Source of the DNA: Bacteroidota bacterium
GTDB lineage: Bacteria; Bacteroidota; Bacteroidia; Chitinophagales; Saprospiraceae
Reading direction: 5' to 3'
NCBI GenBank assembly: GCA_020160935.1
Contig: JAIUPL010000010.1
Span: 124,001 to 188,000 of the forward strand
DNA: 64,000 bases
Shown here: positions 1-64,000 of the stretch, in pieces
How the letters are laid out: every line of letters begins with the position of its first letter
Numbering within the stretch: position 1 is the first letter of the stretch
Made by a program: the position numbers and the translations under genes
Notes under the pieces: model-generated
The model's database searches: none
Told to the model about the DNA's origin: nothing
Seen by the model: only the letters and a program-made list of their open reading frames with translations

Positions 1-923
1 ACCTCACCGCCTCTCAACCCTTCTTCAACGAAGCCGCCCACTCCTACCAGAAATGGCTCGACGGCTGTGGCCTGGGCCCGGCGCTGCAAGTGCGCTCTGC
101 GGAGGTAAAAAACGACACCCTATTGGTGGTATTCCTCGGCTTTCAGGCTGCCGACCCCGATTCTGCCCGGGCGGTGTGGAATCAATTGCGCGCCGATTTT
201 GCCCGAAAAACGGGTGGTGATACCCTCGAAAATCGCCTGTTCGAAAAAGTAACCTGGTATTTCGAAGTGCCGCCCCGGCAGGCGCGGCTGTACCTGCGCG
301 ACAGTTACACCGGCCCGAAAGCCCTGTGCTGGGAAGCGCGCGTGGTACCCGGCAATAAAAACAGCCGCCCCGTTTTTCAGCAAAAAGACCTCGACTGCGG
401 CTTCAAAAGCCAGGAGTTCAACGTACACATCGGTTCGCAGGATTTGCCGGGATTGCGCCCACCTTCTGCAGCCGATTTTCAGAAAAAAATGGATAAAAAA
501 ACGGTGTTTTCCCGGCTGAAACCCTGGCTGAGTACCCGTTACCAGAAACCCCAGCCCGACGGAGGCTGGTCGCATATCCGCTTCACCGACGAATGGCAAA
601 CCCTGAAATTCGAAGTCGACGACCTGCGCCGCGAAGTGATTTCAGACGCTTCCAGTTCCTGGTTGTGCGAGGTGTTGTGCCAATGCGCCACCTGTTTGCC
701 TTACGAAAAATTAGAGGTGGTTATCAAATACGAAGTGCCTGATGCGGTATCCGGCGGCTTCTCACTTTCTGCTACTATTTCCGCCAAATACGGCTCGGGT
801 ATCTGGAAACCGCGCGGTGGCGGCTGGCACGATCTCGACGACGAACCTGCCAAAAAAGCCTTGCTCAAAACCTACGGCGAATTGCTCATGGTTGATCTCA
901 AACGTTTTCTGCTGCAACCCTGA
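1..923 (+). CDS. Unknown protein, C-terminal part (5' end outside window)
   Basis: The reading frame is open from the first bases of the window (first full codon at base 3), so this is the C-terminal ~306 residues of a longer protein. I do not recognise a family. The visible part is soluble-looking, alternates beta-rich and charged stretches, and has a Cys-rich patch (CEVLCQCATCLP) about 90 residues from the end. A GTG at 90 could start a shorter protein, but the open frame upstream encodes plausible protein, so I prefer a truncated gene. It ends one base before the start of the next gene, which has an EAD11-like domain, so the two are probably one transcription unit. By analogy with EAD systems it may belong to a conflict or signalling module, but nothing in its own sequence proves this. 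Confidence 0.7.
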   Translation, partial: LTASQPFFNEAAHSYQKWLDGCGLGPALQVRSAEVKNDTLLVVFLGFQAADPDSARAVWNQLRADFARKTGGDTLENRLFEKVTWYFEVPPRQARLYLRDSYTGPKALCWEARVVPGNKNSRPVFQQKDLDCGFKSQEFNVHIGSQDLPGLRPPSAADFQKKMDKKTVFSRLKPWLSTRYQKPQPDGGWSHIRFTDEWQTLKFEVDDLRREVISDASSSWLCEVLCQCATCLPYEKLEVVIKYEVPDAVSGGFSLSATISAKYGSGIWKPRGGGWHDLDDEPAKKALLKTYGELLMVDLKRFLLQP

Positions 924-924
924 T

Positions 925-1644
925 ATGACATCTGCCACAAAAGAAACGCTTCGCGAACTGATTGGCCGCGACGAACTGGAAGAAACTACAGCCCAACTGC
1001 TGGCCGTTGCCGATCGCACGGGGCTGCCCGATCTTCGCAGTGAGGTCATCATCATTTCCGGGCGACTGGAAGAATGGAAAAAAGGCCGCCTTCGCGGCGA
1101 CCAGTCAGACGAACGATTGACAGAACTTCGCAACGGTATACGATCCGCCTTGCTGACCCTGGCGGAGTCGCTGCCGGAAACAATGTCTGCCGATACCAAA
1201 GCCCTCCGCCTGGCAGGTATGCCGGAAACGCGCTTCAAGGCCATCATTTTCTGGATGATGCTGGCAGGCAACGCTGCCGCATTCGTATGCCTTTTTGTGC
1301 TCGGTTCGGGTTCGGGTGCTTTCACGCCTTCCGAGACGGCTACTACCTGCGCGTTGTTGCTGTCGCCTTTAGCCGCCTATTTTTCTGTGATGTTCAGCGA
1401 GGTGATCGAGCGGCGCAGCGGCGAACTGCTATCGAGCGCCGTGGCCAATAAACGCGTCAATCGTCGCTTCCAGATTGTTTCCTTATTGGTGTTGAGCGCC
1501 TATTTTTTTCTGGTTTGTTTTCTCATGCTTTACCGTTCACAAGTCGACTTCAGCGAGTTCACCAAGTGGCTGGCCGTGCTGGAAGGCGGACTGGGAATTT
1601 TTGTAGCACAGGTGGTGCACGCGTTGTTTAAAACGGGAAAGTAG
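925..1644 (+). CDS. EAD11-like domain protein with four membrane helices
   Basis: A 239-residue protein. I start it at the ATG one base after the upstream stop; the longer frame overlaps the upstream gene. Residues ~8-84 are helical and resemble Effector-associated domain 11, with pattern ELIGRDELEE...EVIIISGRLEEWKK...LRNGIRSALLTLAE. Known EADs are death-fold-like adaptors that join sensors or NTPases to effectors in bacterial conflict systems. Residues ~106-127, 140-160, 182-204 and 215-236 are four hydrophobic segments, so the rest is a small integral membrane module. A membrane-perturbing effector recruited through the EAD is a reasonable inference. The tight coupling to the upstream gene suggests joint function. 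The family call rests on pattern recognition, not on a profile search. Confidence 0.7.
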   Translation: MTSATKETLRELIGRDELEETTAQLLAVADRTGLPDLRSEVIIISGRLEEWKKGRLRGDQSDERLTELRNGIRSALLTLAESLPETMSADTKALRLAGMPETRFKAIIFWMMLAGNAAAFVCLFVLGSGSGAFTPSETATTCALLLSPLAAYFSVMFSEVIERRSGELLSSAVANKRVNRRFQIVSLLVLSAYFFLVCFLMLYRSQVDFSEFTKWLAVLEGGLGIFVAQVVHALFKTGK

Positions 1645-1736
1645 TCATCTGTTACTCGGACAGGTAAAAAAGGGCACCTTACAATTTATTAACCCCCATT
1701 TAACGCACACTTTCCAGGCCTACGCAGGCTCGCTCC

Positions 1737-1744
1737 TACCTTTG
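1737..1744 (+). promoter_or_regulatory. Candidate Bacteroidota -7 element (TACCTTTG)
   Basis: Matches the Bacteroidota sigma-A -7 consensus TAnnTTTG about 52 bases before the ATG of the AP-superfamily gene. No clear -33 TTG is seen at the usual spacing. It would be the leading promoter of the co-directional run to 14 kb. Confidence 0.45.
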
Positions 1745-1796
1745 CCTCCGAAAGGAACGAACTACGGTTTGTCTCCTGCTTACCAAACAGACTTTC

Positions 1797-3038
1797 ATGC
1801 GGAAACTTTACTTGCTTCTGCTGCTCCTGAGCAGCACGGCTACGCTTTTTGCCCAAAACAAACTTCCCCAATCGCCGAATTATACGCTCCATGCCCGATT
1901 TTCTTCCATGATTTCCGACATCCGGAAATGCATGTGCCAGCACTACGACCACCTATTCGACAGCAAGACCCTGGCAAGCGACAGCATATTTGAAAAATGG
2001 CGAACACATGAACTGGTACAAGATGAAGAACACCCTTCCAAATACCTGATTATCATTACGTTGGACGGGATGCGCTGGCAGGAAGTGTTCACGGGAGCGA
2101 GTGATAGCATCTGGCAGCAGGGTATTACAACAACGAATACCCCGGCAAAAGACCGCGAATCGCTCATGCCCTTTCTGTGGAAAACCGTCGCTGCGCAGGG
2201 GCAGATATACGGCAACAGAATAAAGGGTTCGCGGGTAAACGTGACCAACAAAATGCACATTTCGTACCCGGGATACAACGAGATTTTTACAGGCCATCCT
2301 GACGACCGGCACATAAAACTCAATTTTAAAATTCCTAACCCGAATCAGAACGTACTCGCTCATATTGGAAAGAATAAGAACTTCCTCGGCCGGGTAGCAT
2401 CCTTCGCCTCCTGGGATGTTTTTCCCAGTATTTTTAACCAGAAACGGGGCGGAATGTATATCAATGCTGCTTTTGAAAAAGTGCCTGATGCCGCTTTTGT
2501 CGGCCTGAATGCCCAATTAAAAACTGTACAACGACGCTGGGGAAGCCGGGTTCGGCCCGATAGCCTGACCGCAGCCTTCGCACTGGAATACCTGGAGCAG
2601 CGCACGCCACGCGTGTTGCATATCGGCCTGGGTGAAACCGACGAATACGCACATGAAAAAAATTACCCGGCATACCTACAGGCTGCCCGATCCAACGATG
2701 CTGTGATAGCACGCATCTGGCAATTTGTGCAATCCAGCCCTGTATACCGCAACAAAACCACTCTTTTTATTACCACCGATCACGGGCGGGGCAATACATC
2801 GGACACCTGGCACAAGCACCATGGCTGGGCCAAAGGATCGGATGAAATATGGTTTGCGGTAATGGGCCCCGAAACGATGCCGCTGGGCGAAATGGAAGGC
2901 GGCGCACCCTGTTTTCAGAACCAGTTTGCCCGGACTTTTGCAGGTTTTTTGGGGCTGGAATATGGCGCCGAAGAGCCGGTAGGAGAAAAAATCGCCACGC
3001 TGTTCGGAGTAGGCGCAAAAGGCATTACGCAGCGGTAG
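1797..3038 (+). CDS. Secreted alkaline-phosphatase-superfamily hydrolase (paralogue 1)
   Basis: A 413-residue exported protein; residues 1-20 form a signal peptide ending in LFAQ. From residue ~82 it has the alkaline phosphatase/phosphodiesterase fold signatures: TLDGMRWQEVF (metal-binding Asp ~90), SYPGYNEIF (~156, nucleophile region), GETDEYAH (~279-286, Asp and His metal ligands) and TTDHGRG (~326-332). Substrates of this superfamily include phosphate mono- and diesters and phosphonates; the sequence does not decide which. Residues 21-80 are an extra N-terminal stretch absent from its paralogue at 7.9 kb. It leads a same-strand run with phosphonate-type genes. Its last 14 bases overlap the end of a convergent small gene. 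Confidence 0.85.
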   Translation: MRKLYLLLLLLSSTATLFAQNKLPQSPNYTLHARFSSMISDIRKCMCQHYDHLFDSKTLASDSIFEKWRTHELVQDEEHPSKYLIIITLDGMRWQEVFTGASDSIWQQGITTTNTPAKDRESLMPFLWKTVAAQGQIYGNRIKGSRVNVTNKMHISYPGYNEIFTGHPDDRHIKLNFKIPNPNQNVLAHIGKNKNFLGRVASFASWDVFPSIFNQKRGGMYINAAFEKVPDAAFVGLNAQLKTVQRRWGSRVRPDSLTAAFALEYLEQRTPRVLHIGLGETDEYAHEKNYPAYLQAARSNDAVIARIWQFVQSSPVYRNKTTLFITTDHGRGNTSDTWHKHHGWAKGSDEIWFAVMGPETMPLGEMEGGAPCFQNQFARTFAGFLGLEYGAEEPVGEKIATLFGVGAKGITQR

Positions 3039-3414
3039 AGGCAGGCGCTTTTTTCACTTTTTGTTTAGGTGTTCCCATGGCTGCTACCGGCGCTTCCTTA
3101 CCTGATTTGGGTTCGGCTTTTTTAGCCGCTTTTTTGGCAAATTTATAGTCGCTTTTGGCAAGTTTATACTCTATACGCTTGATTTTGTAGGTCAATCTGG
3201 CAATTTTCATAGCCGACCACACCTGAATGACAATGTTTTTGGCCGGCTCGTTTTCAGCCGCATCTTTATAAGCAGCATGCTTTTTTTCAAATGCTGCAAG
3301 GGCTGCCTGAACGGCTTTTTCGGCTTTGTCGATTTTAGCCTGTAGGGCTTTCAACGCTGTATCAGAATCGGAAGGAGAAGGGCGTTTGGAGGATTTAGAT
3401 GCTGTTTGCTTCAT
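3025..3414 (-). CDS. Small Lys/Ala-rich basic protein (histone H1-like composition)
   Basis: A 129-residue protein starting MKQTASKSSKRPSPSDSD. The open frame upstream of this ATG is probably not coding. Its centre is a coiled-coil-like amphipathic helix (ALKALQAKIDKAEKAVQAAL) followed by repeated Lys/Ala segments (KFAKKAAKKAEPKSGK). The composition resembles bacterial H1-like DNA-binding or scaffold proteins, but I see no defined domain. It lies antisense between two genes of the putative phosphonate run and overlaps the 3' end of the hydrolase by 14 bases. It could therefore be an independent insertion or a regulator by convergent transcription. Confidence 0.6.
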   Translation of the reverse strand: MKQTASKSSKRPSPSDSDTALKALQAKIDKAEKAVQAALAAFEKKHAAYKDAAENEPAKNIVIQVWSAMKIARLTYKIKRIEYKLAKSDYKFAKKAAKKAEPKSGKEAPVAAMGTPKQKVKKAPASTAA

Positions 3415-3524
3415 ATCAGTTGCTGTTGGTTTAATCAGTACAGAGGGCAAAATTATCGGACTTAACAGCAACTTAATATTAAGTTTACTCAGAGGTAACA
3501 AACTTAACATTGGAACATTTCAAG

Positions 3525-4676
3525 ATGAAAAACCAATACGATTTGCTCATCATTGGTGGTGGTGTGCTCGGCATTTTTCATGCCTATCAGGCCCTGGAAC
3601 AAGGACTGCGCGTGGCTGTGCTAGACAGAAACCGGCAGGCCCGCGGCTCTTCTGTTCAAAATTTTGGACAGGTGGTGCCGTCCGGTATGAATGCCCAATG
3701 GCAACAGTACGGCCGTAAAAGCCTGGAAATTTACAAGTCCTTCCAGGAGAAATTCGATATCTCCGCCCGGCAAAACGGTTCGATCTACATCGCTTCCAAC
3801 GAGGAAGAAATGACTTTGCTGGAAGAATTGTCTGCCATTAACCGACAACAGGATTATCCATCGCACATGCTCACGGCGGCGGAATGCCTGGATCGCTACG
3901 AGGGACTTCGTCGGGACTATTGCATGGGTGGATTGTTTTTTCCGGAAGAAATTACGCTGGAGCCCCGCACGGCCATTCACCGAATCAGGCAATACCTGGA
4001 AGAGCAAAAAGGGCTGGCTTATTTCCCGCAAACGCTCGTTATGGAAATAGAAACCTTGCAAGACAGGTGCCAGGTGGTAGCCAGTGATGGCCGTTTGTTT
4101 TTTGCCGATCGGGTGCTGGTTTGCAGCGGTTATGAGTTTCAAACCCTTTATCCAGAAATAATTGCGCAAAGCGACCTGCAAGCGGTCAAACTTCAAATGC
4201 TGCTGCTGGAATCGCAGCCCTCGCAAATCATTCCCGGCTCTATCCTTACTGGACTGAGTATTCGGCGTTATGAAAGTTTCCACGAATGCCCGTCTTATGC
4301 CGCTATCAAATCCAAGGAAGACCCAAACAGCCTGGCGAAAAAATGGAGTGTTCATATCCTGTTCAAACAGGCTACTGACGGCTCGATTATTCTGGGTGAC
4401 ACCCACGAATATGCCGATGCAGCCGATGCCGAATCGCTGGGTACGCATATTCGGGAAGACATGAACCGCTACATGCTGGACGAAGCAGCGCGTATTTTTC
4501 AGTTGCAGAACTGGACCGTGCGCGAAACCTGGACAGGCACCTATTCGCAGTGCAAGCACAACGATATTTTCCGCCATACGATCGACGGGAAAATTCACCT
4601 GCTGACCGGCATCGGCGGGAAAGGCATGACCGCCAGCGCAGGGTATGCAGCACATCATTTCAACGATATTTTTTAA
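3525..4676 (+). CDS. FAD-dependent oxidoreductase, aminophosphonate oxidase type (TIGR03364-like)
   Basis: A 383-residue DAO-fold flavoenzyme. The N-terminus has the dinucleotide-binding motif DLLIIGGGVLGIFHAY followed by the acidic end of beta-2 (VAVLDRN). The C-terminus has the FAD-contact loop LLTGIGGKGMTASAGYA. I start at ATG 3525; the frame reaches a TTG at 3510, giving only MEHFK extra. The overall sequence and its place next to a phosphonatase-like hydrolase match TIGR03364, proposed to oxidatively deaminate 2-aminoethylphosphonate relatives to an aldehyde. The gene is followed by the HAD gene after 17 bases, so the aldehyde product would be the substrate of its neighbour. The exact amine (aminoethylphosphonate, N-methyl or 1-hydroxy derivative) cannot be read from sequence. 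Confidence 0.8.
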   Translation: MKNQYDLLIIGGGVLGIFHAYQALEQGLRVAVLDRNRQARGSSVQNFGQVVPSGMNAQWQQYGRKSLEIYKSFQEKFDISARQNGSIYIASNEEEMTLLEELSAINRQQDYPSHMLTAAECLDRYEGLRRDYCMGGLFFPEEITLEPRTAIHRIRQYLEEQKGLAYFPQTLVMEIETLQDRCQVVASDGRLFFADRVLVCSGYEFQTLYPEIIAQSDLQAVKLQMLLLESQPSQIIPGSILTGLSIRRYESFHECPSYAAIKSKEDPNSLAKKWSVHILFKQATDGSIILGDTHEYADAADAESLGTHIREDMNRYMLDEAARIFQLQNWTVRETWTGTYSQCKHNDIFRHTIDGKIHLLTGIGGKGMTASAGYAAHHFNDIF

Positions 4677-4693
4677 ACTCAAAACCTGGGATT

Positions 4694-5365
4694 ATGATCC
4701 GATTAGTAGTGTTCGACATGGCAGGAACGACCATAGACGAACAAAACGTGGTGTATAAAACCGTTCATCAGGCATTGCTGCGCGCAGGGTTCGACGTATC
4801 GCTCGACGCGGTTTTGCTGCACGCAGCCGGCAAAGAAAAATTCCAGGCGATCTGCGATGTCATGCAACATTTACAGGATGGTCCGGTGGATTTGGCCCGC
4901 GCCATGGCGATTTTCCAGGATTTTGAAAGTCTGCTGGACACTGCGTATGGCACGCTCCAGCCACAGCCAATGCCGGGCGCGGAGGCTGTGTTTGAAATCC
5001 TGCGTCAACGCGGCATATTGATCGTTTTGAATACCGGCTACAAGCGCCCGGTCGCAGCGGGATTGCTTCAAAAACTGGGCTGGATGCAGGGCCAAATCTA
5101 TGATTTGTTGCTCACTGCCGATGATGTGCAAAAAAGCCGCCCGCATCCCGACATGATTTTTGAAGCCATGGAACATTTCGGAATAGAAGATGCGGTAGAA
5201 GTGGCCAAAATTGGTGATTCCATCGTGGATGTGGAAGAAGGCAAAAATGCGGGGTGCGGTCTCGTAGCGGGTATAACCACAGGAGCCCAGACCGAGGTGC
5301 AGTTGCAAACTGCGCAACCCACGCATATTTTTCACAGCCTGAACGATCTCATTCCTGCCCTGTAG
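4694..5365 (+). CDS. Phosphonatase-like HAD hydrolase (TIGR03351/PhnX-like)
   Basis: A 223-residue haloacid-dehalogenase family enzyme. Motif I is FDMAGTTIDE with nucleophile Asp8 and Ala at position 10 where phosphatases have Asp, a hallmark of phosphonoacetaldehyde hydrolases. Motif III carries an Arg (KSRPHPDM) instead of the usual Lys, also phosphonatase-like. The cap has AAGKEKFQAI at ~44-53; Lys49 aligns with the Schiff-base Lys of PhnX (GLLKIDHV). Motif IV is KIGDSIVDVEEGKNAG. It should cleave the C-P bond of phosphonoacetaldehyde or a derivative, releasing phosphate in the cytoplasm. The frame extends upstream over the FAD gene, but ATG 4694 fits the conserved N-terminus. The DUF5690 gene starts 5 bases after its stop. 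Confidence 0.85.
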   Translation: MIRLVVFDMAGTTIDEQNVVYKTVHQALLRAGFDVSLDAVLLHAAGKEKFQAICDVMQHLQDGPVDLARAMAIFQDFESLLDTAYGTLQPQPMPGAEAVFEILRQRGILIVLNTGYKRPVAAGLLQKLGWMQGQIYDLLLTADDVQKSRPHPDMIFEAMEHFGIEDAVEVAKIGDSIVDVEEGKNAGCGLVAGITTGAQTEVQLQTAQPTHIFHSLNDLIPAL

Positions 5366-5370
5366 GTATC

Positions 5371-6663
5371 ATGTATCATTCTGCTGCCTTGAAACGCGCA
5401 CTGGCGCAAATGCGTCCACTTGCGTTTGTGATAGTGGCCGGGTTGATCGCTTTTGTTGCGTATGGTTGTGTGTACGCCTTTCGCAAGCCATTTGCTGCTG
5501 CCGGATTCGAAGGGCTGGAAGTGTGCGGAATTCAATACAAGATTGCACTGGTGATTGCGCAAGTAGCCGGTTATGCCCTTTCCAAATTTGCCTGAATTCG
5601 GATGATTTCATCTTTAGATAGCAAACAAAGAACCGGAATGCTGCTAGGTATTCTGGCAGTGGCAGTTTTGTCGCTGCTCGGATTTGCGTATTCCTCGTTG
5701 CAGTGGGGGGTGTTCTGGATGTTTCTCAATGGCATTCCGCTGGGACTGGCCTGGGGAGTGGTATTCAGTTACCTGGAAGGCCGACGGGTGACGGAGGCTC
5801 TGACAGCCTTGTTGTGCATCAACTTCATCCTTTCTTCGGGCTTTGTAAAAACAGTGGGTCGATGGCTGATTCAGGAAAAGGGTGTCTCCGAATTCAGTAT
5901 GCCATTGCTGACAGGCTTGTTGTTCTTGCCTGCGCTTTTACTGTGTATCTGGTTGCTGGAACACCTGCCCCCGCCGGGCGAAGCAGATATAGCGCAGCGT
6001 AGTGAGCGAAAATCCATGGGGGCTGCCGAACGCAAATCCCTTTTTCTAAAATACGCACCCGGATTGCTGCTGCTTACAGGTATTTACCTTTTACTCACTA
6101 TCATCCGGGATGTGCGCGACAATTTCGCCGTAGATATTTGGACAGAACTGGGATATGGAAATCAGCCGGCTATGCTTAACGTGAGCGAACTACCAATTGC
6201 AGTGTTGGTACTGGTCAGCATTGGAGCGATGAGTTTTGTTTCCGACAATTTTCGAGCCCTGCGGCTCAACCACTTAATTATCATTGGAAGTGCTCTTCTG
6301 ACGATTGGATCAACTGTGCTGTTTCAGCAGGAAATGTTGTCGCCACTCGCCTGGATCATGTTGTCGGGCGCGGGTATTTTTTTATCGTACATCCTTTTCA
6401 ATGGTGTGTTATTCGAACGGCTGATGGCGGCGTTTCGGGAAACCGGCAATGCAGGTTTTCTGATTTATCTGGCAGATGCTGTTGGCTACCTCGGCAGCGT
6501 ACTGGTGCTGCTGTGGCGCAATTTTGGCCGCAGCAACCTGAACTGGGTGGATTTCTTCTGCGACCTGTGTCTGTACGGTAGCGCGGCTGTTGTGATAATG
6601 GCCTTGTTCTCCATGGTTTATTTTAAAAAATGTACGCACTCTAAAGTTAACCTGCATATATGA
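5371..6663 (+). pseudogene. DUF5690 family MFS-type transporter, interrupted by an in-frame TGA
   Basis: Two pieces lie in the same frame: 74 codons (FRKPF...GIQYKIALVIAQVAGYALSKF) ending at TGA 5593-5595, then an open frame through 6663. Together they make one ~430-codon membrane protein with about 12 hydrophobic segments. Intact DUF5690 proteins, as I recall them, read SKF-x-G-I-(K/R)-x-I-S at this point; here SKFA-stop-IRMIS fits with the stop replacing Gly. A single GGA to TGA change explains it. ATG 5611-area codons (MISSLDSK) could restart translation, but the product would lack the first two or so helices. The gene follows a phosphonatase-like gene and overlaps the next gene by 4 bases (ATGA), so it is probably the inner-membrane importer of the run, inactivated or read through. 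A sequencing error is possible. Confidence 0.8.
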
Positions 6664-7928
6664 TCCGACTGGTTTCTTTTTTCATAGCCACGTTTTGCTG
6701 GCTGTTTTCCTTGCGCCTTTCTTCCCAAACCGCTTTGCCGCCCTGGCAACCCGGCATGATGGACATCCACCACATCAGTACAGGCCGTGGCAATGCAGCG
6801 TTTTTTATATTTCCGGATGGCTCCACCATGTTGGTTGATGCCGGCGAAATTTCAGATACCCATCCACGCACGTTGTCGCCCAGAAACGGCGCCCTTCGAC
6901 CCGATTCAAGCCGACGCGCATCGGCGTGGGTGGCCGATTATATCCGGCAATTTCATCCGGCGCACGACAAGGTAATGCTCGATTATGCGGTCATTACCCA
7001 TTTCCACGACGATCATTTTGGAGAATGGGATGCCAGCAAGCCGCGTTCTTCAAAAGGCGATTATGCACTTACCGGTTTGATGGGAGTGGGTGATGAAATT
7101 CCCATCCGGCATTTGCTGGACAGGGGCACGCACTTTCCTGTGGATGTGCTGGGTAATGATTTTGCGAAACAATATGAAAAAGATGAATACCACATCGTGC
7201 AGACCTTGCGGGAATACCAGCGGTATATCCGTTGGCAGCAGGCGCATAACGGGCTGCGATACGACACCATACAGCCCGGCGTGTGCGGGCAGATAAAATT
7301 GAAAAACGAAACGGCCTTCCCCGATTTTAGGGTGCAAAACATTGCAGCAGGAGGCAGGATTTGGACCGGCTTCCGGGATGGAGAATTTACTGAAATGTAC
7401 AAATACGGGACATATCCGGGTGAAAATCCGCTGAGTGTATGCCTTAAAATTTCCTACGGGCCGTTCGACTACTTTACAGGCGGCGACATCAGCGGTATTG
7501 ACGACCTGGGGCAGGCCAATCTTCATTCAATGGAAGCACAAGTAGCGCCAGTGGTGGGCCCGGTGGATGTCGCTACCCTGAATCACCATGGCAACCGCGA
7601 TTCGCAAAGCCCCTTTTATGTAAAAACACTGCGCCCGAAGGTGTGGATACAGCAGTGTTGGTCATCCGACCATCCGGGCGAAGAAGTGCTGCGCCGCATC
7701 ACATCCAGATCCTTGTATCCGGGTGAGCGAATGATATTTACAACAGATATGCTGCAATCCAATATCCTGGTCATTGGCGATAAGATAAATGATGCTTATT
7801 CATGCCTGCATGGGCATGTAGTCGTCAGGGTTGTGCCTGGCGGAAAGACCTATCAGGTGTATGTACTGAATGATTTTTCTGCCAAAAGAGAAGTGATCGG
7901 GCAGTTTGGCCCATTTCTTTCACGTTAA
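6660..7928 (+). CDS. Secreted metallo-beta-lactamase-fold hydrolase (ComEC/Rec2-like)
   Basis: A 422-residue protein with a signal peptide (cleavage near residues 22-23, LRLSSQ). It carries the MBL-fold metal motif THFHDDHFG (His114, His116, Asp118, His119), preceded by an LVDAGE strand and followed by YFTGGDISG and TLNHHGNRDS, where the remaining Asp and His ligands lie. The layout resembles the C-terminal MBL domain of ComEC without its membrane part. Such exported domains cleave phosphodiesters or related bonds; the substrate here is unknown. It starts by ATGA overlap with the DUF5690 gene, implying translational coupling, and is followed after 11 bases by the second AP-superfamily gene. 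A large insertion (~125-240) separates the metal motifs. Confidence 0.8.
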   Translation: MIRLVSFFIATFCWLFSLRLSSQTALPPWQPGMMDIHHISTGRGNAAFFIFPDGSTMLVDAGEISDTHPRTLSPRNGALRPDSSRRASAWVADYIRQFHPAHDKVMLDYAVITHFHDDHFGEWDASKPRSSKGDYALTGLMGVGDEIPIRHLLDRGTHFPVDVLGNDFAKQYEKDEYHIVQTLREYQRYIRWQQAHNGLRYDTIQPGVCGQIKLKNETAFPDFRVQNIAAGGRIWTGFRDGEFTEMYKYGTYPGENPLSVCLKISYGPFDYFTGGDISGIDDLGQANLHSMEAQVAPVVGPVDVATLNHHGNRDSQSPFYVKTLRPKVWIQQCWSSDHPGEEVLRRITSRSLYPGERMIFTTDMLQSNILVIGDKINDAYSCLHGHVVVRVVPGGKTYQVYVLNDFSAKREVIGQFGPFLSR

Positions 7929-7939
7929 AATAAGCACTT

Positions 7940-9037
7940 ATGCACAAACATTTTTTACTGTTCGTTTTTGCCTCGCTGTCGCTCTTTGCACAGGCACAAT
8001 CCACTGCGAAAGTGGAAAACTTTATCCTCATTACGCTGGACGGTATGCGCTGGCAGGAGGTTTTTGGCGGTGTAGACACGGCTTTGGTGAATGATAAACG
8101 TTTTAACCAGAACGACAGCGCCGGCATCATGACCAAATATTGGGCCGCTACTCCCATGGAGCGCCGCAAGAAACTCATGCCCTTTCTCTGGAGCACCCTG
8201 GCTTCGGAGGGCCGTATTTACGGCAACAGAAAGCTCGGCAACAAGGTCGATAATGCCAATCCTTACTGGTTTTCTTATCCGGGGTACAGCGAAATTCTGT
8301 GCGGTTTCGTAGATACGGCTGTCAATTCCAACAGTTACCCTCCGAATCCCAATATCAACGTTCTGGAATTTCTTCACAACCAGAAGACATTTAAGGGATA
8401 TGTAGCAGCCTTTGGAGCCTGGGATGCCTTCGACCGAATCATCAACGAACGCAGAGCGGGTTTTCCGGTGGTATCCGGACGGGATGCCTGCGGCGGCGAC
8501 TATCCTTCCGTGCGCGAACAATTGCTCAATGATATGAAGCGCGATGCCTATACGCCCTTCGGCGATGCCGAGCAACTGGACGTTTTTACCCATTATGCTG
8601 CTATGGAGTACCTCCGTAACAAACACCCCAAAGTGCTTTACATCGCTTATGGCGAAACAGACGAGTGGGCACACCACAGCCATTACAAAGACTACCTGGA
8701 TGCCGCACGCCAAACGGATGCCTGGATAGGCGAAATATGGCGCTTCGTACAGGCAGATCCTCAATACCGCAACAAAACGGCCCTGCTTATTACAACCGAT
8801 CACGGCCGGGGCGACCGGGTAAAAGCACAATGGACCAGCCATGGCTCGGAGGTGCTTGATTCGCACGAGATATGGATTGCTGCGATGGGCCCAGGGCTGA
8901 AAAAAGGCGGGGAAATGAGCGGCCAGACTCAGTTGTTTCAACAACAGGTAGCGGCCACGGTGGCCGAATGGCTTGGGTTTGAATTCAAGGCCAATCACCC
9001 GGTATCTGCCAGTTTGTGGGGGGTATTTAACAGATAA
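7940..9037 (+). CDS. Secreted alkaline-phosphatase-superfamily hydrolase (paralogue 2)
   Basis: A 365-residue exported enzyme; the signal peptide ends at FAQAQ (residue ~20). It shares the motifs and spacing of the first gene of this run: ITLDGMRWQEVFGG (metal Asp34), SYPGYSEIL (~112), GETDEWAHH, TTDHGRGD and a late His (SHGSEVLDSHEIW). It lacks the ~60-residue N-terminal stretch of paralogue 1, so it is the more typical family member. Shared blocks such as LMPFLW and YRNKT show recent duplication or common ancestry. Its position between the MBL-fold enzyme and SusC suggests periplasmic or surface release of a phosphate- or phosphonate-containing group before or after outer-membrane uptake. 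Confidence 0.87.
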   Translation: MHKHFLLFVFASLSLFAQAQSTAKVENFILITLDGMRWQEVFGGVDTALVNDKRFNQNDSAGIMTKYWAATPMERRKKLMPFLWSTLASEGRIYGNRKLGNKVDNANPYWFSYPGYSEILCGFVDTAVNSNSYPPNPNINVLEFLHNQKTFKGYVAAFGAWDAFDRIINERRAGFPVVSGRDACGGDYPSVREQLLNDMKRDAYTPFGDAEQLDVFTHYAAMEYLRNKHPKVLYIAYGETDEWAHHSHYKDYLDAARQTDAWIGEIWRFVQADPQYRNKTALLITTDHGRGDRVKAQWTSHGSEVLDSHEIWIAAMGPGLKKGGEMSGQTQLFQQQVAATVAEWLGFEFKANHPVSASLWGVFNR

Positions 9038-9119
9038 TTTACCTGAAACAACCACATCGTTAATGTAGAGTTCAACGAAACTTAAACACCTGTTGCGGCT
9101 TTCCCGGAAGTACCGAACC

Positions 9120-9127
9120 TACCTTTG
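9120..9127 (+). promoter_or_regulatory. Candidate Bacteroidota -7 element (TACCTTTG) before susC
   Basis: TAnnTTTG match 88 bases before the SusC start. A TTG at 9093-9095 is the nearest -33 candidate, somewhat too far (24 bases). The preceding 178-base gap has no gene, so SusC/SusD may have their own transcript. Confidence 0.45.
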
Positions 9128-9215
9128 CGTATCCAAAGCATAGGCGCAGTTATTATCCATATTCCCGCTTTTTCATTTTTCAATCCACTTTCACTTTCAT
9201 CAATCTTTTCTATCC

Positions 9216-12200
9216 ATGAAGGCAAATTGCTACACCTTCAAGGGCCTGCTTATTGCCCTTGTATGTACCTTTTTTAGTCTGGCCGCACATGCCCAGCGTA
9301 TCAGCGGCACCGTGTTGGACACCGACACCGACGAGGCGCTGATTGGCGCTTCGGTAGCCGTAAAAAACACTGGCCGTGGCGCCGTGACCGACGCTACGGG
9401 TTCTTTTAAACTGGATGCGCAGGCTGGCGAAATCCTGCTCATTACCTATGTCGGCTACGAACCGCAGGAAATTACCCTCGGCAGCGGCACAACGCTGAGT
9501 ATTAAACTGGCTGCTCAAAACCAACTGAACGAAGTGGTGGTCACCGCGCTTGGCCTTAGCAAAGCCAAAAAATCGCTGGGCTACGCCGTGCAGGAAGTTA
9601 GCGGCGCCAGCCTCGACAAGGCGCGCGAAACAAATCTTGTAAGCGCCCTGGCGGGGAAAGTAGCCGGTGTTACCATCGTGGGCAACCCCTCCGGCATTGG
9701 CTCTTCTGCCCGAATTACGATCCGGGGGGAGCGCTCGCTCAACATCAACCGCAACCAACCGCTGTTTGTTGTAGACGGCGTACCGATCAGCAACGATTTC
9801 CGGGGCTCTTCCGGCAACAGTTATCAGGATGTGGACTATGGCAATGGCGCCGGCTTTGTAAACCCCGACGACGTTGAATCCGTGACCGTGCTGAAAGGCG
9901 CCAGCGCTGCGGCCCTCTACGGCTCCCGCGCCAACAATGGAGTGGTGCTGATCACCACCAAATCTGGTAAAAACACAAAAGGTATCGGCGTGAGCATCAA
10001 TTCTACCGTCTCTTTTGAAAATGTGCTTCGCCTGCCCGATTACCAAAATGTGTATGGCCAGGGCCTGGGTGGCGTTTTCGAATTCAAGGATGGAAATGGT
10101 GGCGGCGCTGCCGATGGTGTGGATGAAAGTTGGGGCCCGAAAATGGAAGGCCAGTTGTTGCCACAATTCGATTCGCCTACCTCCAATGGTTTCCGTGGTG
10201 GCGATGTAGGCAACCTGTTTACTTCCATCGGCCCAGTTGACCTGAATGCGCAACTGGCTGCCCGCGGAACGATTAACAATACTCCTTTTGCCGCCCAATC
10301 CGACAATATTCGCGACTTTTTTGAAACGGGCGTGACGCAAGCCCATAATGTGGCGCTTTCCGGCAGCAACGAAAAAAGCGATTTCCGCCTGTCTTACACC
10401 TGGCTCGACCAGACAGGTACCGTTCCGAATACCGACCTCAAACGCAATACTGTCGCGTTTGCCGGGGGCTACAACCTGTCGCCGAAACTGAAAGTGCGCA
10501 CCGCCATCAATTACATGAACAGCAACAGCGACAACCGCCCAAACCTGAGTTACGGTACCGAAAATATCATGTACCTGTTCAACTGCTGGCTCGGCCGAAG
10601 TGTAAATGTGGCTTCGCTGCGCGACTACTGGATGGCCGGCCGCGAAGGACTGAATCAGTTCAATTTCAACTACAACTACCACGACAACCCGTATTTCGGT
10701 TTGTATGAAAATACCAACAGCCAGGCTATCGACCGTGTATTTGGCAATGTATCGCTGACATACGATTTTTCTTCCGACCTGAGCCTGATGGTGCGCAGCG
10801 GTACCGATGTGAGCAATGAGTTCAGAACCCGCCGCAGAGCCTACAGCACACAGCGTTTCCAGCGTGGCAGTTACCGCGAAGAGCGGATCGGTTTTACAGA
10901 AATCAATACTGATTTTCTGCTGAATTACAGAAAAAACCTGAGCGAACGCATCGACCTCAACATAGGCCTCGGCGGCAATGCCATGCGCCAGCGCGGTCGT
11001 TTTTCCGACGTCATTGCGCCAGAACTGGCCGTGCCGGGCATTTACACCCTCGGCAATTCACGTGTGGCTTTGCAAAACCTTGCTTCTGTGCCGTCTACGC
11101 AAAAACGCATCAATAGTTTGTATGCTACCGCACAGGTTGGTTTTGATAATTTCCTCTACCTCGATTTGTCGGCACGCAACGACTGGTCGAGTACCCTGCC
11201 TTCCGATTCGCGCAGTTATCTCTACTATGCAGCCAACCTAAGCGCGATCCTGACAGATGCTTTCAAAATCAAAAGTGATGTGCTGTCTTTCGCAAAAGTT
11301 CGTTTCGGGGTAGCCCAGGTAGGTAACGACACCGATCCCTACCAACTGATAGCCGTTTACAATGCTCAAACAGCCGTGCAGGGCCAACCCTCCTACAGCG
11401 AGTCGAGCACCCTTGTGAACCCGGCCCTGAAACCTGAAATCAGTACCTCCATCGAAACCGGCCTCGATGTTCGTTTTTTCAACAACCGCATCGGCCTCGA
11501 CCTCACGTATTATAATACCGAAAGCCGCAACCAGTTGCTTCCACTTGCCCTGAGCAACACAACGGGCTACAGCAGCCGATTCATCAATGCCGGCCTCATT
11601 AGAAACTACGGCGTAGAGGCTACCCTGAACATCACACCCGTAAAAACCAAAAATTTCAACTGGGATATCGCTTTCAACTTCTCTGCCAATCGCAGCAAGG
11701 TAAAAGAACTCTACACCGATCCGGTAAGCGGCCAAAAGGTGACCAACTACGTCATGGCCAGCCGTTACGTGAATGTGGAAGCCCGCGTAGGCGAACAAAT
11801 GGGTGATATGTACGGCATCGGTTTCCAGCGTGTGAGTGCCGACCCGAACAGTGCTTATTACGACCCAACTGGTCAGTTTGTAGGCCAAATTGTGTACAAC
11901 AGCCAGGGCAAACCGGTGGCAACATCCAGTCTGATCAAACTCGGAAATTACAACCCCGACTGGCTGGGCGGCATCTATAACTCGTTCACATTCAAAGGTA
12001 TCAACCTGGGTGTGTTGTTCGATATCCGCAGCGGCGGCCAGGTGTACTCGCACACGCAAGTGGTGGGCCGCGAAGGCGGACAAATCATCGAAACCCTGGA
12101 AGGCCGTGCCAATGGCTACGACCTCAGTGTGGAAGGCAACGGCGTAGTAGGCGCCGGTGTGGTGCAAAATGCCGATGGCTCGTTCAGCCCCAATACCGTG

Positions 12201-12518
12201 GAATTAAGCGCCCGCGAATGGCACACTTCCTACACATTGGGCCGCCGCCTGATTGAAGGCGCTATTTACGATGCTTCTTTCGTAAAACTCCGCGAAGCAC
12301 GTATCGGATACACCTTCCCGAATAAAATCTGGGGTAAAACCAGTCTGCGCGACCTGAGCCTGAGTGTGGTGGGGCGCAACCTGGCACTCTGGACAAAAGT
12401 GCCGCATATCGACCCTGAAACCTCCTCTACTTCCGGTGGCACGGTCATCCCCGGCGTAGAATCTGTGGCGCTTCCTTCTACGCGCAGTTGGGGTATCAAC
12501 CTGAACTGCCGTTTCTAA
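9216..12518 (+). CDS. SusC/RagA-type TonB-dependent outer-membrane transporter
   Basis: A 1100-residue protein. Residues 1-27 are a signal peptide (AAHAQ). Residues ~28-97 form a carboxypeptidase-like regulatory domain (ISGTVLDTDTDEALIGASV). A TonB-contact segment follows (NEVVVTALGLSKAKKSLGYA), then the plug with IRGERSLNINRNQPLFVVDG, and a ~850-residue 22-strand barrel ending in an aromatic residue (GINLNCRF), as barrel-assembly substrates do. The conserved plug motif LKGASAAALYGSRANNGV is complete. It imports a bulky ligand with the SusD lipoprotein encoded 26 bases downstream. The substrate is not readable from sequence; the upstream hydrolases and phosphonate-type enzymes suggest a phosphorus-containing organic molecule or glycan. 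Confidence 0.95.
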   Translation: MKANCYTFKGLLIALVCTFFSLAAHAQRISGTVLDTDTDEALIGASVAVKNTGRGAVTDATGSFKLDAQAGEILLITYVGYEPQEITLGSGTTLSIKLAAQNQLNEVVVTALGLSKAKKSLGYAVQEVSGASLDKARETNLVSALAGKVAGVTIVGNPSGIGSSARITIRGERSLNINRNQPLFVVDGVPISNDFRGSSGNSYQDVDYGNGAGFVNPDDVESVTVLKGASAAALYGSRANNGVVLITTKSGKNTKGIGVSINSTVSFENVLRLPDYQNVYGQGLGGVFEFKDGNGGGAADGVDESWGPKMEGQLLPQFDSPTSNGFRGGDVGNLFTSIGPVDLNAQLAARGTINNTPFAAQSDNIRDFFETGVTQAHNVALSGSNEKSDFRLSYTWLDQTGTVPNTDLKRNTVAFAGGYNLSPKLKVRTAINYMNSNSDNRPNLSYGTENIMYLFNCWLGRSVNVASLRDYWMAGREGLNQFNFNYNYHDNPYFGLYENTNSQAIDRVFGNVSLTYDFSSDLSLMVRSGTDVSNEFRTRRRAYSTQRFQRGSYREERIGFTEINTDFLLNYRKNLSERIDLNIGLGGNAMRQRGRFSDVIAPELAVPGIYTLGNSRVALQNLASVPSTQKRINSLYATAQVGFDNFLYLDLSARNDWSSTLPSDSRSYLYYAANLSAILTDAFKIKSDVLSFAKVRFGVAQVGNDTDPYQLIAVYNAQTAVQGQPSYSESSTLVNPALKPEISTSIETGLDVRFFNNRIGLDLTYYNTESRNQLLPLALSNTTGYSSRFINAGLIRNYGVEATLNITPVKTKNFNWDIAFNFSANRSKVKELYTDPVSGQKVTNYVMASRYVNVEARVGEQMGDMYGIGFQRVSADPNSAYYDPTGQFVGQIVYNSQGKPVATSSLIKLGNYNPDWLGGIYNSFTFKGINLGVLFDIRSGGQVYSHTQVVGREGGQIIETLEGRANGYDLSVEGNGVVGAGVVQNADGSFSPNTVELSAREWHTSYTLGRRLIEGAIYDASFVKLREARIGYTFPNKIWGKTSLRDLSLSVVGRNLALWTKVPHIDPETSSTSGGTVIPGVESVALPSTRSWGINLNCRF

Positions 12519-12544
12519 ACCGTTTACTTCTAAATTTTTTATCC

Positions 12545-14017
12545 ATGAAATATACCACTTTAAAATCCCTGCTTCTATGCGGAATGCTCGCTTTTATGGC
12601 TGGCTGTACCAAGGATTTTGATGACATCAATACCAATCCGAATGCCCCCACTTCGGTCAATTCGGGCCTCTTGCTGCCACAAATCCAGCGCGATATGATC
12701 GGCTCGCTTCTGGGAGAAACCTGGGGTATCGGCAATATTGTGATTCAGCATACTGCCAAAAACCAGTTTGTAAACGAAGACCGCTACCTCTGGGGCGAAA
12801 TCAACGGCATTTGGAATGCTGTGTACGACAACATGCGCGATGTCAACAACATCCTCATTCAGAGTGAAGATAAAAACGAGAAAAATTACCAGGGAATCGC
12901 CCTGGTGATGCGTGCCTGGATGTTTTCTCTCGCTACGGATGCTTATGGCGACATTCCATATTCGGAAGCCATTAAGGCAAAAGAAGGCATCAATTATACA
13001 AAATACGATTCACAGGAAGATATTTACAATGGTATTCTCAACGACCTGAAAGAAGCCAACAACATACTGGGCACTACTGGCGAAGTAGTGGCGGGCGATA
13101 TTATTTATGGTGGAGATGTTGCCAAGTGGAAAAAACTGGCCAACTCTCTGCGTATCCGCTACCTGATGCGTATTTCCGGCAAACGCGATGTCGGCCCCGA
13201 ATTGCGGGAAATTGTAACCAATACTACTGCATCACCCATTTTTGAAAGCAACGCCGATAATGCAGTGTACACCTTTAAAAGTACTGCGCCGGATCAATTC
13301 CCGCTTTACTCTTCCCGTATTGGTTCTTTCAATGAGTTTCGGGCTTCCAAGACTTTGCTGGATACATTGGTAGACCTGGGCGACCCGCGCATGCCTGTTT
13401 TCTTCCGGCCCACACCCAGCACGGAAGGTTCTTCCAGTCCGGTGTACGTGGGGATTCCAAACGGCCTGAACGACGTAGATGCACTCCAATACAACGGCGG
13501 CCCGCAATTCCAGTCGCGTATCGGTTCGCTGTTCTACGAAAATTCTATTTCCACGCAAGGACTCGCCATTGCCAAAGGCGTCATCATGACCTACGCCGAA
13601 CTCCAGTTTTTCTTGGCTGAAGCCGCTGAAAAAGGTTTGATCGGCAGTTCGGCGCAGGCCTATTATGAAAATGGTGTAAATGCTTCTTTTGCATTCTATG
13701 GACTGACCGCGCCTGCCAATTATTTCGCGCTGCCTGATGTGGCCTACGCAGGTACGAAAGAACAAAAACTGCATAAAATCGGCTTCCAGAAATGGGTGTC
13801 GCTGTATTTCCAGGGGCTGGAGGCGTGGTTCGACTGGCGCCGGACGGGTATTCCAGCCCTCAAACCTGGTCCTTCCAACCAGAATGGCGATAAAATTCCG
13901 GTGCGTTTCCGGTACCCGATCATCGAGCAATCCCTGAATGCTGAAGGGTATCAAGGCGCCATCAGCCGTCAGGGGCCGGATGATCTGAATTCAAAAATGT
14001 GGTATCTAAAACCCTGA
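12545..14017 (+). CDS. SusD/RagB-type surface lipoprotein
   Basis: A 490-residue lipoprotein. Start chosen at ATG 12545 because it gives a clean lipoprotein signal (LLCGMLAFMAGC, lipidated Cys21); the frame extends upstream over the SusC end without a signal. The N-terminus TKDFDDINTNPNAPT, the helical core (WNAVYDNMRDVNNIL; VMRAWMFSLATDAYGDIPYSEA) and the C-terminal TPR region (YFQGLEAWFDWRRTGIP) are typical of the SusD-like family 2 subgroup. It should cap the neighbouring SusC barrel and bind its ligand outside the cell. A strong hairpin follows 75 bases after the stop, ending the transcription unit. Confidence 0.95.
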   Translation: MKYTTLKSLLLCGMLAFMAGCTKDFDDINTNPNAPTSVNSGLLLPQIQRDMIGSLLGETWGIGNIVIQHTAKNQFVNEDRYLWGEINGIWNAVYDNMRDVNNILIQSEDKNEKNYQGIALVMRAWMFSLATDAYGDIPYSEAIKAKEGINYTKYDSQEDIYNGILNDLKEANNILGTTGEVVAGDIIYGGDVAKWKKLANSLRIRYLMRISGKRDVGPELREIVTNTTASPIFESNADNAVYTFKSTAPDQFPLYSSRIGSFNEFRASKTLLDTLVDLGDPRMPVFFRPTPSTEGSSSPVYVGIPNGLNDVDALQYNGGPQFQSRIGSLFYENSISTQGLAIAKGVIMTYAELQFFLAEAAEKGLIGSSAQAYYENGVNASFAFYGLTAPANYFALPDVAYAGTKEQKLHKIGFQKWVSLYFQGLEAWFDWRRTGIPALKPGPSNQNGDKIPVRFRYPIIEQSLNAEGYQGAISRQGPDDLNSKMWYLKP

Positions 14018-14091
14018 AAATAAAGTTGTTAGAACTTTTGTGGAAAAGGAAATAATTCAAACAACTTCATACGAAAATTAGAGTTGGTCAG

Positions 14092-14133
14092 GATGGCAAA
14101 ACGGCGCAAAGCTGTTTTGCCATCGTTTTTTTT
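14092..14133 (+). terminator. Rho-independent terminator after susC/susD
   Basis: Eleven-base arms (GATGGCAAAAC / GTTTTGCCATC) close over a short GC-rich loop and are followed by eight T residues. This is the clearest classical terminator in the window. Confidence 0.9.
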
Positions 14134-14232
14134 GTGCAAAATGATTTTTCTGTGTCTAGGGAATAAGCAGTGACCAGATTATCCTTACGTCTGTCGTACT
14201 TTCGGCCCACTTGTTGAACCGGAAAAACAAAC

Positions 14233-14614
14233 ATGCTCGAAAAAAAATCTATGCTCACCATCTACCACAACAACCGCTGTGGTAAAAGCCGCGTCGCCAA
14301 AAACCTGATCGATACATTGGGAAAACCCGTAGAGGTGGTCGACTATCTACAACATCCTCCTTCTGAGAAGGAATTAGCAGATATCCTCGCTATGCTAAAA
14401 ATGAAACCGCAGGAACTGATTCGCACCAAGGAAGCCATTTTTCAGGAGTACTTTAAAGGAAAAAATCCTTTCGGATGCCGAGTGGATTCGGGTTATGGTG
14501 GAAAACCCGGTGCTGATCGAGCGGCCGATTGTGGTGATGGGCGACGAGGCCTGGTTAGTGCGCAGCGAAGAAGCGCTGGAGGCGTTGCATTGCAAACTGG
14601 GTGAGACAGAATAA
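14233..14614 (+). pseudogene. arsC: ArsC/Spx-family reductase-like gene, frameshifted
   Basis: The first frame starts (ATG 14233 or, more likely, 14251) with MLTIYHNNRCGKSR, holding the redox Cys and basic loop of ArsC-like thioredoxin-fold enzymes, and runs normally to QEYFKGKN. It then becomes Arg/Gly-rich nonsense. The next frame restores the family sequence immediately: LSDAEWIRVMVENPVLIERP, then IVVMGDEAWLVRSEEALEAL to a TAA at 14612-14614. One extra C in the AATCCTTTCG stretch near 14467-14470 accounts for the shift. The repaired protein would be ~120 residues, normal for the family. It is either a recent pseudogene or a sequencing error at a short C run. The repaired protein would use Cys-based reduction; arsenate is only one possible substrate. 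Confidence 0.85.
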
Positions 14615-14665
14615 GAGTACTTGCCTTATCCAAAAATGGACAACACACAAATTCACGAAAGCAAC

Positions 14666-15403
14666 ATGCAAACAAAAACCTTTTACATTATCTTCTTTTT
14701 GTCTCTTACCCACCTCTTTGCACAAGCACAAAACCCCCAACTCAATATCGCTCACCTGACAGGCGACTTTTACGTTTACACCACTTACAACATATACAAT
14801 GGCTACCGGGTGCCGGCCAACGGCATGTACCTGATCACCAACAGCGGGGTTGTGATGTTCGATACGCCCTGGGATACCACTCAGTTTCAGCCACTGCTCG
14901 ACAGCATCCGGCTCCGGCACAACAAACCCGTGGTGATGGCCATGGCAACGCATTGGCACAGCGATAAAACCGCCGGTCTGGAATATTATAAAAAACTGGG
15001 TATCAAAACCTGGACAACGGTCCTGACAGATAAGTTAAGCGAAAAAAATAATATGAAAAGGGGTGAATATCTGATGACTAACGATACCGTTTTTCATGTC
15101 GGCCAATATTCTTTTGAAACGTACTTCCCCGGAGAAGGGCATACTTCAGACAATATTATCGTCTGGTTTGAAAAGGAAAAAATCCTCTTCGGCGGCTGCT
15201 TGATAAAAGGCGCCGATGCCGAAACCCTGGGCTATTTGGGCGATGCCAACACCCTGGAATACGAATCCACGCTAAAAAGGGTGCAGAAAAAATGCCGCAA
15301 ACCCAGGTATATCGTCATTGCGCACAGCGACTGGAAAAACAAAAACTCGCTGAAGCATTCTATCAAACTGGCAAAAAGGCTCAAAAAAGAGCATGCTCGC
15401 TGA
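14666..15403 (+). CDS. Subclass B1 metallo-beta-lactamase
   Basis: A 245-residue exported protein with a signal peptide (LTHLFAQAQ, cleavage near 22). All six B1 zinc ligands are in place: His96, His98 and Asp100 (ATHWHSDKTAG), His159 (GEGHTSDNIIVW), Cys178 (LFGGCLIKG) and His220 (IVIAHSDWK). Lys181 sits three residues after the Cys, matching the Lys that binds the substrate carboxylate in BlaB/CcrA-type enzymes. The strand before the metal motif (GVVMFDTPWD) and the sequence after Cys (GADAETLGYLGDAN) are also B1-like. It should open beta-lactam rings in the periplasm. I start at ATG 14666, which gives the signal peptide; the frame extends 15 codons upstream. No mobile element flanks it, so it is probably a resident gene. 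Spectrum cannot be judged. Confidence 0.88.
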   Translation: MQTKTFYIIFFLSLTHLFAQAQNPQLNIAHLTGDFYVYTTYNIYNGYRVPANGMYLITNSGVVMFDTPWDTTQFQPLLDSIRLRHNKPVVMAMATHWHSDKTAGLEYYKKLGIKTWTTVLTDKLSEKNNMKRGEYLMTNDTVFHVGQYSFETYFPGEGHTSDNIIVWFEKEKILFGGCLIKGADAETLGYLGDANTLEYESTLKRVQKKCRKPRYIVIAHSDWKNKNSLKHSIKLAKRLKKEHAR

Positions 15404-15634
15404 CCCTGCACACGCGGGTGACCAACGTCACCCTGAATGATGACCAGTGTCATCCTCGCTTGCTGGACATTGCCCGACCTTGTGCCGCTTTTTTAGTGCT
15501 TGTTTCTTTCAAAATCAAATCAAATTAAGTGGCCGACATGCCATTTAAAAATCCGTTGAATCCGCACAATCCGCTCAATCCCGGATTACCGTGAGGCGAA
15601 GCCGAACAACCTCTCCCCAGATCAGTAAGAAATC

Positions 15635-16861
15635 ATGATAGAACTTTTAGCGCCGGCAGGCTCTTTTGAATCACTGATGGCGGCCATTCATGCCGGAGCC
15701 GATTCGGTGTATTTCGGTGTGGAGCAATTGAATATGCGCACCAAATCGTCGTATAATTTTACGGTAAACGACCTGCCCGAGGTGGCGGCCCGATGCCGGG
15801 AACACGGCGTAAAATCCTATATCACGCTCAATACCATCATTTACGACCACGATCTGGCGCTTATGCGTCGTATTGTCGACGCGGCCCGCGAAAGTGGCAT
15901 CGATGCGCTGATTGCGTCCGATATTGCCGTGATGAACTATGCGCGCAAGTCGGGTATGCCGGTGCATATTTCCACCCAAAGCAACATCACCAACATCGAT
16001 GCAATCGAGTTTTATTCGGTGTACTCCGATGTGATGGTACTGGCCCGCGAACTCACGCTGATGCAGGTGGGTGCGCTGGCCCGCGAGATTCAGCGCCACA
16101 ACATCACGGGCCCTTCCGGCCACCTGGTTCGGCTCGAAGTGTTTGGCCACGGCGCGCTGTGTATGGCGGTTTCGGGCAAATGCTACATGAGCCTGCACAG
16201 CAATTTTTCCTCGGCCAACCGCGGCGCCTGCATCCAGAATTGCCGCCACACCTACGTGGTGACCGATAAGGAAAGCGGTGTCGAATTTGAGGTCGACAAC
16301 GAATACATCATGTCGGCCAAAGACCTGTGCACCATCGATTTTCTGGATAAAGTGGCCGATGCAGGCGTGTCGGTACTCAAAATAGAAGGCCGCGGTCGCA
16401 GTGCCGATTATGTGCATACCACCACCCAATGCTACCGGGAGGCGCTGGATGCCCTGAAAAATGGTACGTATGGTCCGCATTTGTTTGAGGACTGGAAAAC
16501 GAGGCTTTCCACGGTGTACAACCGCGGTTTTTGGGACGGCTACTACCTCGGTCGCACGATGGGAGAATGGAGTAATGAATACGGCTCGATTGCTACCAAA
16601 AAGAAAATCTACCTCGGCCGTGGCGTTAAATATTATGATACGGCCAAAGTCGGCGAGTTTTTTCTGGAAACCCACAGCCTGCACACCGGCGATGAAATTC
16701 TCATCACCGGACCCACTACAGGCGTCGTACAACATCGGGTCGATTCGCTGCGGGTAAACGACCAGGATACGGGAGTCGTGAAAAAAGGGGAGTCATTCAC
16801 TTTGCCATTGGGCGAAAAAATTCGCCCTTCCGACAAACTGTACAAAATTGTGGAGGCCTGA
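15635..16861 (+). CDS. Peptidase U32 family protein (TrhP/RlhA-type)
   Basis: A 408-residue cytoplasmic protein. It begins MIELLAPAGSFESLMAAIHAGADSVYFG in the U32 manner and contains the family signature EVFGHGALCMAVSGKCYMS at ~165-183. Further conserved Cys follow (RGACIQNCRH), making four Cys that bind an iron-sulfur cluster in characterised relatives. Despite the name, studied members act in tRNA or rRNA hydroxylation rather than proteolysis; this one most resembles the tRNA uridine-34 hydroxylation group. The next gene, a ferredoxin, starts 3 bases after its stop, which fits an electron-dependent RNA hydroxylase. The gene has its own ~230-base upstream gap. Confidence 0.85.
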   Translation: MIELLAPAGSFESLMAAIHAGADSVYFGVEQLNMRTKSSYNFTVNDLPEVAARCREHGVKSYITLNTIIYDHDLALMRRIVDAARESGIDALIASDIAVMNYARKSGMPVHISTQSNITNIDAIEFYSVYSDVMVLARELTLMQVGALAREIQRHNITGPSGHLVRLEVFGHGALCMAVSGKCYMSLHSNFSSANRGACIQNCRHTYVVTDKESGVEFEVDNEYIMSAKDLCTIDFLDKVADAGVSVLKIEGRGRSADYVHTTTQCYREALDALKNGTYGPHLFEDWKTRLSTVYNRGFWDGYYLGRTMGEWSNEYGSIATKKKIYLGRGVKYYDTAKVGEFFLETHSLHTGDEILITGPTTGVVQHRVDSLRVNDQDTGVVKKGESFTLPLGEKIRPSDKLYKIVEA

Positions 16862-16864
16862 GAT

Positions 16865-17098
16865 ATGGTTCGCATTATTCAACAACGTGAAAAATGTATC
16901 GGCTGCCATGCCTGCGTCGATGCTGCTCCCTGGCGCTGGCGTATTTCCCGCAGGGATGGGAAATGCACGCTCATCGGCGCCACGGAAAAGAAGGGCTGGT
17001 ATATGGTTCTTGTAGATGATGAAGAGTGGGCTGCCAATCGTATGGCGGCTGATTATTGCCCGGTGAATATTATTCGGGTGGAAAAGGTGGGTACCTAG
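16865..17098 (+). CDS. Small single-cluster ferredoxin
   Basis: A 77-residue protein with Cys at ~11, 14 and 17 (KCIGCHACVD) and a fourth at ~65 (YCPVNII), the ligand set of one [4Fe-4S] cluster. The second cluster motif of bacterial ferredoxins is absent; residues ~25-58 form a loop ending GWYMVLVDDEEWAANRMA. It is the second gene of a pair with the U32 protein, so it is probably the electron donor for that enzyme. In related bacteria a ferredoxin supports tRNA hydroxylation by TrhP-type proteins; that role here is inferred from adjacency. Confidence 0.8.
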   Translation: MVRIIQQREKCIGCHACVDAAPWRWRISRRDGKCTLIGATEKKGWYMVLVDDEEWAANRMAADYCPVNIIRVEKVGT

Positions 17099-17447
17099 AT
17101 TGTTATGTTGGACGAATACCCAGGGCGTTGAATTGTTGTTTTTTGAATGAATACGAATACCCAGGGCGTTGAATTGTTATTTTTTGAATGAATACGAATC
17201 CCCAGGGCGTTGAATTGTTATTTTTTGAATACATACGAATACCCAGGGCGTTGAATTGTTATTTTTTGAATACATACGAATACCCAGGGCGTTGCCCTGG
17301 GCTATTGAATACGCCCTTTCAGGGCTATTATATACCCAAAACTCACCTGTTGACCTTTGCTTTTTGCCCCTTGCCTTTTAAAATTTGCCTCTCACTCTCT
17401 CACTCTCTCACTCTCTCACTCTCTCACTCTCTCACTCTCTCACTCTC
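17099..17447. other. Gene-free stretch filled by two kinds of repeats
   Basis: 349 bases between the ferredoxin and the convergent DUF4256 gene. It holds 41-base tandem repeats, short GC hairpins and an 8-base microsatellite, described separately. The small open frame that runs through the 41-base repeats is low-complexity and not convincing. Confidence 0.7.
17114..17324. repeat. 41-bp tandem repeat (four copies plus part) ending in GC hairpins
   Basis: Units start at 17114, 17155, 17196, 17237 and 17278, an exact 41-base period, each beginning GAATACCCAGGGCGTTGAAT and ending in a T-run plus GAATGAATAC or GAATACATAC. The last copy turns into CCCAGGGCGTTGCCCTGGG (17283-17301), a perfect hairpin. 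A second one, GCCCTTTCAGGGC, follows at about 17312-17324. The array looks like amplification of a hairpin half-unit downstream of the ferredoxin. Confidence 0.85.
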
Positions 17448-17458
17448 TCACACTCTCA
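17391..17458. repeat. Octamer microsatellite (CACTCTCT)n reaching the DUF4256 stop codon
   Basis: About eight copies of CACTCTCT in a row. The minus-strand DUF4256 stop codon (TCA at 17448-17450) lies inside the array, so slippage could move the stop or lengthen the 3' untranslated region. An array of this period is prone to length change. Confidence 0.9.
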
Positions 17459-18014
17459 GACACCCTCTGAATCCCCTTGCCGCATAATATGACTGTGCGC
17501 CGTTGTGGTACACAAAAACATGCCCGTATCGGAAATCGGCGAAGATGGCACCGCCGAGTTGGCGGATATCGGCCGGTGTGCGCAGCCAACTGGAGGTTTT
17601 GGTGTCGAAGGTGCCGAGTTGTTGCAAGGCACGGTACTGCTCTTCTGTAAGGATTTCGATGCCCATTTCCATAGCCAGATCGAGGGCATTGTTTTCCGGC
17701 GGGAAATCTTTTCTCGATTCCTGGCTTTCGCGGTCGTAACAAAGGCTGCGGCGCCCTTTGGGGCTTTCTAGAGAACAGTCGAAGAAATGGTATTCCTTCG
17801 TGTCGGCGTCGTAGCCAACCACGTCCGGCTCGCCGCCGGTATTTTCCATTTCGTAGAGCGACCAGAGTTTTTCGGGCCGGGATTGGAGCCGGCCTTCTAC
17901 ATCCGACCATTCTATGTTTTCATGACGTTTCCTGTTTTTTTCAAAACGGGTTTTCAGCGTGGCCAGCAATGCCTGTGCTTCTTCAGCCGGGAGGATATGA
18001 GTATCTTGTTTCAT
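17448..18014 (-). CDS. DUF4256 family protein
   Basis: A 188-residue cytoplasmic protein, start at ATG 18014 (MKQDTHILPAEEAQALLATL); the frame upstream is Cys-rich and unlikely. Family hallmarks include TRFEKNRKRHENIEW, a FDCSLESPKGRRSLCYD-type block, LDLAMEMGIEILTEEQYR and the C-terminal YYAARGFRG. Function is unknown for the family. It is the last gene of a four-gene operon led by an ArsR regulator; only 10 bases separate it from the DoxX gene. Its last coding bases and stop touch the octamer microsatellite. Confidence 0.85.
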   Translation of the reverse strand: MKQDTHILPAEEAQALLATLKTRFEKNRKRHENIEWSDVEGRLQSRPEKLWSLYEMENTGGEPDVVGYDADTKEYHFFDCSLESPKGRRSLCYDRESQESRKDFPPENNALDLAMEMGIEILTEEQYRALQQLGTFDTKTSSWLRTPADIRQLGGAIFADFRYGHVFVYHNGAQSYYAARGFRGCLRV

Positions 18015-18024
18015 GGATGTACAA

Positions 18025-18402
18025 TTAAACGGTGGCGAATTTTCTGTCTGCAGGCCTGAAATACCAGGATACCACAGTGAGGACGAGCAGCAATGTCGGA
18101 CCGAACAGTTCACTCCAGGGATCGCTCACGGCAATATGCGAATATACTGCGCCCGACATGGAAAAGAAAAAGCCGGCATAGGCCCATTCCTTGAGCAAGG
18201 GATATTTTGGCACAAGTATGGCCACTACACCCAGCAGTTTCCAGATGCCCAGCAGGGTCAGGAAATACAAGGGGTATCCCAGGCGGGTAATCATGTCTAT
18301 CTCTTCCTGTAATTTGATCAATTGAACAATGCCGGTAGATACCATACCGAGCGATAACCAGAGAGTGGCGATCCAGTAGATGATTTTATTTGTTTTGGAC
18401 AT
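18025..18402 (-). CDS. DoxX-like small membrane protein
   Basis: A 125-residue protein with four membrane helices (IIYWIATLWLSLGMVSTGIV; LYFLTLLGIWKLLGVVAIL; EWAYAGFFFSMSGAVYS; LFGPTLLLVLTVVSWYF). The pattern LGYPLYFLTLLGIWKLLG is typical of DoxX-like proteins. Role unknown; in many Bacteroidota this gene accompanies SRPBCC and ArsR genes, as here, suggesting a small stress or lipid-ligand module. Confidence 0.82.
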   Translation of the reverse strand: MSKTNKIIYWIATLWLSLGMVSTGIVQLIKLQEEIDMITRLGYPLYFLTLLGIWKLLGVVAILVPKYPLLKEWAYAGFFFSMSGAVYSHIAVSDPWSELFGPTLLLVLTVVSWYFRPADRKFATV

Positions 18403-18429
18403 TGGATGGAGATGATTTTTTCTGTTGAG

Positions 18430-18900
18430 TTATTTCCCTTGTTTGCCGAGTATTTCCTGCAGACGATTGTGCGCCATGTTGAGGCCCTGTGCGAAGGGTA
18501 ATTGCAGCATTTGATCTCTTTGTGCCATGGATTTGTATACAATTTGCATGGTGAGTTTGCTGGAATGTTCCGTCAGGGGTTCAAATTCCAGAAATTCGAG
18601 TTGCACGCCGAAAGGAGCGCCTTCCATTTCGAAGGTTCGGATGATTTTCTGGTTTGGAACAAATTCGTGGTACGTCCCGTTGGCACGAAATGCCACTTTG
18701 CCGGTGTGGTCGGGCGTTTCAATCTGATAACTGCCGTGCTTGCGGCTTTCCATTTTTAATACCCGGGTACCCATCCATTGTTCTACAATTTCGGGTACTT
18801 CGAAAGCCTTGAACAGCAATTCGACGGTTAAATCGAATTCACGGGTAATGAAAAGGTCCTGTTTGCCGTCTTCGGCGCTGACCTTGGTTTTACGTTCCAT
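18430..18900 (-). CDS. SRPBCC/AHSA1-type ligand-binding protein
   Basis: A 156-residue START-like fold protein. Typical blocks are ITREFDLTVELLFKAFEVPE, VEQWMG, GSYQIETPD, GTYHEFVPNQKIIRTFEMEG and the final amphipathic helix around PFAQGLNMAHNRLQEIL. Such proteins bind hydrophobic ligands or act as chaperone activators. It lies 6 bases after the ArsR gene in a shared operon, a frequent pairing in which the regulator represses the SRPBCC partner. Confidence 0.87.
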   Translation of the reverse strand: MERKTKVSAEDGKQDLFITREFDLTVELLFKAFEVPEIVEQWMGTRVLKMESRKHGSYQIETPDHTGKVAFRANGTYHEFVPNQKIIRTFEMEGAPFGVQLEFLEFEPLTEHSSKLTMQIVYKSMAQRDQMLQLPFAQGLNMAHNRLQEILGKQGK

Positions 18901-18906
18901 ATTCGT

Positions 18907-19230
18907 TTATTTTCCCGGTGAATAGTTTTTCATAATGGCTTCCAGTTTGCTAAACCGGTCTTCCCACAATTGGCGGAACGGTTCTATGAAATCTGCGACC
19001 TCTTTCATTCCTTGCGGGTTTAAGTGATAAAATATTTCCCTGCCTTGCTGTTCTTGCTGAAGCAACTCGCATTCGGTGAGTATTTGCAGGTGTTTGGAAA
19101 CGGTGGGCCTTGCGGTATCAAAATTGGAAGCAATCGCGCCGGCTGTCATAGCCTGCGAAGCCAGCAACAGCAGAATGGCCCTGCGCGTCGGGTCGGCAAT
19201 GGCCTGGAATACATCTCGTCTGAGGAACAT
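18907..19230 (-). CDS. ArsR/SmtB-family winged-helix repressor
   Basis: A 107-residue regulator. It starts with the family pattern [17 protein letters not shown], then the recognition helix region [20 protein letters not shown] and the wing [15 protein letters not shown]. No metal-binding Cys cluster of the ArsR type is present, so it is probably not a metal sensor; this subgroup usually sits with SRPBCC genes. Two near-identical dyads directly upstream are its likely operators, giving autorepression of the four-gene operon. Confidence 0.9.
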
Positions 19231-19232
19231 TG

Positions 19233-19276
19233 TGTAGTTATTTGACTACAAATGTATGTGTAGTTATTTGGCTACG
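19233..19276 (-). promoter_or_regulatory. Doubled dyad operator upstream of the ArsR operon
   Basis: TGTAGTTATTTGACTACA (19233-19250) is a perfect 6-base dyad around a 6-base spacer. A second copy with the same spacer, TGTAGTTATTTGGCTACG (19259-19276), starts 26 bases away, about two and a half helical turns. The first lies 2 bases from the start codon, so binding would cover the promoter or leader. Confidence 0.75.
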
Positions 19277-19393
19277 CAACAGGTAGATGGAAAAAAATTA
19301 CTCTTCGGTAACACCCTCCCAAAAAACAATCCCGAATCCTGGCTTTCACCAAAATTCGGGATGTGTTATTTTCCAATGCTACCATTCAGGGCC

Positions 19394-22282
19394 TCACTTC
19401 CAAACCACCCTCTCTACGCCTATGCGGGCATTATTTTCCAATATTTCCAGAAAATACACCCCTGAAGCAAGCCCTTCGCGTTGCAATTCAATGTTTGAGC
19501 CGTTGAAAGATATTCGTCGAATTGCCCGTCCGAATGCATCCCGCAACACGATTTCGCCATTTTTCAAGGTGTTTTCAGGTAAACTGATACGCACATATTC
19601 TCCTGCGGGATTGGGCGCGATTTGAACAAGACGAGGTTGCACAGGTGGTGTTGCAGTACCCACCAGATTTACCTCCAAAAAGTCTTTACAAACCGTCTGG
19701 TAAGGCGTGTTGGTCAGCACCGGATCATTTTGATCGAAGTAGATAGCGGCCTGGTTGTAAATCACAGCGCCTACCGGGTTACCCGTTTTTTGCGCAATCC
19801 GGAACGTCACAAAACCATTCGAGGCCGGTTCATTGACATTGGAATCGGGCAGCATGATGCCATCGAACAAAATAGACAGGATGCCTGTACTGCTCAGTTT
19901 CCAGGAATAGGAATGGCTCGCAGTACCAGGCCGGATGCTCGACGGCTGAAGCCATTGCGAGAGCGTATCGATGATTTCCACCCGGAAAGCGGTATCGGTA
20001 CCGGTGTTCTGGAAACGGACGAGGTATTCAATGTCTTGATCGGCTTCGATGCAGTGCGGATCATCCACGCCATATGGGAAAGCCGTTTTATCATTCGGAT
20101 CGTAACTGCCGATCACTTCCCTGCAGAAAATATCACCCAATCCATTTCCACTGTTGTTGTCGAAAAGGTTGACCATACCTGTGGTGGAATTGCCCGTTGT
20201 GGTACATCCTTCCACCGCAATAGTAGGGGCTTGCTCGCCCATGGGGTACCCTGGCTCTTGAGTGGCAGTGATGCGCCAGGTATGTCCGTTGGCAGGAACA
20301 ACGAATTCCTTCAACTCGCCAGCCTGCAAACTAACCGCACCTTCACGGGTAATAACATGATCGTCGATAATCACATATCCAACCGGCTGAGTAGTAGGAT
20401 TGAGTCCTTTATTCGCCAGGGAGAGCCGAACAGAATCGGCGTCGCACCTGCCGGCTACCTGAATATTGGCGCCCGACCAGTTGCCCGTTGCTGAAGTGCC
20501 ACAAATAGAATCCGGGCTCACCAGTCCTTCCATACAAAGTGTTTGACCCAATGGTACGTTGCAGTTTATGAATGCCGTCATCACCACCACCCGGCAATCC
20601 AAAGGCGGGATAGAGTCGAATGTGAATACCAGTGTATCCCCTTCCATGGTATGTGGGTACGAGAAATTCGTCAGGGTAATCATGGGATCGGGAACAAGCC
20701 GAAGTTGCGCCGGTATGGCAGTAGAAGCACCCCAGTTGCATATGGTGGCGCTGGCACTCATATTGGTACAGCGCCTGAAATTGGGGGCTGCTATTTTCAC
20801 TTGAAGCAAGGGACAATCGGTTGGCGTCTGTACGGCAAAGTTGGCAGTATCGAAAACTGCCGGCAAACCTGGGGCAAAATAAACATGTACGGTATCCGGA
20901 CACGATTGCCATAAAAAACTCGGCGGCGTAATGTAAACCTGATAGGCGCCTGTATCGATGAAAGGTATCCGGTAGTGCCCCATCGCATCGGTAAGCGTGT
21001 AAAGAGAAAACTCGGGCCCTTGTGCTGTCACCACCCAGTTTTGCAACGCAGGCTCTCCATTGTCGGCCAGGCAGTTGTCGTTGTTGTCGAGTACTACTTT
21101 GCCCTCGAGGGTATTTTGGTAACTGGTGAGATTTCCATCAGGGGCTAGTCTCAACAGCACCAGATCGTCATTCATACGTGTGCCAGCAGCAATCAAAGAG
21201 CCATCGGCCAGCACATGCCCGGCTGTCAGAGAAATGATGCCAAGCACCTGGTTAGGGAAACTGCGTACCCAGGCAATACTGCCGTCGGCATTCACCCTGG
21301 CCACGGTGGCATTCACCTGATTCAGGTTGTCTAAATAATTGGTTCCCAGTACATAAAATCCATTATTACCGATGGGGAGCACCACCCTTGCCTGAAGTTG
21401 ACACATTTCAGGCACATCGTTCAGGTAATGTTGCCAGACAGTATCGCCACTCGGACCGAGCAGGAGCAATCGGGAGGTATCATTGGTTTGTTCGAATTCC
21501 GTTTTTACGATCAGGCTTTGGCCCGCGTCGTTGGAGCCGTAACCGAATAAACTGAGGCTCTGATTGGGGTAGGTCTTGTGGTGCCACGCTACCGAGCCAT
21601 CCGGTAAATAACGGGTAAGCAAATGGTAAAAACCATTGGGTGAAAAAACAGTGTCGATAATAGGCCAACCCGAAAGGCATCCTCCCTGGCCATCAGGCAC
21701 GGTGCCATAGGAGTATTGATAGTCGTTGGTTGTGACGGTGTTTTTCCATAAAAAAGCGCCGTTGGAAGCAAATTTTGCCGTGAAATTGAAGTAGTGTTGC
21801 GATCCGGTCACTACATAAAACCCATTGGCAAATACTTCCCCGGCTTCATTTTCTGTCAGGTTAAAGGGGTAAACGTTCGTGAGGTTGGGCGCCAGTTTGA
21901 CAGCAGTACGCCACACGATGGCTTCTGCCGGATTGCGCTTCCAAATCACCAGCGAATCGGCTACTTTGGTCAGGCTCAATACAGAGCCATCCTGCTCCCG
22001 ATAGTGAATGGCATTTTCGGGGGTCGTTTGTGGCGTAAGCGATATTTGTACGCCGCTCGCATCGGTGCGCAACAATGCTACCACGCTTCCCGGCCCGGTC
22101 GTATTGGCGCCCTGCACGGCAGAAACCCCGAAGTCGCCGTTGGGATACTGAAAAACAGACTGTGCCTCCAGGTTGGAGTTTGGAGGTGTATCATAAAATT
22201 TTAAAAACGATTGGGCAAAACCGGTATTCAAGGCAGTCAGCCAGCAAATCGCTACGAACAGGAAAAGGCTGTGTTTATTCAT
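19394..22282 (-). CDS. Large secreted protein with DUF7619-like repeat domain and C-terminal sorting-type domain
   Basis: A 962-residue exported protein; the ATG at 22282 gives the signal peptide MNKHSLFLFVAICWLTALNT...FAQ. Residues ~25-400 are beta-propeller-like repeats (VLADGSLIAAGTRMNDDLVL). A carboxypeptidase-regulatory-like segment follows (GKVVLDNNDNCLADNGEP). Then come Cys-containing beta-sandwich regions and the DPNDKTAFP...YLVRFQNTGTDTAFRVEIID block of DUF7619/DUF11 type. The last ~80 residues (IAPNPAGEYVRISLPEN ... ASGVYFLEI) are a type A sorting signal of the type IX secretion system. It should be exported to the surface or medium. It has a paralogue at 44.8 kb. Confidence 0.87.
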   Translation of the reverse strand: MNKHSLFLFVAICWLTALNTGFAQSFLKFYDTPPNSNLEAQSVFQYPNGDFGVSAVQGANTTGPGSVVALLRTDASGVQISLTPQTTPENAIHYREQDGSVLSLTKVADSLVIWKRNPAEAIVWRTAVKLAPNLTNVYPFNLTENEAGEVFANGFYVVTGSQHYFNFTAKFASNGAFLWKNTVTTNDYQYSYGTVPDGQGGCLSGWPIIDTVFSPNGFYHLLTRYLPDGSVAWHHKTYPNQSLSLFGYGSNDAGQSLIVKTEFEQTNDTSRLLLLGPSGDTVWQHYLNDVPEMCQLQARVVLPIGNNGFYVLGTNYLDNLNQVNATVARVNADGSIAWVRSFPNQVLGIISLTAGHVLADGSLIAAGTRMNDDLVLLRLAPDGNLTSYQNTLEGKVVLDNNDNCLADNGEPALQNWVVTAQGPEFSLYTLTDAMGHYRIPFIDTGAYQVYITPPSFLWQSCPDTVHVYFAPGLPAVFDTANFAVQTPTDCPLLQVKIAAPNFRRCTNMSASATICNWGASTAIPAQLRLVPDPMITLTNFSYPHTMEGDTLVFTFDSIPPLDCRVVVMTAFINCNVPLGQTLCMEGLVSPDSICGTSATGNWSGANIQVAGRCDADSVRLSLANKGLNPTTQPVGYVIIDDHVITREGAVSLQAGELKEFVVPANGHTWRITATQEPGYPMGEQAPTIAVEGCTTTGNSTTGMVNLFDNNSGNGLGDIFCREVIGSYDPNDKTAFPYGVDDPHCIEADQDIEYLVRFQNTGTDTAFRVEIIDTLSQWLQPSSIRPGTASHSYSWKLSSTGILSILFDGIMLPDSNVNEPASNGFVTFRIAQKTGNPVGAVIYNQAAIYFDQNDPVLTNTPYQTVCKDFLEVNLVGTATPPVQPRLVQIAPNPAGEYVRISLPENTLKNGEIVLRDAFGRAIRRISFNGSNIELQREGLASGVYFLEILENNARIGVERVVWK

Positions 22283-22707
22283 TTTTTTGTTGATTTCTTT
22301 TTTTCGATACAAAAGTGGGGTAGTGAGGCAGCAAAAAATGCAACAGTTTTATCTTGTGATCAAAAAATGAAAAAACTAAATAAAGTGCTTTTTTATACTA
22401 AAAAATACATTTTAAAAATGTATTTATACTTTAAATTGATAAAATAATATGACTATCCGCATGTTGTACCCCAAAAGGAAACAAATTAAATCCGGTCAGC
22501 CGTTATTGTTGGCGAGGACGCCAACAATGGCATTTGTGCTTGAATTACAACAAAATGCCGCTGTTGGCGTCCTCGCCAATAGCAAAAATGAACCATTTTG
22601 GCGTCCTCGCCAACAGCAAACGAATGCCGCTGTTAGCGTCCTCGCCAACAGCAAAAAAGCCATTTTTGAAAATGCATTTTTGAAACCATTTTTTGCTACA
22701 AATCAAA
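22283..22707. other. Divergent intergenic region, AT-rich then hairpin-rich
   Basis: About 425 bases between divergent genes. The first ~165 are AT-rich; the rest is a partial MITE-like element with stacked GTTGGCG hairpins (listed separately). The open frame through the repeats is not a believable gene. Confidence 0.7.
22449..22655. repeat. Partial MITE-like element with stacked GTTGGCG hairpins
   Basis: Starts with ATGACTATCCGCATGTTG plus TACCCC, the same end as the complete element at 63.8 kb. It continues with ATTGTTGGCG-AGGA-CGCCAACAAT (10-base perfect hairpin) and three more GGCGTCCTCGCCAA units separated by AAT-rich linkers. No matching right end (GGGTACAATATGCGG) is found, so the element is truncated or rearranged. 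The first base of the next coding region is 53 bases away. Confidence 0.8.
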
Positions 22708-24129
22708 ATGACCAATACACTTGCCTGGCATCTTTTTCAGTCACTTTCGGCCCGCGATGTGCTCAGATTCGGCAAATTTCTCGAATCGCCGTATTTCAAT
22801 CATCGCACGGATGTGCAAGCAATGTATCAATTGCTCAGTCGGCATCTCGCTTCCAGCAGTGTGCAAGGGCCTGTAAAAGAACAGGTTTTTGCGGCAGTGT
22901 ACCCGGACAAGCCCTGGGATCGGCTGCAATTCAATTATCTGTGCGGCTTTATGGTCGAATTGCTCGAACAGTTTCTAGCGTGTGAAGAACTGCTGTCCGA
23001 TCGCATACAAAATCGACTGTTCAGATGCCGTGCTTTTCGAAAACGCGGACTGAACCGCCATTTTGAAAAGAATGCTGCCCAATTGGAACGCGACCACCAT
23101 GCCATGCCACATCGGAATGCGGGTTTCTGGCTTCTGGAATACCAGTTGCAGAACGAGGTGTTTTCGCACCAGGTACTGCAAAGTGGCGGCCGACAAACCA
23201 ACCTGCCGGCTGTAACGGAAAGCCTGACGAATTTTTACCTCCTCGAACACCTGAAATGGGCCGGCGCTACCCGTTCGCTGCAATCTTATTCGCGTCAGGC
23301 CTTGCCACCCCTGCCACTTGCGGAAGGTGTATTGTCAACTGCCGGGGCTGTGCCAGAGAATGAAAACCCGGCCCTGGCACTCATGCATGCCGGGCATACC
23401 GCCCTTTGCGAGCCGGAAAACGAGGAGAATTTCCGCAGGCTAAAAACCTTGCTGCGCACCCACCGCACCCTTTTCCCGCCTTCCGAATGCCGCGATTTGT
23501 ACATGACTGCTATCAATTTTGCGATTCGGCGACACAACCGGGGCGAGCGTAGTTACACCTTCGAAGCATTTGAACTTTACAGGGAAGCACTGGAACTGGG
23601 CATTTTGCATGAAAACGGACTGCTGTCCAGAAACACTTATATCAATGTGCAAAACCTGGCACAACTCACAGGCGCACACGACTGGGCGCTGCATTTTCTG
23701 GAAAACAGCCGCGAAGCCTTGCCGCCTGCCGAACGCGACAACATATATCACTATGCATTGGCCGGTTTTCATTTTCGTCGCTCGGAATACCGGGCGGTAC
23801 TCGACTTGTTGCGTGAGGTGGAATTTTCCGATATTTTCATTCAACTGGATGCGCGTAAAATGCTCCTGCGCAGTTATTTCGAATTGGGAGAATGGTTGTC
23901 GCTGGCCAGTTTGCTCGACAGTTTCAAGGCCTTTTTGCGACGCCAGAAGAACCTGGGCTATCACCGGGAGAGTTACCTCAGCCTGGTAAAATTTACAAAA
24001 AAACTGGCGAAAACTGTGTACGCCAGTCGTTCCAAACGCGCAGCGCTGGCACAACAGATTCGTCAGTCGGAGGCAGTGGCAGAACGGGAGTGGTTGTTGG
24101 GGAAATTGCAACACGGATTGCGCGGATAA
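22708..24129 (+). CDS. Large helical TPR-like protein of a lineage-specific family (member 1)
   Basis: A 473-residue protein starting MTNTLAWHLFQ at ATG 22708; the frame reaches a TTG 15 bases upstream. No named domain is recognised. The N-terminus DVLRFGKFLESPYFNHRTD matches the N-terminus of the member at 48.2 kb (DLGRFGKLVRSPFFTHRSE). The body is predicted all-helical with repeat-like pairs (LLRTHRTLFP, SYTFEAFELYREALELGIL, RSEYRAVLDLLREVEF). The C-terminus holds AVAEREWLLGKL, also shared. No signal peptide or membrane segment, so cytoplasmic. The last five residues and stop (HGLRG) lie in the arm of a long inverted repeat. Confidence 0.8.
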   Translation: MTNTLAWHLFQSLSARDVLRFGKFLESPYFNHRTDVQAMYQLLSRHLASSSVQGPVKEQVFAAVYPDKPWDRLQFNYLCGFMVELLEQFLACEELLSDRIQNRLFRCRAFRKRGLNRHFEKNAAQLERDHHAMPHRNAGFWLLEYQLQNEVFSHQVLQSGGRQTNLPAVTESLTNFYLLEHLKWAGATRSLQSYSRQALPPLPLAEGVLSTAGAVPENENPALALMHAGHTALCEPENEENFRRLKTLLRTHRTLFPPSECRDLYMTAINFAIRRHNRGERSYTFEAFELYREALELGILHENGLLSRNTYINVQNLAQLTGAHDWALHFLENSREALPPAERDNIYHYALAGFHFRRSEYRAVLDLLREVEFSDIFIQLDARKMLLRSYFELGEWLSLASLLDSFKAFLRRQKNLGYHRESYLSLVKFTKKLAKTVYASRSKRAALAQQIRQSEAVAEREWLLGKLQHGLRG

Positions 24130-24241
24130 AAGCGGATTTTCACGGATTATACTGGATGATAAGGGAAATTTAAAACAATAAATAGCCCCTTATCACTCAG
24201 TATAATCCGTGAAAATCCGCATTTATCCGCGCAATCCGTGT
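24111..24241. repeat. Long inverted repeat between convergent genes (55-bp arms)
   Basis: Left arm 24111-24165 and right arm 24187-24241 are complementary except at about three positions; the loop is 21 bases. Core text is GCGGATTTTCACGGATTATACT. The left arm encodes the last residues of the upstream protein, and the right arm ends one base before the stop codon of the convergent YbhB-type gene. It could fold into a very stable hairpin acting as a terminator in both directions. Confidence 0.92.
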
Positions 24242-24242
24242 T

Positions 24243-24788
24243 TCAACGCTGATAATACGCCACTACCGAGGCCTTCGCCAGCATACTTGCATTCAGGTAA
24301 AAACCTACAAGTGCGGGGCTGGCATTGGCATCCAGGCCGAGTTTGTCGGTTTTCAGGGCGTACACGGTAATCAGGTACTGATGCGGTTTGTCACCTTCCG
24401 GCGGGCAGGGGCCGCCATATCCTGCTTTGCCGAAGTCGGTGATGCTCTGAATGGCGCCAGCAGGCAGCAGATTTTTGGCGGGATCGCCCGCGCCCTGTTT
24501 CAATTCGGAAGCGTTGGCAGGAAGATCGAACACTACCCAGTGCCAGAATCCGCTGCCGGTGGGCGCATCCTTGTCGTACATGGTGACAGCGAAACTTTTT
24601 GTACCCGCCGGCGCGTTTTGCCAACTCAGTTGAGGAGAAAGATTTTGCCCGGTGCAACCAAATCCGTTGAATACTTCCTTCAGGGTCATCTGACCACCGA
24701 GGTCATTGCTTTTGAGTGTGAATGTTTGGGCGAACAATGCACCGGAAACGAAGAGTACCGCTGCCATTGTGGCAAATACATTTTTCAT
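24243..24788 (-). CDS. YbhB/YbcL family (PEBP/Raf kinase inhibitor-like) exported protein
   Basis: A 181-residue protein, ATG 24788, with signal peptide (MAAVLFVSGALFAQ). The PEBP core is clear: FTLKSNDLGGQMTLKEVFNGFGC, NLSPQLSWQNAPAGTKSFAVTMYDKDAP, WHWVVFDLPA and GGPCPPEGDKPHQYLITVYAL, including the DPDAP-like and GPxPP/H blocks that form the anion pocket. Periplasmic ligand binding is expected; the ligand is unknown. It is divergent from the DinB gene. Confidence 0.92.
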   Translation of the reverse strand: MKNVFATMAAVLFVSGALFAQTFTLKSNDLGGQMTLKEVFNGFGCTGQNLSPQLSWQNAPAGTKSFAVTMYDKDAPTGSGFWHWVVFDLPANASELKQGAGDPAKNLLPAGAIQSITDFGKAGYGGPCPPEGDKPHQYLITVYALKTDKLGLDANASPALVGFYLNASMLAKASVVAYYQR

Positions 24789-24921
24789 GTAGAAGTTGTT
24801 TTTAGAAAGTGACAAGTGGCATAATAACTTTTGCAAAGATGGATTGTTCGACAATGCCGGGGTAGTGGATGTGATTTTATTTTAAGTGATTGATTTTCAA
24901 TTCAATAAATCAAATATTTAC

Positions 24922-25443
24922 ATGCAGTTCAACCTGGCCAATTCCACAGAAATTCTCCAGCGCACTCCATCAGTTCTGCGCGCAATGCTTCAAGGCCTGT
25001 CTGATGAGTGGCTGTATGCCAATGAAGGCGAAGGCACCTGGAGCCCGTACGATATAGTGGGGCATCTGATCCACGGCGAAAAGACCGACTGGATTCCACG
25101 GATGGAAATTATTCTGTCTGACAAAGCCGATAAAACATTTGAACCTTTTGATCGTTTCGCTCAACTGACGGAGGAACGGAAGCCGCTCGATGCATTGCTC
25201 GATGAGTTCGATGTACTACGGGCAGAAAGTCTTCAGATATTGCAGTCCAGATCCATTTCAGATGACGACCTGATAAAAACAGGCATTCATCCGGCCTTTG
25301 GCGAAGTGCGCCTGTACCAGTTATTGTCGACCTGGGTAGCGCACGACCTGGGGCACATCGCACAAATTGCGCGGGTGATGGCCAAGCAATACAAGGAAGA
25401 TGCCGGCCCCTGGGTGGCATATCTCCGTATCTTGCAGTCCTGA
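24922..25443 (+). CDS. DinB family protein
   Basis: A 173-residue four-helix-bundle protein, start at ATG 24922. Metal-site His residues are in the expected places: GHLIHGEKTDW (~56) and WVAHDLGHIAQIARVM (~145). Members include mycothiol- or bacillithiol-dependent transferases and uncharacterised damage-inducible proteins; this one resembles the DUF1569/DinB group without assigned function. No signal peptide. The SulP gene follows in the same direction after 87 bases. Confidence 0.87.
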   Translation: MQFNLANSTEILQRTPSVLRAMLQGLSDEWLYANEGEGTWSPYDIVGHLIHGEKTDWIPRMEIILSDKADKTFEPFDRFAQLTEERKPLDALLDEFDVLRAESLQILQSRSISDDDLIKTGIHPAFGEVRLYQLLSTWVAHDLGHIAQIARVMAKQYKEDAGPWVAYLRILQS

Positions 25444-25530
25444 CCCCAGCAGACCCGCTTGCATATACATTGTCGAAAATCTTTTCAGATAACGGACGTT
25501 TATCTGAGTCAAAACTGTATTGCTTGCGTC

Positions 25531-27102
25531 ATGGAACCGGGTTCTTTATTAAACCGCCAAAAACTACATTATTACCGCCTTGTCTGGCTGAAACATGACC
25601 TGCCGGCGGGACTCACTGTTTTTCTGGTAGCCTTGCCTTTGTGCCTGGGTATTTCGCTGGCTTCGGGTGCGCCTTTGTACGCCGGAATATTGTCGGGTGT
25701 CATCGGAGGCGTGGTGGTATCGCTGGTAAGTGGTTCGCAATTGGGCGTATCGGGCCCGGCTGCTGGCCTCACCACGGTGGTTTCTGCCTCGATTATTGGC
25801 CTGGGCGATTACCGCATTTTTCTGCTGGCGGTTTTCGGGGCGGGCCTGTTTCAGGTGCTATTGGGACTGCTTCGCTTGGGTACGGTGGCTAACTTTTTCC
25901 CTTCTGCAGTCATCAAGGGCATGCTTTCCGCTATTGGTATCATCCTGATTTCCAAGCAAATACCCCTCGCGTTGGGATACGATCAGCCTGATTTTTGGAC
26001 AGACGGATTTTTGGGGGTTTTCAGCAACAGCCACATTTTTTCAAATGTCGATGCTTTTTATCAGCACTTTTCCAATTCTGTGCTGGTGATTACGCTGGTT
26101 TCGCTGGCTATACTGGGTTATTGGAGCGGTTTTTTTCGACGCCGCGCGCGCTGGCTGCCCTTGCCCCTGATCGTCGTGGGCGCGGGTGTTGCACTGTCGT
26201 TCATTCAACCGCTCATAAACCCTTCCTGGGCGCTCAAATCAACCCAAATTGTACATATTCCCGACAATATTTTCGGGGAAATTACCTGGCCCGATTTTTC
26301 CCGGGTCGGGTCCGACATGCGAATCTGGAAAGATGCCCTGACAATTGGCCTGCTGGCGAGTCTGGAAACCCTGCTTTGTGTGGAGGCGATAGACAAACTC
26401 GATCCCCTGAAAAGAAAAACGCCTGTAAACCGAGAACTCCTGGCACAAGGTGTTGGCAATATGTTGTGCGGGCTCATCGGCGCACTGCCCATGACGGCGG
26501 TGATTGTGCGGGGTGCTGCCAATGTAGATGCCGGCGGGCGCACGCGCTTGTCGTCATTTACACACGGGATATTTTTGCTGATTGCTGTGGCTGCGGTTCC
26601 TTTTGTGTTGAATATGATTCCATATGCTTCACTGGCTGCTATCCTGATAATGACGGGCTACAACCTCACCCGCCCGGCCTTGTTTCGCCAGATGTACCTG
26701 CTTGGCTGGAATCAGTTTTTGCCATTTCTGATTACGATTGTCGTGATTCTGGCCACCGACCTGCTCATGGGTGTGGCGATCGGTCTGACTTTGTCGATTT
26801 ATTTCATTGTTCGGAACAATTTTAAGGCAGAATACAAAATCGAACGGCACCACCATTCTGCTACGGAGTTTTTCTATATTAAACTCAACTCGATGGTTAC
26901 CTTTCTCAACAAGGTCAATCTTCAAAAAACGCTGTATCAGGTTCCGCCTTATTCCGTGCTCACTATCGATGGATCAGACAGCCGCTTTGTCGACTACGAC
27001 GTGCTGGAAATGATCAGCGAATTCGAAAAACAGGCACACGAACGCCATATCCAACTGGTGCTGAAAAATATTGAGCGGGTGAAGGTGACTTCGCTGCATT
27101 GA
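25531..27102 (+). CDS. SulP family anion transporter with C-terminal STAS-like domain
   Basis: A 523-residue membrane protein. Start chosen at ATG 25531 (MEPGSLLNRQKLHYYRLVWLKHDL), where the family N-terminus begins; the upstream frame is unlikely. It has the SulP hallmarks LPAGLTVFLVALPLCLGISLASGAP, VSGSQLGVSGPAAGL, SLETLLCVEAIDKLDP and NRELLAQGVGNMLCGLIGALPMT, spanning ~12-14 helices. Residues ~430-523 form a cytoplasmic STAS-like tail (YSVLTIDGSDSRFVDYDVLE). It probably moves bicarbonate, sulfate or a similar anion. No carbonic anhydrase gene is adjacent. Confidence 0.92.
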   Translation: MEPGSLLNRQKLHYYRLVWLKHDLPAGLTVFLVALPLCLGISLASGAPLYAGILSGVIGGVVVSLVSGSQLGVSGPAAGLTTVVSASIIGLGDYRIFLLAVFGAGLFQVLLGLLRLGTVANFFPSAVIKGMLSAIGIILISKQIPLALGYDQPDFWTDGFLGVFSNSHIFSNVDAFYQHFSNSVLVITLVSLAILGYWSGFFRRRARWLPLPLIVVGAGVALSFIQPLINPSWALKSTQIVHIPDNIFGEITWPDFSRVGSDMRIWKDALTIGLLASLETLLCVEAIDKLDPLKRKTPVNRELLAQGVGNMLCGLIGALPMTAVIVRGAANVDAGGRTRLSSFTHGIFLLIAVAAVPFVLNMIPYASLAAILIMTGYNLTRPALFRQMYLLGWNQFLPFLITIVVILATDLLMGVAIGLTLSIYFIVRNNFKAEYKIERHHHSATEFFYIKLNSMVTFLNKVNLQKTLYQVPPYSVLTIDGSDSRFVDYDVLEMISEFEKQAHERHIQLVLKNIERVKVTSLH

Positions 27103-27111
27103 GTGGAGCGG

Positions 27112-27168
27112 GTGTTTTGGTGTTTTTGTGTTTTAGTGTTTTTGTGTTTTAGTGTTTTTGTGTTTTGG
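27112..27168. repeat. T-rich tandem repeat after the SulP gene (TGTTTTTGTGTTTTAG units)
   Basis: About three 16-base units directly follow the SulP stop. The same kind of text forms the arms of the palindrome at 53.2 kb (GTGTTTTCGTGTTTT), but here only one arm exists, so it cannot form a large hairpin. Confidence 0.75.
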
Positions 27169-27209
27169 AGGAATGAAGTATTATTGTAGGGACAAAACCA
27201 ACCCTTGCC

Positions 27210-27620
27210 ATGATACGCCAATTGTCCTCCCTTGCCCCGTTCTCTACGGACTGGGCTGTGTTGATTCTTCGAATCGTTTTTTGCGGCCTGCTCTTGTACA
27301 ACCACGCTTTTGTCAAATTTGCCCTGTTTCGCGACAGCCCCGACAGTTTTCCCGACCCGGTGGGTCTGGGCGCCACCGCAAGTTTTTACCTGGTGATGTT
27401 TGCGGAAATGTTGTGTGGCGCTTTGTGCCTGATTGGCTTGTTTACCCGTTTTGCCCTGATCCCGCTGCTCATCACCATGCTGGTAGCCTTGTTGCGCATC
27501 CATTGGGAAAATGAAATTACCGACAAGGAATTGCCGCTGCTTTACCTGGCTGTGTATGCCGCCATCTTTTTGATGGGGCCGGGCCGATATTCGCTGGATC
27601 ATCGGCTGAAGCGGGGGTAG
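27210..27620 (+). CDS. DoxX family membrane protein
   Basis: A 136-residue protein with four hydrophobic segments. It opens with the DoxX-type WAVLILRIVFCGLLLYNHAFVK, then SFYLVMFAEMLCGALCLIGL and a final LPLLYLAVYAAIFLMGPGRYSLD helix and tail. Function in this family ranges from quinone-linked redox roles to unknown. Its stop codon (TAG) directly abuts the first copy of the TTATTGG palindromic element. Confidence 0.9.
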   Translation: MIRQLSSLAPFSTDWAVLILRIVFCGLLLYNHAFVKFALFRDSPDSFPDPVGLGATASFYLVMFAEMLCGALCLIGLFTRFALIPLLITMLVALLRIHWENEITDKELPLLYLAVYAAIFLMGPGRYSLDHRLKRG

Positions 27621-27825
27621 TTATTAAGTTATTGGTTATTAAGTTATTGGTTATTAAGTTATTAGTTATTGGTTATTAAGTTATTAGGAGTTGGTTAGGG
27701 TTAAATTTTACATAAACTTGGCCACTCAAATAGTAAAGCCATGTATAAATGAAAACTAACCCTAACCAACTCCTAATAACTTAATAACCAATAACTAATA
27801 ACTTAATAACCAATAACTTAATAAC
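27619..27825. repeat. TTATTGG/TTATTAAG palindromic element, copy 1
   Basis: Tandem arms of TTATTAAG and TTATTGG units flank a core and are inverse complements of each other over ~66 bases; the left arm has one extra unit. The core (about 27703-27757) contains GGCCACTCAAATAGTAAAGCC. The element fills the whole gap between the convergent DoxX gene and the TPR-like gene. Confidence 0.92.
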
Positions 27826-27834
27826 GAAATAGCC

Positions 27835-29394
27835 CTACCTTTTTCCCCCCTCCGCCAGCCCGCTTTCCCTTTGCCGAATGACCTCCTGAATCGGGATGCC
27901 AGCGATTTTGCTTTCCAGCCAGGCAATGATGTCGAGATACATGAAGGAGCGGCTCTCGAAAGGGCTTTCCTGCAGTTTTTCCAGTTTTTCTTTCAGGATC
28001 ACGAATGCCGAGCGCAGGCGCGCCGGGCTGTTGAGTTGGAAGGCCTTGCGCAGGAAACGGAATATTTCCTCTTCCACCACGCTCAGGGTTTCCATTTGAG
28101 CCATGAAACGGTACACCGATTTGATGAGGTGTTCGAGGATGTCAAAATTGCCCAGTTCGTAATGTGCAATCAAGTGCAGGAGCCGGGCATAGCATTGCAA
28201 GTCGCTCCGCAGGTTGACTTTCCAGTGGATAATCCGGTTGAGGTATTCGATGGCTTTTTCTGCGTCGCTGGCGCCGAAATACAGGCTCGCAATTTTATAA
28301 TACAGCACGAGTGTGCGGTGGTGGTCGATCAGCAGGCTAAACTGCGTAAGTTTTTCCTCGATACCGGGTACCAGGTGCAGGCCTTCGGAAAAAGTGCCTT
28401 TCAAAAAATGACCGTTGATACGCGCAATAGCCAGATATACAAAGGTTTGTACACGCGTGTTGTCGTTGGCGTTGGATTCGTCGGTATTGGAAAATGCTTC
28501 AAAAAGCGCGAGCGTTTCATCGTACTTCCGGTGGTTGCGCAGCATAAAATGGGCCAACAAAAGATTGTGCAGCCCTTTGACATAAAACAGCGTTTCCACG
28601 CGGCACATATGCGGCTCATCACTGAACAGGTCGACCCATTTCTGTGCATACCGGTAATACATGCGGAAATCCTGCAAAATGAGCGCATGCCAGCAATAGG
28701 CCTGATACAGATAAAGACGGCCGAAAAAACCCTTCGTAAGGTGCGCATCGGGCGGCAGGCGAGAAGCAAAAAACTCGCGGATGGTGACAGCATCCTTGGC
28801 ATTGCGTGCATGGCCCACGTTGATGTACCAACTGTACAGTTGCAAAGACAGGTTGGACAAATTGCCCACCAGCGAGAGGCGTTCGTTCAGCGCATTGACT
28901 TCTACGGACAGGATTTCTGCGCGGTTCTGGATACTGCGGGTGATGTGCAGTTGCTCGATTTTCTTTTCAAATACCAGTGCCTGGTGCCAGAAAGTGGTTT
29001 GATGGTAGGTTTTGGCGCTGTCCTTGATACGTTGCAGCATCTTCAGGCTTTGCTGAAAAAGGCCCTTGTTGTACAAAATGCGGGCGTACTCCATCTGCTC
29101 GTGCAACTGAATTTCGATGTTGTTTTCGTCGCGCAGGGTACGCAAACTGGCCAGGATCTGGCGATAAAGACTGGCTTTCAGGTTGGGGATCTGTATTTTT
29201 TTCAGCGATTTCACCTTGCGCAGCAGCGCTTCCTCGTCGTACTCTTCCATTTTGTCGATGGCGTCGAACAGGGTAGTGGTTTTCAGGTCGACCGTAGCCT
29301 GGTTGCGCTTTACAAACAATTTGAAATTGCGCTTCTCCGCTTTTCCGAGCGACTTGATCAACTGAAACAATTCATCCGACGAGCGTTTGGCCAT
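27835..29394 (-). CDS. Large helical TPR-like protein (member 2)
   Basis: A 519-residue protein, start MAKRSSDELFQLIKSLGKAE. No named domain; predicted all-helical with TPR-like pairs (FQQSLKMLQRIKDSAKTY; DAEKAIEYLNRIIHWKVNL). The N-terminal KRNFKLFVKRN block recalls the FGKFLESPYF block of the members at 22.7 and 48.2 kb, suggesting distant kinship. It is the kind of protein common in Bacteroidota and probably a protein-interaction scaffold in the cytoplasm. Convergent with the DoxX gene; divergent from the glutathione peroxidase gene with a 123-base gap. Confidence 0.8.
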   Translation of the reverse strand: MAKRSSDELFQLIKSLGKAEKRNFKLFVKRNQATVDLKTTTLFDAIDKMEEYDEEALLRKVKSLKKIQIPNLKASLYRQILASLRTLRDENNIEIQLHEQMEYARILYNKGLFQQSLKMLQRIKDSAKTYHQTTFWHQALVFEKKIEQLHITRSIQNRAEILSVEVNALNERLSLVGNLSNLSLQLYSWYINVGHARNAKDAVTIREFFASRLPPDAHLTKGFFGRLYLYQAYCWHALILQDFRMYYRYAQKWVDLFSDEPHMCRVETLFYVKGLHNLLLAHFMLRNHRKYDETLALFEAFSNTDESNANDNTRVQTFVYLAIARINGHFLKGTFSEGLHLVPGIEEKLTQFSLLIDHHRTLVLYYKIASLYFGASDAEKAIEYLNRIIHWKVNLRSDLQCYARLLHLIAHYELGNFDILEHLIKSVYRFMAQMETLSVVEEEIFRFLRKAFQLNSPARLRSAFVILKEKLEKLQESPFESRSFMYLDIIAWLESKIAGIPIQEVIRQRESGLAEGGKR

Positions 29395-29517
29395 CGTGCT
29401 TTTTTTTGCAGCAAATCTCTAAAAAAGTACAGGGTGACCGAACATTGTGCCGAAAAAAACAACGCGGCCTTCAACATATTTCACAAATGCCGGTTATGGA
29501 GAAAACGACTCACACGT

Positions 29518-30129
29518 ATGAAAAAGAAATTTCTTCGCTTCCCCGGCATGCTTTCCTTTGTGATGGCCATTGTTCTCATGGCTTCTGCTTCCTGCGCCGG
29601 AAAAACACTTTCACGCCCATCCAATCAAAGTACTATGACGAGCGATTCCACCCGTACTTCCGTTTTCCAGTTTACTGTCAACAGCCTCGATGGCAAACCT
29701 GTTTCGCTGGAGCAGTACCGCGGCAAGTTTATTGTAGTGCTCAATGTGGCTTCCGAATGCGGCTACACACCTCAATACGCCGACTGGGAAAAATTTTATG
29801 AAGCCAACAAAGACCACGTCGTGGTCCTGGGCTTCCCCTGCAACGATTTTGGCGGTCAGGAGCCCGGATCGGCTACCGAAATCAGCAGTTTTTGCCAGAA
29901 AAACTACGGCGTTACCTTCCCCATGTTCGAAAAAGTGGCTGTTAAAGGTGCTTCGAAAGCGCCCTTGTACCAATGGCTGACCGATCCGGCCCAAAATGGC
30001 TGGAATACGCAGGAACCAACCTGGAATTTCTGCAAATACCTTATCAATGAAAAAGGCGAACTCGTCAATTTCTTCCCCTCGAAGGTAAAGCCGGATAATG
30101 TGGAGTTTTTGAAGGCTCTGGGAATGTAG
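29518..30129 (+). CDS. Exported glutathione peroxidase family protein
   Basis: A 203-residue protein, ATG 29518; the very long upstream frame is an antisense shadow of the TPR-like gene. The N-terminus is a signal peptide, possibly a lipoprotein (MASASC, Cys26). The peroxidatic Cys is in NVASECGYTPQY (Cys81), followed by GFPCNDFGGQEPG and WNFCKYLINEKGE with the conserved Trp. The catalytic Gln of NQFG is replaced by Asp (NDFG), a variant that is, to my knowledge, common in Bacteroidota. It should reduce peroxides in the periplasm using a thioredoxin-like donor. A TTATTGG palindrome follows. Confidence 0.92.
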   Translation: MKKKFLRFPGMLSFVMAIVLMASASCAGKTLSRPSNQSTMTSDSTRTSVFQFTVNSLDGKPVSLEQYRGKFIVVLNVASECGYTPQYADWEKFYEANKDHVVVLGFPCNDFGGQEPGSATEISSFCQKNYGVTFPMFEKVAVKGASKAPLYQWLTDPAQNGWNTQEPTWNFCKYLINEKGELVNFFPSKVKPDNVEFLKALGM

Positions 30130-30140
30130 GTTCGTTACTT

Positions 30141-30310
30141 AGTTATTAAGTTATTGGTTATTAAGTTATTAGGGGTGGGTAAGGGTTTGTTTGCATAAAG
30201 TCCTGGTTACACGACCAGTGAAGCCCAGAATTTGTGCAAACAAACCCTTACCCACCCCTAATAACTTAATAACCAATAACCAATAACCAATAACCAATAA
30301 CCAATAACTA
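30141..30310. repeat. TTATTGG palindromic element, copy 2
   Basis: Left arm ends GGGGTGGGTAAGGGTTTG, right arm mirrors it as CAAACCCTTACCCACCCC and continues into five AATAACC units. The core holds CACGACCAGTGAAGCCC. The right arm contains the DUF4407 stop codon. It separates convergent glutathione peroxidase and DUF4407 genes. Confidence 0.92.
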
Positions 30311-31390
30311 AAAACTAACCGCCACCCCCTTCTCCCGATCGATCGCGGCCTTTTCCATTTCAATTTGCGCTTCGGCGCGATAGGTGCCCACTTCCGTATC
30401 GATTTTCACCTTGTTTTGTACGCTGTTGCGCAGCAGCGAAGTTTTTTCGAGGTGTGCCATTTCATACACGTGTTCTTCCTGGTGCAGCACGTAGTCGTAG
30501 GGGCTGCGTGAAGAGATCAGTTTTACCAGAATAGGCGCCGTTTCTACCGCAATAAATAGCAAGGTGATAAACAGACTGGCATAAAAAATGGCCAGGCTAG
30601 TGTTGCTGAGTCTCGACAGCGCTTCTATGCGAGCGGCCAGGCCATCGTAGCGGCCGCGGTCGAGCGAAGAAATATCGCCCTGACTGGTGCTTTCCAGTTG
30701 TTGAATAGCCTGTTCTTTTTGTAAAATGGCCGGCCGATGCAGGGCAATGAGGGCGTCCAGTTCGGTTTGGGCATGGTCGGCTGCGGCTTTTTTGGTATGG
30801 TAAATCGGGCCGAGGTTCTTGTGGCGCGAACCGCCGGTACCGTCAGCCTCCTGAATGGCTGCAAGGGCGAGCGAATCACGTGCGGCTGTTTTCTGGGCAA
30901 TATCTGCCTTCAGCACATCTATCTGGCTGCGCAAATCGGCGATTTGTCCCGTGTATCTTTCCTTTACCTTGTCTTCCTGTTTTTTGAACACCTCCTGTTC
31001 CATCTGCACCAGTTCGGCGCGTATCTCCTTGTCGAATATCTTCAGTTCCAGCGGCTTGGAAATAACCACGGCCAGCAGCACAGCCATCACCATCCGCGGA
31101 AAGGCTACTAAAGCGTCGCGCCACCATTTGCCCCTGCTTTTCATACTCATCACGATGTATCGGTCGAGGTTGAAAATCATGAGGCCCCACACGAGCCCGA
31201 AGGCTACGGCCATTAAATAGGAGTCAAAAACGGTGTACAGCGCATAGCCGGACGAAAAGAATGCCAGCACCCCGGTAAAAAAAACGGTTGCGCCAATGCC
31301 CATGTATTTGTTGCGGTCGGTCGGGCATTTTTCCAGAATAGAGGCATCTGCCCCTGCGCAAAAGAGGAAAAAATCTGCAGTTGATTTCAT
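30308..31390 (-). CDS. DUF4407 family membrane protein
   Basis: A 360-residue protein, start at ATG 31390 (MKSTADFFLFCAGADASILEKC), the usual family N-terminus. Three N-terminal hydrophobic segments (YMGIGATVFFTGVLAFFSSG; MAVAFGLVWGLMIFNLDRY; LVAFPRMVMAVLLAVVIS) precede a long coiled coil (~125-240) and a last helix (FYASLFITLLFIAVETAPIL). The block FNLDRYIVMS is diagnostic. Function unknown. Its last three residues and stop (VSF) come from the arm of the palindromic element. It is divergent from leuA. Confidence 0.9.
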   Translation of the reverse strand: MKSTADFFLFCAGADASILEKCPTDRNKYMGIGATVFFTGVLAFFSSGYALYTVFDSYLMAVAFGLVWGLMIFNLDRYIVMSMKSRGKWWRDALVAFPRMVMAVLLAVVISKPLELKIFDKEIRAELVQMEQEVFKKQEDKVKERYTGQIADLRSQIDVLKADIAQKTAARDSLALAAIQEADGTGGSRHKNLGPIYHTKKAAADHAQTELDALIALHRPAILQKEQAIQQLESTSQGDISSLDRGRYDGLAARIEALSRLSNTSLAIFYASLFITLLFIAVETAPILVKLISSRSPYDYVLHQEEHVYEMAHLEKTSLLRNSVQNKVKIDTEVGTYRAEAQIEMEKAAIDREKGVAVSF

Positions 31391-31819
31391 AGTTCGAAGA
31401 AAACGGTACCGTTGTGCGACCTGCATCATTGGTACAGCCTGCCAAAGCAACTTGCTAACGATCAATTGCGGGAAAAATTTCGATAAACATGGTACTTGGT
31501 TAGACCGAATACCTGCTTTAACAAAAAACACTCGCCCAACGCACTGTCGAATCAATACAAAGGGGCACCGGAGCGGCGCCGGAAGGCAGAAATTTCAAGC
31601 CGGAAATATCACAAAATATGTTGGTCGGCCCGTTTTGGCGAGTGTAGAAATGAGGTGGTGTATGTGCTTGAAAATCAATTATTTGGACTGGGAAATTGTT
31701 TTATTGAAAAACGTATAAACGCCCACACTTTATCAAAAAAGTACGCAGTTGAAGATGCTACATTTACAGTCCGTACAAACACAAATGTTTTCATCTATCC
31801 AATTGGGCCAATAAAAATT
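31391..31819. other. Divergent intergenic region before leuA (429 bases)
   Basis: No convincing gene. TACATTTA at 31759-31766 matches the Bacteroidota -7 consensus in all but the last base and could start the leu-ilv transcript. I see no leader peptide with a run of Leu, Ile or Val codons and no T-box-like sequence. Confidence 0.5.
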
Positions 31820-32983
31820 ATGTCAAACAACAAAATACACATATTTGATACCACGCTAAGGGATGGCGAGCAAGTGCCTGGCTGCAAACTGAATACCAGT
31901 GAAAAAGTAGCCATTGCCTTGCAACTGGAAGCCCTGGGTGTGGACATCATCGAAGCGGGTTTTCCCATCTCTTCTCCCGGCGATTTCCAAAGTGTTCAGG
32001 AAATCTCACTGGCTGTAAAAGAGGTGTCGGTATGTGGACTGAGCCGCGCCGTTCAGAAAGACATCGAAACGGCAGCGGAAGCGCTGAAACATGCGCGCCG
32101 TCCGCGGATTCACACAGGCATCGGCACCTCCGATTACCACATCAAGGCTAAATTCAACTCTACAAGGGAAGACATCCTGCAACGCGCCATTCAATGCGTG
32201 AAGTGGGCGCGCAATTTCACCGACGAAGTGGAATTCTATGCCGAAGATGCCGGCCGTACCGACAACGAATACCTGGCACAGGTCATCGAGGCGGTGATCG
32301 CTGCCGGCGCGACGGTCGTCAACATTCCCGACACAACAGGATACTGCCTGCCGTATCAGTATGGCGAAAAAATCGCATTCCTTGTCAACAACGTGCCCAA
32401 TATCGACAAGGCTATCATTTCCTGCCATTGCCACAACGACCTGGGGCTGGCCACTGCCAATTCCATAGCAGGTGTCATCGCCGGCGCGCGCCAGATCGAG
32501 TGTACCATCAACGGCCTCGGCGAACGTGCCGGCAATACTTCCCTGGAAGAAGTAGTAATGATCATTCGGCAGCACGGACACCTCGGTTTTCACACCGATG
32601 TGAAAGCGCCCATGCTCAATCCGATCAGCCGCCTGGTGTCGGACACCATGCGGATGCCCGTGCAACCCAACAAGGCCATTGTCGGCAGCAATGCGTTTTC
32701 GCACTCCTCGGGCATCCACCAGGACGGATTCCTGAAAGACGCACAGACCTATGAAATCATCGCGCCGGAAGAAGTTGGCGCCGATACCTCTAAAATCATC
32801 CTGACCGCCCGCAGCGGTCGCTCGGCGCTGGCTTATCGTTTCCGCAAACTCGGCTACGATTTCAACCGCGACGAAGTGGACAAACTATACGAACAATTCC
32901 TGCAGGTAGCCGACGAGAAAAAGGAAGTGCAGGACGAAGACCTGAAGGCTATGGCGGTGGCTATGGCGGGCGTGGAAATGTGA
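31820..32983 (+). CDS. leuA: 2-isopropylmalate synthase (short form)
   Basis: A 387-residue enzyme joining acetyl-CoA and 2-ketoisovalerate, the first leucine-specific step. I start at ATG 31820 ([20 protein letters not shown]); the longer frame upstream has no family match. The catalytic barrel is complete: [30 protein letters not shown], the HCHNDLG metal motif and [14 protein letters not shown]. The C-terminal LeuA regulatory dimer domain of the ~520-residue form is missing, so classical leucine feedback through that domain is not expected. It opens the ten-gene branched-chain run; a TTATTGG palindrome separates it from leuC. Confidence 0.95.
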
Positions 32984-32988
32984 ACGTA

Positions 32989-33133
32989 GTTATTAAGTTA
33001 TTGGTTATTAAGTTATTAGGGGTGGTAAGGGTTAGTTTTCATGTATACATGGCTTTACTGTTTGAGTGGCCAAGTTTATGTCAAATTTAACCCTTACCAA
33101 CTCCTAATAACTTAATAACCAATAACCAATAAC
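32989..33133. repeat. TTATTGG palindromic element, copy 3 (leuA-leuC junction)
   Basis: Arms of TTATTAAG/TTATTGG and GGGGTGGTAAGGGTT mirrored on the right. The core (about 33034-33090) is the reverse complement of the core of copy 1 almost base for base, so the core is inverted relative to it. Confidence 0.92.
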
Positions 33134-33146
33134 AAAAAAAAGCAAC

Positions 33147-34547
33147 ATGACTCTATTCGATAAAATATGGAACCGACATGTCGTCAAACAAATAGAAGGC
33201 GGGCCCTCCGTTTTCTATATTGACCGGCATTTTATTCATGAAGTAACCAGTCCACAGGCTTTTGACGGCCTGCGCAAACGCGGTATTGGACTGGCACGGC
33301 CGGCACAAACCATTGCCACGGCCGACCACAACGTGCCTACCTGGGATCAGCACCTGCCGATCAAGGAAGCGCTGTCGCGCATGCAGGTGGAAAAACTCAC
33401 CGAAAACTGCAAGGAATTCGGTGTAGAACTCTACGGACTCGGGCACTCTTACCAGGGCATTGTACACGTCATCGGGCCCGAACTGGGCATCACCCAGCCC
33501 GGCATGACCATTGTATGTGGCGATAGCCATACCAGTACGCACGGCGCCTTCGGTGCTATTGCATTTGGTATCGGCACCAGCGAGGTGGAAATGGTGTTCG
33601 CCACCCAATGCCTCATGCAGAACAAGCCGAAACAGATGCGCATCAACATCGAAGGTACGCTGCAGGAAGGGGTGACTTCCAAAGACATCATTCTGTACAT
33701 CATCGCACAGATTTCGGCAGGCGGCGCGACCGGCTATTTCGTGGAGTACGCTGGATCGGCCATTCGCAGCCTGTCGATGGAAGCGCGCATGACCATTTGT
33801 AATATGAGTATTGAAATGGGTGCGCGGGGCGGTTTGATCGCTCCGGATGACACGACTTTCGAGTACATGAAAGGCCGAAAATTTGCCCCTCAAGGCGCAG
33901 ATTGGGATCAAAAAGTGGCCGAATGGCGGCAATTACATTCAGAAGCCGATGCCGTTTTCGACCATGAAATTCATATCCGCGCGGAAGACATTCAGCCGAT
34001 GGTGACCTATGGCACCAATCCAGGCATGGGCATTCCTGTTACAGGCTCTATTCCCGAAGAAACGGTGCTGGAAGAAAAGGAACGCCCTTCTTTCCGCAAG
34101 GCGCTCGATTACATGGGCTTGCAGGCAGGAAAAGCCATCAAAGGCCAGAAAATCGACTATGTTTTTATTGGCAGTTGCACCAATTCACGGATCGAAGACC
34201 TGCGTCAGGTGGCGCAGTTTGTAAAAGGCCGCCAGAAAGCCGATGGGGTGGAAGTGTGGATCGTTCCCGGCAGCAAACAGGTGGAAGCACAGGCACGTGA
34301 AGAAGGCCTGCACCACATCTTTGAGGCCGCCGGATTCCAACTCCGCCAACCTGGCTGCTCGGCCTGTCTCGGTATGAACGAAGACAAAATTCCGGCCGGC
34401 AAATACTGCATTTCTACTTCCAACCGAAATTTCGAAGGACGACAGGGGCAAGGCGCACGCACCTTGCTCGCCAGTCCGCTCACCGCCGCTGCCGCCGCTA
34501 TTACCGGGGTGGTGACCGATGTGCGCGACATGCTGACGGCTAACTGA
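33147..34547 (+). CDS. leuC: 3-isopropylmalate dehydratase, large subunit
   Basis: A 466-residue aconitase-family subunit. Substrate and cluster motifs are present: [27 protein letters not shown] and [11 protein letters not shown], giving the three Cys ligands of the [4Fe-4S] cluster. With LeuD it isomerises 2- to 3-isopropylmalate in the cytoplasm. Length is normal for the bacterial form. leuD follows after 49 bases. Confidence 0.97.
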
Positions 34548-34596
34548 TCCGAACAAACCACCACTACCAGATCACTTCTTTAACGACCTGATTATC

Positions 34597-35181
34597 ATGA
34601 CTATACATAGCACTGCCGTTCCGCTGGAAAATGAAAATGTGGATACCGACCAGATCATTCCGGCCCGCTTTTTAAAAGCGACGAGCCGGGACGGATTCGG
34701 GAAAAACCTGTTTCGCGACTGGCGCTACAACGACGACGACGAGGCCCGGCCCAAAACGGATTTTGTATTAAATAGCCCCGTTTTTAGTGGCAAAATACTG
34801 GTGGCAGGCAAAAATTTCGGTTGTGGCAGCAGCCGCGAACACGCTGCCTGGGCACTCAAGGACTACGGCTTCGACGTCGTAGTGAGCAGTTTTTTTGCCG
34901 ATATTTTTAAAAACAATGCGCTCAACAACTTCCTGCTGCCAGTGCAGGTGAATGATGATTTTGTGCAAAATCTGTTCGATACCATCCAGCAGAACCCCGC
35001 CGCTGAAATCGATATTCAACTGGAAAACCAGACCATTACCAATGTGTCGACCGGCGAACAAGCCCATTTCGACATCAATGCTTACAAAAAAACATGCTTC
35101 ATCAACGGATACGACGATATTGATTATTTGCTGAGTATTCGGGAGGAGATTGAGACATACGAACAAGTTATTGGTTATTAG
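34597..35181 (+). CDS. leuD: 3-isopropylmalate dehydratase, small subunit
   Basis: A 194-residue swivelling-domain subunit. Motifs [35 protein letters not shown] and [13 protein letters not shown] define the family. It pairs with LeuC from the preceding gene. The last residues and stop (VIGY, then TAG) are read from the first bases of the TTATTGG palindrome that separates leuD from leuB, so the C-terminal tail is repeat-derived. Confidence 0.97.
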
Positions 35182-35310
35182 TTATTGGTTATTAGGGGTG
35201 AATAAGGGTTTGTTTTCTCCCAATTATCGCCACTCGATCAGTAAAGCCAAGTATTGATGAAAATAAACCCTTACCCACCCCTAATAACTTAATAACCAAT
35301 AACCAGTAAC
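35166..35310. repeat. TTATTGG palindromic element, copy 4 (leuD-leuB junction)
   Basis: Left arm overlaps the last five codons of leuD. Arms carry TTATTGG units and GGGGTGAATAAGGGTTTG, mirrored as CCCTTACCCACCCC on the right. Core text is CGCCACTCGATCAGTAAAGCC. The element ends 5 bases before the leuB start. Confidence 0.92.
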
Positions 35311-35315
35311 TAAAA

Positions 35316-36443
35316 ATGAAAGACATGAATAAAAAAATCACAGTCATCGAAGGCGATGGAATTGGCCCGGAAGTAACCGCACAGGCCGTAAAAGTGCTGA
35401 ATGCAGTGGGTACACGTTTTGGCCACACCTTCGAATATGAATACGCCCTGATGGGCGCTTGTGCCATCGACCAGACCGGCAATCCGCTGCCCGACGAAAC
35501 CATCGAAGCCTGCCTGAAAGGCGACGCCATCCTGTTTGGTGCGATCGGGCACCCGAAATACGACAACGACCCCACGGCAAAAGTGCGGCCCGAACAAGGC
35601 CTGCTGAAACTGCGCAAAACGCTGGGACTGTACGCCAATATTCGCCCGATCAGCACCTATCCGGCGCTCCAGCACTTGTCGCCGCTAAAGGCCGAACGCC
35701 TGGAGAATGTGGATTTTGTGATTTACCGCGAACTCACGGGCGGCATTTATTTCGGTAAAAAGACGGTAGATGAAGCCGCGACGACTGCTTCCGACGACTG
35801 CGTGTACACCCGCGCAGAAATTGAACGTATTGCCCACCCGGCATTTCAACATGCACAAAAACGCCGCAAGAAACTAACGCTGGTAGACAAAGCCAATGTG
35901 CTGGAAACCAGTCGTTTGTGGAGAAAAATTGTGCAGGAAATTGCCACACAATACCCGGATGTAGCCGTCGATTTTCTTTTTGTCGACAATGCTGCCATGC
36001 AAATTATCCTGAACCCGGCACAGTTCGACGTGGTGCTCACAGAAAATATGTTTGGCGACATCATCAGCGACGAGGCTTCGGTCATCAGCGGATCGCTGGG
36101 GCTGCTGCCATCGGCGAGTATCGGCCAAAGCGGTGGCCTGTTCGAACCCATCCACGGTTCGTATCCACAGGCGGCGGGCAAGGATATTGCCAATCCGCTG
36201 GGCTCTATCCTCAGTGCAGCCATGCTGCTCGATTACCTCAACCTCCAGGCCGAAGCGAAAGCCGTGCGTGACGCCGTCAACTGGTCGCTGGCAGAGGGCC
36301 TGGTAACGCAGGACCTCGACCCGAAAAATTTCCAGTACACCTCCCAACTGGGTGACCTGATCAGCGCCCGCGTGGAAGACGAAGTGCCGCCTTCTCCCGG
36401 AAAACGCAGAAACCGCTTGTTGTCGACCCTGACAATCATTTAA
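35316..36443 (+). CDS. leuB: 3-isopropylmalate dehydrogenase
   Basis: A 375-residue NAD-dependent oxidative decarboxylase of the isocitrate/isopropylmalate family. It shows [62 protein letters not shown] and [22 protein letters not shown]. It makes 2-ketoisocaproate for IlvE, whose gene is 26 bases downstream. A second in-frame ATG three codons in (MNKKITV) is an equally possible start. The C-terminal tail ([18 protein letters not shown]) is somewhat longer than usual. Confidence 0.97.
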
Positions 36444-36469
36444 TGTAAATTATTGAAGAGTAATTTGAT

Positions 36470-37369
36470 ATGGCGAAGTATTTTCATGAAAATACCATTC
36501 TGTATTTCGATGGGCAGATGCTGAAAGCCACCGAAGCGCACACCAACCTGTACGGGCAAACCCTGCACTATGGCTACGGCGTTTTTGAAGGCATTCGCAG
36601 TTACAAGACCGAAAATGGCGCACGCATTTTCAAGGCGCGTGAGCATTACGAACGCCTGATTCATTCCTGCCAATTGCTGGGCATTCCATTCGAGTACACG
36701 GTAGAGGAAATGACGGAAATCAGTTACAAGGTGCTGGAAGCCAATGATTTCAGCGATGCCTATCTGCGCCCGCTGGTCATCTGCGACCCCAGCATGACAC
36801 TTATCAACGGCCAGCCGAGCAAACTCCTGATTGCTGCCTGGGAATGGGGCGCCTACCTGGGCGAAAAACTCCTGAACCTCAAAATTAGTCCGTATTGCCG
36901 CCCGCACCCGCGCTCGGTACACATGGAAGCCAAAGCTGTGGGGCACTATGTCAATTCCATTCTGGCTACTTCAGATGCCCGGAAATCGGGTTACGACGAG
37001 GCTTTGTTGCTCGACTGCGACGGAAATCTGGCGGAAGGCCCCGGCGCCAACCTGTTTTTTGAAAAAGACGGTGTGCTGTACACTCCTTCACTCGGCCACA
37101 TCCTGCCGGGTATCACCCGCGCTACCGTATTGGAAATGTGCGCCGAACTCGACATTCCGGTTGAACAAGGCCATTTCACAGCAGAAGACCTGTTTGAAGC
37201 AGACAGCGCTTTCTTTTGTGGCACCGGCGCCGAAATCATCGGCATTCAAAAAGTAGATCATTACCATTTTCCCAAGGACTGGGCCAGCACCATCGGACAT
37301 CAACTCCGGGCCAAATACCTGCAACTAGTACGCGAACAAACCACACAACCTGCAAGCATAGAAGCATGA
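36470..37369 (+). CDS. ilvE: Branched-chain amino-acid aminotransferase
   Basis: A 299-residue fold-type IV PLP enzyme. [17 protein letters not shown] near the start, the catalytic Lys in [13 protein letters not shown] (~155) and [21 protein letters not shown] are typical. It transaminates the keto acids of Leu, Ile and Val. Its stop overlaps the ilvD start by 4 bases (ATGA), implying coupled translation. Confidence 0.97.
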
Positions 37370-39045
37370 GCATTTTGAATAAATACAGCCGTACCCTCAC
37401 ACAGGACCCTACACAGCCTGCTGCGCAGGCCATGCTATATGGCATTGGGCTGACGGAGGCCGACCTCGAAAAGGCGCAGGTGGGCATCGTGAGTATGGGC
37501 TACGACGGCAATACCTGCAATATGCACCTCAACGACCTGGCACGGACGGTGAAAGCCGGCGTGTGGGACAATGAACTGGTAGGACTGATTTTCAACACTA
37601 TCGGCGTCAGCGACGGCATGAGCAACGGCACCGATGGTATGCGTTTTTCGCTGGTGAGTCGCGATATTATTGCCGACAGCATCGAGGCTGTTTGTGGCGC
37701 GCAGTACTACGATGGACTGATTGCTGTGCCGGGCTGCGATAAAAATATGCCCGGCTCGGTGATGGCCATGGGGCGTCTCAATCGCCCTGCTATCATGGTC
37801 TACGGCGGCACCATCGCTCCGGGGCAATGGAAAGGGCAGGATTTGAATATCGTTTCCGCATTTGAAGCCCTGGGGCAAAAGATCGCCGGTACCCTCGACG
37901 AAGGCGATTTTAAGGGTATTGTGAAGCACTCCTGCCCGGGCCCGGGCGCCTGCGGCGGCATGTATACGGCCAATACCATGGCCTCGGCTATCGAAGCGCT
38001 GGGTATGTCGCTGCCCTATTCTTCGTCCAATCCGGCGCTGAGCGAGGAAAAACAAAAAGAATGCACCGATGCAGGGCGCTATATCCGCCTGCTGCTGGAA
38101 AAAGACATCAAGCCTTCCGACATCATGACGGAAAAGGCTTTTGAAAATGCGATTACCGTGGTGACCGTGCTGGGCGGCTCTACCAATGCCGTACTTCACC
38201 TGATTGCCATCGCCAAAAGTGTGGGTTTGTCCCTCAAACAGGACGATTTTCAGGAAATCGGCGACCGCACCGCTTTACTGGCCGACCTCAAACCTTCCGG
38301 CAAATACCTCATGGAAGACCTGCACCGCATCGGCGGCGTACCGGCTGTGATGAAGTATTTGCTGAAAAAAGGCATGCTGCACGGCGATTGCCTCACCGTG
38401 ACCGGCCGGACATTGGCTGAAAACCTGGAGAATGTTCCTGATCTCGACTTCGACACCCAACACATTATTCATCCGCTGGAATCGCCCATCAAAGCCACCG
38501 GTCACCTGCAAATCCTGTACGGCAACCTGGCCGAACTGGGCAGCGTCGCCAAAATCACCGGCAAGGAAGGCGAACGTTTCGAAGGCCCTGCGCGGGTATT
38601 CGACGGCGAACAGGCCCTGATTGCGGGTATTCAGAGCGGCCGCGTTCGTGCGGGCGACGTGGTGGTCATTCGATATGTTGGCCCGAAAGGCGCACCGGGT
38701 ATGCCCGAAATGCTCAAACCTACGTCGGCGCTTATCGGCGCGGGCCTCGGCAAAAGTGTGGCGCTCATCACCGATGGCCGATTCAGCGGCGGCACCCACG
38801 GATTTGTAGTGGGCCATATCACCCCCGAAGCATCGGAAGGCGGCTTGCTGGCGCTGGTACACGACGAGGACATCATCGAACTGGATGCTGTGCATCGCAC
38901 TATCCAATTGAAAGTCGACGATGCAGAAATAGAACGCCGCCGCGCACAATGGCAAACACCGCCACCGGCCGCTACCAAAGGCGTTTTGTACAAATACCTG
39001 AAATCCGTCAGTAATGCAGCCGAAGGCTGCGTAACCGACGAATAA
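37366..39045 (+). CDS. ilvD: Dihydroxy-acid dehydratase
   Basis: A 559-residue iron-sulfur enzyme, start at ATG 37366 ([20 protein letters not shown]). Cluster Cys residues appear in [19 protein letters not shown] and [40 protein letters not shown] marks the C-terminal domain. It dehydrates the dihydroxy acids in Val and Ile synthesis. Start overlaps ilvE; ilvB follows after 42 bases. Confidence 0.97.
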
Positions 39046-39087
39046 ACCTGAATACATGCTTTTACCTCACTCATAAATCACCACATT

Positions 39088-40836
39088 ATGACAGCCACAC
39101 CATCCACGCCCGAAGCAGGAGTCCAATTGTTGGAAACACCTGTTCTCCCACAAATCACCGGCTCGCAGGCCGTACTTGAAGCATTTCTGGCCGAGGGGGT
39201 CGATACCGTCTTCGGGTATCCGGGTGGCGCTATCATGCCGATTTATGATGCCTTGTACGATTATGGCGAGCAAATTCACCATATTCTGGTGCGGCATGAA
39301 CAAGGTGGAATCCACGCAGCGCAGGGTTACGCCCGCGCTTCCGGCAGGGTAGGGGTGGTGTTTGCCACCAGCGGTCCCGGCGCGACCAATCTGGTGACCG
39401 GACTGGCCGACGCCCTGATCGACAGCACGCCAGTGGTGTGTATCACCGGGCAGGTATTTGCCCATTTGCTGGGCACCGATGCTTTTCAGGAAACGGATGT
39501 GATCAACATTACCACGCCCGTGACCAAATGGAACTGTCAGGTGACCGATGCAGCCGAAATTCCGGCAGCGCTGGCCAAGGCTTTTTACATTGCCGGCAGC
39601 GGGCGTCCGGGCCCTGTTTTGGTCGACATTACCAAGAATGCCCAAATGCAAAAGTTTGATTACGAAGGATATACGCGTTGTGACCATATCCGGAGTTATC
39701 GCCCGCGTCCGTTCATTCGCAAGGAATATGTAGAAGAAGCCGCGCAGTTGATCAACGCTGCGGAGCGGCCTTTTGTGCTCTTCGGACAGGGTGTTATCCT
39801 GGGTAAAGCCGAACAGGAATTCCGCGCATTTATAGAAAAAAGCGGCATTCCGGCTGCCTGGACGCTGCTCGGACTGGGCGCCTTACCCACCGATCACCCT
39901 TTGAATGTAGGTATGTTGGGCATGCATGGCAATTACGGCCCGAACGTGCTTACCAACCAGTGCGATGTGCTCATTGCCATAGGTATGCGCTTCGACGACC
40001 GGGTGACGGGCCGCCTCGACCGTTATGCCAAACAGGCCAAGGTCATCCACCTGGATATCGACCCCGCAGAAATCGATAAAAATGTAAAAGCCGAGGTACC
40101 CGTCTGGGGCGATTGCAAAGAAACCTTGCCGCTCCTAACACAACTCGTCGCGCAAAAACAATACCCGGAATGGCTCCAGCAATTCCGCGACCACGCTGCC
40201 AAAGAACAGGAAGTGGTTATTCAGAAAGAATTGCACCCCACGGGCGACATTCTCTCGATGGGCGAAGTGATTCGTGTAATCAATGAACTCACCCATGGCG
40301 AATCGGTCATCGTGACGGATGTGGGTCAGCACCAGATGGTCGCCACACGTTATGCCCGTTTCAACAAAACCCGCAGCAATATTACTTCAGGTGGCCTGGG
40401 CACCATGGGTTTTGCCCTGCCTGCCGCTATCGGCGCGAAATATGGTGCTCCCGATCGCACAGTTATTGCCATTGCCGGCGATGGCGGTATTCAGATGACG
40501 ATTCAGGAACTGGGCACGATTCAGCAGTTTGGCGCCGAGGTGAAAATTATCATCCTCAACAACCAGTTTTTGGGAATGGTGCGTCAGTGGCAACAACTGT
40601 TTCACGACCGCCGCTATTCGTTCGTCAATATCACCAGCCCCGATTTTGTAAAAGTGGCCGAAGGTTACGGCATTCCCGGCCAGAAAGTCACCCAGCGCGA
40701 ACAACTTCAATCGGCCCTCCAGGCCATGCTCGATCACAAAGGCTCTTTTCTGCTGGAAATCATGGTTGGCAAGGAAAACAATGTGTTCCCGATGGTGCCG
40801 CAGGGGTGTGGGGTGGCGGAGATAAGACTGGAATAG
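39088..40836 (+). CDS. ilvB: Acetolactate synthase, large (catalytic) subunit
   Basis: A 582-residue thiamine-diphosphate enzyme. The catalytic Glu lies in LVRHEQGGIHAAQGYARAS; FGYPGGAIMPIYDALYD and GDGGIQMTIQEL...NNQFLGMVRQWQ (diphosphate site) are intact. It condenses pyruvate or 2-ketobutyrate in the first common step. The regulatory subunit gene ilvN lies 626 bases away, separated by a palindromic element and an antisense gene. The stop TAG runs directly into that element. Confidence 0.97.
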   Translation: MTATPSTPEAGVQLLETPVLPQITGSQAVLEAFLAEGVDTVFGYPGGAIMPIYDALYDYGEQIHHILVRHEQGGIHAAQGYARASGRVGVVFATSGPGATNLVTGLADALIDSTPVVCITGQVFAHLLGTDAFQETDVINITTPVTKWNCQVTDAAEIPAALAKAFYIAGSGRPGPVLVDITKNAQMQKFDYEGYTRCDHIRSYRPRPFIRKEYVEEAAQLINAAERPFVLFGQGVILGKAEQEFRAFIEKSGIPAAWTLLGLGALPTDHPLNVGMLGMHGNYGPNVLTNQCDVLIAIGMRFDDRVTGRLDRYAKQAKVIHLDIDPAEIDKNVKAEVPVWGDCKETLPLLTQLVAQKQYPEWLQQFRDHAAKEQEVVIQKELHPTGDILSMGEVIRVINELTHGESVIVTDVGQHQMVATRYARFNKTRSNITSGGLGTMGFALPAAIGAKYGAPDRTVIAIAGDGGIQMTIQELGTIQQFGAEVKIIILNNQFLGMVRQWQQLFHDRRYSFVNITSPDFVKVAEGYGIPGQKVTQREQLQSALQAMLDHKGSFLLEIMVGKENNVFPMVPQGCGVAEIRLE

Positions 40837-40982
40837 TTATTAAGTTATTGGTTATTAAGTTATTAGGGGTGGGTAAGGGTTTATTTTTACCTATGTTTGG
40901 CTTCACTGGCTGAGTGGCGAAGAATTTATCAAAACCAACCCTTACCCACCTTAATAACTTAATAACCAATAACTTAATAACT
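40836..40982. repeat. TTATTGG palindromic element, copy 5 (after ilvB)
   Basis: Starts at the last base of the ilvB stop codon. Arms have TTATTGG/TTATTAAG units and GGGGTGGGTAAGGGTT, mirrored on the right. The core reads CTTCACTGGCTGAGTGGCG, i.e. inverted relative to copies 1, 2, 4 and 6. It ends 15 bases from the stop of the antisense four-helix-bundle gene. Confidence 0.92.
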
Positions 40983-40997
40983 CAAAAATCAATTACC

Positions 40998-41372
40998 CTA
41001 CTTCTTGGCCTGTCTGGAAAGATAAGCAATGTATCCGTTCAGTAATTTAATACAGTTGTCGATTTGTTCTTTAAATGATTTTAGTTGTTCTGAAGAGATG
41101 TAGGTTTCATCATAAGCCGTAACAAGGTGCTCCAGCGTTTCCTGAATAGATCCCCTTGCCATTCTGCAAAACTGAGCATTTTCCTTGTGATGAAAACGTC
41201 CGTAACCTTCGGCAATACAGGCAGTAATGCGTCTGGACGAACGAACAATTTGGTCAGTAAGCCTAAATCGCTCCTCTGAAGGGAAAAAATCCTTGACCAG
41301 TATTGCAATTCGCTTCCGCAGCAAGCGGCATTCCTTGTAGGATTCCAGTTGTGTAAATGATCGAATTTCCAT
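40998..41372 (-). CDS. S23-type four-helix-bundle protein
   Basis: A 124-residue protein (start ATG 41372, MEIRSFTQLESYKECR; an ATG four codons upstream is also possible). RLTDQIVRSSRRITACIAEGYGR and the closing QLKSFKEQIDNCIKLLNGYI mark the 23S-rRNA intervening-sequence (S23) family, related to the avd proteins of diversity-generating retroelements. Here no rRNA or reverse transcriptase is nearby. It sits antisense inside the ilvB-ilvN gap, between a complete TTATTGG palindrome and a lone arm of the same repeat. Function unknown; known relatives form pentameric basic barrels that bind nucleic acid. Confidence 0.88.
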   Translation of the reverse strand: MEIRSFTQLESYKECRLLRKRIAILVKDFFPSEERFRLTDQIVRSSRRITACIAEGYGRFHHKENAQFCRMARGSIQETLEHLVTAYDETYISSEQLKSFKEQIDNCIKLLNGYIAYLSRQAKK

Positions 41373-41426
41373 AAATGAAAGCATTATTAAAAGCCCAAAA
41401 ATATTAAAAATGCCAAGTGTAATCAC

Positions 41427-41459
41427 CCCTGATAACCAATAACCAATAACGAATAACAA
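41427..41459. repeat. Lone right arm of the TTATTGG element before ilvN
   Basis: TCACCCCTGATAACCAATAA and further AATAAC units match the right arm of the palindromes but have no partner arm or core in front. It ends 4 bases before the ilvN start codon. Confidence 0.75.
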
Positions 41460-41462
41460 AAA

Positions 41463-42050
41463 ATGAAAAGGGAATACACCATCACCGTCTACACCGAAAA
41501 TCAGGTGGGCTTGCTTAATCGGATCGCCATCATTTTTTCCCGGCGCAAGATCAATATCGACAGCCTCAATACCTCGCCCAGCGAAGTGGAAGGTATCCAC
41601 CGTTTTACCATTGTGATGGATGAAACGGAAGATGTAGTGCGCAAACTCACCCGCCAGATCGAAAAGCAGGTGGATGTGTTGCGTGCATTTTACAACAGTG
41701 AGGAAGAAATTGTGTGGCAGGAAATGGCGCTGTACAAGGTGCCAACCGACGAAATTGCCGAAAAAGTGAAAGTAGAACGGCTCCTGCGCGAACACGGCGC
41801 CCGGGCAGTGGTGATCCGCAAAGACTATACGGTGTTTGAAACCACCGGCCACCGCGAAGAAACGAGCAACCTGATTCGGGTGCTCGAGCCCTACGGCCTC
41901 ATCGAATTTGTGCGCAGCGCCCGCGTGGCCATCATCAAAGGCAGCAACGGATTCCATGAAATGCTCAAAGACTTCGAACGCCGCGAACCAGGCGAAGACA
42001 CCTTTGAAAACGAATACCTCAACGAAAAGGAACGGGTATTTGCAATGTGA
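41463..42050 (+). CDS. ilvN: Acetolactate synthase, small (regulatory) subunit
   Basis: A 195-residue ACT-domain protein. YTITVYTENQVGLLNRIAII and SRRKINIDSLNTSPSEVEGI form the Val-binding ACT domain; the second half (AVVIRKDYTVFETTGHREET) is the C-terminal domain of the longer small subunits. It binds and regulates IlvB, giving valine feedback. ilvC follows after 66 bases. Confidence 0.95.
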   Translation: MKREYTITVYTENQVGLLNRIAIIFSRRKINIDSLNTSPSEVEGIHRFTIVMDETEDVVRKLTRQIEKQVDVLRAFYNSEEEIVWQEMALYKVPTDEIAEKVKVERLLREHGARAVVIRKDYTVFETTGHREETSNLIRVLEPYGLIEFVRSARVAIIKGSNGFHEMLKDFERREPGEDTFENEYLNEKERVFAM

Positions 42051-42116
42051 TACTGGCTCTGGGAAACCCGGCTGATTTTTTCAAAACGAATTAAAAACTC
42101 AACAATTTCAATAAAA

Positions 42117-43181
42117 ATGGCACAACTCAACTTTGGCGGCACGCTTGAAAATGTCGTCACCCGCGAAGAATTTCCCCTTGAAAAAGCGCAGGCCATCCTG
42201 AAGGATGAAGTCGTAGCCGTCATCGGATATGGCGTACAGGGCCCCGGTCAGGCGCTCAACCAACGCGAAAATGGCATCAACGTGATCGTCGGCCAGCGCA
42301 AAAACTCCAAATCATGGGACAAAGCCGTGGCCGATGGCTTCGTACCCGGCGAATCCTTGTTCGACATTGAAGAAGCGCTCGAACGTGGCACCATCATCTG
42401 CTACCTGCTTAGCGATGCTGCCCAGATTCAGATGTGGCCCACCGTCAAAAAACACCTGACACCCGGCAAAGCCCTGTATTTCTCCCACGGATTCGGTATT
42501 ACCTACAACGATCAGACGGGTATTGTTCCGCCTGCCGACGTAGACGTGTTCCTCGTAGCCCCCAAAGGTTCGGGTACTTCCCTGCGCCGTATGTTCCTGC
42601 AAGGCCGTGGCCTCAACAGCAGTTATGCCATTCACCAGGATGCTACCGGCCGCGCGTTCGATCGCGTGATCGCGCTGGGTATCGCTATCGGCAGTGGCTA
42701 CCTGTTTGAAACGAATTTCAAAAAAGAAGTGTACAGCGACCTGACCGGCGAACGCGGCACGCTCATGGGCGCTATTCAGGGCATTTTCGCAGCACAGTAC
42801 GCCGTACTGCGCGAGCGCGGCCACTCGCCCAGCGAGGCTTTCAACGAAACAGTGGAAGAGCTCACTCAATCGCTGATGCCCCTGGTGGCTGAAAACGGTA
42901 TGGACTGGATGTATGCCAACTGCTCTACCACGGCTCAACGCGGCGCACTGGACTGGTGGAAAAAATTCCGCGATGCCACCCTGCCCGTGTTCAACGAACT
43001 CTACGATAGTGTAGCCACCGGAAAAGAAGCGGCTCGCTCCATTTCCTCCAACAGCCAGCCCGACTACCGCGTCAAACTGGAAGAAGAACTGAAAGAACTC
43101 CGCGAAAGCGAAATGTGGCAAGCCGGCCAAACCGTACGCAGCCTGCGTCCGGAGAATCAGCCGGTGGCGGAGGAAGCGTAA
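42117..43181 (+). CDS. ilvC: Ketol-acid reductoisomerase
   Basis: A 354-residue class I enzyme. VAVIGYGVQGPGQALNQREN is the nucleotide-binding loop; VGQRKNSKSWDKA, with Ser and Lys in the specificity loop, suggests NADPH use. The catalytic Asp/Glu metal sites lie in DLTGERGTLMGAIQG and following helices. It converts acetolactate to the dihydroxy acid used by IlvD. A TTATTGG palindrome follows the stop. Confidence 0.97.
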   Translation: MAQLNFGGTLENVVTREEFPLEKAQAILKDEVVAVIGYGVQGPGQALNQRENGINVIVGQRKNSKSWDKAVADGFVPGESLFDIEEALERGTIICYLLSDAAQIQMWPTVKKHLTPGKALYFSHGFGITYNDQTGIVPPADVDVFLVAPKGSGTSLRRMFLQGRGLNSSYAIHQDATGRAFDRVIALGIAIGSGYLFETNFKKEVYSDLTGERGTLMGAIQGIFAAQYAVLRERGHSPSEAFNETVEELTQSLMPLVAENGMDWMYANCSTTAQRGALDWWKKFRDATLPVFNELYDSVATGKEAARSISSNSQPDYRVKLEEELKELRESEMWQAGQTVRSLRPENQPVAEEA

Positions 43182-43189
43182 CTTTGATG

Positions 43190-43334
43190 TTATTGGTTAT
43201 TGGTTATTGGTTATTAGGGGCGGGTAAGGGTTTGTTTTCATAAATTCTTTGCTACTCAGCCAGTGAAACCAGGCATTTGTGAAAATATACCCTTACCCAC
43301 CCCTAATAACCAATAACCAATAACTAATAACCAA
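43190..43334. repeat. TTATTGG palindromic element, copy 6 (ilvC-ilvA junction)
   Basis: Arms of TTATTGG units plus GGGGCGGGTAAGGGTTTG, mirrored as CCCTTACCCACCCC. Core text GCTACTCAGCCAGTGAAACC. It ends 9 bases before the ilvA ATG. Confidence 0.92.
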
Positions 43335-43343
43335 ACAGGCACC

Positions 43344-44606
43344 ATGACACACGCATCCCATTCCACCCTCATCCAGCCTGCCGATATCCTGCTGGCTTCC
43401 AAACGATTGCACCATGTCGTACGGCGCACCCCGCTGATACGCAACGTGAATTTGTCCAAATTGTACGACTGCAACGTATGGCTCAAGCGGGAAGACCTGC
43501 AGGTGGTGCGTTCCTACAAATTGCGCGGGGCGTATAACATGATGAGCCGCCTCTCGACAGAAGAGATGCAGCGGGGTGTGGTGTGTGCGAGTGCCGGCAA
43601 CCATGCGCAGGGATTTGCCTATTCCTGCAAAAAACTGGGCGCCCGCGGCGTGGTATTTATGCCTGTGATTACGCCCCGACAAAAAGTGTCGCAAACGATG
43701 ATGTTCGGGGAAGGATTTATCGACATCAAACTGGTAGGCGATACCTTCGACGACTGTGCAGCGGCAGCCAAACAGTTTACCGTAGCACAAAACATGACCT
43801 TCATCCCGCCTTTCGATCACCCGCACATCATCGAAGGGCAGGGAACGGTGGCGGTGGAAGTTTTGGAAGAACTTTCCGAAGTGGACTTTCTATTCGTTCC
43901 GCTCGGCGGCGGCGGACTCACTTCGGGCATGGGCACTTATTTCAGAACCTTTTCACCACGAACGCACATCGTTGGCGTGGAACCCGAGGGCGCACCATCG
44001 ATGTTTGAAGCGCGCAAGGCCGGGCAGCCGGTTACACTGGATGCCATCGACCGTTTTGTTGATGGTGCTGCGGTAAAAAGGGTAGGGGAACTTACCTTCC
44101 AGATTTGCCAGTCGGTGCTCAACGACATGCTGCTGGTGCCGGAAGGCCGCGTTTGTCGTACCATTCTGAAATTGTACAATGAAGATGCCATCGTAGCCGA
44201 ACCCGCCGGCGCGCTCAGTATTGCCGCACTGGAAGACTATGCCGATCAGATTCGGGGTAAAAATGTGGTGTGCGTCGTTTCCGGCAGCAACAACGACATC
44301 GATCGTATGCCGGAAATCAAGGAGCGCGCCCTTCAATACGAAGGACTTAAACACTATTTCCTGATTCGTTTTGCCCAGCGCCCCGGCGCACTCAAGGAAT
44401 TTGTCACCAATGTGCTGGGCCCCAACGACGACATCACCCGATTCGAATACATGCAAAAAACCAACAAGGAAACCGGCCCGGCGCTTGTTGGTATTGAACT
44501 TCAGCAACGTGCTGATTATGAGGTGCTTATCCGGAAATTGCACCAGTACAACATCGATTTTTCGGAAATCAACAAGGATGATAATTTGTTTGGATACCTT
44601 GTTTGA
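43344..44606 (+). CDS. ilvA: Threonine ammonia-lyase with C-terminal ACT-like domain
   Basis: A 420-residue PLP enzyme of the TIGR02079 type. The cofactor Lys is in VRSYKLRGAYNMM (~53-65); SAGNHAQGFAYSC and PLGGGGLTSGMG bind the phosphate. Residues ~330-420 are a regulatory ACT-like domain (HYFLIRFAQRPGALKEFV). It makes 2-ketobutyrate for isoleucine and completes the pathway set in this run. Its stop lies in the outer arm of the composite palindrome with the 42-base hairpin. Confidence 0.96.
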   Translation: MTHASHSTLIQPADILLASKRLHHVVRRTPLIRNVNLSKLYDCNVWLKREDLQVVRSYKLRGAYNMMSRLSTEEMQRGVVCASAGNHAQGFAYSCKKLGARGVVFMPVITPRQKVSQTMMFGEGFIDIKLVGDTFDDCAAAAKQFTVAQNMTFIPPFDHPHIIEGQGTVAVEVLEELSEVDFLFVPLGGGGLTSGMGTYFRTFSPRTHIVGVEPEGAPSMFEARKAGQPVTLDAIDRFVDGAAVKRVGELTFQICQSVLNDMLLVPEGRVCRTILKLYNEDAIVAEPAGALSIAALEDYADQIRGKNVVCVVSGSNNDIDRMPEIKERALQYEGLKHYFLIRFAQRPGALKEFVTNVLGPNDDITRFEYMQKTNKETGPALVGIELQQRADYEVLIRKLHQYNIDFSEINKDDNLFGYLV

Positions 44607-44769
44607 ATGATGAATGATGAATTTACCGTAAGGCTTAGTCGTGGCATGAGGAATAAAAAAGAGTCCCCGTTTTAGGCCATCGGCCTAAAACGGGGACTCT
44701 TTTTTATTCCTCATGCCACGACTTGTAAAGTGAAAATGCTATGAAATTCATCATTCATCATTCATCATT
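44605..44769. repeat. Nested palindrome: perfect 42-bp hairpin inside 20-bp outer inverted arms
   Basis: The inner hairpin (44637-44723) has 42-base perfectly complementary arms around a 3-base loop ATC, including GAGTCCCCGTTTTAGGCC and an A/T run. Outside it, GAATGATGAATGATGAATTT (44605) is mirrored by AAATTCATCATTCATCATTC (44750). The ilvA stop and the last codons of the convergent secreted-protein gene fall in these outer arms. The A/T runs next to the GC stem would allow termination in both directions. Confidence 0.95.
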
Positions 44770-47702
44770 CCCTTCACCACTATTTTCCCCGTTCCAACCA
44801 CTTTCCCGCCTGCCTGAACGGTGTAGAAATACAAGCCGGTATCAAGTCCTTCCCGCTGTAAAATGCCCTGGTTGTCAGGAAGAGGCATGGTGCGTACCAA
44901 TTGGCCTGAGGTGTGGTAAAGTTGGAAACTGGCATTTTTCACATCAGCGCCATGGATCTGTATGCGCAGTTGCTCTGAAAACGGATTCGGATAGGTTTCC
45001 ACTTTTACAAACACATCATGGAGCACATTGACGGCACTGACCACTTCAAAAGGCGGTTCGTGGATGGTATGGAATACTGTGTTGGTACGTACCGGTTCAT
45101 TGAGGTCGAAGTAGATGTCGGCATTGTTTCTGATGACAGTTCCTTCCGGAAGGTTCGGATTTTGACGGATACGGAAGGTCACATATCCTTGTGAAGCATC
45201 CGGATTGGTCGTACTGTCGGGCAATGCAATGGGCTGAAAGGTAAACTTGAGCACCCGATTGCCTTCCAAACGGTAGTCGACCGGATGGCTGGAGGCGCCG
45301 ATCTGAATGCTCGACGGATCGAGGAAGCGCGACAGGGTATCGATCAGCACCACTCGGAATGCCGTATCATTTCCGGTATTCTGGAAACGAATGGTGTATT
45401 CCAGGTCGGTATTCGGGTAAATGTAATGCGCTTCGTCGAACCCCGTCGGAACGGCCTGTTTGTCGTTGGGGTCGAAACTGTTGCGCACCACCGGGCAGTA
45501 TTCCGAAACAAAAGGATCGCCATCATTTTGAGGATACTGGTTGTAAAAGCCGGTACTGAAGTTCGTTCCTGTTGTACAGCCTTCCACGGCTGCCAGAGGC
45601 AGGTCGTTGCCCGGTGCATTGGGCTCCTGTTGGGCTAGGAGATGATAGGTAGATCCATTGGCAGGAAAGGCAATGTTGCGTGTATCGAGTGGGCCTAGTT
45701 GGAAATCATCGTGCATCAGCAATACGGCATCTTCAATGATAATGTATTCCAGTGCCTGCGGCATGGCTTGCATACTTTGATTGATAATCTGAAACCGCAC
45801 CGAGTCGCCGTCGCACGCACTTCCCACCCGGATATGTGCACCTGACCAGGCCGGATCCGGGGCGGAGCACAGGCTATCCGGGTAAATATGAACACTGGAG
45901 CAGGCTACTTCACCCAATTCAGCCGAACAGTCGACTTGCACGGTTATATTGAAATCGCCACATTCGCCGGATTCCAGGTCGTCCAAGGGAAAGGTAAATA
46001 TGTTTCCGTTTTGTTGTGAAGGCGGGGCATCCGCACTTACAAAAGAATAAACAGGCGCAAGGGCTATGACAAAGTAAGGATCGACGGCTGTTGCCGGGCC
46101 GAAATTGCAATAATGCACATTGATAACTGAAGTGCTGCAGCGACGTACGGCGCTTGAACCATGCTCCACTGTGAGATAAGGGCAATTTAGCACATCCTGC
46201 ACCGGGAAATTGACGGTTATTGTATCGAGATATCCGACGTGAACGGGAACGTCCTGCACACAAGAATTCCAGTAATCGACAGGCGGTATTAAGCGGACTA
46301 CATAATCGCCTGTATCACAAGCAATTCTGTACTCTCCCAGGCTGTCCGTAGTGCCGTACAGTTGGATGGTATCGAGCGTGGCTTCCACAATCCAGTTGGC
46401 CAAAGGTATGTCGGGCTGCGACAGCGCGCAATCTTCATCCAGATCGTGTTTCACATTGCCTTTGATCACGCCGGCTTTGATGACACCGTTTGCATCAGTG
46501 CGAATGACGAGCGCTACGGGCCAGTTGCTGGGGTTGTTGAAACCGCCTATCACATAACCACCATCTGAGAGGCGTTGCAATATATTGCTGCTGTTGACCA
46601 GCGTTTTGGCGCCCAGCAACCGCTCCCACAACGGAGCGCCGGTGGCATCGGTTTTCATCAGCAGGATTTTCTGGCCGGGTACATTCTCCGTTCGGTGGTT
46701 GGCAGTAAGCACAATTTCACCATTCAGGTCTTCAATTACTTGCCTGCCTTCCGCCGAACGACCGGGCATCAGGTAGTCCTGGCGCCACCATACATTGCCG
46801 GTATCGGTGCATTTCAGCAGAAAAACATGGTTGCCAGCAGCGTCAAATTGCCCGCCTGTGATCAGCAGATTTCCATCCTGCGAGCGTACCATATCTGCTG
46901 CAAGATCATTCGGATTGCTGCCGAGGCTGATTTCCGATTGCTGGTTGCCTGCTGCATCTACTTTCAGGAGTCGGATATCTGATGTCGTGGAATGCTGGTT
47001 TTTAAGGATCATATAGCCGCCATCGGGCGTTGCTACGACCTGAATGCCCTCTTCGTCGTCGGGGCTTGTATATTGCTGCGTCCACATGGCATTGCCAAGG
47101 ACATCTGTTTTGGACAATTGAACATCCCCGTTGCCCGGATTTGCCAGTGTTTTCACCGTACTCAGAATGAGGTATCCGCCATCAGAAGTAGGAATAATAC
47201 TCCGGGCAGAACAGTAGGTCAGGTCATTGGCAAACACCTGTTTGTGCCAATCCAATTCGTAATTGTTATTCGGAAAAAGCAGGTTGTTGGGATTAAACCT
47301 GCTGAGGTAAATGCCCTTATAACTGCTGTCCTGTGGAATTTTCTCTTCCAGAATAATCAGCGATTCATCGAGCAACAGGATTGATTTTCGGGAAAAATGG
47401 TGAAATGGAGGGCTTTCCCAGCCAAAGTTGTTGTTGCCACCGTAATGTCCGCCGGTTGGCAATGCAAAACACCCAAACATGTAATTGGCATACCCGTCCG
47501 GCGTATTGTTGATCGACCAGATGTAATGACTGGCTGGAATTTCATGCAAGCCCGTAATGTAATTGCCATCCGGTTCGTATGGCCCGCCCGCGCTTTGGGC
47601 AAAACTGAACATCCAGCCCTGTGCATTTGAATTGTACGAGATGATTGTAAAAAGGACGCAAAAGAGTGCCCGTTGTGCGAAATGAATGCCATGTATTCTC
47701 AT
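44751..47702 (-). CDS. Large secreted protein with DUF7619-like domain and sorting-type C-terminus (paralogue)
   Basis: A 983-residue protein, start at ATG 47702 giving signal peptide (LFCVLFTIISYNSNAQ). Residues ~60-430 are propeller-like repeats (TSDGGYLILSTVKT, LNGEIVLTANHRTENV, LSDGGYVIGGFNNP). After a regulatory-like segment (GNVKHDLDEDCALSQPDIPL) it mirrors the protein at 19.4 kb, including RNSFDPNDKQAVP and YTIRFQNTGNDTAFRVVLID. The C-terminal ~80 residues (VETYPNPFSEQLRIQIHG ... DTGLYFYTVQ) form a type A sorting domain for type IX secretion. The final residues MMNDE are encoded by the palindrome arm. Confidence 0.87.
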   Translation of the reverse strand: MRIHGIHFAQRALFCVLFTIISYNSNAQGWMFSFAQSAGGPYEPDGNYITGLHEIPASHYIWSINNTPDGYANYMFGCFALPTGGHYGGNNNFGWESPPFHHFSRKSILLLDESLIILEEKIPQDSSYKGIYLSRFNPNNLLFPNNNYELDWHKQVFANDLTYCSARSIIPTSDGGYLILSTVKTLANPGNGDVQLSKTDVLGNAMWTQQYTSPDDEEGIQVVATPDGGYMILKNQHSTTSDIRLLKVDAAGNQQSEISLGSNPNDLAADMVRSQDGNLLITGGQFDAAGNHVFLLKCTDTGNVWWRQDYLMPGRSAEGRQVIEDLNGEIVLTANHRTENVPGQKILLMKTDATGAPLWERLLGAKTLVNSSNILQRLSDGGYVIGGFNNPSNWPVALVIRTDANGVIKAGVIKGNVKHDLDEDCALSQPDIPLANWIVEATLDTIQLYGTTDSLGEYRIACDTGDYVVRLIPPVDYWNSCVQDVPVHVGYLDTITVNFPVQDVLNCPYLTVEHGSSAVRRCSTSVINVHYCNFGPATAVDPYFVIALAPVYSFVSADAPPSQQNGNIFTFPLDDLESGECGDFNITVQVDCSAELGEVACSSVHIYPDSLCSAPDPAWSGAHIRVGSACDGDSVRFQIINQSMQAMPQALEYIIIEDAVLLMHDDFQLGPLDTRNIAFPANGSTYHLLAQQEPNAPGNDLPLAAVEGCTTGTNFSTGFYNQYPQNDGDPFVSEYCPVVRNSFDPNDKQAVPTGFDEAHYIYPNTDLEYTIRFQNTGNDTAFRVVLIDTLSRFLDPSSIQIGASSHPVDYRLEGNRVLKFTFQPIALPDSTTNPDASQGYVTFRIRQNPNLPEGTVIRNNADIYFDLNEPVRTNTVFHTIHEPPFEVVSAVNVLHDVFVKVETYPNPFSEQLRIQIHGADVKNASFQLYHTSGQLVRTMPLPDNQGILQREGLDTGLYFYTVQAGGKVVGTGKIVVKGMMNDE

Positions 47703-47806
47703 AAGACGCAAGTAGTTATAATTGGGAAATCCTTGACTTTTTGAACGATACAAAAGTGAGGCGAGCAAGACGGGTGGACAAGGACAAAAAAATGGAAATG
47801 TGGAAA

Positions 47807-48172
47807 TAGGGTTGATAGGGTTGATAGGGTTGATAGGGTTGATGAGGTTGATAAAGTTGATGAGGGTTGATAAGAGTTGATGAGGGTTGATATTCAGCGG
47901 CTCGGGCTAAGGAGGGGGTGTTCATTCATACATTCATTGAAGTTTGTTTCGAAAAGCATCGATTGGCACTCTTTTCTGAACAAACTCGAGGAATGTGAAG
48001 CCCCCTTACCCAGAGCCGCTGAATATCAACCCTTATTAACCCTCATCAACACTTATCAACCCTCATCAACACTTATCAACCCTCATCAACACTTATCAAC
48101 CCTCATCAACACTTATCAACCCTCATCAACCCTCATCAACTCTTATCAACCCTATCAACCTCATCAACCCTT
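47807..48172. repeat. Large palindromic element with GTTGAT-type tandem arms
   Basis: Left arm: repeats of GTTGATAGGG/GTTGATGAGG. Right arm: repeats of CTCATCAACACTTATCAACC, inverse in sense. Between them TTGATATTCAGCGGCTC (47888) is mirrored by GAGCCGCTGAATATCAA (48013). The ~80-base loop contains TTGGCACTC ... GTGAAGCC, reminiscent of the ends of the TTATTGG cores. It fills the ~500-base divergent gap between the secreted protein and the TPR-like gene, where I see no other gene. Confidence 0.9.
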
Positions 48173-48200
48173 ACATTTGTGAAAATAATTATTCCACACC

Positions 48201-49607
48201 ATGCCCAATTTTGTCCTCTATCAAGTACTTCAATCGTTCACCCGGCACGATCTGGGGCGTTTTGGCAAGTTGGTGCGCTCGCCATTTTTTACCCATCGGA
48301 GTGAGATGGAGCGCATGTTTGCCTGTCTGGCCTATTGCAGGTACCGCGACAAACCCCTGCCAGACAAGGAAATGCTTTTTAAAAAGAGTTTCCCGGATCG
48401 GCCGTACGACGATCTTTTGCTGCGCGCCACGATGAGCGACTTGCTGGAACTCATGGAGGAGTTTCTTACCTGGCAGGTGTTGCGAGGAGATGAAATCAGG
48501 GCTCAACTGGCCCTTGCTACGGCTTTCCGGGAGCGCAATTTGGGCAAGTTTTTTGGAAAAAATCGCCGGAAACTCGAACAAAAACTGGAAACCAGTCCTA
48601 TCCGTAATGCAGACTTTCACCGGCAGGTACTTGATTTTCAAGTGGAAATAGCCCAATTCGAATCACGTACGGTACGTACGGCTGAGTTGCCGTTGCAGGA
48701 TATTTCCAACTCGATCGATACCCTGTACCTTGCCGAAAAACTGCGGCATGCCTGCACACAGATTTCACACCAGGCAGTGTTTAAAACCTCCTACGGATTT
48801 GGGTTGCTGCCAGATGTGATCGATCGGGTGGAGCCCAACGGCTTCCTCGACGTACCCGCTATTGCATTGTACTATTATTGTTATCGCTTCCTGACAGAGC
48901 AGTACAGCCTGGATTATTTTCAAAAATTCAGACAGGAATTGCATCAAAACGGCCATTTTTTCCCGGATACGGAATTGAAAGAACTGTATTTGCTGGCCAT
49001 CAACTATTGTATCCGAAAAATCAATGAAGGCGCCGATGCATTTATCCTCGAAGGATGGGAATTGTATCGGGAAGGGCTCAACAACGGTTTGTTGCTCGAA
49101 AACAAAAGCATTTCACCATTTACGTTCAACAATATTTCCGCATTTGGTATCAAACTCGGCCGATATGAAGAAGTGGAAGCCTTTATCCAGGAATACAACC
49201 ATTTTCTGGAACCCGTTTTGCAGGAAAGCCTGCGCAGTTTCAACCTCGCCCGGCTGGAATACAAACGCGGACACCACCATGCTGCCTTGCGCCTTTTGCA
49301 AACGGCCGATTTTAAAGACCTGGTCAACAACCTGATCGCCAAAACCCTGCAACTAAAAATTTACTTTGAACTGGAAGAATTCGACCTGCTCGATTCGCAT
49401 TTGGACACCTTCCGACAGTTTGTGCGGCGCCGGGAACTTAGCGATTACCACCGTCGTAACTATCTGAATATCATCAATTTCGTAAAAAAAATTACCATGC
49501 TCCGTCCAACCGACCGCAAGGAACGGCTGGCATTAAGAGCAGACATCGAACAGGCCACTGTGCTGACAGAGCGGGACTGGCTGCTCGAACAACTGGATAA
49601 GAAGTAA
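48201..49607 (+). CDS. Large helical TPR-like protein (member 3)
   Basis: A 468-residue protein starting MPNFVLYQVLQSFTRHDLGR. It aligns along its whole length with the protein at 22.7 kb: FGKLVRSPFFTHRSE, LLLRATMSDLLELMEEFLTW, ADAFILEGWELYREGLNNGLL and VLTERDWLLEQL. Predicted all-helical, no signal peptide, no named domain. The ~25 bases before its ATG follow the right arm of the GTTGAT element. It may be a cytoplasmic scaffold; there is no direct clue to function. Confidence 0.8.
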   Translation: MPNFVLYQVLQSFTRHDLGRFGKLVRSPFFTHRSEMERMFACLAYCRYRDKPLPDKEMLFKKSFPDRPYDDLLLRATMSDLLELMEEFLTWQVLRGDEIRAQLALATAFRERNLGKFFGKNRRKLEQKLETSPIRNADFHRQVLDFQVEIAQFESRTVRTAELPLQDISNSIDTLYLAEKLRHACTQISHQAVFKTSYGFGLLPDVIDRVEPNGFLDVPAIALYYYCYRFLTEQYSLDYFQKFRQELHQNGHFFPDTELKELYLLAINYCIRKINEGADAFILEGWELYREGLNNGLLLENKSISPFTFNNISAFGIKLGRYEEVEAFIQEYNHFLEPVLQESLRSFNLARLEYKRGHHHAALRLLQTADFKDLVNNLIAKTLQLKIYFELEEFDLLDSHLDTFRQFVRRRELSDYHRRNYLNIINFVKKITMLRPTDRKERLALRADIEQATVLTERDWLLEQLDKK

Positions 49608-49752
49608 TCGCTCTGAAAGGGTAAATGTCATACGCTTTCCCAGGTTGGTCTTTAAATGCTCTTCGAGGCCCGGCCGTCTAATTACCATGATTTTGATGGA
49701 TACAAGTCTTTGGTTTGATGAGTGGAGCGGTGCTCCGCTTGTCAATTCTGCC

Positions 49753-51159
49753 ATGATGAAATTCCATGTTGTAATGCTCCTGCTTTGTATGTGTACAAGC
49801 AGGGCGCTTTTCTCCCAATCATTTGCTATTCAGCATGTTACAGTCATCCCGATGCACAAGGATGTCGTGCTGGAAAATCAGACCGTTCTTGTTCAGAATG
49901 GAAAAATCGAAGGGCTCGGCCCGTCTTCAGATGTAGCCATCCCTGCCGATGCAAGCATGGTCGATGGCACGGGCAAATACCTGATCCCGGGCCTTTTCGA
50001 CATGCATGCGCATTTCTTTTACGAACAGGGCAACAACATCAACACCTGCGAGCAGGAATTGCAGGTCATGCTCGCCAACGGACTTACCACGGTGCGTATC
50101 CAGTGTGGCGATTCGGTGTACCTGGATGCTCGCCAACAAGTGGCTCTGAAGGCTTGGGCCGGGCCGCAATTGTTTGTTTCCAGTCCGCAATTCGTCGGCG
50201 ACTGGCCCTGGCGCGGGAAAGTGTTTGCTGAAATTTGCAAAACCACGAAGGAAGCGGAAGCCGCTGTACGCAAATGCAAAAAACAGGGTTACGACGAAAT
50301 CAAAATCACTTTTATGGTACCCCGAAATGTGTACGATGCCATTATCAAAACAGCCAAGGAAGAAGGCATCAAAGTGACCGGGCACGTGGGGCCGCAGGTG
50401 AAATTGCCGGCTGCACTCGCTGCGCGACAACAAATCGAGCACATGGACGAATTTATCGATATGCTCCTGCCAGACACCTCCTACAACCACGGACAAAGCG
50501 TGTCGGATATGAACATCTGGCGCCGGAATGCCTGGGCGACCGTGCCGTTTCTGGATGAGCGCAAATTGCCGGAGTTGGTGAAAATGGTCAAAGAATCCGG
50601 TATCTACGTGACGCCGACCAACTTCTTTTTTCTCTCCTCCTTCGGCGAGGGACGCACCGATGAAGAATACCGGCAACGACCTGATTATCAATACATTCCT
50701 TCCAATATAAAAGCAGATCGCTGGGATGTGAAAGAAGCCTACTGGAACAGGGCTGCCACTGAAGAGACCCGGAAAAAGTACGTGTACCTGCGCAAAAAAA
50801 TGGTGTACGACCTTTGGCAGGCCGGGGTACCGCTCATGGCAGGCTCCGATTCGCCGGAATGGTTTCTGGTGCAGGGTTTTGCCGTTCACGACGAACTGGA
50901 AACGTTTGTGCAGGCAGGGCTCACGCCTTTTGCCGCCCTGCAAACTGCAACCATTCATCCTGCAACTTATCTCGGAATTTTAGACAAAAAAGGTACGATC
51001 GAGAAAGGAAAACAGGCCGATTTGGTACTGCTGGACCGAAATCCGCTGGAGGATATCCGGAATACGCGCAGTATTCTGGGCGTTTTTCTGGCTGGTAGGT
51101 ATTACAACAGTGAGGAAATTGGAAAAATGCTGGAGGCTGCAAAGGTGCTTGGCAGGTAA
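49753..51159 (+). CDS. Secreted amidohydrolase family protein
   Basis: A 468-residue exported metal-dependent hydrolase; ATG 49753 (or 49756) gives the signal peptide ending LFSQS. It has an N-terminal beta-sandwich (IQHVTVIPMHKDVVLENQTV), the HAH motif (GLFDMHAHFFYE), GHVGPQVKL, QIEHMDEF and the late Asp in MAGSDSPEW. FAALQTATIHPATYLGILDK and KGKQADLVLLDRNPLEDI are the typical C-terminus. Such proteins in Bacteroidota are usually dipeptidase or imidazolonepropionase relatives; the substrate is not evident. Confidence 0.9.
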   Translation: MMKFHVVMLLLCMCTSRALFSQSFAIQHVTVIPMHKDVVLENQTVLVQNGKIEGLGPSSDVAIPADASMVDGTGKYLIPGLFDMHAHFFYEQGNNINTCEQELQVMLANGLTTVRIQCGDSVYLDARQQVALKAWAGPQLFVSSPQFVGDWPWRGKVFAEICKTTKEAEAAVRKCKKQGYDEIKITFMVPRNVYDAIIKTAKEEGIKVTGHVGPQVKLPAALAARQQIEHMDEFIDMLLPDTSYNHGQSVSDMNIWRRNAWATVPFLDERKLPELVKMVKESGIYVTPTNFFFLSSFGEGRTDEEYRQRPDYQYIPSNIKADRWDVKEAYWNRAATEETRKKYVYLRKKMVYDLWQAGVPLMAGSDSPEWFLVQGFAVHDELETFVQAGLTPFAALQTATIHPATYLGILDKKGTIEKGKQADLVLLDRNPLEDIRNTRSILGVFLAGRYYNSEEIGKMLEAAKVLGR

Positions 51160-51381
51160 AGCAAATCAAAATGGCGAGCAGCAGAAAACATCGGATTAAA
51201 AATGTTGAACGAACCGATTTTCCTATATGCATTTGGAAAACGAATCTGGATGTTTGTTTTTTATTTCTTCCCTTGAAATAACAATGCGTTTCTGCCGCTC
51301 GCTTTTGAAGTAATGAACTGAAAGCATAAGTTGATGGGTGTATCAAACTTGCTCCCGGTTTTGACAGTGCAAAAGTCTTCT

Positions 51382-51403
51382 AGTTTGATTGATTGATCAA
51401 ACT
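51382..51403 (+). promoter_or_regulatory. Dyad operator overlapping the oxyR promoter region
   Basis: Arms AGTTTGAT (51382-51389) and ATCAAACT (51396-51403) around TGATTG make a LysR-type dyad. It ends 9 bases before the -7 element, so it covers the -33 region, as expected for autorepression by the regulator encoded next. Confidence 0.65.
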
Positions 51404-51412
51404 GATAATTTC

Positions 51413-51420
51413 TATCTTTG
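51413..51420 (+). promoter_or_regulatory. Bacteroidota -7 element (TATCTTTG) of oxyR
   Basis: Exact TAnnTTTG match 21 bases before the ATG of oxyR, leaving a short leader. Confidence 0.7.
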
Positions 51421-51440
51421 CATAGACAACGCTTATCAGA

Positions 51441-52367
51441 ATGAACCTGCAACAACTCGAATATGTCGTCGCCGTCGACGTCCACCGGCATTTCGCAAAG
51501 GCCGCGGAAAGTATTTATGTTACCCAGCCTACGCTGAGTATGATGATTCGAAAACTGGAGGATGAACTGGGGGTGAGGATATTTGAACGTGACCGAAAAC
51601 CGGTGGTTCCTACGCGTGAAGGTATGGAAATCGTCGAGCGAGCCCGGCATATTCTGGCTGAAGTAGACAAACTCCGCGAATACGCAGCCGGTTTGAGCGG
51701 CGAAATCAGCGGCGAATTGCGCCTGGGTATCATTCCCACCCTGGCGCCTTATCTGCTGCCTTTGTTTTTGAAATCGTTTTCCGAAACATATCCCAAACTC
51801 AAACTACATATCAAGGAAGCCGTCACAGACGATATCATCATGCTCCTGCGCCGCGGAGAAATGGATATGGGGCTTTTGGCCACACCGCTCGACGAACCCA
51901 ATTTGTGCGAATACCCCGTATTTCAGGAAGAATTTTATGCCTATGTGTCTCAGAATGAAGGTTTTCCACAAAAAAAATACGTGTTGCCCGCACACATCGA
52001 TCCCTCCAAATTGTGGCTATTGCAGGAAGGACACTGCCTGCGCAACCAGATTTTTAACCTCTGCGAACTAAAAAACACTGACTTCGGCACGGCCGTCTGG
52101 TACGAAGCGGGCAGCATTGAAACGCTGATCAACCTCGTCGATCACCATGGCGGCATTACTATTATTCCGCAATTGGCCACCCTGCACCTGAAAACGCATC
52201 AGAAGAAAAACCTGCGCGAATTCAGCAACCCCAAACCTGCCCGCGAGATCAGCCTGGTGACCACCAAAAACTTTCCCCGCCGCATGCTACTGGAAAGCCT
52301 GCGGGCAGAAATTGCGGCTAAAATACCCATCGAGCCCAACAACGGATTAAAAGTGTTGGTACGGTAA
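51441..52367 (+). CDS. oxyR: OxyR, LysR-type peroxide-sensing regulator
   Basis: A 308-residue LysR-family protein. The N-terminal helix-turn-helix is MNLQQLEYVVAVDVHRHFAKAAE ... VTQPTLSMMIRKLEDELG. The effector domain has the redox pair in LLQEGHCLRNQIFNLCEL: two Cys nine residues apart, the spacing of Cys199 and Cys208 in E. coli OxyR. It should activate antioxidant genes when peroxide forms the disulfide. It converges on the lipoprotein gene with an 8-base gap. No catalase or peroxiredoxin gene is adjacent. Confidence 0.93.
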   Translation: MNLQQLEYVVAVDVHRHFAKAAESIYVTQPTLSMMIRKLEDELGVRIFERDRKPVVPTREGMEIVERARHILAEVDKLREYAAGLSGEISGELRLGIIPTLAPYLLPLFLKSFSETYPKLKLHIKEAVTDDIIMLLRRGEMDMGLLATPLDEPNLCEYPVFQEEFYAYVSQNEGFPQKKYVLPAHIDPSKLWLLQEGHCLRNQIFNLCELKNTDFGTAVWYEAGSIETLINLVDHHGGITIIPQLATLHLKTHQKKNLREFSNPKPAREISLVTTKNFPRRMLLESLRAEIAAKIPIEPNNGLKVLVR

Positions 52368-52375
52368 CTCTCGGT

Positions 52376-53215
52376 TTACTCGACAGGGCTCCAGTCGGTG
52401 ATCGAATTGCTGTTGTAAATGACCCGTTCGCGACGTTCGCCGCCGATTTCGCGGGCACGGATGTCGATTTCACTACTTGTCCAACTCAGCGACCGAACGA
52501 AGGTAAACATCAAAATCGATCCATCTGCCGACCAACAGGGGTTGAATGCTCTGTTGATCACTTTTCTTTGGTTGGAACCGTCCGGATTTATGAAATAGAT
52601 ATCGAACGGATCGTGAAACGCAATGGTAAATCCATCGGGCGACCAGCGGGGGTTGTCGTATGCACCTGTGGCCAGTTTTTTGAAATTGGTTCCATCTGCA
52701 TTGATAGTGCATAAAGAAGACTCATAATACACGTCGTCACGGGCAATCATAACGAATTTCCGGCTGTCGGGCGACCAGTCGATACTGGCGTACAAATATC
52801 CTCCGGGCAGGTGGACAAGCGTTTTTTGCTGTGTTTGCAGATTTACGCGCACGATCGTACTGTCGAATCCTTCGAGGTAGGCCACTTCGCTGTCGTCGGG
52901 CGACCAGCAAATACCTGCTACATCCTGGTTGTTGAGTTTTAAAATGGGAGCATAGGTTTCGGCATCTACAATGGAATACTTCAGATCGCCGGTAGTGTGG
53001 TCGTTCACGCAAAGCCGCGTTCCGTCGTGCGACCAACGCAACAGATCGATGCCTGTGTGAGGCGTATGCCTGTTGTCCTTCAAAATCAATTCCGAATCAT
53101 TGCCACTCTGATCGTGCATGGCAATTCGACCAGGCAGCAGGGAAAGGGGCAATTCCTCGTCGCGTTTGCAGGCGAGGAAAACGGTCAAAATGAGCAGGAA
53201 TAGTATGTTTTTCAT
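52376..53215 (-). CDS. Beta-propeller (TolB/PD40-like) lipoprotein, paralogue A
   Basis: A 279-residue lipoprotein: MKNILFLLILTVFLAC, lipidated Cys16. It contains repeated WSPD/WSHD blades (LRWSHDGTRL, CWSPDDSEVAYL, DWSPDSRKFVMI, RWSPDGFTIAFH, CWSADGSILMFT) of the TolB-type propeller. REIGGERRERVIYN near the C-terminus is shared with the next gene upstream. Probably faces the periplasm or cell surface; role unknown. Confidence 0.87.
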   Translation of the reverse strand: MKNILFLLILTVFLACKRDEELPLSLLPGRIAMHDQSGNDSELILKDNRHTPHTGIDLLRWSHDGTRLCVNDHTTGDLKYSIVDAETYAPILKLNNQDVAGICWSPDDSEVAYLEGFDSTIVRVNLQTQQKTLVHLPGGYLYASIDWSPDSRKFVMIARDDVYYESSLCTINADGTNFKKLATGAYDNPRWSPDGFTIAFHDPFDIYFINPDGSNQRKVINRAFNPCWSADGSILMFTFVRSLSWTSSEIDIRAREIGGERRERVIYNSNSITDWSPVE

Positions 53216-53223
53216 GTTGAATT

Positions 53224-53389
53224 AGTGTTTTCGTGTTTTCGTGTTTTCGTGTTTTTGTAGGCTTCGCGCCCGGCATTTGGAAAGTGGGGGTGATAAAAGT
53301 CGATGAGGGGTGATTTTAGACACAAATAGACTGGGCGCGAAGCACCACGAAAACACAAAAACACCAAAACACCAAAACACAAAAACACT
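53224..53389. repeat. Palindromic element with GTGTTTTC-type tandem arms
   Basis: Left arm 53224-53270 (GTGTTTTCGTGTTTTC ... GGCTTCGCGCC) and right arm 53333-53389 (GGGCGCGAAGC ... AAAACACCAAAACAC) are inverse. The core is ~60 bases with several GGGGTGAT motifs. It separates the two tandem beta-propeller lipoprotein genes. It belongs to the arm-core-arm class seen elsewhere, with different text. Confidence 0.88.
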
Positions 53390-53395
53390 CTTCTC

Positions 53396-54232
53396 TCATT
53401 CCCCCGGCGCCCAATCAATCAGGCTGCGATCTTCATAGATGGTTCGTTCGCGTTGGTCGCCGCCGATTTCACGTGCCATGATGGTAGAAACGCTGCTCAT
53501 CAAAGTTTTGATTCTGAGTTGATTATACATAAGCACTTCGCTATTGGCGGACCAGCAGGGGCTGGTGGCACTGGGTTCGAATTTGCGAACATCGTTACCG
53601 TCGGGCCGTATCAGTTGGATGGAATAAGTGTTTTCAAATGCAATATCTTCTCCGTTGGGAGCGAAGCGCGGGTTCCTGAAACTGTTAAATCCACCTGTCA
53701 GCAGGATTTTAAAATGGCTGCCATCGCAACGAACCGTACACAAAATGGATGCTTCATATGGATTCGTATTGCGTGCTGCGAGCACCAGGCTATTGCCGTC
53801 GGCCGACCAGTCGATACCACAATCATAGATATATGGATCAGGCAATGAAATGGTGTCAAATGTGTTGCTCAAGCGATGAAAAAAGACAATCTGATTCTTA
53901 GCGGTATAGGCCAGTGTATTGTCATCGGGCGACCAGCAAAGTGCAGACATTTCGGGTTTCCGAAAACGAAATATTTCTTCCTGTGAGTTGGCGAGCAAAA
54001 TGCGGTAGTTCGGATTGCTGTAAACCGCTATCATGGCGCCATTGTGTGCCCAGCGAAGCGGCGTGCCATGATCAAATGAAGTCTGTTGGCCTGATGAAGG
54101 GGTGTACAACCAGGCATTGTTATTTTCCGCTTGCATGACCAGCCGACCGGGTATTTCTTTTAATGGCAGTATTTCTTCGCGTGTGCAGGCAAGGAAAAAA
54201 GAGAGGACGAGCAGGGGAATTAATTGTTTCAT
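53396..54232 (-). CDS. Beta-propeller (TolB/PD40-like) lipoprotein, paralogue B
   Basis: A 278-residue lipoprotein, start at ATG 54232 (MKQLIPLLVLSFFLAC, Cys16). It carries the same blade series (LRWAHNGAMI, CWSPDDNTLAYT, DWSADGNSLVLA, PRFAPNGEDIAF, CWSANSEVLMYN) and the ending REIGGDQRERTIYEDRSLIDW as paralogue A. The two lie head-to-tail with a palindrome between them, showing tandem duplication. Function unknown. Confidence 0.87.
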   Translation of the reverse strand: MKQLIPLLVLSFFLACTREEILPLKEIPGRLVMQAENNNAWLYTPSSGQQTSFDHGTPLRWAHNGAMIAVYSNPNYRILLANSQEEIFRFRKPEMSALCWSPDDNTLAYTAKNQIVFFHRLSNTFDTISLPDPYIYDCGIDWSADGNSLVLAARNTNPYEASILCTVRCDGSHFKILLTGGFNSFRNPRFAPNGEDIAFENTYSIQLIRPDGNDVRKFEPSATSPCWSANSEVLMYNQLRIKTLMSSVSTIMAREIGGDQRERTIYEDRSLIDWAPGE

Positions 54233-54235
54233 ACG

Positions 54236-54294
54236 ACATAAAGCAGTGGTGAATAGTGTGCTTTTATACACTAAAATTCACCCCCTGCTTTATG
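54236..54294 (-). repeat. Stem-loop just upstream of the paralogue B lipoprotein start
   Basis: CATAAAGCAG...GGTGAAT (54236-54254) is mirrored by ATTCACCCCCTGCTTTATG (54276-54294), with a further AGTGT/ACACT pair inside the loop. The stem ends 3 bases from the start codon on the minus strand, so it could act as a terminator for the upstream gene or mask the lipoprotein start. Confidence 0.7.
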
Positions 54295-54337
54295 CAAAAC
54301 CAATGATCCTGGTCAGAAAAAAGGTTGATATTCCTTG

Positions 54338-55921
54338 TTATTTGCCTTTTTTCAACCAGCCATTGTCGCTCAACCAGTCTGTAAGCCGTTGCGGCCAGGT
54401 TTTCAGGGAGGTCAGCGGTGTGCGTTTGCCCATATTGAAGGCGTGGTTGCCCTGCGAATAGAGATGTACTTCTACCGGAACATGCGCTTTCCGGTACAGT
54501 CCCGCCAGTTGCAAAACGGGTTCCGAACAACACTCGTCGTCGTTGGCAGCCAGCAAAAACGCGGGCGGCGGATTGGTCAGGGTACTTGTCGGGACGGCCA
54601 ATGGGCCCGGGTAAACAGCCACCAAAAAATCGGGGCGGGCGCTGAAATGTTCCACAACATCGGTGCTTTTAAGGTTGGCAGGCCGGTCTTCGAAGGAAGC
54701 CCAGGCCGCCAGTTCGCCGCCCGCAGAAAAACCCATCACGCCGATGCGCGCCGGGTCGATGCCCCATTCAGCCGCCCGGCTGCGCAGGAGGCGCATGGCG
54801 CGGGCCGCGTCTTCCCGCGGGTGTTCTTCCTTGTATGGCGAGCCTTCTTCCCTGAAAAGGCGGTATTTCAGCACAAAAGCCGCTACGCCAATGCTGTTGA
54901 AATACTGGGCTGCGTCGCGGCCTTCGGAATTGAACACCAGGGCGCGGTGGCCACCGCCCGGGCAAATGAGTACGGCGGCGCCATTGGCCATGTTCTTAGG
55001 CGGCAAAAAGGCCGTAATGCTCGGATTGTGGATGTTTTTTACCCACCAGTCCTGTGCTTTTTCAGGCTCGTTTTTTCTGTTTTCAAAGCCGGGTGCGCCA
55101 TTGGGCCAAAGCGGAATTGGCACTGACAAAAGATTCGTTTCCGGTTGTGCCAGATCGAGTTCCTGTATCCAGATATTGCGAAACAATACATTGTGCCCTT
55201 CGGCCTGTAGTTTGAGCCCGCCGGGAACGTCGGTGATGCCTTTGCCGCCGTCATTTCCACCATCGATACCCGAATTGGCGCCGCCCCACACCTGATTGAT
55301 GGGCTGATTGAGATATACTTTTTGCCCGTTGAAACACATGGAAAGCATGGCTCTTTCTGTGCGTTGTCCGTCCTGAAAACGGGCTGCGCGGAATACAATA
55401 TCGTAGGCATTCCACTTCCCTATGCCGTTGTAGGCGTAGTAGGGCGAGGGGGTTTCGTTGATGACGGCTGCCATGCCATGCGAAGTGGTATCGCCATCCA
55501 GTACCTGAATTTCATAGCGGTTTTGCAGGTAAACGCCGCTGTTACCGCCTTTTTCCTGTATCAGAAACTCGATGTGCAGGCGGAAATCGCGGAAGGCTTT
55601 TTTGGTGACGATATCAGCCGTGCCGTATTTGCCGCCGGCAGCCGTGGGGTCGTTGCCATTGAGTACGGTGCCGGCGTCTACAGGGTCTTTCACAATCGTC
55701 CATTTGATGGGAGGTTGGGCTGCCAGCCGGGGCCCTTCCCAATACTGCCACTTTTCGTCGAGCATGGTTCGGGTGCCGTCAAAATAGACTTCGGCGCCTT
55801 CCGGGGCTTTGACGCCGACGCCGATCTGGGCTCGGAGCAGGGTAGAGGTTGCCCCCACAATCAAGAACGTGAATAGCAGGCGATGTAAGGCGAAAAGATG
55901 TTGCTTGATACGGTGTTTCAT
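54338..55921 (-). CDS. Secreted DUF1080 (concanavalin-like) domain fused to an acetyl-esterase-type alpha/beta hydrolase
   Basis: A 527-residue exported enzyme, start at ATG 55921; the upstream TTG is unlikely. The N-terminal ~240 residues are a DUF1080/3-keto-disaccharide-hydrolase-like domain (FRDFRLHIEFLIQEKGGNSG, VYLQNRYEIQVLDG, GIGKWNAYDIVFRAARF). Residues ~260-527 are an alpha/beta hydrolase: oxyanion block CPGGGHRALV, nucleophile GFSAGGELAAW, acid region AANDDECC and the catalytic His in GNHAFNMG. This pairing fits polysaccharide deacetylation or debranching. A GH5 gene lies next upstream on the same strand, separated by a perfect palindrome. Confidence 0.88.
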   Translation of the reverse strand: MKHRIKQHLFALHRLLFTFLIVGATSTLLRAQIGVGVKAPEGAEVYFDGTRTMLDEKWQYWEGPRLAAQPPIKWTIVKDPVDAGTVLNGNDPTAAGGKYGTADIVTKKAFRDFRLHIEFLIQEKGGNSGVYLQNRYEIQVLDGDTTSHGMAAVINETPSPYYAYNGIGKWNAYDIVFRAARFQDGQRTERAMLSMCFNGQKVYLNQPINQVWGGANSGIDGGNDGGKGITDVPGGLKLQAEGHNVLFRNIWIQELDLAQPETNLLSVPIPLWPNGAPGFENRKNEPEKAQDWWVKNIHNPSITAFLPPKNMANGAAVLICPGGGHRALVFNSEGRDAAQYFNSIGVAAFVLKYRLFREEGSPYKEEHPREDAARAMRLLRSRAAEWGIDPARIGVMGFSAGGELAAWASFEDRPANLKSTDVVEHFSARPDFLVAVYPGPLAVPTSTLTNPPPAFLLAANDDECCSEPVLQLAGLYRKAHVPVEVHLYSQGNHAFNMGKRTPLTSLKTWPQRLTDWLSDNGWLKKGK

Positions 55922-56001
55922 TTTACTCAGTTTAAATTTTCTTTTCAATTTGATACTTGCTAACGAAAAGGGGTTTATCAGGATGCTGCCAAGGGTACAT
56001 G

Positions 56002-56114
56002 GATGGTAGTATGGACTTTAGTCCGTCGGGACAGCGCCTTTTAAGGCGCAAAAAAAACTATATAAAGCGCCTTAAAAGGCGCTGTCCCGACGGACTAAAG
56101 TCCATACTACCATC
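56002..56114. repeat. Perfect inverted repeat, 48-bp arms
   Basis: Arms 56002-56049 and 56067-56114 are complementary with no mismatch; the 17-base loop is A/T only. Text includes GACTTTAGTCCGTCGGGAC and AGCGCCTTTTAAGGCGC, the latter itself a palindrome. It lies just downstream of the GH5 stop codon and upstream of the esterase gene. Confidence 0.96.
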
Positions 56115-56132
56115 AAACATATCACCCTCACC

Positions 56133-57143
56133 TCACTTCTTTAGCAATGCTGCCTTGAAATACTTGCCTTGCCGGGTCGGTGTAAAATTCCAGTCGGTGA
56201 ACAAACTCGGCGCCCATTCCGGATCAAACACCCACACCACATACGAAATGCCTTTTTGTTTGCAATAGGCCGTTATGGCATCCCCATACGATTCGTCGCT
56301 GATGACAGGGATGTGCGCGCCTGGGTCGTCGGCGCCGCAAAAACCCACTTCTGTTAGCAATACCGGGTATTTTTCGGCTACGAATCCCCAGTCCTGTGTC
56401 CATTGTGCCTCCCAGGGTTTGGCGCGTTTCATGGGGTAGGGGTGGCTCACGTAAGCAATGCCTTCGGCGCGAATGGGATCGGTGGCTACCGGCGTGAGGT
56501 CGTAGGCCCAGTTGAACCCCGCAACGAGCGGTACTGCCTGACAGCCGTGCGCCCGGATGATGGTGATACATTCTTCCATTATTTCGCGCCACTGGGGCCA
56601 GGAGCATACGCCGAGTTGGCCGTTGTACACGGTGGGTTCGTTGAACAATTCGAAAAACGCCACCGTTGGTTCGTCCTTGTAATGCTGCGCCATGGTGCGC
56701 CAGAATTCGAAGGTTTCCTTGTGTGTGGTTTCGTATCTGGGGTGCTGATACAATTCGGAACGCAGGTTGCCGATGCTGTGCCAGTCGATGATGACGTACA
56801 GACCGCACTCGCGGGCCCACTGCACCCCTTGATCGAGCAGTTTCAGGTATTCCTCCTGCCCGCGTTCGCGCCAGGCAGTCGGGTGTACGGGCAGGCGGAC
56901 GATATTAGCGCCCCAGCGTTTTATTTCATCGAAATAGGCGGCATTCCAGTGGCCGATGCCCGCCAGCCGGTCGGGGTCGCTGGCATTCAAACCCCGAAAT
57001 ATAAAAGTATCCTGATCGGGTGTAACGAATTGATTGCCTTTTACTTGTATTCTTTTTACAGCGTTGGCCGGAGCGGGAGACTGAGCAGAAAGCATCAGAC
57101 AAAAGAACTGGAGAATGAGTAAAAGGCACGTGTGTTTGCGCAT
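56133..57143 (-). CDS. Secreted glycoside hydrolase family 5-like enzyme
   Basis: A 336-residue exported protein; signal peptide ends at LMLSAQS (~21). It has a TIM-barrel glycosidase with the GH5 catalytic pair: acid/base Glu169 in FELFNEPT and nucleophile Glu264 in LLTEVGFCG. VRLPVHPTAW, YVIIDWHS and YVSHPYPM are other GH5 landmarks. Substrate probably a beta-glucan or mannan. With the DUF1080-esterase next to it, it suggests a small polysaccharide-degrading pair. Confidence 0.9.
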   Translation of the reverse strand: MRKHTCLLLILQFFCLMLSAQSPAPANAVKRIQVKGNQFVTPDQDTFIFRGLNASDPDRLAGIGHWNAAYFDEIKRWGANIVRLPVHPTAWRERGQEEYLKLLDQGVQWARECGLYVIIDWHSIGNLRSELYQHPRYETTHKETFEFWRTMAQHYKDEPTVAFFELFNEPTVYNGQLGVCSWPQWREIMEECITIIRAHGCQAVPLVAGFNWAYDLTPVATDPIRAEGIAYVSHPYPMKRAKPWEAQWTQDWGFVAEKYPVLLTEVGFCGADDPGAHIPVISDESYGDAITAYCKQKGISYVVWVFDPEWAPSLFTDWNFTPTRQGKYFKAALLKK

Positions 57144-57586
57144 AACAGAGGAGGGTAAAGGTGGAAAGATAAGAGTACCCGGGGAAATCCCTGATGCAAA
57201 AGAATCAAAAGTATGTGGGGCGTAGCGGGGGGAATTTGGACAGAAAGGCGGGGTTATTTTGTTAAACAGAGCGCGTAGAGTAGTTTCATGCAGACCGCGT
57301 AGAGTAATTTTCCGCAGATCGCGCAGATTTAACCGCAGAACTCGCAGAATGTAGAGTACACCTATTCCCTCAAAGCGATAACAAATGAGTACTCTACGTT
57401 ATGTACTCTACATTCTGCGAGTTCTGCGGTTAAATCTGCGCGATCTGCGGGAAATTACTCTACGGAAAATCTCATGTTCATGTCGTTAAACAACCCTGGT
57501 GTTTTTTTTCAGCAACTAACCACCATGCTTTTAGCAGGGGCCCGTAATTTCGCCCACACTTACCACCACCGAATAAAATCCTCGCC
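57144..57586. other. Divergent intergenic region (443 bases) holding a long inverted repeat
   Basis: Contains the palindrome at 57298-57464 and short repeated GCGTAGAGTA pieces before it. No gene is credible here. Confidence 0.7.
57298..57464. repeat. Inverted repeat with 61-bp arms (GCAGATCGCGCAG type)
   Basis: Left arm to 57359 and right arm from 57403 are complementary over 61-62 bases with one mismatch. Text includes CGCAGATCGCGCAGATTTAA and AACTCGCAGAATGTAGAG. The 43-base loop carries a further ACTCTAC copy. It lies between divergent GH5 and homogentisate dioxygenase genes, so it is not a simple 3'-end terminator. Confidence 0.94.
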
Positions 57587-58756
57587 ATGCCTATTTACCA
57601 TAAACTGGGAAAAATACCCCGCACCCGCCACACCGTTTTTGAAAAACCCGACGGAGACGGCATTTACTACGAACAACTCTTCGGCACCATCGGCTTTGAT
57701 GGCATGTCGTCGCTGCTGTACGAAATACACCGTCCGACGATGGTGCGCGAAATCCTGAAAACAGAAGACGTCAGTCCGAAAATCGCTGTGGAAAAAAACA
57801 TGACCGCGCGCCTGCTCCAGGGCTTTCAGGTGCCTGCGCAGGACGACTTTCTGGACAGCCGCACGCCATTGCTGGTCAACAAAGACATCTACATCGGCCT
57901 GGCAGCGCCCCGACAGTCGATGCGCTCGTATTTTTACAAAAATGCCGATGCCGACGAACTGCTGTTCATCCACCGGGGTTCGGGCAAGTTGCGCACTTTT
58001 GTGGGAAATATCGACTTCGAATACGGCGATTACCTCGTTATTCCGCGTGGTATGATTTACCAGATCGATTTTGACACGACCGACAACCGTATCCTGTATG
58101 CCGAGTCGTTTCACCCGATTTACACGCCAAAACGCTACCGAAACTGGTTCGGACAATTGCTCGAACACTCGCCGTTTTGCGAGCGCGATTACAAACTCCC
58201 GACCGAACTGGAAACCTACGACGAGCGTGGCGACTTTGTCATCAAGGTGAAGAAGCAGGGTCAATTGCACCACCTGCTATATCCCACGCACCCTTTCGAT
58301 GTAGTGGGCTGGGATGGATTCAACTATCCCTACGGCTTTTCCATCCACCATTTCGAACCCATCACGGGGCGTGTGCACCAGCCGCCGCCTGTACACCAGA
58401 ATTTTGAAACAAAGGCATTTGTGGTGTGCTCCTTCTGTCCACGCCTGTACGACTACCATCCGAAGGCCATTCCGGCGCCTTACAACCACTCCAATATCGA
58501 CTCGGACGAGATGTTGTACTATGTAGACGGCGATTTTATGAGCCGCAACAACATCGAACAGGGGCATATTACCCTGCACCCCGGCGGCATCCCGCACGGC
58601 CCGGCGCCCGGCGCTTACGAACGCAGCATCGGGAAAACACAAACGGAGGAATTAGCCGTCATGATCGACACCTTCGCACCACTCAGCCTCACCACGGCGG
58701 CCATGCAGATCGACGACGGGAAGTATTACAAGTCCTGGCTGGAACCGGGAATGTAG
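57587..58756 (+). CDS. hmgA: Homogentisate 1,2-dioxygenase
   Basis: A 389-residue cupin-fold iron enzyme that opens the ring of homogentisate in tyrosine breakdown. The start MPIYHKLGKIPRTRHTVFEK, the cupin block LLFIHRGSGKLRTFVGNIDF, and the metal region YNHSNIDSDEMLYYVDGDF ... ITLHPGGIPHGP (His, Glu and His ligands) fit the shorter bacterial branch of the family. Length is below the ~440 of the human-type enzyme. No other tyrosine-degradation gene is in the window. Confidence 0.9.
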   Translation: MPIYHKLGKIPRTRHTVFEKPDGDGIYYEQLFGTIGFDGMSSLLYEIHRPTMVREILKTEDVSPKIAVEKNMTARLLQGFQVPAQDDFLDSRTPLLVNKDIYIGLAAPRQSMRSYFYKNADADELLFIHRGSGKLRTFVGNIDFEYGDYLVIPRGMIYQIDFDTTDNRILYAESFHPIYTPKRYRNWFGQLLEHSPFCERDYKLPTELETYDERGDFVIKVKKQGQLHHLLYPTHPFDVVGWDGFNYPYGFSIHHFEPITGRVHQPPPVHQNFETKAFVVCSFCPRLYDYHPKAIPAPYNHSNIDSDEMLYYVDGDFMSRNNIEQGHITLHPGGIPHGPAPGAYERSIGKTQTEELAVMIDTFAPLSLTTAAMQIDDGKYYKSWLEPGM

Positions 58757-58864
58757 CGTGAACGGAACAGCCGCTTTGCTCTGAAAGGATTTTGTTTTCC
58801 TGGTATGTGACACAAGCGATATTTATCAGGCCCGTTGTGAGCAAATGGCTGTTTCCGATAATTT

Positions 58865-60433
58865 TCAGGCAGTCAAACGCTGCCCTTTATAAATAGGCAC
58901 CGGTTCTCTGCTACTACTCGTCGAAGACTGCGTTTGCAGGGATTCCAGCACCAGCAACCACAGATTTTCGTACGGAATTACTTCCACTTCCCGGTGTTGA
59001 TTGACCACATGCCAGGGCGTGTTGAGTAGTTGCGCATAGTATTTTTCCGTTTTGAGCCGGATTTGTTTCAGGTTGAAATCGGATTGAGGAATCTGAATCA
59101 ACATTTTGAAAAAATACTGGCTTCGCAACGAGTTGGGATCGCTGAGGTAGCGAGAACAGTACTTGTTCATGGCATCGATCCGGCTTTCACATTCATCTGC
59201 CTTTTTTTGTGCCACAAAAAACAAAAACTGGATAATCAGCACACTGACATTCATGCCGCCCTTGTCTTTTGAAAGCAAAGGCACATCATTTACAAAACGA
59301 TTGATTCTGAAATTGTTCTGCTGTTTTTCTGCTTCCGACAGATTCACTTTTTTAATCGTTACCAGGTACCACAGGTAGGCTTCGAATATTTTCCAAAGTT
59401 CATTGATTTGCGGCGGCTGTGAGGCCAGATACGGGTTGTTTTGTACTTTTTGCAGGATTTCAAAAGCCTCGTCATATTCTTCGGTGTGCAGCGCGGCAAG
59501 CAGCAGAATCTCCTGAACCCGGAACCAATTAAACGAGTTATGTTCCAGAAGGGCTAAAATCTGGTAGGCATAAGTGTCCAGTTTGCCAAATTGGCGGGTG
59601 TACAGGCAGCATGTGATCAGGTTGTAGTAAAATGCCTGTTGTACCATTTCGCTGCGGTATTTTTTGCCGGCAAAAAACTCAATAGCATCGCTGCATACCT
59701 TTTCCATTCCGATGTAATCGTTGCGGCAGTCGTACATCAATGCCTCGATCATACGCCCGAAAAACTGTACCTTAAAGGAGGAAAAACGCTTCATGTCGGG
59801 TTCGATCGACATAAAGTATTCCTTGGCTTTTTCTACGGAGGATTCCTTGTCGGAGCGCACATTTACATGTTGCATCATCAGGTCGCTATACAGTTTCTCT
59901 GCCTTGCGCTCGGCATGCCAGGTGGCTTCCAGTTCCTCGTAGGTCTCATCCAGTTTCTCGTATTTCTTCGTATCTATATTGGAAGTACTGTAGTAGAGTT
60001 GGAGGGTACGCACAATATTCATGCTGAGTTCGGTGAACTCAAAATCCTGTGTATGCCGAAGCAGGTTTTCGATTTGTTTGATACCCACGGAACGGATGTT
60101 CTTGCTGATCAGAATCATGGCAGAACTCCATTTGGTGGTGCAATCAATAAATGCCGTTTGGCGATCCGGGTTTTTCTCTTCCCGGAAGTCAAGTAAAAAC
60201 ACCATGTCGCATAATCGGTTTTTCAGCCGCGATTTAAGCGTCATGAGGGCAGATTCTCCCAAAATATCAGGGAAGGCCGACAGTATTTCCTCGTCCGTTT
60301 TAACCTGGCCGGTTGCTATGGAACGATAAATTTTTCCCATTTGAGAATGGGGCTGAATGACAGCATCCAGCAGACTATTGGACCGGAATTTGGTCTTCTC
60401 AATAAAATCGACCAATTCTTTGAGTTCATTCAT
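58865..60433 (-). CDS. Large helical TPR-like protein (member 4)
   Basis: A 522-residue protein starting MNELKELVDFIEKTKFRSNS. Predicted all-helical with TPR-like pairs (EEYDEAFEILQKVQNNPYL, RQFGKLDTYAYQILALLEHN). No signal peptide or known domain. It shares size and general design with the proteins at 22.7, 27.8 and 48.2 kb, but sequence likeness is faint (FVxF/TKF N-terminal block only), so membership is tentative. Divergent from the sensor kinase across a 389-base gap. Confidence 0.75.
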   Translation of the reverse strand: MNELKELVDFIEKTKFRSNSLLDAVIQPHSQMGKIYRSIATGQVKTDEEILSAFPDILGESALMTLKSRLKNRLCDMVFLLDFREEKNPDRQTAFIDCTTKWSSAMILISKNIRSVGIKQIENLLRHTQDFEFTELSMNIVRTLQLYYSTSNIDTKKYEKLDETYEELEATWHAERKAEKLYSDLMMQHVNVRSDKESSVEKAKEYFMSIEPDMKRFSSFKVQFFGRMIEALMYDCRNDYIGMEKVCSDAIEFFAGKKYRSEMVQQAFYYNLITCCLYTRQFGKLDTYAYQILALLEHNSFNWFRVQEILLLAALHTEEYDEAFEILQKVQNNPYLASQPPQINELWKIFEAYLWYLVTIKKVNLSEAEKQQNNFRINRFVNDVPLLSKDKGGMNVSVLIIQFLFFVAQKKADECESRIDAMNKYCSRYLSDPNSLRSQYFFKMLIQIPQSDFNLKQIRLKTEKYYAQLLNTPWHVVNQHREVEVIPYENLWLLVLESLQTQSSTSSSREPVPIYKGQRLTA

Positions 60434-60822
60434 AATTATGAGGTTGGAGTATAAATGATGGATGGATTAGTGTCGGCAAAACGCTGACGATTCGAATAAT
60501 ACGAGGGGAAACCAGGGGATATATTAAAAAAAGAATGGCACTATTTATGTGTGGAGAGAAAATGTTGGAAAGGTCCGGGTGACCTCAATGGTGCCTGTTT
60601 TCTGTTTTGGTCGAACATTATTTGTGGTAAAGATAACCCAATAGTACGCTCATACAGATCATTTTATCGAATATGTATGTGTGCTACATGATTATGTAGG
60701 AAAAGTAATATGAATGAAGTTGGGCAAGTGACGCTGATGATGGATCTTTGACATGGATGGAAAATATATTGCTCCAATGTATATATGTTTGCTTCCGTTG
60801 ATTTTAATAATACGCTTTCTTA
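60434..60822. other. Divergent intergenic region (389 bases) before the sensor kinase
   Basis: AT-rich, no gene seen. TATGTTTG at 60784-60791 fits the Bacteroidota -7 element 31 bases before the kinase start. No palindrome of the type found elsewhere is present. Confidence 0.6.
60784..60791 (+). promoter_or_regulatory. Candidate -7 element (TATGTTTG) of the sensor kinase
   Basis: Exact TAnnTTTG match 31 bases before the ATG; no good -33 TTG at standard spacing. Confidence 0.5.
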
Positions 60823-63780
60823 ATGGTCTTCCCCTTGAGCAATGGAAAACAGTGGTCGATCTTCCTCTGCCTCTTGTTGTGCATGCTGTCAGCAAAACCG
60901 CTGTGTACAGCACAACAGGTTTTGCTGCATGATTATGATATGCGGCGCATTAGTCTGCGAGATGGACTGGTCGATCAGGCTGTCACGGTGGCCTGTAAAG
61001 ACGAAAGAGGTATGCTATGGTTGGGTACCTCGAATGGGCTTTTTACCTACGATGGTTTTCGAATCTCCCGATACGATTTACCGGGCATGTACAGCCGGCA
61101 ACTGCCTGACTACCACATCACCGATCTTGAAGTAATAGAAGGGGCCGACATTATCCTTGTTTGTACCCCGCGTGGCGCCTGTGCCATTGATCCAATGGAA
61201 CGCACTAATATCCCGGAATGGGATCTGGGTATCCGCGACGGGCGCCTGTCGCGCTGCCTGCAATTCGAAAAAAGCACGGCAGGGTTTTATTTCGGATATT
61301 ACCCAGGTATGGTTTGCCGGGTAGACTGGCATAAACCCAAGCAACTGGTTATCGATCCATGGTTTGCAGTAGATGCAGGCTCCGAACTAAAAATGATCTC
61401 TGATCGTACCCGAAGTGACGCCGTTTGGTTATTGCCCAAGGCTTCAGAGGCCTGGTATGCAACCCCTGGAGAAAAATACAACTGCCCGGTAGATCCTGTT
61501 TCGAACAATTCCCCGATAGTAAAGGGACTCGTCAGTATTGCCTATGACAGAACATCACTGTACGGGTGGGATGGCGCATGGAATCTATACACTTATAACC
61601 CTGATAACAAGAGATGGGGCAAAAGTGCTATGGCTTTGAATCAATTATTTCCTGCTTTGAAGTCCATTGAAGCCGGATTTAATCACAAGGTAATGGTAAA
61701 TGCGGCCTTATCATTGGGAACGGAACAAACCGGTTTGTGTACCAATGCAGGCATGTACATCCTCCGTAAAAAAGTAACGGCATTTCATGCGGTTCCCGAA
61801 CTTGTCAACCAGGAAATAAGGGGTATTTACTCCGATTCTTCCGGAAGATGGTGGGCCAGCGCCTACAATGGTACCTACACCGGCCGTATTCGCAGCAAAA
61901 GTGAATTCCGGTATTATCCTGCTCTGTCAGGGGTGTGCAGTTTTTTACCAATTGGAAATAATACGTGTTTTCTTGCATTTGAAACAAACAAAGGGGTCGG
62001 GAAGTGGGATTTTCGATCAAATCGTTTGTTGAAAAATACAATTGTTGCATCTGATATTAGCGGTGTAGGAGAATTTCAGGCGCTATCGCTTTGCAGGGAT
62101 TTTCAGGGGGGGGTATGGGCCGGCTGTTTTCAGGGGGTGTTACACAACAGCGCGAACGCGCCTGACACTTTTCGAACCTTCGTTGATGCATCCACAGGTA
62201 ATGCATTTCACCAGTCTCTGGCGCGTACTATTTTGTCAGACAGGGATTCCAGCCTGTGGATCGGTACGGAAAATGGCCTTTATCACCTGATTTACAACAT
62301 CAGCAAGGCACGATTTGAGGAAGATCCTTCGTCGCCATATGCCAAAGGTGTTGTTATCAGCGGCTTGTATCAGGATCGTTTCAGCAACCTCTGGGTGGCG
62401 ACCAAGGGCAATGGCATAGCCTGCAGGTATAAAAGAGGACACTGGCGCTGGCTTACCACTGACAACGGGTTGAGCAACAACGTTACCTGCCGGATTGAAG
62501 GCAGCAATCAGGACCTGGTCATGTGGATTAGTACGCGGCAAGGATTGTCCCGATTCGATATTGCCAGTGGCACTTTTTGTAATTATTTTGAAGAAAACGG
62601 CCTTCCCTTCGACGAATTCAATACCGGTTCGAGCGCGAGGGAACCCGATGGAACCCTTTTCTTCGGGGGCCCCAACGGTTTAATGTATTTTAAGCCCGAT
62701 TCGGTGCCAGTACTCGGGTTTCATCATCAGACGATCATTCCTTCTGTAATGGCCTACAGTTCAAGGTATGACACCCTGATTACGTTTTCGATGCTGGACA
62801 AACCCTTGTCGCTCTGGCCATATCCTGAATACGTGGAAATCCTGCTGGGAGCAGATGAATATCTCCAGCGCGACAAAATTCGGTTCAGGTACCGCATGCT
62901 GGGTATTTCTGACAACTGGAATTTTACCAACGGAGAAAGGGAAATCAAGTATTTCAAACTTCCACCCGGGAAATACAGATTTGAAGTACAGGTATGGCTC
63001 CCGGGCGGCAGGTATGGCGAACCGGCATTTCTGTCGATCACAGTCCTCAAACCGTTTTATGAATCGTACTGGTTTATTGCATTCCTGATATTCAAAAGTT
63101 TGCTGCTGGCGCATTTGATTTACCTGCTTCGGGTAAGGAGAGTGCTGAAAGAACAGCAGATCCGCCGACAGATTGCGGACGACCTTCATGACGATATTGG
63201 CAACAAATTGAATATTGTGAGCATTCTTGCCCAGAAAATTTCCCGGGTTCAGGATTCTGCCAACGATACTGCCCAACAAACATCGCTGCAAAAACTCGTT
63301 GGGGTCACTAAAGAAGCACTCATGTCGCTGCATACGATGATATGGACAGTAGACCCCACTAAAGACAAGTTGGTAAACCTCCTGAATCGCATGGAAGATT
63401 TTGCCGACGACTTCCTGCGACCACTCAATATCGTGTTCTCTTTCAGGTTCCCTGCCCATGTGCCGGAACGGGAAATCAGCCTCAATATGCGACATCACCT
63501 GATTCTGATATACCAGGAATTACTGATGAATATGATCAAATATTCTCCACCGGTGCATATTAATTTTGTGGTAACCCTGTCTGAAGCCGGCAAATTTGAA
63601 CTGGAAATTCTGAACGAACACCGGCCCAACATCGGCGAATACGACCTGCTTTCCGGACGCAGGGGCCTGGAAAGCCTGAAAAGGCGCCTTGAACAGGTAG
63701 GCGGAGAACTGGCACAAACAGAAAGTGGAGATCAAATTCAGAAGACGAATCTTATTGTTTATAATATATATAAAAAATAA
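60823..63780 (+). CDS. Two-component sensor kinase with periplasmic propeller and HisKA_3-type kinase
   Basis: A 985-residue protein. A signal peptide (FLCLLLCMLSAKPLCTAQQ) leads into two-component regulator propeller repeats (ERGMLWLGTSNGLFTYDG, SSLWIGTENGLYHL, SNLWVATKGNGIACRY, VMWISTRQGLSRFD). A Y_Y_Y domain (~680-750) and one membrane helix (~752-772) follow. The cytoplasmic kinase has phospho-acceptor His789 in ADDLHDDIGNKLNIV and the N-box in YQELLMNMIKYS. The G-box is reduced (GRRGLESLKRRLEQVGG). It should sense a periplasmic signal and phosphorylate the regulator that begins 193 bases after its stop. A MITE-like element lies in that gap. Confidence 0.92.
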   Translation: MVFPLSNGKQWSIFLCLLLCMLSAKPLCTAQQVLLHDYDMRRISLRDGLVDQAVTVACKDERGMLWLGTSNGLFTYDGFRISRYDLPGMYSRQLPDYHITDLEVIEGADIILVCTPRGACAIDPMERTNIPEWDLGIRDGRLSRCLQFEKSTAGFYFGYYPGMVCRVDWHKPKQLVIDPWFAVDAGSELKMISDRTRSDAVWLLPKASEAWYATPGEKYNCPVDPVSNNSPIVKGLVSIAYDRTSLYGWDGAWNLYTYNPDNKRWGKSAMALNQLFPALKSIEAGFNHKVMVNAALSLGTEQTGLCTNAGMYILRKKVTAFHAVPELVNQEIRGIYSDSSGRWWASAYNGTYTGRIRSKSEFRYYPALSGVCSFLPIGNNTCFLAFETNKGVGKWDFRSNRLLKNTIVASDISGVGEFQALSLCRDFQGGVWAGCFQGVLHNSANAPDTFRTFVDASTGNAFHQSLARTILSDRDSSLWIGTENGLYHLIYNISKARFEEDPSSPYAKGVVISGLYQDRFSNLWVATKGNGIACRYKRGHWRWLTTDNGLSNNVTCRIEGSNQDLVMWISTRQGLSRFDIASGTFCNYFEENGLPFDEFNTGSSAREPDGTLFFGGPNGLMYFKPDSVPVLGFHHQTIIPSVMAYSSRYDTLITFSMLDKPLSLWPYPEYVEILLGADEYLQRDKIRFRYRMLGISDNWNFTNGEREIKYFKLPPGKYRFEVQVWLPGGRYGEPAFLSITVLKPFYESYWFIAFLIFKSLLLAHLIYLLRVRRVLKEQQIRRQIADDLHDDIGNKLNIVSILAQKISRVQDSANDTAQQTSLQKLVGVTKEALMSLHTMIWTVDPTKDKLVNLLNRMEDFADDFLRPLNIVFSFRFPAHVPEREISLNMRHHLILIYQELLMNMIKYSPPVHINFVVTLSEAGKFELEILNEHRPNIGEYDLLSGRRGLESLKRRLEQVGGELAQTESGDQIQKTNLIVYNIYKK

Positions 63781-63959
63781 AATGACTATCCGCATATTGT
63801 ACCCTATCCATTTTTGCTGTTGGCGCGGACGCCAACAGCGGCATTTCGTGGTAAGTCAAGCACAAATGCCATTGTTGGCGTCCTCGCCAACAATAACGGC
63901 TGGCCTGGCGTCGGCACCAAGATTTGGCGGCCTTGGGGTACAATATGCGGATAATCATT
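63781..63959. mobile_element. 179-bp MITE-like element with 24-bp terminal inverted repeats
   Basis: Left end AATGACTATCCGCATATTG plus TACCC (63781-63804) and right end (63936-63959) are inverse with one mismatch. The 8-base direct repeat AAAAATAA flanks it at 63773-63780 and 63960-63967, a possible target duplication that includes the kinase stop codon. The inside carries GTTGGCGCGGACGCCAAC and GTTGGCGTCCTCGCCAAC hairpins. No transposase is encoded. A partial relative lies at 22449. Confidence 0.85.
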
Positions 63960-63972
63960 AAAAATAAATATC

Positions 63973-64000
63973 ATGTTTAATATCGCTATTATCGAAGATG
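63973..64000 (+). CDS. Response regulator, first residues only (cut by window end)
   Basis: Reads MFNIAIIED, the usual first strand and acidic pocket of a receiver domain. With the HisKA_3-type kinase just upstream, a LuxR/NarL-type regulator is likely. Only nine codons are visible. Confidence 0.65.

Follow-up and report, generated by a model that had tools for sequence, protein, structure and literature searches.

As a general kind, dispersed hairpins linked to heptad repeats are reportedly known from other bacteria; in 2008 Elhai is said to have described small dispersed repeats (SDR) in Nostoc, hairpins of 21-27 nt that lie within heptameric tandem repeats, have compensatory changes and are in some cases nested. 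The palindromes analyzed here are set apart from these by description: the heptads themselves form inverted, mirrored arms on either side, and their host belongs to another phylum. Heptamer repeats with the unit TAACTGA are described as direct, intergenic and patchily distributed in Beggiatoaceae, Cyanobacteria and five Bacteroidetes, mostly near start codons in the main genome studied (PMC4679880). Our elements likewise contain intergenic heptamers, but these are inverted around a core and are often found at stop codons. REPINs, known together with RAYT genes, are also short, dispersed, intergenic inverted repeats that form a hairpin and show compensatory interior changes (PMC3116915); the foot of the REPIN hairpin is described as carrying a GTAG or CGTC tag (PMC3733652). 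The family under study has the inverted pair, the one hairpin and the compensatory spacer changes by which REPINs are recognized; however, its median full length is 145 bp (script parse), the number of heptads per arm varies, many copies abut stop codons, the Y1 transposase genes of the genome are not flanked by it, and no GTAG or CGTC tag was found in the consensus of 49 copies, which was screened at the consensus level. Finally, template switching at quasipalindromes is reported to homogenize arms and invert spacers (PMC8604942) and to yield compensatory hairpin changes (PMC8794818). This process resembles our case in arm homogenization and double changes; it is a type of mutation and does not define a family of elements, and in our genome its substrates would be numerous dispersed copies. 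Our searches of the open-licence literature turned up no description of these elements from Saprospiraceae or from other Bacteroidetes, nor any mention of the mirrored heptad arms, the fit of this family to stop codons or interiors that are genome-specific where junctions are shared.

The window is the whole stretch of 64,000 nucleotides that was analyzed, from a genome of 5.84 Mb in 51 contigs (97.9% complete). The first-pass annotation reported six complete inverted-repeat copies and one lone right arm, all of which are present between 27620 and 43331. They are listed here with two palindromes of other families.

24106-24246, unstranded: palindrome of another family with CACGGATT arms
27620-27825, minus strand: copy 1, core on the minus strand; arms of GTTATTAAG/GTTATTGG units plus a GGAGTTGGTTAGGGTT block; neighbors that we take to be a DoxX-like gene and a TPR-like gene
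30134-30308, minus strand: copy 2, best palindromic stretch at 30150-30280, additional CCAATAAC units on the right side; following a presumably glutathione-peroxidase-like gene and preceding a reverse-strand gene
32989-33133, plus strand: copy 3, at the junction of what are presumably leuA and leuC
35167-35310, minus strand: copy 4, leuD-leuB junction; the leuD reading frame terminates within the left arm
40836-40981, plus strand: copy 5, 3' of ilvB and followed by a small reverse-strand gene
41424-41457, unstranded: lone right arm, CACCCC block edge plus CCAATAAC-type units, without a left arm, directly preceding ilvN
43189-43331, minus strand: copy 6, ilvC-ilvA junction
57298-57464, unstranded: palindrome of another family with CGCAGAT arms, a GTAGAGTA inner module and similar architecture

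Genes were called with a simple caller that overlooks some: in the window at least the gene preceding copy 2 escaped it, so that this junction was called tandem. Copy 5 was identified by eye and is outside the script parse of copies and, therefore, outside the context and similarity counts below. The window contains 27 occurrences of the unit CCAATAAC versus 2.6 expected (0/100 shuffles equalled the count), copy 3 is 92% complementary to copy 1 over 118 nt, and copy 2, as single-stranded DNA, has a predicted fold of -58.2 kcal/mol (z = -16.3).

The prospect that the genome might hold no further copies did not come true: at least 79 distinct sites (E<=0.01) were found in the 5.84 Mb by covariance-model scoring of 150 of the 2354 candidates from the two strands. 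Neither is the family alone. The own sequence analyzed (983,686 bases, chosen in part around copies and overlapping in places) contains 221 distinct palindromes with a score of 20 or higher; 73 have GTTATT arms, 112 fall into 13 other arm classes and 36 are unclassified. The 14 arm classes were defined by text pattern, and runs of N were excluded from the final count; the other classes are AGTCCTG (24), GTTATGA (13), GTTGATR (13), CGCAGAT (11), GTGAGAG (10), GTGTTTT (8), GGGCAAA (8), CGGATT (7), GGTTGAG (7), ACGAAGG (6) and three small ones. Unselected own sequence contains 40 palindromes scoring at least 18 in 196 kb, compared to none in 260 kb of shuffled own sequence. Relatives of the same genus have 8 in 69 kb (the close relative G213), 3 and 6 in 120 kb each (G205 and G207), 0 in 50 kb (G220) and 1 in 108 kb (G250). 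Several families with different heptads have one architecture in common. Modules are also common to several families: GTAGAGTA is found in each arm of 16 AGTCCTG, 10 CGCAGAT and 3 GTGAGAG palindromes, and the palindrome at L127:3499-3718 has a GGTTGAG shell nested within a GTTATT shell.

The script parse of the GTTATT family gave 73 rows, one of which was a false nested parse and was removed, leaving 72 copies. A separate extraction, from which 4/54 rows were discarded as chance rows, gave 50 copies, and 49 of these were aligned (L048:3005 was omitted). According to this alignment, the outermost layer of each copy consists of tandem GTTATTGG, GTTATTAG or GTTATTAAG units; inside the heptads there is a G-rich GGGGTNGGTAAGGGTT block, followed by a variable stem of ~15-20 bp and, at the hairpin apex, TGGC...GCCA closing the loop. 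A conserved core between varying arms had been proposed for these elements. The core is indeed partly conserved, with the consensus TTTGGCTTCnCTGnTTGTGTGGCCAA, but the strongest conservation is found instead in the heptads and the GGTAAGGG block, and the stem between block and core is variable yet compensated.

Every copy can form a long hairpin, and its arms match their own mates far better than they match other copies. Over 28 nt in 72 copies, the identity of the left arm is 0.90 to its own right arm and 0.61 to the right arms of other copies, and in 49 of the 72 no other right arm matches better than the own mate. Covariation across copies, for which a test had been advised, is pronounced in the 49-copy alignment: 19 of 27 pairs changed on both sides, and 95.2% of cells pair, so that arm differences do not break the pairing. 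The number of cells changed on both sides is 150, compared to 41 in shuffles (0/500 as high) and 10-24 with the partner slid, a control biased in favor of the structure, which was derived from the same alignment.

Within each of two closely related genomes, the interiors resemble one another; between the two they differ, even at junctions where both have palindromes. In G213, the heptads are the same and the stem is different, commonly GTGTGGTAACCCTTGGC. Median interior similarity is 0.685 among own copies, 0.657 among those of the relative and 0.461 between the genomes. Both gene flanks of 12 of 41 G213 palindromes were matched in own sequence. The matches fall on 11 own junctions, one of which corresponds to two G213 contigs, and a GTTATT palindrome is present in the own genome at every matched junction; this full agreement is conditional, because the own sequence was partly picked around palindromes. 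The other 29 sites have no two-flank match in the own sequence examined, and a looser flank-matching pass gave 14 sites with both flanks. By our own estimate, ~1 shared palindrome junction is expected by chance (72 own copies; ~3,300 junctions, extrapolated from the 148 counted in 264 kb). At the 12 shared-junction pairs, interior similarity is 0.460 versus 0.464 for mismatched pairs, and 4163/5000 permutations were as high; at the same junctions, own interiors have a similarity of 0.680 to other own copies, and the relative's interiors 0.655 to its own copies. A subset of five pairs gave 0.469, and under a looser, inconsistent parse, in which some interiors still contained heptads, the 12 pairs reached 0.508, above the cross-genome means of 0.41-0.51. 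Among own copies, pairs less than 20 kb apart (36 pairs) have a similarity of 0.770, compared to a mean of 0.688 for different contigs (0/5000 permutations).

The pattern GGTTATTAN{46,76}TAATAACC was matched in 9/41 genus genomes: G213 has at least 68 matches per strand, with some sites counted twice, and the other eight have one or two each, including a single match in the own genome, where interiors are presumably longer than the allowed gap. A covariance-model search of 120 family genomes with strict filters returned the own genome and a single other one, in which a GGGTTGAT/GGGTTTAT array matched weakly; a core pattern that was one N too long gave 13 matches in 199 family genomes, 11 of them in other genomes without hairpin arms, a result of little weight as to how far the family has spread. 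At leuC-leuD-leuB, other relatives have no palindrome or one from another family, and their leuD ends differ from the own one.

We suggest, with a probability of roughly 0.55, that these are dispersed intergenic DNA palindromes, and not RNA genes, in which template switching mirrors the arms and recombination between copies homogenizes the interiors. When a replication fork meets a palindrome, the polymerase would switch template and copy one arm from the other, and any change in an arm, including gain or loss of heptads, would thereby be mirrored. Recombination between copies with common heptad arms would homogenize the interiors genome-wide, and breaks in the extruded hairpin may set it off. 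Since neighboring copies are more alike, the seeding of new junctions probably involves some local copying. The first-pass view of a mobile or templated element fits: copies are many and dispersed, arms are mirrored within each copy, and interiors are specific to each of two genomes. The turnover of interiors at shared junctions could alternatively reflect independent insertions at favored junctions, which are conceivable because the arm units are likewise partly genome-specific: GTTATTAA occurs 76 times in own arms and is not among the units counted in G213. The orientation of spacers among copies (159 same versus 163 inverted pairs) makes spacer inversion indistinguishable from random orientation of insertion.

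We also considered the loss of palindrome-processing functions. The SbcD model TIGR00619 has matches in 38/41 genus genomes, five of them above the cut-off, and none in the own genome, G220 or G250. With the SbcD/Mre11-like protein of G213, whose Mre11 and SbcD model scores are below the cut-offs, as a query, nothing was found in the own genome in a search that lacked a positive control. The SbcC model TIGR00618 is matched in 41/41 genomes, weakly and over ~51-55 positions in the own genome, G220, G250 and G215; judging from these sequence matches, a Rad50-like gene is probably absent from the own genome. Mre11-Rad50 loss was rejected as the cause of the palindromes, and SbcD loss would be at most permissive, because G220 and G250, also without an SbcD match, are nearly palindrome-free (0 and 1). 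The same two genomes lend no direct support to the break-repair step of the proposed mechanism.

A miniature transposon moved in trans, either REPIN-like with a Y1 transposase or a DDE-type MITE, with the hairpin as substrate and an own master copy in each genome, is a possible but distinctly less probable explanation. The dispersal of copies, the genome-specific families and the junctions of relatives without a palindrome, for example in G204, whose leuD-leuB spacer measures 18 nt by eye, are in its favor, and compensatory changes are described in REPINs as well (PMC3116915). However, in the 1-1.5 kb examined around the two Y1_Tnp genes of the own genome, the flanks of both hold other palindromes. 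One type, TTGGCGAGGACGCCAA, is also present in the window, at 22509 and in slightly altered form at 63818; among the GTTATT palindromes identified, the closest is ~6 kb from one of the genes (L127:3499). The search for a RAYT transposase proposed in the first-pass annotation therefore came out negative for this family, and a RAYT-driven REP was rejected. Reverse transcription was considered as well, and the own genome has four RVT_1 loci. Target-site duplications of 3-9 nt were found in 0/73 rows, and those of 2 nt in 18 rows versus 15.7 in shuffles, in a test where copy ends are blurred by heptads and one row is the false nested parse. TA precedes the left end in 35/73 rows and is found at the right end in 29/73; both ends have it in 16, close to the ~14 expected under independence, so a TA target duplication was rejected and these dinucleotides are read as stop codons plus partial heptads. 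Arms made of tandem heptads in varying number and the coexistence of many families further argue against a transposon. The early assertion that the elements are unlike ordinary terminators, REPs or MITEs fits in part, being favored by the Y1 genes without flanking copies of the family, the lack of target duplication and the lack of terminator-like matches on the six copies in a limited scan.

A less probable, rather unlikely explanation is that these are RNA or DNA hairpins selected at the 3' ends of genes, for mRNA protection, termination or protein binding, with selection keeping the pairing. In its favor are the copies that abut stop codons and the share of convergent junctions. The 72 parsed copies were assigned by the simple gene caller to 36 tandem, 25 convergent and 10 divergent junctions and one edge, with convergent junctions at 25/72 compared to 30/148 in the background. 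In 28/36 tandem copies, no more than 8 nt separate the upstream stop from the start of the copy, versus 11.3 expected from uniform placement in the same spacer; 7/25 convergent copies fill the exact gap between two TAG stops, and TAG makes up 46/70 of the stops at abutting copies versus 185/718 overall. Under template switching, arms may elongate until coding sequence is reached, and this growth would explain the copies abutting stop codons. It should be noted that adjacency to stop codons is not general: a stop lies within 10 nt in 20/24 AGTCCTG palindromes and in 0/11 CGCAGAT and 0/6 ACGAAGG palindromes.

The pairing statistics are more in line with one arm being copied from its mate than with selection acting on an RNA. 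In the 64 copies with a palindrome score of at least 30, the arms are 93% Watson-Crick paired, and the mismatches are 79 GT, 76 AC and 110 other; in the sense orientation of tandem copies, GT is slightly higher (44 versus 36 AC). The pair at columns 12-90 is U-A in 20 copies, G-C in 16, A-U in nine and other in four, with no G-U, and such U-A/G-C alternation with few or no G-U at several pairs points to arm-from-arm copying. The core has the orientation of the tandem genes in 16 cases and the opposite one in 17 (four undecided). With GT mismatches about as common as AC and the core facing either way, the structured RNA that had been offered as one identity is unlikely; a scan of the window with Rfam gave no match at the gathering score, and a structured RNA family was rejected. 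Among 32 consensus terminator sites from a limited scan (loops of 3-8 only), none lies on the six copies. Several copies sit inside the leu-ilv gene run, and the same junctions in relatives carry other palindromes or none, all of which argues against hairpins selected at 3' ends.

Growth in place alone, by heptad slippage and template switching at gene junctions without spread between sites, is more doubtful still: it would suit the heptad arrays without a partner arm (27112-27175 and 41424-41457) and the one architecture across families with different heptads, but dozens of sites have the block, the stem and the apex in common, which requires copying between sites.

Returning to template switching with recombination between copies, we tentatively raise the narrower possibility of an enzyme-free class of palindromes, in which heptads provide the homology for recombination, template switching mirrors the arms, and a new interior can replace the old one at most sites of a genome, with the sites themselves fixed; it is one that we consider well short of probable. 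Were it true, palindrome interiors would evolve in concert across a bacterial chromosome. The genome is also a natural system for studying the survival and spread of long palindromes in a bacterial chromosome. Strong covariation is often treated as proof of a functional RNA; the covariation found here has neither a G-U bias nor a strand preference, and this genome, therefore, lends itself to testing how template switching can imitate selection on RNA.

Besides the GTTATT palindromes, long palindromes without heptads, built on TATGGACTTTAGTCCGTCGGGACAGCGCC and its variants, constitute another family, and are found both in the window and in two other stretches, L131 and L134:

window 56002-56114, long heptad-free palindrome
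L134:8731-8885, long heptad-free palindrome
L131:8306-8454, long heptad-free palindrome

Among the GTTATT palindromes outside the window, that at L127:3499-3718 is nested, with a CCACTC core inside a GGTTGAG shell, which itself lies inside a GTTATT shell; that at L033:1213-1399 has an unusually long loop, and its apex may have received an insertion.

In the window, isolated arrays of heptads or octads (27112-27175, near 17372 and near 53440), with units GTGTTTT, CTCTCACT and ACACCAAA, have no obvious inverted partner, and could be palindrome remnants or precursors.

An SbcD/Mre11-like gene is matched in 38 of the 41 genomes of the genus, and was not found in the window's own genome, G000 (97.9% complete). 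Four reverse-transcriptase (RVT_1) loci are present in this genome:

C17:183677, RVT_1 locus
C29:123656, RVT_1 locus
C20:31493, RVT_1 locus
C51:372686, RVT_1 locus

Two window palindromes resemble the ones by which a Y1 transposase gene, at C29:2332 (stretch L071), is flanked:

window 22509-22579, GTTGGCGAGGACGCCAAC-type palindrome
window 63818-63892, GTTGGCGAGGACGCCAAC-type palindrome

The GTTGGCGAGGACGCCAAC-type palindromes and this gene are likely to represent an ordinary RAYT/REP pair.
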